DNA of 21,865 nt, from IMG/VR virus record IMGVR_UViG_3300017727_000195, positions 1 through 21,865 of that record; one strand, given 5' to 3'. Under the pieces are notes generated by a model, which was given only the letters and a program-made list of their open reading frames with translations, was not told where the DNA came from and did not search any database. Source of the DNA: a virus. The translations under genes and the position numbers were made by a program. Each line of letters starts with the position of its first letter. Positions within the stretch are counted from its first letter, which is position 1. Shown here in pieces: positions 1 to 21,865 of the stretch.

Positions 1-807
1 ACTATTATAAAACTCTGCATCAGGATCAATAGCATCAGACATTATTCCACCAGATGAAGCATACTTATCGTCATCTACATCTTTATATGTTTTAGCTTTC
101 TTGAGTGGTATCTCTATTCTAGCGCCAGCATCTATAACATTTTTATCTTCTATTTCACTATTGAGATCCAGTATAGCTTTAACAGTTGTGTTATTATCTT
201 TAGCAATCTGAGACAGAGTATCACCATCTTTTATCAAGTAAGATTTTGAAGGTGTAGCATTGCCAAGAGCTAATCCTCTAGGTATACCTGTTAGTACATC
301 TGGTGTAGTAGGCTGATCCATTGTAGGGGGAGCCATCAAACCTTTACGAGGATCTTGCATGTCAGGGTCTTGTGTTTGAGTAACCTGTGGGGCAGCTTCT
401 CTTGTATCATCATAGCCACCAAACTGATATGTGTCTGCACTAAATTGATCAAACGGATCTTTGATACCTTGAGTTGTTACCTCAGTTACAGCAGGTATCT
501 TAAACATAGATCTTTCATACACAGGTAAAGCAAATACGTTCTGTTCTGGTTCATCTACTTTAGCACCAGCATCCATAAAGTATTCATAGATCTTTCTATC
601 AAGACTCTTTTCTTCTTTAGGCTTATCAGAACGTGAGCCTAAACCTTTAGTAATTACTTGAGGAACGTCATCATAAGTACTACCACTGGCAAAAGAAGTC
701 TTAGCTTTCTTAGCTTTCTTAGCTTCTTGCTGTTGTGTTACACCACTAGCTCTACCGAATGCTTCTTGTTGAGCTTTAAATGTTTGTCGAGGATCATATG
801 TTGCCAT
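1..807 (-). CDS. LysM-domain virion protein, 3' end cut by the window edge
   Basis: 269 codons are visible from ATG at 807 to the window edge with no stop, so the C-terminus is missing. The N-terminal 190 residues are polar and low in complexity, with a lysine-alanine run (KKAKKAKKAK type) near residues 30-36. Residues 190-234 form a LysM module: YLIKDGDTLSQIAKDNN, then TVKAILDLN, then VIDAGARIEIP. LysM domains bind the N-acetylglucosamine of peptidoglycan. The gene follows the 712-aa internal-virion-like gene after 13 bp, with only a weak AGGT Shine-Dalgarno. The natural reading is a protein that contacts or locally opens the cell wall during genome delivery; the missing C-terminus might hold a hydrolase domain. 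No catalytic motif is visible in the part present, so lytic activity is inference. The LysM call is firm, the role is not. Confidence 0.85.
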   Translation of the reverse strand, partial: MATYDPRQTFKAQQEAFGRASGVTQQQEAKKAKKAKTSFASGSTYDDVPQVITKGLGSRSDKPKEEKSLDRKIYEYFMDAGAKVDEPEQNVFALPVYERSMFKIPAVTEVTTQGIKDPFDQFSADTYQFGGYDDTREAAPQVTQTQDPDMQDPRKGLMAPPTMDQPTTPDVLTGIPRGLALGNATPSKSYLIKDGDTLSQIAKDNNTTVKAILDLNSEIEDKNVIDAGARIEIPLKKAKTYKDVDDDKYASSGGIMSDAIDPDAEFYNS

Positions 808-820
808 TGTTATACCTATA

Positions 821-2959
821 TTAAGAGAATATTGAGTCCATTGCACGATCAGTAAGTTTACCAACAAAGGAACCAAGACCAGATTCAAATGCATCAGCAC
901 CCTTTCCGTCTGCACTAATTTTAGCTGTGGCTACTGCGTTATCTCTATCTGCTGCACTTTCTGCAGAACGCCAAGCCCAACCCATGATGTCTCTTTCCTG
1001 TTGTATTACAGCATCATATGCTGCTCTTGTCAAGTTATTAGAAGCCATAGCTGCATCACGATTAGCTTGATTGTTGGCTGCATTATCTGCAGTAGTTATT
1101 GACTGCGCCCATTGTGCATTAGCCTGTGCTATGACTAAATGATTGTTTGCATTAAACTGATCACGTGCATTCTGTAGTCCTGTATTGTATTGTCCTAATG
1201 CATTAGCTTCCCCTGCATTGAAACGTGCCATACCATTCATTTGTTCTGTGTTAAACTGTGACGCAGTGTTAGCCAAGTTAGCGAAGTACTGATCAGTCTG
1301 CATCTGTGATGTAGCATTGAATTGTTTAGATGCATTGTTAGCTGCAGTATCTGTGAACAAAGAGTTTACTATTGACTGTGACTGAAACATAGCATTCATC
1401 TGTTCATTGTCTAAGTTTGCTATGTCCATTTGTAAAAAGGTTTTAGCATTCTGTACTTGTGCTTGCTGTCTGTTGTTTAGATTAGCCATGTCCATTTGTG
1501 ATAGTGTGGCTGCATCAGACATAACTTTAGCTTGTCTGTTATTTAGGTTAGCTAGGTCAACAGACTGTGCCATACGTGCATTCTCTAACGCTACCTGTTG
1601 ATCTGCACTAAAGTTAATGTTAGCTATCTCAGATATACGTGCAGCATTCTTTACTTTAGTTTGAAAGTTCTGATCAAACTCCTGCCCCATAAACTTAGCA
1701 CGTTGTTCTGCTTTAGCCATAGCCATTTGCTGCTTGTTAGCTGCGTCCATTTGCGCTATAGGTAGTGCTGACTCCATAGCAGCCTGTACTACAGCCATAC
1801 CTGCCATACTTGATGATGACAATCCACGTGCAGCCATTGCTGCGTTAGCTGCTCTCATAGCTCCTGCAGCCCAAGGAGGTGTGTCCCCACCTTCAAAGTC
1901 CTGCATAAGATCACCAAGTTCATCCTGTACAGAAGCTGCTTTAGATAGGGCTAGAGTTTCTTCTACTTGCTTTTGGTCTACTGCACTACCATCTATCATT
2001 TGTTCTGGTGTTACCTGTAGATCAGCAGGAGCGTCTACCGTCTGTGCCTGTCCTAGTTGAGCAGCATCAAGATTTAAAGCAGATGCTTGCATAGGATCTT
2101 GTTGTGCAGGATCTATTAATGCTTGTTGACTAACGTTACCCTGTGCAGCTTGAGCTTGTCTAGCAGCATCTCCTACTGACGCAGCAGATTGTGAAGCATC
2201 CATAGTCTGAGCCTGTAAAGAATCAGGCATGTCTACTTGCTGCCCTGAGTCAGCTACCGTTTGTTGTGCTTGTTGTACCGCACCAAGTTGACCTGTACCT
2301 TCAGCTATGCCTGTACTATCTCCTTGATTAGCCTGTACATTAGCTGTTGTTACTGGCTTAGTAGGGTCTGTTTGTATTTGAGATGTAGCCTGACTACCTG
2401 TTAACACGTTAGGTTTTGCAGTATCTGCTGTAAGACTAGTAAATTCATTTTGTGGGCCGTCTGTGTTGTCAGTAGTAGTTTGAGTAGTACCCTGGGTCAT
2501 AGATGCCTTTTGTGCATTCATGGCATTTACTTGTTGGCTATTACTATTGTCTGCAGGTCTACCAAATATATCTTGACCTAATCTTTCTGCTGCTGCTTTA
2601 CCTCTATCTGCTACAGGTATTGTATGTAAAGGATCAGAAGCAGAAGTACCAAACTGATTTCCACCACTATTATTCCTTGCTACAGCAGCCTCATGTGTCT
2701 TTGCTGTCAGGTCTTTATATTCCTGTGTACCAAAAGCAGGACCACCAAACAACGCACCTAAAAAAGCTCCATGAACAGGCTTACCTTCCACCATCTGCAT
2801 AGCTGCCATAGTATACTTACCCATCTTTGCAGCAGCAGCAGGGCTTGCAGCTAAGAACTTATTGATAGACTTTTCATCAGTAGGTCCATCATAACCTAAA
2901 GCTGGTAGTATCTTCTTTGTTAGTGTATCAGGTTTAAACCCTGCAAATTTATTAGCCAT
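821..2959 (-). CDS. Large helical internal-virion-like (ejection) protein with hendecad repeats
   Basis: 712 aa. Residues 1-95 are a semi-ordered head with an alanine- and glycine-rich segment. Residues 95-330 are a low-complexity Q/A/T/D-rich stretch. From about 335 the chain is helical. Residues 445-532 are four 22-residue repeats centred on (M/V)D(L/M/I)ANLNNRQ, and residues 545-654 are ten consecutive 11-residue units such as SQFNTEQMNGM, ARFNAGEANAL and GQYNTGLQNAR. A tryptophan-bearing segment (GWAWRSAESAADRDNA) follows. Period 11 is the signature of a long straight helix or right-handed coiled coil. There is no cysteine and no membrane segment. ATG at 2959 is preceded by AGGGAAA. Lying after the tail genes and before a LysM protein, it fits an internal core or ejection protein (the role of T7 gp15/gp16). 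That function is inference from position and composition; a tape-measure-like role is the alternative. Confidence 0.8.
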   Translation of the reverse strand: MANKFAGFKPDTLTKKILPALGYDGPTDEKSINKFLAASPAAAAKMGKYTMAAMQMVEGKPVHGAFLGALFGGPAFGTQEYKDLTAKTHEAAVARNNSGGNQFGTSASDPLHTIPVADRGKAAAERLGQDIFGRPADNSNSQQVNAMNAQKASMTQGTTQTTTDNTDGPQNEFTSLTADTAKPNVLTGSQATSQIQTDPTKPVTTANVQANQGDSTGIAEGTGQLGAVQQAQQTVADSGQQVDMPDSLQAQTMDASQSAASVGDAARQAQAAQGNVSQQALIDPAQQDPMQASALNLDAAQLGQAQTVDAPADLQVTPEQMIDGSAVDQKQVEETLALSKAASVQDELGDLMQDFEGGDTPPWAAGAMRAANAAMAARGLSSSSMAGMAVVQAAMESALPIAQMDAANKQQMAMAKAEQRAKFMGQEFDQNFQTKVKNAARISEIANINFSADQQVALENARMAQSVDLANLNNRQAKVMSDAATLSQMDMANLNNRQQAQVQNAKTFLQMDIANLDNEQMNAMFQSQSIVNSLFTDTAANNASKQFNATSQMQTDQYFANLANTASQFNTEQMNGMARFNAGEANALGQYNTGLQNARDQFNANNHLVIAQANAQWAQSITTADNAANNQANRDAAMASNNLTRAAYDAVIQQERDIMGWAWRSAESAADRDNAVATAKISADGKGADAFESGLGSFVGKLTDRAMDSIFS
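998..1627 (-). repeat. 22- and 11-residue (66/33-bp) helical repeats inside the 712-aa gene
   Basis: Residues 445-532 read as four 22-residue units with the shared core ANLNNRQ (first copy diverged to IANINFSADQ). After a 12-residue stutter, residues 545-654 read as ten 11-residue units beginning KQFNATSQMQT and ending TRAAYDAVIQQ, with no insertion or deletion. Apolar residues recur at fixed positions in each unit. The later units are weaker in sequence but keep the spacing. Confidence 0.75.
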
Positions 2960-2962
2960 ATT

Positions 2963-3205
2963 TTATTTCCCTATTTGCATCCACAATGATGCGGCAATGA
3001 ATGTTATTACTGCTACTGTTGACATCTTAACCATAGTTGACCACACACCTTTACGTGTATCACGCCATGCTTCTAGTAAGTTACGCATCTCAGTTATATC
3101 TTTACGAGCATCATCATCATGTAGTCCTACCTCACGCAATGCTGCTTTAGCCCCACGTTGGGCTGCACGATCTAGTATATCTTCTAGCTCTTCTGGTGTA
3201 AGCAT
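2963..3205 (-). CDS. Small single-transmembrane phage protein (holin-like candidate)
   Basis: 80 aa. Residues 1-55 are charged and helical (LTPEELEDILDRAAQRGAKAALREVGL, then DDDARKDITEMRNLLEAWRDTRK). Residues 57-77 form one hydrophobic segment (MVKMSTVAVITFIAASLWM) followed by a short QIGK tail. The AWRDTRK plus C-terminal helix arrangement matches a small family common in marine and alphaproteobacterial phages, possibly the one named DUF6127, from memory. It lies 3 bp upstream of the internal-virion-like gene, and its own last codons (IGK, AGGGAAA) supply that gene's Shine-Dalgarno. One membrane span, small size and position allow a holin or a membrane-anchored virion component. No lysin sits beside it, so holin is only one option. 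Confidence 0.8.
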   Translation of the reverse strand: MLTPEELEDILDRAAQRGAKAALREVGLHDDDARKDITEMRNLLEAWRDTRKGVWSTMVKMSTVAVITFIAASLWMQIGK

Positions 3206-3210
3206 TTACT

Positions 3211-3621
3211 TTATCCAAATATCATATAGGTTACGCTTCTTGCAGAACTGCCTGACGTATTACACCAAGCGTAAACGTTTATAGCACTACCCCCACTATT
3301 TGTATAAGAGCCTGTTCCTAAGATAGTAGTTGAACCTTGATAGTTATCTCTCCAACTTACTGCCATGTTAGTTCCGTCAGATGACCAACCAGTTACTGTA
3401 TGTCCTGCAGGTAAGGATATTGCAGTACTAAATCTATAAAGTGTTGATGTACTTGATGCACCACCTTGAGCATATCCCATAGCGTACAAGCTATCACCAC
3501 CGCCACCACTAGCGGTAACAGAATCACTTATTGTTGTAGCTGTAGTACTGTCAAGACTTGATATATTCTGAAGCTGACCAGTTGTGTTTAAATGTTGAGT
3601 AGTGCCTACTATGATGCCCAT
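3211..3621 (-). CDS. Small beta-rich appendage protein, function unknown
   Basis: 136 aa, rich in S, T and G, with few charged residues, predicted all-beta. There is no signal peptide or membrane segment. A GGGG linker near residues 38-41 separates a short N-terminal part (MGIIVGTTQHLNTTGQLQN) from a beta-rich body (YRFSTAISLPAGHTVTGWSSDGTN). Its ATG overlaps the stop of the glycine-rich adhesin as TAATG, so the two are translationally coupled and probably act together, for example as a tip protein or a partner of the adhesin. I do not recognise the family. An assembly helper similar in position to those beside T4-type adhesins is conceivable but not supported by sequence. Confidence 0.7.
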   Translation of the reverse strand: MGIIVGTTQHLNTTGQLQNISSLDSTTATTISDSVTASGGGGDSLYAMGYAQGGASSTSTLYRFSTAISLPAGHTVTGWSSDGTNMAVSWRDNYQGSTTILGTGSYTNSGGSAINVYAWCNTSGSSARSVTYMIFG

Positions 3622-4568
3622 TATGTTGATCCGTAAATTGTACCATTATTATTTAGTGTTATTGATGTTCCTGTTATAGCTGCTCCGCCAGATCCTGCTG
3701 TAGCTGCTGATAATCCATTTCCAGAAGGCACACTTCCACCTGAAGCACCCCATCCACCACCTGCTCCTCCAGTATTAAAGTTAACTGTACTACCACTTGA
3801 TGTAGAGGAAGAAACTCCTCCTGCACCACCAGCATTTCCTGCACTCCCTCCAAAGCCTATGTTTGGTGTTGGACTAGCAAAGGGAGACACATATTGACCT
3901 CCGCTTCCTGGTAGCTTTCTTCCTCCACCAGAACCTCCCCCTGCTCCTCCTGCCCCAGCGTTAGTTGCTCCTGATCCAGTACCATTTTGATCTATACCAC
4001 CACCAGGTTGACCTGCTCCAAATTCTCCTGATCCACCTGTACCACCACCTGCACCGCCACCTCCTCCAGATATATTACCAGTAGAAATTTCTATTGCAGC
4101 AGCGCCACCACCCCCTCCTCCTGCAATGTATGCACCAGAACTATTAGTAATAGTTACACCAGTAGAGGTTACAGATATAGCAGGACCACCATTGAAACCA
4201 CTAGCAGGGGAACCAGAAGAACCTGCTCCCCCTTTACCTATAATGTAGCCATTGTTTACAACAGTACAAGGTATGTTTATTGTTAGTGCAGCAGTAGTAG
4301 TGTCATCAGACCAAAGCCATCCTCCTGAAGGTATAGTAAAAGTACCACCACCACTTATATAGTCTGATACTCTAATTTCTTGTAGTGCAAATAGTCCATT
4401 AGCTTTACTTGCACCATACCACTCAGAGAAAGACATCTGTGAACCAGATCCTTTAAATATTAAGTCTCTTATTTGAGATTCATTTATAGATGCTAAAGTA
4501 CCTGTACTGCCACCACCCTCAACATGTATATCATTTAGACTTATTTGACCACTACTCTGGAGAGTCAC
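3621..4568 (-). CDS. Glycine-rich tail fibre tip/adhesin
   Basis: 315 aa. Start is GTG at 4568 in a TAGTG overlap with the upstream fibre gene; the next residues TLQSSGQISLNDIHVE match the usual N-terminus of this phage fibre class, which supports the GTG. Residues 1-55 are the attachment module ending in MSFSEWYGAS. Residues 65-110 are a beta-strand region ending in NNGYIIGKGGAG. Residues 110-275 carry long runs of G interrupted by loops (YIAGGGGGGAA, GGGGGAGGGTGG, GGAGGGSGGG). Such runs can fold as polyglycine-II sandwiches, as in the gp38 adhesin of Salmonella phage S16, with the inserted loops contacting the receptor. Likely role: receptor binding at the tip of the S74 fibre encoded immediately upstream. 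Fold and partner are inference. Confidence 0.8.
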   Translation of the reverse strand: MTLQSSGQISLNDIHVEGGGSTGTLASINESQIRDLIFKGSGSQMSFSEWYGASKANGLFALQEIRVSDYISGGGTFTIPSGGWLWSDDTTTAALTINIPCTVVNNGYIIGKGGAGSSGSPASGFNGGPAISVTSTGVTITNSSGAYIAGGGGGGAAAIEISTGNISGGGGGAGGGTGGSGEFGAGQPGGGIDQNGTGSGATNAGAGGAGGGSGGGRKLPGSGGQYVSPFASPTPNIGFGGSAGNAGGAGGVSSSTSSGSTVNFNTGGAGGGWGASGGSVPSGNGLSAATAGSGGAAITGTSITLNNNGTIYGST

Positions 4569-6319
4569 TACTCACACTCACACTTTTTACATTTACACTG
4601 TTCTATTTCTGCTTTAAGTTCTTTTATTGCTTCTATAAGTAGGCCATGAAGCTGATCATAATTTACTGTTTTGTATTCTACTCCCTGTTCGCCTGTATGA
4701 AACGCTAATGACTTACTCTCTACAGCAGTCGGTAATACTTTTTCTACTTCCTGTGCAATTACACCTGCAACTTCTCTGCCATCTCTGTTATTGTATTTAA
4801 ATGTATACCCATTAATTTTATCTACTTTATCTAATGCATTATCTATTTTTTGTATATTACTCTTTAATCTTTTATCAGAAGGTACGGTTGTTGAGTATGC
4901 AGTGACATTTCCATTTACAGAAAGATTCCCACTGTTGTCTAGTCTCATATCCTCGTTACCACCTACATTAAAAGACATACGTGAGCTACCATCATTGAAA
5001 TGTATATGCTCATCATTATTTCCAACATATACATCTGTAGCAGCAGATAGTCTTTGATCACCTGCTACACTAAATGCTGTACCGTTTAAAGATAATCCAG
5101 TACTAGCTGTGTAAGTTGTATCAGTATCTGTTGAAGCAAAGTCTAACTTGTTAGTAGCATCATTATATGTTACAGATATGTTAGTTTCTGTATTACCAGA
5201 TACCATTGCTCCTATAATATCTTGCACACCTTCGTCTTTTAAAGATACAGCACCTCCTGATACAGTAAAATCTGTAGTGTTAAAGGAGGCAATACCTTTA
5301 TTTGTTGTGGTAGCATCCTCTCCAGAGATTGAACCAGCACTTATATCTATACCCTCACCTGCAGAGATAGCTGCTTGCGCTCTAGCATTGGTAAAGTATA
5401 GATTAGTCCCTTCTGATAAGTCTCCTGTGTCATGATTAGATAAACTAGATACAGTTCCTGTGACATTGCCTGTGACATTACCACTTAAATTACCTGTTAC
5501 GTTTCCTGTTACCGCACCTGTTACAGGGCCAGTATGTGTACCTGCAGTATCGCCTGTGACATTTCCTGTGACATCACCAGTTAAGTCTCCAGTAACATTA
5601 CCTGTAACATTACCTGTGACATCACCAGTTAAATTCCCAGTAACATCACCAGTTATACCAGCACTAGAACTTAAAGTTGTGAAGCTACCAGCAGCGGCAA
5701 CAGTAGCGCCTATAGTTACACCATCAATAGTACCCCCATTAATGTCTGCTGTATCTGCTACTAAGCTATCTATGTTCGCTATACCATCAATGTATAAATC
5801 TTTCCATTGCTTGCTATTAGCACCTAAATCATATAGATTAGATTGATCTGGTACTATATTACTGTGTATATCTGCCCCAAAAGAAACACTGTCAGTAGAA
5901 GCATCACCGAATGTTAGGTTACCATTGATAACAGCGTTTCCTGTAACACTAAGATTGCCAGCAACATCTAGATCTGCAGAAGCTGTTACATTGCCTGTAA
6001 AGGTAGAAGTCTCATCAACAGTAAGTATATCTGTTCTTAGTGTTCCATCAAAGAAGCCATCCTTCCACTCAATCGTAGATGTACCAAAGTCATAGGTGTC
6101 ATCTGTCTTAGGACGTACAACACTAGAGGTAACTACAAGGTCATTGGCTGGTCCCATGCTTTCTATGGGTGGTCCGTTACCTGCTGTACCATCATGACTG
6201 TGTCCAGTAGTACCGTTGAACGCTGCCTCAATAGCATTGTATTCTGAGTTAAAGTCTGCAGCATCTATAACTGCACCTGTAACTATATTAGCTGTTGCTT
6301 GTCTTGTATAACCTGCCAT
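4568..6319 (-). CDS. Tail fibre with C-terminal peptidase S74 intramolecular chaperone
   Basis: 583 aa. Residues 1-50 are a virion-anchoring module (IDAADFNSEYNAIEAAFNG, then GHSHDGTAGNG) typical of marine podovirus fibres. Two YDFG/YDLG...WKDGFFDG/WKDLYIDG modules follow near residues 76-95 and 163-180. Residues 221-290 are a four-residue (G-x-V-T) repeat. Residues 481-583 form the S74 chaperone: SDKRLKSNI, AGVIAQEVEKVLP, then the helix LHGLLIEAIKELKAEIEQ. In endosialidase-type S74 domains the chaperone folds the trimer and is then released by cleavage before the Ser, with a Ser-Lys dyad five residues apart; here Ser481 and Lys486 are both present. The tail ends in an odd cysteine cluster, CKCKKCECE. 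Gene order, directly after the nozzle gene, supports a main tail fibre. Confidence 0.92.
   Translation of the reverse strand: MAGYTRQATANIVTGAVIDAADFNSEYNAIEAAFNGTTGHSHDGTAGNGPPIESMGPANDLVVTSSVVRPKTDDTYDFGTSTIEWKDGFFDGTLRTDILTVDETSTFTGNVTASADLDVAGNLSVTGNAVINGNLTFGDASTDSVSFGADIHSNIVPDQSNLYDLGANSKQWKDLYIDGIANIDSLVADTADINGGTIDGVTIGATVAAAGSFTTLSSSAGITGDVTGNLTGDVTGNVTGNVTGDLTGDVTGNVTGDTAGTHTGPVTGAVTGNVTGNLSGNVTGNVTGTVSSLSNHDTGDLSEGTNLYFTNARAQAAISAGEGIDISAGSISGEDATTTNKGIASFNTTDFTVSGGAVSLKDEGVQDIIGAMVSGNTETNISVTYNDATNKLDFASTDTDTTYTASTGLSLNGTAFSVAGDQRLSAATDVYVGNNDEHIHFNDGSSRMSFNVGGNEDMRLDNSGNLSVNGNVTAYSTTVPSDKRLKSNIQKIDNALDKVDKINGYTFKYNNRDGREVAGVIAQEVEKVLPTAVESKSLAFHTGEQGVEYKTVNYDQLHGLLIEAIKELKAEIEQCKCKKCECE
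4571..4879 (-). other. Peptidase S74 domain with predicted self-cleavage point
   Basis: Residues 481-583 of the fibre. The predicted cut is before Ser481 in PSDKRLKSNI, with Lys486 as partner. The last nine residues carry four cysteines (CKCKKCECE), which would lie in the released fragment. Confidence 0.85.
5453..5659 (-). repeat. 12-bp tandem repeat encoding (GNVT/GDVT)n
   Basis: About 17 units of four residues (GDVT, GNLT, GNVT, GPVT and similar) occupy residues 221-290 of the S74 fibre. On the + strand the DNA reads as variants of acctgtgacatt in tandem. Such repeats form extended beta structure in phage fibre shafts, and copy number may vary between relatives by slippage. Confidence 0.85.
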
Positions 6320-6321
6320 AA

Positions 6322-7941
6322 TTATTGCCTATCATTTTCTCTGTATTGTAATACTGCTGTGTCTAATGTAAATGGTGGATTTGTATCGTTACTTGTTATT
6401 CTCATAGCAACTGTGTGAAACGAACCTATTAAGTTCTCATTGTATATTCTCTTTACCTTACTGCCAAACTTAGCAGCATTTGTACCTGTACCGCCATACA
6501 AGGAGGTAGCTGCTCCATATACAAAAATACCACCACCTCCAGACAGAGATCCTATTTCAATTTCATTTGGTTGTAGTATCCTAGTATCGTCACCTGAGTC
6601 GAGGTTAAATAGTAACCTAAACTTTAAACTCATTTGGCCTGTAGGATCTGCATATAAACTTAACTTGTATGCTGTCTTCCTTTTCTCTGAATCTGTAATT
6701 GGCATATATGGTGTCTCTAGTATAGTCTCTATGTTATCACCATCAAATGCATTAGTTTTCTCTAGCTCATAAACATAACCATCTTCATTGGCAAACATAA
6801 TAGCTTCGGCTGTTCCAGCATAAATACTATCTGCTATATAAGCTTTGATTCCTTTTGTAGAGGACCACTCAATACCACCTGCACCTTGAGCCTGAAACTT
6901 TGTAGCTACTAAACCCTGTGCAACTTCATCATCTATAGATTCTACGTATGCAAATATTCTGTACTGACCCTTTTCTCTAAGTATAAGAGAAGAGTAGATA
7001 GGAGTAGATCTTAGAAAATCATCTGAATCTTTATTTATTTTATCAGATGCAACATCTAAGCCAAAGTCACCTATACGATCTGTAGCACTCAATAACCTAA
7101 TACCATCAGGGGACAAGTACATAATGTCACCACCAAATTCTTGTATGGTGTCTGCGTTTATACAACCGATCTTATTTGTAATTGGTGTTATCTGAAAATC
7201 AGAAGATGTACTACCTGTTAATCTCTTTATACTATCATTGGTAAATATAATTAGCTGATCACGGAACACAACCAGACCAGTCACATCGTTACCAACAAAC
7301 AAGCTACCAGCACCAGCGCCTGTAGAAAAGTTATCCACTGAGTTGGGTGCTGTAAAATATATCTGGCTACCCTTTGCGTAAAAAGTTGTTTCTTTAAATA
7401 CAACAACTAATTCTGCACCTTGAACGTCTGTATTTATGTTAGGACTAGATGCAGTAAGAAATGACATACTATTGCCATTTGTGTTATATATGCCTGGATA
7501 ATCCTGTCCATCAACAAATACAACCTGATCATCACCAGAAAAGTTAAACATAGCTTTCTTAGCTTTGCCGCCACCTGTGTCTGCAGTAGTAGCTATGTGT
7601 GTCCAAGTAGTACCTGTACCAAAATAATAAGCAGTATGATTTATATCCCCTGCTGATAACGTACCTATTGCATCAATAGCAGCTTGATTAACTTTACGTG
7701 CAACTACAACACGTCCTCCTGATACAACATGCATAGCTTCAATTTTACCATAACCAGGAACTTGTGTAGTGCTAAATTTTTCATAGCCTCTTATCTTAGT
7801 ATAACCACCCTGTCTGTCTGCCTCCATATTCTGTAATATAGTAGCAGAACCAATAGCATTTAAACCCTGCTGTAAGGGTGACATGTTAGAGATTAAACCA
7901 CCTTTAAACTCTACAGGAAAAGTATTCCATTGTGTTGGCAT
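6322..7941 (-). CDS. Tail nozzle/hub beta-propeller protein (T7 gp12 / P22 gp10-like)
   Basis: 539 aa. The N-terminus (FKGGLISNMSPLQQG, ATILQNMEADRQGGYTKIRGYEKF) is the usual opening of this family, which describes itself as nozzle, hub or packaged-DNA stabilisation protein. Beta-propeller-type strands follow: MFNFSGDDQVVFVDGQDYPGIY (131-152), ELVVVFKETTFYAKGSQIYFTAPN (177-200), VTGLVVFRDQLIIFTNDSIKRLTG (220-243) and GDIMYLSPDGIRLLSATDRIG (271-291). The phrase GL.VFRD.L.IF....I.RLTG is the strongest family signature. In the tail it would sit below the adaptor and close the DNA channel. ATG at 7941 overlaps the adaptor stop as TAATG. The adaptor-then-nozzle order is the same as in T7 (11, 12) and P22 (4, 10). 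Whether it is closer to the T7 or the P22 form cannot be decided here. Confidence 0.85.
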   Translation of the reverse strand: MPTQWNTFPVEFKGGLISNMSPLQQGLNAIGSATILQNMEADRQGGYTKIRGYEKFSTTQVPGYGKIEAMHVVSGGRVVVARKVNQAAIDAIGTLSAGDINHTAYYFGTGTTWTHIATTADTGGGKAKKAMFNFSGDDQVVFVDGQDYPGIYNTNGNSMSFLTASSPNINTDVQGAELVVVFKETTFYAKGSQIYFTAPNSVDNFSTGAGAGSLFVGNDVTGLVVFRDQLIIFTNDSIKRLTGSTSSDFQITPITNKIGCINADTIQEFGGDIMYLSPDGIRLLSATDRIGDFGLDVASDKINKDSDDFLRSTPIYSSLILREKGQYRIFAYVESIDDEVAQGLVATKFQAQGAGGIEWSSTKGIKAYIADSIYAGTAEAIMFANEDGYVYELEKTNAFDGDNIETILETPYMPITDSEKRKTAYKLSLYADPTGQMSLKFRLLFNLDSGDDTRILQPNEIEIGSLSGGGGIFVYGAATSLYGGTGTNAAKFGSKVKRIYNENLIGSFHTVAMRITSNDTNPPFTLDTAVLQYRENDRQ

Positions 7942-8630
7942 TAGAAATGTACTCTTGTGTCACGTATGTAATCCATACGATTTATATTTAAGCTTCTTAA
8001 GTACTTTATACCATCTTGAAACTTTCTATTAGATATGTCTGCCATCTGTGTATCTCCACGAAACTGGTAAACATAATACATAGCCCCATCAATAATACAA
8101 AACCTATACTGTTCTGGAAGTGACGGTACGTCTGATGCAATCTCTAAGTCATACCCTGTTCTATAGTATTCGTATACTAACTCATATGCTTTGTCTGGAT
8201 TAGGGTAGCATATAAGTTCTCTGCTAGGTGTCCTTACAATATGAGTAGGTGTGGATCTATTACTTGTGCCTGTATTGTATTCTGAGTCTGCATAATTTTC
8301 TATCCACTCTTCATAAGACATATTCTTTAACTTAATAGTTCCTATATTAAGAGTATCATCTCTTTTAATACGAAAGCTATTCATGTCTATGGTCTTGGCA
8401 TCATTAGGGTAGGAGTACCTAACAGTACCTGGTGCAAGAAATTCACTTTCCTCTACATGGTTCCAGGGCCATTGAAACTCTTCTTGATTAATATGTCTGA
8501 CTGCTGCATTAACAGCATCTTTAGCAAAAGAAAAGTACCCTGTTGCTGTAGGAAAAGTATCAAGTGTTAACTCCACCTCATTAAGTCTGTTGTTAACATC
8601 ATTAGTTAAACCTATAAAATCATATGCCAT
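7941..8630 (-). CDS. Tail adaptor/gatekeeper protein (T7 gp11 / P22 gp4-like)
   Basis: 229 aa, close to the usual length of podovirus adaptors. Family features: a helical N-terminus with FAKDAVNAAVRHINQ (35-49), the aromatic patch FQWPWNHVE (52-60), a beta-rich centre (GTVRYSYPNDAKTIDMNSFRI), the phrase LICYPNPDKAYELVYEYYRTG, and a C-terminal helix (FQDGIKYLRSLNINRMDYIRD). Such proteins form a ring under the portal and connect it to the nozzle. The next gene is the nozzle protein, joined by a TAATG overlap, which supports the call. Start at 8630 lies 1 bp after the upstream stop (TAATATG), with an AAGAGAAG Shine-Dalgarno inside that gene. Confidence 0.85.
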   Translation of the reverse strand: MAYDFIGLTNDVNNRLNEVELTLDTFPTATGYFSFAKDAVNAAVRHINQEEFQWPWNHVEESEFLAPGTVRYSYPNDAKTIDMNSFRIKRDDTLNIGTIKLKNMSYEEWIENYADSEYNTGTSNRSTPTHIVRTPSRELICYPNPDKAYELVYEYYRTGYDLEIASDVPSLPEQYRFCIIDGAMYYVYQFRGDTQMADISNRKFQDGIKYLRSLNINRMDYIRDTRVHF

Positions 8631-8631
8631 A

Positions 8632-8949
8632 TTACTTCTCTTTTATTCTCAACTGGATAGATCTTTCATATGTAAGACCGTCACCTGTTGTTATGGAGCA
8701 ACTTGTAGTATAAGTCTTGTTTACTGTCCCAAGTGCGAAACGTGCAGTAACTACTTTATCAGACAAAGTAGATGCAATAAACTGTAAGTTATCTACAATT
8801 TGAGAGTTTGAAACAGGTACTTTAGTACCACTAGCATCCTTTATTGACCAACTAGCCCCAGCTAAAGTAGTCTCTGGTATAAACCTTGACCAGTCTACAC
8901 TAAAGTCTACTGTCTCATCAGGGTCTTTATCAGGCCATTTGTAAGCCAT
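8632..8949 (-). CDS. Small conserved phage structural protein, Ig-like
   Basis: 105 aa. The N-terminus WPDKDPDETVDFSVDWSRFI belongs to a small phage family with the constant pattern WPxKDPDExxDxxxDW that is found next to tail adaptor genes. The rest is beta-rich (TLAGASWSIKDASGTKV, VVTARFALGTVN) and ends with a strand (YERSIQLRIKEK) like the last strand of an Ig-like or fibronectin-type fold. A strong AAGGAA Shine-Dalgarno lies 7 nt before ATG. Role unknown; the position just before the adaptor suggests a head-tail or head-surface protein. Confidence 0.75.
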   Translation of the reverse strand: MAYKWPDKDPDETVDFSVDWSRFIPETTLAGASWSIKDASGTKVPVSNSQIVDNLQFIASTLSDKVVTARFALGTVNKTYTTSCSITTGDGLTYERSIQLRIKEK

Positions 8950-8959
8950 TGCGTATTCC

Positions 8960-9925
8960 TTAGTTTGTTATGAATATTGTTCTTGGTAAATCTCTATAAG
9001 GCTCTATTGTAACCTTAAAATTTTGTGCTGGAATAAAGACAGTACTATGTCTAGAGTTTGTATCTATAGCCTCAACAAAGACGGTAAAATTTTCTTCTGG
9101 TATAACTACCGTACTAGGAACCTGATTGACATTATCAGGTAGAATAACTACAGTTCTTGCTTTAGTGTATACTAACTGTCCAGCAAATTGTTGGTAGTCA
9201 AATATAACAGCAGTAGGTTCTTCTATCTTTACACTAAATAAAGCAAAGACAGGAGGAGGAAAAGCAGTACCTTCTAATACTAACGGAGGTAGATCTTCAG
9301 CAGTACCTGAAGAAGTTACACTACTTAATGTTATACTTGATTTTGCTTGAAAGTCAAGAGTAGAATTGACTAAAGTAGAAATTATTGTATTTAATACAAG
9401 ATTTACTTTACCATTAGCTGTTATACTATTCAAACTAGTGGCAATGTCTACCGAAGCTAGATTTACATTAGTTACTCCTATAGGTGTAATATCACCTACA
9501 GAACCTATTGCAACAACTCTGTCTATTGTTTGTGGGTTATCATCTGAAGGAGCGACATTACCTGCAAACAACAGAGAAGAAACACTATCTAGTGTTAGAT
9601 TAGCAATACCAGATGCAGTAACAATACCAGTAGAAGTAGTAGAAGTTACTCCTGTTACATTTTTACTAATATTAAAAGTTATACCAGTACCTGCAGATAC
9701 CGAACTAGACACACCAGTTACAGATATTGCAGAATCTACAGAGAGTCCAAGAGCATTTACTGTAGTAGTGCTAACAGCAGATGCAATAGGAAAGTTATTT
9801 ACAGTGGATAAAGATAGAGCATTAGTAGTTGTAGTGGATGTTGTAGCAGCTAACGTAATGCTAGCATTTACAACAGTACCACTTTCACCTACCGTCCAAG
9901 ATGCAACTGGATAATGCCCAAACAT
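8960..9925 (-). CDS. Beta-repeat virion surface protein, function unknown
   Basis: 321 aa. Residues 1-210 are very rich in T, S, V, A and N with degenerate strand repeats (STTTTNALSLSTVNNF, STTTVNALGLSVDS; VTGVSSSVSAG, VTGVTSTTSTG), so probably a fibre-like or Ig-like beta stack. The last 70 residues change character: three units with TVVI/TVFI followed by P(E/D/A)(E/N/Q)N (TVVILPDNVNQ, TVVIPEENFTVFVEA, TVFIPAQNFKVTIEP) and a closing RTIFITN. This RTVxVPAxN-type tail is frequent in phage surface proteins. Shine-Dalgarno TTAGGTAG precedes ATG at 9925. Likely a decoration or fibre protein; this is inference. Confidence 0.7.
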   Translation of the reverse strand: MFGHYPVASWTVGESGTVVNASITLAATTSTTTTNALSLSTVNNFPIASAVSTTTVNALGLSVDSAISVTGVSSSVSAGTGITFNISKNVTGVTSTTSTGIVTASGIANLTLDSVSSLLFAGNVAPSDDNPQTIDRVVAIGSVGDITPIGVTNVNLASVDIATSLNSITANGKVNLVLNTIISTLVNSTLDFQAKSSITLSSVTSSGTAEDLPPLVLEGTAFPPPVFALFSVKIEEPTAVIFDYQQFAGQLVYTKARTVVILPDNVNQVPSTVVIPEENFTVFVEAIDTNSRHSTVFIPAQNFKVTIEPYRDLPRTIFITN

Positions 9926-9936
9926 CTACCTAATCC

Positions 9937-10221
9937 TTATGTTCTAGCATCTACCCAAGCTGTAACCATAGCAGACACTTCTGCGTTGGTCATGTCTGTA
10001 TCATCTTCTTTCTTAAAAGCACTAGCACTGTGCATTGCTAATACCTTTGTGTCTAACTCAGCAGCAGTTAATACTGTAACTGTGCTTGGTATATGCCACT
10101 CAGGATTATCACGTGTCCAACCTATGTATCTGTTACCAGTAACAAAGTAACCACCGTCCTCTACCCAGTCAGGACATTTCATTCCACCAGGAGACATCTC
10201 TAGTTTGTATTCAAGTATCAT
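9937..10221 (-). CDS. Small conserved phage protein, function unknown
   Basis: 94 aa. Soluble, with the phrases DGGYFVTGNRYIGWT and PEWHIPSTVTVLTAAELDTKVLAMHS, then an acidic-helical end (TNAEVSAMVTAWVDART). Similar small proteins (a GG(Y/W) segment, IGW, then a helix) occur in marine podoviruses beside structural genes, but no function is known to me. It overlaps the upstream 275-aa gene by 11 bp in another frame and has a strong AGAGGAAAG Shine-Dalgarno. Confidence 0.7.
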   Translation of the reverse strand: MILEYKLEMSPGGMKCPDWVEDGGYFVTGNRYIGWTRDNPEWHIPSTVTVLTAAELDTKVLAMHSASAFKKEDDTDMTNAEVSAMVTAWVDART

Positions 10222-11038
10222 CTTTGCTTTCCTCTTTCTCTAATCTTAGCATGTACTCAGGGTTTATGAAGTCTGCTTTACCAAATATTCTTTCGGCTGT
10301 CTTGTCAGCATTCTTATAATATTTATTTGCCATTTGATCTAGAAACTCTTCCAAATCATTAGAATGTGGAAGTATTTGTTGCTTTATACGGTCTGCTGTA
10401 TACTGAAGGTAACCAGATACTTCAGTCATAGCTACCTGTGGGTGTACACCATACTGCTGCATGTATTCTATAGTAGCCGTTGAAGCTCTGCCACCATCCA
10501 TAAGGTTACGATACATAAGCTCAAAGCCACGTCTTACATGGTGTCTCTTCTCTTCTCTTTCAAATGCTTCTTCATCCCACACATCAATACTAAAGTTTTC
10601 TTTTATGTTTTCGTAGCTATCTATAAGTACAGCAATATCTTTTATAGATCCATTTATTTTGTTCTCCATCATGACAAGACCATGACGTGCAGCCTTTAGC
10701 TCTGCTTCAGACACAACATCATCTTCGCCCTCTAGCTCTAGTATCTTGACACGCTGCTTGGCATGACCTACCTGTGCTTCTGACAAAGCCATCTTACGCT
10801 TCTCAACTTCAGCAGTAATCTGTCGTAGCATACGGTATGGTGAGTGACCATTAAGCATAGTCAATGTCATCATAGACAAAGTTGTTTGTGAGTTGTTACG
10901 ATCAAAAGCTCTAGTAGCTTTGTCTATCTCTGGTAACTTCTCTGCTACTCTAGCTGCAGCTACTTGATTTATATTCTCAGATGCTTCTATAGGCAGTGAG
11001 AATGTTATAGGCTTGGTTACTACGTTTGATTTAGTCAT
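10211..11038 (-). CDS. Charged helical protein, first gene after the promoter, function unknown
   Basis: 275 aa, strongly charged and predicted mostly helical, without membrane segment or signal peptide. Regions: a polar N-terminus (ASENINQVAAARVAEKLPEIDKA), coiled-coil-like charged helices at about 80-155 (EVEKRKMALSEAQVGHAKQR, then EAELKAARHGLVMMENKI), an EEAFEREEKRHHVRRG segment, and a C-terminal helical part (YMLRLEKEESKDDT). Start at 11038 is preceded by AAGGA six nt away and by the sigma-70 promoter at 11065-11092. Composition differs clearly from the beta-rich neighbours. A scaffold-like, assembly or internal role would fit such a helical protein, but nothing identifies it. Confidence 0.7.
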   Translation of the reverse strand: MTKSNVVTKPITFSLPIEASENINQVAAARVAEKLPEIDKATRAFDRNNSQTTLSMMTLTMLNGHSPYRMLRQITAEVEKRKMALSEAQVGHAKQRVKILELEGEDDVVSEAELKAARHGLVMMENKINGSIKDIAVLIDSYENIKENFSIDVWDEEAFEREEKRHHVRRGFELMYRNLMDGGRASTATIEYMQQYGVHPQVAMTEVSGYLQYTADRIKQQILPHSNDLEEFLDQMANKYYKNADKTAERIFGKADFINPEYMLRLEKEESKDDT

Positions 11039-11044
11039 ATGCTA

Positions 11045-11049
11045 TCCTT
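11045..11049 (-). promoter_or_regulatory. Shine-Dalgarno of the 275-aa gene
   Basis: AAGGA, six bases before ATG at 11038, in a roughly 20-base leader after the predicted transcription start. Confidence 0.75.
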
Positions 11050-11064
11050 ATGTTTTAGTTTTTT

Positions 11065-11092
11065 ATTATAGCAAATAAATAAGTTTTGTCAA
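11065..11092 (-). promoter_or_regulatory. Consensus sigma-70 promoter with extended -10
   Basis: Read on the minus strand: TTGACA (11092-11087), a 16-bp spacer, then TATAAT (11070-11065), with TG one base upstream of the -10 box (TGCTATAAT). Both hexamers match the bacterial consensus exactly. Expected start of transcription is near 11058. The -35 box begins on the base after the stop codon of the upstream 749-aa gene. It would drive the block from the 275-aa gene through the adaptor, nozzle and fibre genes. Confidence 0.85.
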
Positions 11093-11111
11093 TCATGATG
11101 CTGCTCCTGAA
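11093..11111 (-). repeat. Cassette 3' boundary repeat, copy 1
   Basis: TTCAGGAGCAGCATCATGA at the end of the 749-aa propeller gene; identical over 19 bases to 13339-13357. It encodes SGAAS plus stop and carries AGGAG seven bases before an ATG that no longer starts a gene. Confidence 0.9.
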
Positions 11112-13342
11112 ACAGACTCTATATATTGACCCTCTGTTAGCATGTCCCCATAATCAGTTGCGTTCGCTGCGGTTTGAACTGTAACCTTATCTATAACGCC
11201 ACATACATTGCTAGGTACGTTCACTGGTCTTCCACCTACTATAGTAGCATATGTTCCGTCTGATGCAACCCCACACCTAGATCGTGCCACAGTTAGATCC
11301 CCAAAGTCTGCTGAGTTTGATGCTGTTTGAGTTGTTACATAACTTATAACATTTGTTCGAGTATTTCCTGCTGCTGCTGTGTCACCACCGCATATTAAAC
11401 CCCTTGTAGCATCAGAACACGCTCCATGTTGCTTTCCGTTGAGGTGATCTCCAAAATCTGTAGAGTTACCTAGAGTCTGAGTCGTTACATACTCCATAAT
11501 TGCTGTAGCTACATTAAAATTTCCATCATTAAAAACACTGCGAGTTGCGTCATTAAAAGCAGAACCCTCATCTATAAGTCCAGTAGATAGGTCACCAAAG
11601 TCTGTTCCGTTACCTGTAGTAGCTATAGTTATGTACTCTATAACATCAATGTTTAGCTGCGCATTGCTGAACCCAGCAGCGATAAGCCCTCTTGTACCAT
11701 CTGAAGTTGCCATCACTTTGTTTTTTACTGCTGTCAGATCACCAAAATCTGTGGCATTGCCAGTGGTAGATGTAGTAATGTATTGCATGACATTAGTCTC
11801 AGATCCTGCGGTATTCGTCATCCCTCCCGAAAATACACCTCTACTACCATTTCCACATGCTGCACCTCTATACGTAGAACCAAGCGTATCACCAAAATCT
11901 GTGGCATTCCCTGCAGTTGTAATGCTTTGATACTCTATTTTATTACTCCAACCTGAATCGTAGCCAATGGAGTAAACGTGCCTGTCACCGCCCCAAGCTA
12001 TACTTGAAGTAGAACCACCAGAGCCACCAGAGCTAGATGACCCATAACTAAACTCAGCTACACCATAAGAGCCAGATAATACATCTGAACCAGAGGCTGA
12101 AGGATAGAGTTCTTGTAAGCCTATATAGACCTTTTGTTCACTTTCATTAACATAGAAAGACCTAATTCTTTCAGTCAATTTCCAGTTAGGGCTTACTGCA
12201 TCCTCTCCTAACCTTATAGTTTTAACATGTGTCATGTTACTTTTGCTAATATCCCAAGCAACACTAGTTTCAAAAACAAATAGATCACAAGCTGTAACAG
12301 TGTTGCTTTGTGCGTCTGTATAGTCTTTCCTACCATCAACCCATATTTTAGTACCGTCATCAGAGAACCAAAAGTCTACATATTGAGCAGCACCACTGGT
12401 GTCATATCTGGTAGGATCTATATTATTTTCAATCTCATACCCAAAGTCAAAACAAGATAAAGCTCCACTACTAGTAACGTCTATAGTGCTTGGGTCATAG
12501 GCAGTTGTAACGTTAAAGATTAACATCTTTCCACCAACACCTCCAGTATTTATTTCATACCAAACAAATTTATTACCACTATCTATCCACTTAGATCTGT
12601 AATCATAACCAGAACTAGTAAAATTATTACGATGGGAGGTGTCTTTTATTCCGTTCCATATATTGTTAAGTGTAGTAGTAGTAAAAGTTCTATCTACTGC
12701 TGGCGTTGTGCTACTAGCTGAAAGAATATCGTATGCAGTATTTAAATTCCAACCTCTTAGTCTATGATAACTAGCGGTATGAACCGTACTTAATATTGCT
12801 GTTCCGTTTGAATTAAAATCTAAAGATGCAGCATCCCACATGATATCAAAAGGTTCATCATTAGTAGCGCCAGATAGGTTAGAAAAACTTTTATTTTGAT
12901 CTATAGTAGCTGTACTGATATCCCAAGCAGTAGACAAATCATAATATACAGCATCTCTTTGATGACCCAATACATGCAGTTTTGTACCATCTGCACTAAA
13001 TCTAATATTCTGTGTCAATACATTATTAGATGTTCCAGAAACAGGAACTGTTGCTAGGTATGAGTCATAATCAAAACTGAAAGTTGTAGGATCAGCAGTA
13101 GTACTACTAGCAGTACCTATTACAGTCTGCCACACTCCGTTAGCATATACTTTGTACTCACTAGCAGTTTCGCTCCACCATGTATCACCATTACTAGGGC
13201 TGCTTGGCTCTGTGTCACTCTCTGTGTGAATGAAACCTGAGATACCACTGTCAGCACCTGCAATGTTAAACCCATTGGTGAAGCTAGGAGACTGTGTCCC
13301 TGTTGCACCTGTTATCTTTGTTAATCCTTCAACCTTACTCAT
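11093..13342 (-). CDS. Double beta-propeller tail appendage protein
   Basis: 749 aa. Residues 1-78 form a fibre head with the WW module (DTEPSSPSNGDTWWSETASEYKVYANGVW written as EPSSPSNGDTWW... then YANGVW). Residues 110-435 hold about five degenerate repeats built on FSxDGTKxxV...STAWDIS (FSADGTKLHVLG at 115, FSDDGTKIWVDG at 326, AWDIS at 139 and 362). A GGSGGS linker follows at 439-444, then residues 448-749 carry six DFGD-type repeats (xxYITIxTxGNATDFGDL, then GTRG and GG). The two repeat classes look like two successive propellers. The six-repeat half is shared with two other proteins here. ATG at 13342 overlaps the upstream stop (ATGA), with AGGAG seven nt away. Probably a receptor-binding or appendage protein; binding partner unknown. 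Confidence 0.82.
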   Translation of the reverse strand: MSKVEGLTKITGATGTQSPSFTNGFNIAGADSGISGFIHTESDTEPSSPSNGDTWWSETASEYKVYANGVWQTVIGTASSTTADPTTFSFDYDSYLATVPVSGTSNNVLTQNIRFSADGTKLHVLGHQRDAVYYDLSTAWDISTATIDQNKSFSNLSGATNDEPFDIMWDAASLDFNSNGTAILSTVHTASYHRLRGWNLNTAYDILSASSTTPAVDRTFTTTTLNNIWNGIKDTSHRNNFTSSGYDYRSKWIDSGNKFVWYEINTGGVGGKMLIFNVTTAYDPSTIDVTSSGALSCFDFGYEIENNIDPTRYDTSGAAQYVDFWFSDDGTKIWVDGRKDYTDAQSNTVTACDLFVFETSVAWDISKSNMTHVKTIRLGEDAVSPNWKLTERIRSFYVNESEQKVYIGLQELYPSASGSDVLSGSYGVAEFSYGSSSSGGSGGSTSSIAWGGDRHVYSIGYDSGWSNKIEYQSITTAGNATDFGDTLGSTYRGAACGNGSRGVFSGGMTNTAGSETNVMQYITTSTTGNATDFGDLTAVKNKVMATSDGTRGLIAAGFSNAQLNIDVIEYITIATTGNGTDFGDLSTGLIDEGSAFNDATRSVFNDGNFNVATAIMEYVTTQTLGNSTDFGDHLNGKQHGACSDATRGLICGGDTAAAGNTRTNVISYVTTQTASNSADFGDLTVARSRCGVASDGTYATIVGGRPVNVPSNVCGVIDKVTVQTAANATDYGDMLTEGQYIESVSGAAS
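12014..12033 (-). repeat. Cassette 5' linker repeat, partial copy C
   Basis: 20 bases shared with the two longer copies, in the 749-aa gene between its first propeller-like region and its six-repeat region. Confidence 0.75.
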
Positions 13343-13357
13343 GATGCTGCTCCTGAA
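13339..13357 (-). repeat. Cassette 3' boundary repeat, copy 2
   Basis: Identical 19 bases to 11093-11111, at the end of the 381-aa propeller gene. Here the AGGAG and ATGA are in use as ribosome site and start of the 749-aa gene. Confidence 0.9.
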
Positions 13358-14484
13358 GCTGCGCCGCCATAATATCTACCCACTGTCAGGTCACCAAAAT
13401 CTGTAGCGTTACCTGGAGTTGATATGTTTATATAATCAATTACATTACTTATAGGACTAACACCACCTGCTATAGTCATACGTGTGCCATTTGAATTACA
13501 CATTGTACTACCTCTAGTTACTGATAAATCGCCAAAATCTGCAGAGTTACCAGGTGTATCTTGTGTTATATATTCTAAAGTATTCAGTTCTGTTGCGTTA
13601 TTACCAGATGACACATATGTTCTTGATAAATGCATTACTATTCTTGTAGCATCTCCTGCGCCATCAGGTTCATTTGAATCAACTGATAGATCTCCAAAAT
13701 CAGTAGCACTATCCAATGTTTGAACTGTTACATATTCTATATTACTAAAACCAGCAGTAATCATACTACCAAATCCAAAATTTCTTGTTGGTCCTGATGC
13801 GGCCCCAGTTTCACGAGTATCGTATGTTGCATTACCAAAGTCAGTTGCATTACCTGTAGTTGCTATGGTTATGTACTCAATTCCATTACTATTGTTTCTA
13901 CCATGCCAGATGAGTCCTCTAGTTGAGTCAGATGAACTTGCTGTATCCATAGTAATGTTATTTAAATCACCAAAATCTACAGAATTACCAGGGGTAGCAA
14001 AGGTTATGTAATGTAATTCATTTGTTTGACTACCAGCAAGCGCACCACCATGAAATACTCCCCTAGACCCATTGGAAGCACCACCACTCATAAACCTAGT
14101 TGTGCCTGAAGTATAGTCACCAAAATCTGTAGCATTGCCTGGTGTTGATATATCTATATAATCAATTACATTACTATAGCTACCAGTAGACGGTCTTCCA
14201 CACCAATGAACTCCTCTATCACCGTACATATTAAGACTAACACTACCACCAGAGCCACCAGAGCCACCAGTACCTAACTCTCTAAACTGTTGATCTATAT
14301 ATCTGTAGAGTTTATCATTAGCACTGTCCCACCAAAGATCTCCTGTTTCAGCATCAACAGGCTCTGTTTCACTAGAGGTGTAGGCTTGTTCTACATCAAC
14401 ACCACCTACCTTAAACTTGTTAGGCATGTCGATAGCACTAGTAGCAGTCTCATGTTCTATTGTATTTACTTTTAAAGTACTCAT
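13339..14484 (-). CDS. Six-repeat DFGD beta-propeller tail appendage protein
   Basis: 381 aa. Residues 1-70 are the N-terminal fibre module (MSTLKVNTIEHET, DMPNKFKVGGVDVEQAYTS, GDLWWDSANDKLYRYIDQQF), common in phage fibres and thought to hold the protein on the particle. A GTGGSGGSGGS linker spans 71-81. Residues 86-381 contain six repeats of about 49 residues, each with (I/V)(E/D)YI(T/D)I.T.GNATDFGD, then a GTRG turn and a GG strand. Six repeats with split first and last strands are what a closed six-bladed propeller would show. It is the simplest of the three paralogues. A TAGGGA Shine-Dalgarno that begins in the stop of the upstream gene precedes ATG at 14484. Confidence 0.82.
   Translation of the reverse strand: MSTLKVNTIEHETATSAIDMPNKFKVGGVDVEQAYTSSETEPVDAETGDLWWDSANDKLYRYIDQQFRELGTGGSGGSGGSVSLNMYGDRGVHWCGRPSTGSYSNVIDYIDISTPGNATDFGDYTSGTTRFMSGGASNGSRGVFHGGALAGSQTNELHYITFATPGNSVDFGDLNNITMDTASSSDSTRGLIWHGRNNSNGIEYITIATTGNATDFGNATYDTRETGAASGPTRNFGFGSMITAGFSNIEYVTVQTLDSATDFGDLSVDSNEPDGAGDATRIVMHLSRTYVSSGNNATELNTLEYITQDTPGNSADFGDLSVTRGSTMCNSNGTRMTIAGGVSPISNVIDYINISTPGNATDFGDLTVGRYYGGAASGAAS
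14243..14269 (-). repeat. Cassette 5' linker repeat, copy B
   Basis: 27 bases identical to 20998-21024, in the 381-aa gene between its fibre head and its propeller. Confidence 0.85.
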
Positions 14485-14492
14485 AATGGTCC

Positions 14493-15620
14493 CTATGCTA
14501 TAGCTAGAAATATTGTATTGTCAATGTCAAATATCCCAGCCCCAGAAGAAAGTTGAGCGCAGAGTCTTATAATCTCGCCTCCACTAAAATTATAAGCAGG
14601 ACTTCTCATAGTGTATTCATCATATACTGAAACTCCACTAGTCTCGCAATACAAATAATTCGTGCCTAAAGATTGAGCAACTTGGAATATTGTTGAACTA
14701 TTTGGTGCTGGTAGTGTCAGACTGTTTTTGTAGGAAGTGGATATGCCATCTCTCATACCAGTATAAGTAGAACCTGTACCACTAGCTCTATTAAATCTCC
14801 TAGAGCTAGAGCCTTGAGATACATTAGTGTAGCTTGCACTAGTAGCTGTACTTATAGGAGCAAAACCTATAGCACTACTGTTTCTTATTCTAGCAGTTAC
14901 TGTCTCATAACTTTCTGTACCTGTAGAGAATATATCACGCCTGAGTACGGAATTACCAGCAGAGTTAAGTATTTGAAGACCTGCAAAGCAAGCATCATTC
15001 CTATAACTAGTTGGATGAGTACACTTTAAGCCTATGTATATTCTCTTACTCCCACTTACATTGCTAGGTACGTTAAAATCATATACATCGTAGGGACTAC
15101 CAGAATCACTAGAGGAAGTATAACTCATTGTTTGTAGTGGCGTTGCTGCAATAAATTGAGTTGCTATAGAAAGATTTACATTTGTTATAGATACAACAGG
15201 AGAACTTGCAATTATAGGACCAGAAATACTATTTAATCTATAGTCTAGATAAAACGTTTCAGTACCTTCTGAAAGAGTATCAAGGTCTGTCTGTATTGTA
15301 ACAGAAACATTATTGCCAGTTAAGTTCAGAGTACCATTAGTTGCACCAGTAAAATCTGCTGCTGAACTACTTCCATTAAAGTTTAAAGTCCAGTATATAA
15401 TACCTTCAGTATGATAGTTACTGTTAATAGTAAATATACAACTAGCACCTTCAAGGATAGTAGAATTATTTACTGTGTTTGTATTAAGTATAACTATATT
15501 AGGCCAGTTTTTATCTATTTGATGTGTATAATTATCATGTAAATCACTAATTTTAGTAGTAGTGCTATCAAAAGGACTAATAGCTTGTCTGGGTCCGATT
15601 ATGCCTGAATTTCTTCTCAT
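14493..15620 (-). CDS. Tail fibre protein with Calx-beta-like domain
   Basis: 375 aa when started at 15620. The reading frame is open upstream to an ATG at 15656, but the 15620 start overlaps the upstream stop as TAATG, the rule at several junctions here, and gives MRRNSGIIGPRQ, the usual start of this fibre class. Residues 1-40 are the head module (SGIIGPRQ, then DLHDNYTHQIDKNWP). Residues 49-147 look like a Calx-beta-type sandwich (ILEGASCIFTINSN, TLNLTGNNVSVTIQTDLDTL and the EGTETFYLDYRL strand). Residues 150-375 are beta-rich with AGLQILNSAGNSVLRRDIFSTG and close with IFDIDNTIFLAIA. A host-surface binding fibre is likely. Calx-beta domains often bind calcium, but ligand residues cannot be assigned here. 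Confidence 0.78.
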   Translation of the reverse strand: MRRNSGIIGPRQAISPFDSTTTKISDLHDNYTHQIDKNWPNIVILNTNTVNNSTILEGASCIFTINSNYHTEGIIYWTLNFNGSSSAADFTGATNGTLNLTGNNVSVTIQTDLDTLSEGTETFYLDYRLNSISGPIIASSPVVSITNVNLSIATQFIAATPLQTMSYTSSSDSGSPYDVYDFNVPSNVSGSKRIYIGLKCTHPTSYRNDACFAGLQILNSAGNSVLRRDIFSTGTESYETVTARIRNSSAIGFAPISTATSASYTNVSQGSSSRRFNRASGTGSTYTGMRDGISTSYKNSLTLPAPNSSTIFQVAQSLGTNYLYCETSGVSVYDEYTMRSPAYNFSGGEIIRLCAQLSSGAGIFDIDNTIFLAIA

Positions 15621-16708
15621 TATAATTGCTCTATAAGAACTGAACCATGATCCCAAGTTGAAGCTTGTGTAATAGTAGCACTGTTATCACTAGAGAAACA
15701 ACCTCCTCCTCCACCTCCAGCGTTTGCAGTAGAAGAATTACCTCCTCCTCCACCAGAGTAACCTGCACCACCACCTGTTCCCATATTATCGGAGCCTCCA
15801 CCGCCCCCTCCACCAAAGCCTCCATTACCTCCGCTATTAGTATTATCAGATTTCTTTATGCCACCATAGGCATTATTGCTAGGCGATCTGCCTCCTTCTG
15901 CACCATTGTTTCCAGGTACATAATTAAAGTTGGTACTTTGATTGCCTCCAGTTCCATCGGAAAGCCATCCTGCACCTGCTCCTGCCCAATAAGAACTTCC
16001 TCCATTATTGCTCTGACCGCCACTACCATTTTCACCGCCATTGGAGCCGCTTTGTTGGGAGTTATTACCTGATCCATTTGATGCTAAACTAGCATTAGCG
16101 TTTGTATATGTGTTCTTAGTACCTCCAGCACCACCACCTGCAGCTATCAATAATGAAGAAAAATCACTCGTATCTGTAAAGACCCAAGTAGCCCCTCCTC
16201 CACCTGGAGCAGCATTATCTCCCTCACTAGAACTATTTTGAGTTGGATAATATGTGTTATCATCTTCCCCTCGTTGACCTACAATAATCTGTATTTTAGC
16301 TCCTTTAACAAAAGTAAAATTAGCTACAATTTGCGCTCCTAAAGGTGCAAATGTACCATTACGATAACTAAGATGGCTTTTCTGGCCTCCTGCTGCGCCT
16401 CTTGCTGTTATACGATAGTTACCACTACTTGGTATTGTAAACTTTTGATATCCTTGAAACTCTCCTTGATCAAAAAAATTACTATCATTAATCCAAGGAT
16501 AAGTAGCGGTATTATAATTATTTCGTAAAGCAGTTAAGGTTGGACCTAAACGTCCAGTAGTAGCGCCATTATTAAAAGTAAATGATGAGAAAGCAAATAG
16601 AGCATCACCTATTGTCTGACTAGCCTTAATATCGTAAAGACCAGTCTTCGATATTACAGCATTTGTAGATCCTATATATCCACCATATTGATGATAATTA
16701 AAAGACAT
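15620..16708 (-). CDS. Glycine-rich adhesin, ALK/LTK glycine-rich type
   Basis: 362 aa. Residues 40-85 form a phage-type lead module (FTFNNGATTGRLGPTLTALR, WINDSNFFDQGEFQGYQKF). Residues 90-145 form the strand pattern FTIPSSGNYRITARGAAGG ... IQIIVGQRG. From 165 onward there are glycine runs (APGGGGATWVF, LLIAAGGGAGG, GGFGGGGGGGS, GYSGGGGGNSS). This succession is the pattern of the glycine-rich domain of ALK/LTK receptors and related bacterial and phage proteins, which pack as polyglycine-II helices. The C-terminus ends in a strand (HGSVLIEQL). An AGGT Shine-Dalgarno precedes ATG at 16708; its stop overlaps the next start as TAATG. Likely a receptor-binding tip; target unknown. It differs from the glycine-rich protein at 3621-4568 in both N-terminus and loop pattern. 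Confidence 0.8.
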   Translation of the reverse strand: MSFNYHQYGGYIGSTNAVISKTGLYDIKASQTIGDALFAFSSFTFNNGATTGRLGPTLTALRNNYNTATYPWINDSNFFDQGEFQGYQKFTIPSSGNYRITARGAAGGQKSHLSYRNGTFAPLGAQIVANFTFVKGAKIQIIVGQRGEDDNTYYPTQNSSSEGDNAAPGGGGATWVFTDTSDFSSLLIAAGGGAGGTKNTYTNANASLASNGSGNNSQQSGSNGGENGSGGQSNNGGSSYWAGAGAGWLSDGTGGNQSTNFNYVPGNNGAEGGRSPSNNAYGGIKKSDNTNSGGNGGFGGGGGGGSDNMGTGGGAGYSGGGGGNSSTANAGGGGGGCFSSDNSATITQASTWDHGSVLIEQL

Positions 16709-16715
16709 TATTTAC

Positions 16716-17084
16716 CTATGCGTCATCTATTTCTTCGTAAGATATTACTATACTAAGATCACTGTTTGCACTTGCTCCTGCCCTTATTTGATCAGACTCT
16801 TCTAAGTATATTGCAGTATCTTTACTTATTACAACTAAAGAACTATCAGGAGGTACAGTTACAGTTGTTGCTAGACTTCTATTGGAGTTAGCACTACTGT
16901 CATAAAAGTAGCAAGTTGCATTCGCAGCATTGGTTCCATCTATGTTAGATATTATAATAGTATTTATTTTTAATACTTTATTAGAAGGGCAAGATAAATA
17001 ATTAGTAGTAGTAGAAGTATTAAGAGTACCTCCAATAGTCTTACCATAAATACTTGATACATTTACTATATTGGGCGCTGCCAT
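16716..17084 (-). CDS. Conserved small phage structural protein
   Basis: 122 aa. The opening APNIVNVSSIYGKTIGG and the phrases NKVLKINTIIISNIDGTNAANATCYF, VPPDSSLVVISKDTAIYLEE and DQIRAGASANSDLSIVISYEEI are typical of a small single-domain beta protein widely seen beside fibre genes in cyanophages and other marine phages. The family is usually annotated only as structural or hypothetical. An AGAAAGGT Shine-Dalgarno lies upstream of ATG at 17084, overlapping the end of the large fibre gene. It may be a fibre accessory or connector protein; this is inference from position. Confidence 0.78.
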   Translation of the reverse strand: MAAPNIVNVSSIYGKTIGGTLNTSTTTNYLSCPSNKVLKINTIIISNIDGTNAANATCYFYDSSANSNRSLATTVTVPPDSSLVVISKDTAIYLEESDQIRAGASANSDLSIVISYEEIDDA

Positions 17085-17097
17085 TTTTTAACCTTTC

Positions 17098-20073
17098 TTA
17101 TCCGAATACTATTGCCATTGCTATAGCTTTACCTGTTGAAAACGTAGGTACTGTTGCTGTACCACATCCAATTACATGACCATTAGAATCTATTGTAACA
17201 TCTTGAATAAACGTAGTTCCTGAATTGTTTGATGAACCTTGATTTGAAATAATAGGGTGCGCTGTCAAAAACCCTGCACCATTGGTAAGTTGATTTGTGT
17301 TCGTTACATTAGTTGCACCAGTTGCAATTCCGTCTAGTTTAGTTTTAAGTGTACTAGTAAAGTTCTTTTGAGTCAAGCCTCCATCACCTACTGAGTACTG
17401 AGTGTTAGCATCATTTACCCAAGCATAATCACTACCATTCCATGATAGTATTTGATTAGTACCTGCTGAAGATTGATTGAGATGTGAGTTTACATCACTA
17501 TTTGCATACCCTGCAGGTACAGCAGCCCAAGTCATACCTCCTGTGTTACCTGATTGTGCTTGTAAAAAGTAACCGTTACTAGGACTGTTGCTTACTTTTA
17601 AGTTGGCCTCATCTACAACGTTGTCTACTATCACAGTTGCGCCATCAGCAGTACTTGTTACTTCCCCTGAGTGATTGGGGTGTGTATAGTTATTAGCACT
17701 GGAAGCTATACCATTTAATTTAGTTTGCAAAGCATCTGTAAAGGCGTTGGTATCACTATTAGCTTCGTAAGCAGTCTTTACTTCAGCATCTGTTTGATCA
17801 GCAGTCGCCCCTGTTTCAACTCCATCTAGCTTAGTCTTATCTGCAGCAGACATAAAACCATCTGCTGAAGTTGTGGAATTATCATGGTCATGGCTGTTGT
17901 CAGCTACGGTAGCAGTAATAGTTATATCAGCAGAGCCATTAAAAGATGCAGACCCACTAAGATCTCCACCCAGTCCTATACTTCTAGAGGAAGCTAATGT
18001 AGTTGCTGTAGTAGCATTACCACTAACATTACCTGTGACGTTACCAGTTAAGTTACCTTCTACAGTATCTAGTTTAAGCAATCCAAAAGAGGTAGATGCA
18101 TCCGCTAAATTTATTGCACCTGATGGTGTAGGATCATACTCATCTAATAATGTCCACTTATCTTCTGATACATCATAAAAGAAACCCATGTGGGTATAAC
18201 CCACGCCTGATGCACCTGTGTTCCTATTAGAGAAGAAACCTGTATCTACTAGTACTGGACTTGCTACACCTGTCCATACATCATTTAATGTATGCCCTGT
18301 AGTTGCACCAAACTTTACAGATATGTTATCTGCACTGTGTATCATTTGCTCGTTACCAGTGATAGCGTTGCCAGTAGATATGGTAGTACTAAAGTTGTCT
18401 ACACTTACAGCAAAAGTGTCTGGTGTACCTACACTATCAATCTTTACATAGTAATTAGTAGATGCAGTACCTGTAAAGTGACCAGCAAAGAATGCATCAT
18501 CTAAGCCTGAACCACTAAAAGTAGTATTAGCATCACCAATAGCATCCCCTTCATTTGCACGATAGAATGGCGCACCTGCAGTTACATCTGATGTACTTGT
18601 TGATGTAGTAGTACCAAGCACAGATAAGTTACCACCCACAATAAGATCATCACCTATGTAGGTATCAGTTCTTACTCTAAATGAATTTACAGAATGGTTT
18701 TGTTGATTTATTAGTAATATACCATTAGTAGAATCAGAATTAACAACCCACCCTAAACACATAGGAAAGTTAGGATACACAGGAGAAGCATTCTGTACAG
18801 CACCTGGTGTTAATCCCACAAAGAAGTTTGTACCTGCTGAAAGACCACTAGTGTCTACGCCATGTAACTGCCCTGCAATAATACAATAACCATAAGTATT
18901 GTTAGGTATGTCTGCTGCTGCCAAACCTTGGGCATTGTATGCGCTAACATCTGTAGCATCAGCTAGTCCTACAGTAGGTACATCAAGAGTACCTGCTGTG
19001 TAGTTACCTGAGAAGTACAGAGGTTTACCTTTAGCTATAGTAGATCCTGTACTGTTATACACACGTTGATGTTCTTCAAGACCTACTTCATGTACTACAT
19101 TCTGTGTATCTGAATAATAACTTAAAGTTTTAGTACCAGTATCATACCATACTCTTCCTTCAGAGTAGGATGGTGCTGACGCTTGACTTGTCATATCAAT
19201 GTGAGTGCCTACATTAACTTCGCCTGTGGCTGTAGTATTAACAAAGCTTGGGCTATCTGTTGTAGCTAATCCCTGATTTATAGCCTTTACTGCAGTCTCA
19301 TCTGTTAGCTCACTATCCATAACAGCACCTGCTGCTGCGACATTAGTAGTATCCGTAACATCAGCGCTGGTTTCTATTCCAGTTAGTTTAGTCTTCTCTG
19401 CATCTGTGTAAGCATTTGTGTCAGAGTTATTCTCGTAGGCTGTCTTTATCTCTGCGTCTGTTTGATCTGCTGTGGCACTTGTTTCTATGCCACTTAACTT
19501 AGTTTGCTCTGCGTCAGTAAACGCATTAGTGTCTGCATTATTTTCGTATGCAGTTTTAATCTCAGAGTCTGTCTGGTCTGCTGTGGCACTAGCTTCGATA
19601 GCATTTAGCTTAGTATGGTCTGCATCAGTAAATACATTACTATCTGAAGCGGCCTCTACTGCTGCTCTGATCTCCGCATCTGTTTGATCTGCTGTAGCAC
19701 TAGTTTCAATACCGTTTAGCTTTGTTTGTAGTGCATCAGTAAAGGCGTTGGTGTCTGCGTTATTCTCATAAGCAGTTTTAATCTCAGCGTCTGTTTGATC
19801 TCCAGTCGCTCCAGACTCAAGTCCAGCTAGTTTAGTTTCTTCTGCTGTTGTGTAGGATGCTGTAGTATTATCTAAAACAGTAGAGTGGGCCTGTACGTCT
19901 GTACCTATAGCTACACCTAGCGTAGTCCTAGCATCACTATCTGTAGTATCATCAAGAACTGTAGAAGCGTAGGATGTAATAGTAGTAGTAGCAGGTATGT
20001 CTAAGTTGGCTAAGTCTTCTAAGTCATCGGATCTAGCAAGTTCACCTAATAGTCTATTCTTTGATTTTGTCAT
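17098..20073 (-). CDS. Large repeat-rich tail fibre protein
   Basis: 991 aa, the longest gene here. Residues 1-79 are a fibre head (LARSDDLEDLANLD, DSDARTTLGVAIGTDVQAH). Residues 80-227 are four perfect-length 37-residue repeats beginning TKLxGIE, with a fifth partial copy from 228. A WxDTGTKTLSYYSD module lies near 305-315, then a globular part (YGYCIIAGQLHGV, PNFPMCLGWVVNSD) and a beta part with DTFAVSVDN and EDKWTLLDEYDP. A GNLTGNVTGNVSGNATTATTL shaft leads to a second single copy of the 37-residue unit, and the end is a typical fibre tail (TNQLTNGAGFLT ... TGKAIAMAIVFG). No S74 chaperone is present. ATG at 20073 overlaps the upstream stop (ATGA), AGGAG seven nt away. Long lateral fibre is the likely role. 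Confidence 0.85.
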   Translation of the reverse strand: MTKSKNRLLGELARSDDLEDLANLDIPATTTITSYASTVLDDTTDSDARTTLGVAIGTDVQAHSTVLDNTTASYTTAEETKLAGLESGATGDQTDAEIKTAYENNADTNAFTDALQTKLNGIETSATADQTDAEIRAAVEAASDSNVFTDADHTKLNAIEASATADQTDSEIKTAYENNADTNAFTDAEQTKLSGIETSATADQTDAEIKTAYENNSDTNAYTDAEKTKLTGIETSADVTDTTNVAAAGAVMDSELTDETAVKAINQGLATTDSPSFVNTTATGEVNVGTHIDMTSQASAPSYSEGRVWYDTGTKTLSYYSDTQNVVHEVGLEEHQRVYNSTGSTIAKGKPLYFSGNYTAGTLDVPTVGLADATDVSAYNAQGLAAADIPNNTYGYCIIAGQLHGVDTSGLSAGTNFFVGLTPGAVQNASPVYPNFPMCLGWVVNSDSTNGILLINQQNHSVNSFRVRTDTYIGDDLIVGGNLSVLGTTTSTSTSDVTAGAPFYRANEGDAIGDANTTFSGSGLDDAFFAGHFTGTASTNYYVKIDSVGTPDTFAVSVDNFSTTISTGNAITGNEQMIHSADNISVKFGATTGHTLNDVWTGVASPVLVDTGFFSNRNTGASGVGYTHMGFFYDVSEDKWTLLDEYDPTPSGAINLADASTSFGLLKLDTVEGNLTGNVTGNVSGNATTATTLASSRSIGLGGDLSGSASFNGSADITITATVADNSHDHDNSTTSADGFMSAADKTKLDGVETGATADQTDAEVKTAYEANSDTNAFTDALQTKLNGIASSANNYTHPNHSGEVTSTADGATVIVDNVVDEANLKVSNSPSNGYFLQAQSGNTGGMTWAAVPAGYANSDVNSHLNQSSAGTNQILSWNGSDYAWVNDANTQYSVGDGGLTQKNFTSTLKTKLDGIATGATNVTNTNQLTNGAGFLTAHPIISNQGSSNNSGTTFIQDVTIDSNGHVIGCGTATVPTFSTGKAIAMAIVFG
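17720..17845 (-). repeat. Remote single copy of the 37-residue fibre repeat
   Basis: About 600 residues after the tandem array the same unit returns (TKLDGVETGATADQTDAEVK, then AYEANSDTNAFTDALQ), followed by the start of another (TKLNGIASSAN). Boundaries are approximate. Confidence 0.75.
19393..19836 (-). repeat. Four tandem 111-bp repeats in the large fibre gene
   Basis: Residues 80-116, 117-153, 154-190 and 191-227, each 37 residues: TKL(N/A/S)(G/A)(I/L)E..AT.DQTD.EI(K/R).A.E...D.N.(F/Y)TDA. A fifth copy starts at 228 and diverges after TKLTGIETSAD. Unit length is constant, with no indels; DNA similarity between units is high. Confidence 0.88.
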
Positions 20074-20089
20074 GCTGCTGCTCCTGATG
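20070..20089 (-). repeat. Cassette 3' boundary repeat, copy 3 (diverged)
   Basis: The same arrangement at the end of the 487-aa propeller gene (CAGGAGCAGCAGCATGA, encoding SGAAA plus stop), with AGGAG seven bases before the ATG of the 991-aa fibre. Confidence 0.8.
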
Positions 20090-21533
20090 ACGCTGAAACT
20101 CCTGAGGTAATGAATAATAAGTCACCGAAATCTTGAGCATTCCCCAAAGTTTGTATAGTTACATAGTCCATAACATTAACTCTGGCAGGAGAGCCGTCCG
20201 ATGTTCCACCACCATTAACATGATAAGTCCCATCGCTACATGCGCCATGTCTTTCTACATTTACAGTTGCGTCTCCAAAGTCTGTGGCATTTCCTGCTGT
20301 TGCTGTAGTAATATACTGTATGGTATTAACTCTAGCGGTGTTATTGGCATACCCCCCAGAGAATAGTATTCTAGTAGTATCGCTAGAAGCCGCGCCCCCT
20401 CGTACTATCTGAGCAAGATCACCAAAATCTGTGGCATTACCTGCCGTAGATATAGTCACATAATCAATAACATTTGTTTCATCTGCAAGAGAAGACCCTA
20501 TGCCGCCCATGAATACACCACGGGTAGCACTAGCAGCCGCCGTTATATAATACCTATTAATGGTTAAGTCACCAAAATCTGATGAATTACCTGTGTTGGC
20601 GATAACTACATAATCTATAGCCTTTTGGCTACCTGCATAACCACCACCTATTAAACCACGACCTGTGTTAGACGCTCCGTCAGAACAAGCTCCCTTAAAT
20701 CTATCTGCGAGTAAAAGATTTCCAAAATCAGTAGCGTTTCCTGTTGTTGCAGTTGCAAAATAATCTATTATATTTGTTGAACCACTAGTTGCTGCATCAT
20801 AACCACCTGCAACTATTGATCTGCTGCCATTCGAACAAGCTGCAGACCACTCTCTTGAGGCTGTCAAATCGCCAAAATCTGAAGTATTGCCAGGGGTGGC
20901 GATAGCTGCATATTGTATTGTGTCTACACGAACGGCAGCGTTGTTACTACCTCCAGACCAAATTCCTCTAGCACCACCCCAAGCAATACCTGAACTGCTA
21001 CCACCAGAGCCACCAGAGCCACCAACATCTCTAAATGCACTATCAGCATAAAATTTAACAGCGCCATCCCATAATAAAGTACCATTAGTAGGATCAGATG
21101 TTGTAACGCTAGAACCCATACCATCACCATGTGTGGTGCAATAATATGTCAAACCTGTCAAAGGTGCAGCAGCGTCTACAGCAAAGGTAACAGTTGCACC
21201 AGCAGTACCAGCAGTGCCAGTAGATGTAACACCTGTGGTATAGGATACACCACCATTCTTAAAGGCTAAAGGGTGTGTAGATACAGAAGAGTCACTAACA
21301 TCAAATGTATATGTCACACCTCTGAGTAGTGTTATCGTTGGAGCAGTTACACCATCTATGGCAAACTTATTACCACCATCATCTACCACAGTAACTACTC
21401 TGGTAGTTGTGTCATATTTATATACGTTTAGTGTGTTTAGGGCAGAACCTGTAGAGTGCGTAGGGGCTACAGGAAAGTTAGGCTTACCTGTTCCAGCTAC
21501 ATCTACTATGTTATCTACTTTAATTTCTGTCAT
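20070..21533 (-). CDS. Cupredoxin-like domain fused to six-repeat DFGD propeller
   Basis: 487 aa from ATG at 21533, which overlaps the upstream stop as TAATG and gives MTEIKVDNIVDVAGTGKPNFP, a standard fibre N-terminus; an upstream in-frame ATG at 21548 would add five residues inside the previous gene. Residues 33-145 resemble a cupredoxin: the strand VTYTFDVSDSSVSTHPLAF, then LTYYCTTHGDGMGSSV. Candidate type-1 copper ligands are His87, Cys132, His135 and Met139. A LLWDGAVKFYADSAFRDVG module and a GGSGGSGGSSSG linker (171-182) lead to residues 184-487, six repeats of the GNATDFGDL type. Protein class: tail appendage. This cupredoxin-like module is known from other marine phage proteins; whether it holds copper is not established by sequence. 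Confidence 0.82.
   Translation of the reverse strand: MTEIKVDNIVDVAGTGKPNFPVAPTHSTGSALNTLNVYKYDTTTRVVTVVDDGGNKFAIDGVTAPTITLLRGVTYTFDVSDSSVSTHPLAFKNGGVSYTTGVTSTGTAGTAGATVTFAVDAAAPLTGLTYYCTTHGDGMGSSVTTSDPTNGTLLWDGAVKFYADSAFRDVGGSGGSGGSSSGIAWGGARGIWSGGSNNAAVRVDTIQYAAIATPGNTSDFGDLTASREWSAACSNGSRSIVAGGYDAATSGSTNIIDYFATATTGNATDFGNLLLADRFKGACSDGASNTGRGLIGGGYAGSQKAIDYVVIANTGNSSDFGDLTINRYYITAAASATRGVFMGGIGSSLADETNVIDYVTISTAGNATDFGDLAQIVRGGAASSDTTRILFSGGYANNTARVNTIQYITTATAGNATDFGDATVNVERHGACSDGTYHVNGGGTSDGSPARVNVMDYVTIQTLGNAQDFGDLLFITSGVSASSGAAA
20998..21024 (-). repeat. Cassette 5' linker repeat, copy A
   Basis: 27 bases coding the GGSGGSGG linker, identical to 14243-14269. A third partial copy (20 bases identical) is at 12014-12033. 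Each lies just before the six-repeat propeller region. Confidence 0.85.
21099..21437 (-). other. Cupredoxin-like domain
   Basis: Residues 33-145 of the 487-aa protein. The ligand pattern is His87 ... Cys132-x2-His135-x3-Met139, with the YYC..H...MG signature typical of small blue copper folds. Confidence 0.65.
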
Positions 21534-21865
21534 TATAATACTACCCATCTAGCATTTACAGGAACTGTAACTGTTGCACCAGTGTTTATTGTAATAGGTC
21601 CGACAGATACAGCATTTCTATTTGTTGATAATGTATAACTTGTTGTAACAGTAGTTTGGTTCTCATTAAATACTTGGTCAGTTCCTCCACCAGTAGCGCC
21701 ACCGCCACCTCCGCTTCCAGAGACATCACCAAAACTTAAAGTACCACTACCATTAGTTATAAGTGCTTGACCGTTTGTACCATCAGATCCAGGTAATGTA
21801 AAGGTATTAATAAAAGTACTTAAATTAGTATTACCTATACCATACTCAACTATCTCTACTTTGTC
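21533..21865 (-). CDS. Tail fibre protein, C-terminal part (5' end beyond the window)
   Basis: 110 residues are readable from the window edge to TAA at 21533-21535. The visible part reads TFTLPGSDGTNGQALITNGS, GTLSFGDVSGSGGGGGATGGG, then TDQVFNENQTTVTTSYTLST and NAVSVGPITINTGATVTVP. LPxxDGTNGQxLxTNGxGxLSF followed by a glycine hinge and DQVFxENxxTVTTxYT...GPxTINxGxTVTVP is a very common C-terminal end of phage tail fibres, forming a small beta cap. Its TAA overlaps the next ATG (TAATG). The length and N-terminal domains cannot be known from the window. Confidence 0.85.
   Translation of the reverse strand, partial: DKVEIVEYGIGNTNLSTFINTFTLPGSDGTNGQALITNGSGTLSFGDVSGSGGGGGATGGGTDQVFNENQTTVTTSYTLSTNRNAVSVGPITINTGATVTVPVNARWVVL

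Follow-up and report, generated by a model that had tools for sequence, protein, structure and literature searches.

A predicted helical 11-residue repeat that changes length almost only by whole units in a late protein of HMO-2011-type phages

The window analysed here, a 21,865-nucleotide stretch of viral DNA (IMG/VR record IMGVR_UViG_3300017727_000195), encodes a 712-residue protein in which residues 400-617 repeat with a period of 11 in a single register and whose relatives carry a rod of length fixed modulo 11 throughout the family. With one exception, the 11-residue unit (hendecad) is thus the unit of both structure and length change. Pfam and PHROG profiles gave zero matches to the 712-residue protein at E up to 1. 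The protein, its segments and the neighbouring genes considered here are located as follows.

821..2959, minus strand, rod protein, 712 aa, HMO-2011 phage1322_25 family
2789..2938, minus strand, N-terminal helical domain, residues 8-57, as modelled by AlphaFold2
1934..2746, minus strand, linker, residues 72-342, AlphaFold2 pLDDT mostly <50
1109..1762, minus strand, hendecad rod, residues 400-617, from the PIAQ anchor to the W617 anchor
998..1627, minus strand, stretch singled out by an earlier sequence-only reading, residues 445-654, z 8.3 at period 11
965..1108, minus strand, helical extension, residues 618-665, conserved, register traceable to about residue 644
827..892, minus strand, C-terminal glycine-containing segment, residues 690-711
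1..807, cut by the window edge, minus strand, LysM-domain protein adjoining the rod gene, LysM E 4.6e-10
2963..3205, minus strand, DUF6127 small membrane protein, immediately upstream of the rod gene, E 7.8e-24
6322..7941, minus strand, probable nozzle or tail-tube protein (by position), phrog_5107 and phrog_511
7941..8630, minus strand, SU10-type head-tail adaptor, PF24175, E 1.9e-16

Periodicity was scored as self-identity at a given lag against residue shuffles of the same stretch, expressed as z. At lag 11, z reached 10.9 for residues 400-660, 8.3 for 445-654, 7.0 for 545-654 and 6.0 for 445-532, and in the last of these lag 22 gave 7.1. Over residues 400-660 the elevated lags were 11, 22 and 33 alone; period 7 was not elevated, with z7 of at most 1.4 in the window protein. 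The sequence-only reading had placed the repeat correctly, at residues 445-654 of the ORF at 821-2959, and the repeat is real and longer than it reported: Asn occupies hendecad position 3 in 13 units within residues 400-660, with constant phase from 403 to about 644, so that one unbroken register of some 22 units runs through approximately 403-644. The 22-residue units it had described at 445-532 were confirmed, but not their separation from a second block at 545-654, because the Asn phase is kept across residues 533-544 and the two blocks form one array. Its ten units in 545-654 hold for the period, although the last three or four (residues 612-654) are weakly repetitive in the window protein; F/Y recurs each 11 residues through 545-605. 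A hydrophobicity peak had been expected at 11/3 and was not dominant. The highest peak lay at 2.75 (11/4) in residues 445-532 and 360-700, 2.2 (11/5) was also high, and the top peak of 545-654, at 3.68, was equalled in height in 385 of 500 shuffles. With main peaks at 11/4 and 11/5 instead of 11/3, the stretch is an 11-residue repeat but no plain amphipathic helix. Tandem Repeats Finder detected no 33- or 66-nt array in window positions 800-2000, which rules out a recent DNA tandem duplication there and indicates an old repeat, visible at the protein level only.

Rod length was measured between PIAQ (residue 400, before the rod) and W617 (rod end), using HMMs built from segments at or outside the rod ends and accepting matches above 15 bits. 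In a first set of 32 relatives, 29 had both anchors, and their distances all agreed modulo 11. Wider scans placed 260 of 261 ORFs in the same class among the matches listed; since named phages occur among these more than once (L034 is HMO-2011, L276 is CHOED), distinct rods were also counted, and 203 of 204 fell in that class among the matches listed. The 289 loci gathered include 80 kept by one scan from at least 600 matched stretches and 80 kept by another from 201; seven one-anchor ORFs and the window copy (L001, to which L002 is nearly identical) were omitted from the length count. Rods of 151, 162, 173, 184, 217, 228, 316, 338, 360 and 426 residues occur among the matches listed, and the exception, L124, has 317, with one additional residue immediately before W that is either a real stutter or a sequence error. 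The flanks served as control: among 192 closed ORFs, each with a distinct rod, there were 115 lengths ahead of the rod and 41 behind it, and each set was spread across the eleven classes modulo 11. It is the single register and this constancy, set against the free flanks, that identify 11 residues as the structural and length-change unit. A periodicity of 7, which the sequence-only reading had named as evidence against itself, was not seen, and period 11 scored highest (z 7.5 to 27.6) in every representative, one being taken per length value (11 values); a heptad coiled coil is thereby ruled out for the window protein and these representatives. On a tree of the downstream S protein, built from 52 loci with the rod unused, length class changed at least 12 times, one change being the lone exception. 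We propose that lengths come in whole units because a partial unit gained or lost would twist the register. The host as determinant of rod length is unsupported, Pelagibacter phages carrying rods of both 162 and 316 residues.

Proline was absent from all 43,894 residues of the 204 distinct rods among the matches listed, in contrast to the 18 prolines in residues 1-359 of the window protein. The same 204 rods contain 16.9% Ala, 16.2% Gln and 14.4% Asn, and three members taken singly have 29-35% Asn+Gln and 16% Ala. On the hendecad wheel, large hydrophobic residues favour positions 1, 2, 10 and partly 4, Asn/Gln positions 3, 8 and 9, and charges positions 7 and 11. The first harmonic of hydrophobicity in the family is 0.14, near zero, and since a single hydrophobic stripe is missing, neither an ordinary coiled coil nor the straight or right-handed one envisaged earlier is supported. 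The two faces of the wheel are weakly resolved (permutation P about 0.04); the pattern fits, without proving, a helix with packing contacts on two sides, such as one in a bundle or a tube wall. AlphaFold2, given alignment A2 (45 sequences hand-chosen from the loci), returned helix through most of residues 384-665, with pLDDT 70-82 for about 541-660; the model is poor overall (pLDDT 56.6, pTM 0.30), with the helix broken in the low-confidence segment 424-517. Of the 23 matches in a fold search with this low-confidence rod model, none reached E 0.001, and the 16-row family profile A1 matched no PDB sequence; a further alignment, A3, comprised 49 of 72 picked sequences. The absence of proline, the AlphaFold2 helix and the whole-hendecad length change together support the helical rod proposed from the sequence, and the predicted helix disfavours a beta-solenoid built of 22-residue units. 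Other helical 11-residue repeats are found in LEA proteins, type I antifreeze proteins and alpha-synuclein.

Outside the rod the protein is less uniform. AlphaFold2 pLDDT is 84-92 for residues 11-50 of the N-terminal domain and 74 for 51-60, and as an HMM this domain matched rod proteins only, among the ORFs of the loci collected at that stage. The linker that follows is probably flexible, judging from its low model confidence. In two relatives (L004 and L016) the first 64 residues are 89-91% identical to those of the window protein and the linker then differs; past the divergent linker the rod of L004 is alike to that of the window, and the L016 sequence is cut. Judged from these sequences, the pattern is one of mosaic linker exchange. 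The relatives in CRP-9, CRP-603 and CRP-1 (L023, L024 and L025) have 1021-1141 residues, with several hundred additional residues at the N terminus (best Pfam E about 0.03). C-termini elsewhere in the family carry Peptidase_S74 (three of the ten relatives scanned) or a CWVAREVYG tail.

Of 50,697 phage records searched by tblastn with the rod protein, 27 hold a relative: eleven Roseobacter CRP phages, four Pelagibacter phages, HMO-2011 (two records), Rhizobium and Sinorhizobium phages, Vibrio CHOED, two Aeromonas phages, Pseudoalteromonas Slicky01 and one uncultured podovirus. Two additional queries returned the same circle (26 and 27 records). The annotated feature at the match reads 'hypothetical protein' in 25 of the 27 and 'huntingtin' in another, and one record has none there. 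The source phage is of the HMO-2011 type, a group reported as dominant and widespread in the ocean (PMC9038755); in the portions available of the literature on these phages, no description was found of the route of their DNA through the envelope. The probable nozzle product at 6322..7941 matched phrog_5107 (labelled amidase) at E 1.8e-33 and also phrog_511 (internal virion protein). Elsewhere in the window, positions 4568-6319 encode a tail fibre that has TGNVTGN repeats and ends in Peptidase_S74, and 17098-20073 a large tail protein with recurring TADQTDAEIKTAYENNADTNAFTD units, a repeat protein in the operon of the rod gene. Three further proteins (11093-13342, 13339-14484 and 20070-21548) share recurring units that end GNATDFGDL; they are probably duplicated tail proteins, and the units resemble those of a propeller or receptor-binding repeat.

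Close to the end of the late block, the rod gene is preceded by tail genes and followed by a trio encoding proteins of about 175, 490 and 1150 residues, here called S, M and L. S, which has about 174 aa and carries PIPGxSLT early in its sequence, was found downstream of the rod at all 177 loci offering 3.5 kb or more of sequence among the matches listed, and M and L follow it where detected; detection relied on phmmer with few queries, and many stretches stop before M or L. In 17 phage records S has 164-198, M 365-935 and L 817-1893 aa. In two of the 17 the fetched stretch truncates L. Among the remaining 15, L is followed directly by an opposite-strand gene in 12; a single small gene on the same strand intervenes in CHOED and in MQM1, and several same-strand genes come after L in HTVC033P. 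None of S, M and L matched any family of known function, and the fold of S had no PDB match and one significant BFVD match, a 183-aa entry that, from its length only, we take to be the phiM6 S protein.

A LysM protein next in the operon had been read as a partner of the rod in cell-wall delivery, a claim that the comparison does not bear out. By phmmer, LysM was found in three of 177 loci among the matches listed, an undercount because the LysM gene of CRP-207 itself was missed by the start rule, and the slot holds LysM plus GH19-like (as in the CRP-207 counterpart), LysM plus PG_binding_1, Hydrolase_2, or nothing, which gives it the look of an exchangeable cell-wall hydrolase or lysis slot. 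LysM is thus not a conserved neighbour and is not supported as functional partner of the rod. The window's gene probably fills a cell-wall hydrolase or endolysin slot and may well belong to lysis; a lysozyme lies upstream in some relatives. The DUF6127 protein, also encoded in CRP-207 and CRP-1, appears holin-like. With DUF6127 upstream and the LysM gene possibly lytic, LysM alone lends no support to a conduit, and of the genome-entry conduit suggested earlier there remains a role made plausible by gene order.

We consider it about evenly balanced whether HMO-2011-type podophages carry the rod protein inside the particle and eject it, as a pilot protein forming a helical rod or conduit. Ejection operons are described as ordered small, medium, large (PMC8954989), an order that the sizes of S, M and L in the 17 records follow, and SU10 gp20-24, which the virion contains and the genome-release particle lacks (PMC9509320), are encoded after nozzle gp17 and needle gp18. 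The succession of rod, S, M and L after tail genes resembles these arrangements, and this likeness, together with the hendecads of phiX174 H, is why an ejected rod is favoured. The SU10-type adaptor of the window, a composition close to that of SU10 gp22, the predicted proline-free helix and the whole-hendecad lengths count on the same side. In such a mechanism, the small N-terminal helical domain and long flexible linker would lead into an uninterrupted alpha-helix of about 20-22 hendecads (residues 400-617 alone would span about 32 nm at 0.15 nm per residue). The protein would be packaged in the virion and leave it together with S, M and L; several copies side by side would make a rod or conduit along or through which DNA moves, with the Asn/Gln-rich surface facing DNA or water and the hydrophobic flanks packing on neighbours, as in the phiX174 H tube. 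Several observations count against ejection, namely the lack of a host-length correlation, the weak two-faced wheel beside the more one-sided hendecads of phiX174 H, the poor overall AlphaFold2 model with its broken helix, and the absence of a known-function family for S, M and L or of a solved structure like the S fold. Rods of 316-426 residues (47-64 nm) are moreover longer than the usual periplasm. For rod relatives, no virion proteomics was found in the open-licence literature, and outside the S74 cap neither sequence nor profile comparison tied the protein to the ejection proteins of T7, P22 or SU10.

The closest likeness in design is to phiX174 H, a virion protein used at DNA entry that forms a decameric alpha-helical tube and has Gln/Asn-rich hendecad helix repeats; 18 of its 23 inward positions are reported as Asn, Gln or Arg (PMC7354561). 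H has three hendecads and then heptads, whereas the rod has about 20 hendecads and no heptads; the hendecad wheel of H is more one-sided, and homology between the two is not shown. Beyond phiX174 H, no DNA-entry protein with hendecads was found in open-licence PubMed Central literature. SU10 gp21/gp22 and the Grimontviridae DNA injection proteins (phrog_4287) share with the rod a position before medium and large ejection-type genes and, in some members, an S74 cap; gp22 is also close in composition (Asn+Gln 35%, Ala 16%) but has a weak period 11 (z 3.0). Two of ten scanned relatives matched phrog_4287 (L030 at 2e-13, L033 at 5e-10), a match lost on removal of S74 (hhalign probability 0.3%). 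As the match came from the S74 end alone, homology to gp21/22 is not supported and family membership is not claimed. The T7 gp14/gp15/gp16 and P22 gp7/gp20/gp16 trios have the same order and size pattern as S, M and L, but show no sequence match and a best z11 of 0.1-3.5, and the rod is an additional, fourth gene; T7 and P22 are absent from the 27 tblastn-matched records, and the homology to T7 gp15/gp16 considered earlier was not found.

Among the alternatives, a trimeric tail needle or fibre shaft outside the particle, which we regard as unlikely, would suit the place of the rod gene in the tail block, where in P22 and SU10 the needle gene precedes the ejection genes, and the S74 chaperone ends of three of the ten relatives scanned. 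S74 is usual on trimeric fibres. Such ends nevertheless also cap Cronobacter A24 and Aeromonas BUCT695 DNA injection proteins, which are full-length phrog_4287 members, so that S74 as proof of a tail fibre is ruled out. The P22 needle has period 7 (z7 6.2, z11 1.3) as opposed to 11 only in the rod, a contrast weakened by the moderate z11 of 4.5 of SU10 needle gp18, and the rod lacks the single stripe that a trimeric coil would need.

Unlikely too, and ranked just behind, is a tape-measure-like ruler, a straight helix setting the length of an internal or tail element as in long-tailed phages. Tape measure proteins are reported to contain 11-residue repeats in variable copy number (PMC3271669) and to lie as an extended helix at 0.145 nm per residue (PMC5099701); they share with the rod the whole-unit copy changes, the aromatic markers (the F/Y recurrence through 545-605 counts here) and a proline-free repeat window, as in the TP901-1 protein, where z is 16.9 at period 11; the proteins compared are that of TP901-1 and those of Belcaid et al. 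2011. They belong, however, to long-tailed phages, whereas the rod relatives are described as podoviruses or podophages (HMO-2011, PMC6256558; MQM1, PMC10410586); the TP901-1 protein has one strong hydrophobic stripe (first harmonic 2.1-2.5) against the near-zero value of the rod, and there is no known object whose length follows the rod. Least likely is a virion-assembly or internal core protein (scaffold, DNA organiser) that stays in the capsid, which the Asn/Gln-rich helix, flexible linker, neighbours of unknown role and matches of two relatives to phrog_6121 'virion structural protein' would allow, but these phrog matches disappear once the S74 end is removed, and the gene order is closer to ejection blocks, with head genes well upstream.

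Returning to the ejected rod, a length that changes almost exclusively by entire repeats suggests a measured component in the DNA-delivery machinery. Repeats of 11 residues with whole-unit length change are already known in tape measures (PMC3271669), and no description of such a rod in podophages or HMO-2011-type phages was found in open-licence PubMed Central literature. A broader proposal, possible but doubtful, is that short-tailed phages carry a tape-measure-like ruler of their own: 14 to 39 hendecads in one unbroken helix, distinct from a classical coiled coil, would assemble into a long, amide-rich DNA-entry conduit or rod, with a length inherited in whole 11-residue quanta. A single late gene with length in 11-residue steps offers a handle, as natural rods span 23 to 64 nm and lend themselves to comparison, and the modulo-11 length test makes repeat register provable from metagenomes alone. 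If the rod is a conduit, the phiX174 tube, tape measures and podophage ejection proteins would share one helical-repeat principle.

Follow-up and report, generated by a model that had tools for sequence, protein, structure and literature searches.

Three genes in the tail region of a marine podophage (genes A, B and C, Table 1) encode proteins whose C-terminal domain, a predicted six-bladed Kelch-like propeller, behaves as an exchangeable cassette. The window, meaning the whole stretch of DNA that was analysed, is a 21,865-base IMG/VR virus record in which every long gene lies on the minus strand. Exchange of the propellers is well supported: the trees of N-terminal heads and propellers conflict, and DNA similarity switches at both propeller edges in many relatives, in agreement with the initial annotation, which had described these domains as exchangeable. 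Each gene would encode a two-part appendage protein, in which a slot-specific head is joined to a propeller drawn from a diverse pool common to related phages and to the slots of one phage. We consider this explanation, including a predicted receptor-binding tip and exchange through conserved heads, to be very probable.

Table 1. Positions of the appendage genes, their parts and their junctions in the window.
Feature	Position	Strand	Evidence or remark
Gene C	20070-21533	-	ends in six repeats
Head of C, class C, includes the cupredoxin-like domain	20988-21533	-	ORF, head class, orthologues
Cupredoxin-like domain in head of C	21087-21419	-	alignment of 20 relatives, model, fold match
Gly-Ser linker DNA of C	20998-21024	-	
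Six-bladed Kelch-like propeller cassette of C (predicted)	20070-20987	-	repeats and structure model
3' border of C, carrying SGAAA, the AGGAG ribosome site and an ATGA overlap to the fibre-like gene	20070-20087	-	
Fibre-like gene, translationally coupled to C	17098-20073	-	PHROG tail fiber families; 37-aa repeats
Gene B	13339-14484	-	ends in six repeats
Head of B, class B	14236-14484	-	
Gly-Ser linker DNA of B, identical to C over 27 nt	14243-14269	-	
Propeller cassette of B	13339-14235	-	
3' border of B, carrying SGAAS, AGGAG and an ATGA overlap to the start of A	13339-13357	-	
Gene A	11093-13342	-	ends in six repeats
Head of A, class A	13097-13342	-	
Extra domain of A between head and propeller, "AWDIS"-type repeats	12032-13096	-	phmmer matches
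Gly-Ser linker DNA of A, 20 nt common to B and C	12014-12033	-	
Propeller cassette of A	11093-12001	-	82% aa identity to L190/L274 propeller on a different head
3' border of A, where the exchanged block ends on the right	11093-11111	-	
13-codon ORF (MIDKTYLFAIIKN) overlapping the stop of A	11055-11096	-	

The propeller domain and its variable loops

Each protein ends in six repeats of ca. 50 amino acids, which are certainly beyond chance, and the three propellers are 46-47% identical in pairwise comparison. Exactly six DFGD repeats had been described for each; the number stands, but the motif is DFGD in only 15 of the 18 repeats, the exceptions being DYGD in A and DFGN in both B and C. Six repeats is a property of the propeller family, as six motifs were counted in 97 of 209 complete ORFs from related loci, by a scan that undercounts degenerate repeats, while a second group carries 11-12, corresponding to two propellers.

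An AlphaFold2 model of C, built with 42 sequences, predicts a six-bladed, Kelch-type propeller for the C-terminal domain with a pLDDT of 92-98, thereby upholding the earlier reading of this region as a propeller. Fold comparison (Foldseek, VIA-align) relates the modelled propeller to Keap1, KLHL12 and the designed SAKe proteins with Z ~39 at 11-16% sequence identity, and superposition on Kelch propellers extends over 279-287 residues with an rmsd of ~2 Å. They are alike in six four-stranded blades, in the GG motif closing the second strand of the blade (phases +24/+25 are mostly GG in 47 representatives) and in variable BC and DA connections. The phage version differs in its DFGD motif and in being a C-terminal domain of a phage protein instead of part of an E3 adaptor. 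None of the Pfam Kelch families matched 25 propeller members at E ≤ 1, and the propeller is therefore called Kelch-like by fold only, with no claim to membership by sequence. Pfam and PDB sequence searches with the propeller returned no real relative, and its own PHROG matches are annotated as "unknown function". A short OxoDH_E1alpha_N match in some members, which in member 1 extends over ca. 11 residues surrounding the DFGD motif, was judged spurious.

Per-repeat entropy identifies two variable segments in each blade, the BC loop, which also carries indels, and the DA segment, whereas the conserved parts are the strands and the motifs GNATDFGD and SNGTRG. Across eight close pairs, 20% of BC sites and 16% of DA sites are changed, against 5% in the core (OR 4.2, p 1e-23). 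Pooled dN/dS is 0.68 and 0.46 in the variable loops and 0.15 in the core; as the loop values remain below 1, positive selection is unsupported and relaxed constraint alone could account for the loops. In Kelch proteins the ligand-binding site is formed by the BC and DA connections, which are located together on one face of the propeller. By analogy, the variable loops are expected to share one face of the phage propeller, consistent with a swappable receptor-binding tip, and the position of such a face on a C-terminal domain encoded beside tail-fibre genes suggests that this is a putative receptor-binding tip. With the heads docking on the virion, a swap would alter target specificity, and propeller swaps between attachment heads probably change what the virus sticks to.

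Exchange between heads

The comparison took in 56 propeller genes, drawn from some 20 related contigs that are all of metagenomic origin (IMG/VR). The heads form three classes, each on one side of a single branch, so that class labels change twice on the head tree, which is the minimum; the head trees are built from 84 columns. On the propeller tree the labels change 22 times, where shuffled labels average 26.1 changes and the fewest possible is 2. A weak residual association between head and propeller (5 of 200 shuffles were as low) is due at least in part to a few recent copies. AU tests on the propellers rejected a clade of positional orthologues for A (p 8e-45) and for C (p 0.023). The initial annotation had named a single tree shared by both parts as evidence against exchange; heads and propellers do not share one tree, which favours exchange. 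Where heads of different contigs are at least 80% identical, the propellers fall below 60% in 53 of 58 pairs, and unrelated propellers are ~44% identical, within and between head classes alike. The proteins thus combine a conserved N-terminal part with an exchanged C-terminal domain, as modular receptor-binding proteins do.

Individual pairs locate the edges of the exchanged block. Between L007 and L008 the DNA of head C is ~98% identical, the propellers are unalignable, and ~98% identity returns from the stop codon onwards. The gene L188_6887 shares a propeller of 86% identity with L279_6820, on a head of a different class (38%), and heads of 95-99% identity with L154_8450, the propellers of which are 47% identical. 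Window A and L274_7899 have propellers of 82% and heads of 49% identity; DNA similarity of A to L190/L274 begins at ~11998, immediately beyond the Gly-Ser linker, and extends as far as the stop codon at 11093. In L154_8450 and L278_7831 the propellers are 98% and the heads 86% identical, and L278 carries two heads in reversed order relative to L154 while the 98% propeller is unmoved. In the L188/L279, A/L274 and L154/L278 pairs, the left edge is at most 5 nt away from the first codon of the propeller, and the right edge 2-14 nt from the end of the stop codon.

Donors with a similar propeller were not found for window B and C, the best match being ~51%, and exchange of these two is therefore deduced from their orthologues, which for C are L007, L008/L109, L009/L110, L010/L111 and L011. 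The extra domain of A, propeller-like as judged from its sequence, has phmmer matches to repeat proteins in L246 and L247, and L011 contains an extra repeat domain at the equivalent position. A search with the N-terminal part of gene A alone found no relative.

Borders, alternatives and mechanism

The DNA identity previously reported at the cassette borders is confirmed, the linker being identical over 27 nt in B and C and 20 nt in A, and the 3' ends of A and B over 19 nt. Their interpretation as a trace of exchange, or as the recombination sites that serve as its substrate, is not borne out and appears rather unlikely. Among 283 loci, Gly-Ser linker DNA occupies the head-propeller junction only in this phage species, relatives having other linkers; of the 55 occurrences of its 20-mer core in IMG/VR, 54 are unrelated, mostly in Gly-rich proteins, so that the identity is weak evidence and the linker was rejected as the exchange site. 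Similarity in the A and L190 swap begins past the linker, which the donor-type gene lacks, and what is conserved at the left is the propeller start itself (W-G-G-x-R). In favour of the 3' border, TCAGGAGCAGCATCATGA, it is present in many genes, and cassettes exchanged between unlike heads end there. However, its codon identity follows gene overlap: the 36 genes with overlapping stop and next start use the Ser-Gly codons TCA (32/33) and GGA (31/33), with AGGA in 32, whereas the 20 non-overlapping genes have GGA in 4/13 and AGGA in 5/20, and GGA makes up only 26% of the Gly codons of the window. The peptide S-G-x-A-S is retained in most genes of both kinds. The 3' identity is thus real but functionally constrained, by the ribosome site, the start overlap and the conserved C-terminus, and relaxes where genes do not overlap. 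Furthermore, at 18-19 nt the border is shorter than the shortest segments reported to be paired by RecA (31-34) or Red-beta (23-27), which counts against it as a recombination substrate (PMC3945230).

In one alternative, the propellers are not exchanged but diverge very fast in place, driven by selection that is immune-like or acts through receptors, and only heads and flanks keep their sequence. This would fit the many pairs with near-identical heads and flanks yet ~45% propellers, and the loops are indeed the fastest sites; it is nevertheless very unlikely, since propellers of 82-98% identity sit on heads of 38-86%, the core differs as well as the loops, clades of positional orthologues are rejected on propeller data, and point mutation alone cannot produce saturated propellers flanked on both sides by DNA of ~98% identity. 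Chimeric metagenome assemblies joined at shared motifs are less probable again: although all relatives are IMG/VR contigs and the propeller family is nearly absent from cultured phage records, several mosaic contigs recur in IMG/VR records from other datasets at >99.8% identity (among them window/L108, L273/L274, L034/L035 and L195/L197), and a shared border of 18-19 nt is short for joining by an assembler. Diversity-generating retroelements typically target hypervariable adhesin domains at the C-terminus, but rewriting of the propellers by such an element or another targeted mutator is the least probable reading, as entire domains move, the changes take in silent sites and indels, and no reverse transcriptase (RVT_1) was matched in six related contigs, mostly fragments with one of 56 kb.

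With cassette exchange as the preferred reading, the long conserved heads are better candidates for homology arms than the short borders. Each propeller has a head on one side and either a second head or a conserved next gene on the other; where phages agree in gene order, the identity of these flanks is mostly 75-99%. Most swaps would thus use the propeller's own head on the left and the head of the next gene on the right. When the heads differ, a swap would rely on short stretches of matching sequence where the propeller begins and at the SGAAS/ribosome-site end; as the edges of such swaps lie close to the first propeller codon and the end of the stop codon, short matches must suffice there. 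The relaxed homologous recombination of lambdoid tail-fibre genes similarly exchanges segments between partly conserved flanks (PMC3945230); unlike in that system, RecT was not matched in six related contigs, while the 56-kb relative encodes a T7-type endonuclease I.

Since the 3' end both closes the protein and carries the ribosome site and start of the following gene, a cassette swapped in frame would remain translationally coupled. The overlap with a next start, which had been claimed for the 3' border, is present from B to A and from C to the fibre-like gene; at the end of A, the ATG opens the 13-codon ORF only. This ORF is kept in the relatives L110 and L196 and changed in L193, and the next long gene after A (11038) has its own ribosome site.

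The source phage and its relation to known systems

The tail protein at 7941-8630 is 72% identical to that of Roseobacter phage CRP-207 and 42% to that of Puniceispirillum phage HMO-2011, and the tail genes are homologous to those of the HMO-2011 group and similarly ordered. The window is therefore assigned, by its tail genes, to the tail region of an HMO-2011-type marine podophage. A DnaJ-split DNA polymerase is a further trait of this type (PMC9038755), and the replication module lies outside the 21.9-kb window. Structural-gene order is comparable to that of CRP-207, CRP-603 and HMO-2011, but the cultured members have other fibre genes at the corresponding place and gave no tblastn match to the propeller. 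The family is nearly missing from cultured phages: in 50,697 records, tblastn with the propeller found only Synechococcus phage S-SKS1 (E 0.02), and a near-identity DNA search against cultured phages gave no match.

Recent shuffling of tail fibre and spike domains between conserved N-terminal parts has been described (Smug et al. 2023, PMC10684548), and the mosaicism seen here is of the same kind. The text of that study does not mention propellers; here the exchanged unit is a propeller of Kelch-like fold, which is carried in arrays of several tandem genes and moves from slot to slot as well as from phage to phage. The literature searched contained no paper on Kelch-like cassettes in slot-specific arrays of HMO-2011-type phages. 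Shuffling of phage adhesin domains is thus already known, while the use of a Kelch-like cassette in such arrays, by uncultured phages of this type, appears to be new. More tentatively, and as a possibility rather than an expectation, abundant uncultured marine podophages may carry combinatorial adhesins, with arrays of 2-6 slot-specific heads, one Kelch-like propeller per head taken from a large community pool, and several tips re-sorted by recombination; one phage would then show several binding tips simultaneously. The analysis names a likely host-specificity module, matching no Pfam family, for a dominant marine phage group, and natural interchangeable parts with exact edges could serve tests of how phages change hosts and work on laboratory phages with chimeric binders.

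One domain in the head of C had been called cupredoxin-like, a designation that the present data support. Sequence matches of the cupredoxin profile in the PDB were antibody domains (E ≥ 0.003) and were set aside. The domain is modelled with a pLDDT of 95.6 and cupredoxins are its top fold matches (Z 9.4 to a nitrite reductase cupredoxin domain), while His-Cys-His-Met, the putative ligands, are invariant in 20 sequences.

Silent changes in the gene A propeller

When the gene A propeller (window 11093-12001) is compared with its L190/L274 relative, which sits on a different head, silent-site differences are four-fold more frequent in the BC loops, one of the two variable segments of each blade, than in the conserved core (pS 0.39 vs 0.09), as if the loops had been separately replaced. 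Misalignment near indels may also produce such an excess, and when pairs are pooled the silent-site excess is only small.

Heads, inserted domains and the wider propeller family

The extra domain of the gene C orthologue in L011 is inserted at the same position as that of gene A. Cupredoxin-like domains with an intact His-Cys-His-Met set also occur outside propeller genes (loci L112-L184) and are common among marine viral contigs. Should the gene C domain hold copper, a phage appendage bearing such a site would be unusual.

A second propeller branch (L014, L016, L020 and others) ends in SNxHGGL in place of SGAAS, its proteins often carrying two propellers (11-12 motifs). Propeller relatives at 41-48% also occur in six scattered bacterial assemblies, where they may represent prophage, contaminating virus or host genes.

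Other fibre genes and a short ORF

The 37-aa repeats are held in common with cyanophage and roseophage fibres. Gene 4568-6319 encodes a fibre protein that includes a self-cleaving S74 chaperone; its GNVT/GDVT array may form a shaft of variable length. The 13-codon ORF might serve gene 10211-11038 as a coupling leader.

Features of the window and of related loci
Feature	Location	Strand	Remarks
12-nt unit array (GNVT/GDVT repeats)	window 5435-5680		within gene 4568-6319
13-codon ORF (MIDKTYLFAIIKN)	window 11055-11096	-	start on gene A stop; retained in relatives
Fibre gene with 111-nt (37-aa) repeats	window 17098-20073	-	TKLxGIExxATADQTDAEIKTAYENN
Cupredoxin-like domain, head of gene C	window 21087-21419	-	intact His-Cys-His-Met set
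Gene C orthologue with additional repeat domain	L011:4303-6600		YDLSTASYDN type, between head and propeller
Propeller relatives in bacterial assemblies	L339-L344		Porticoccaceae, Parcubacteria, Pirellulales, Epulopiscium, Nomurabacteria, Maricaulis
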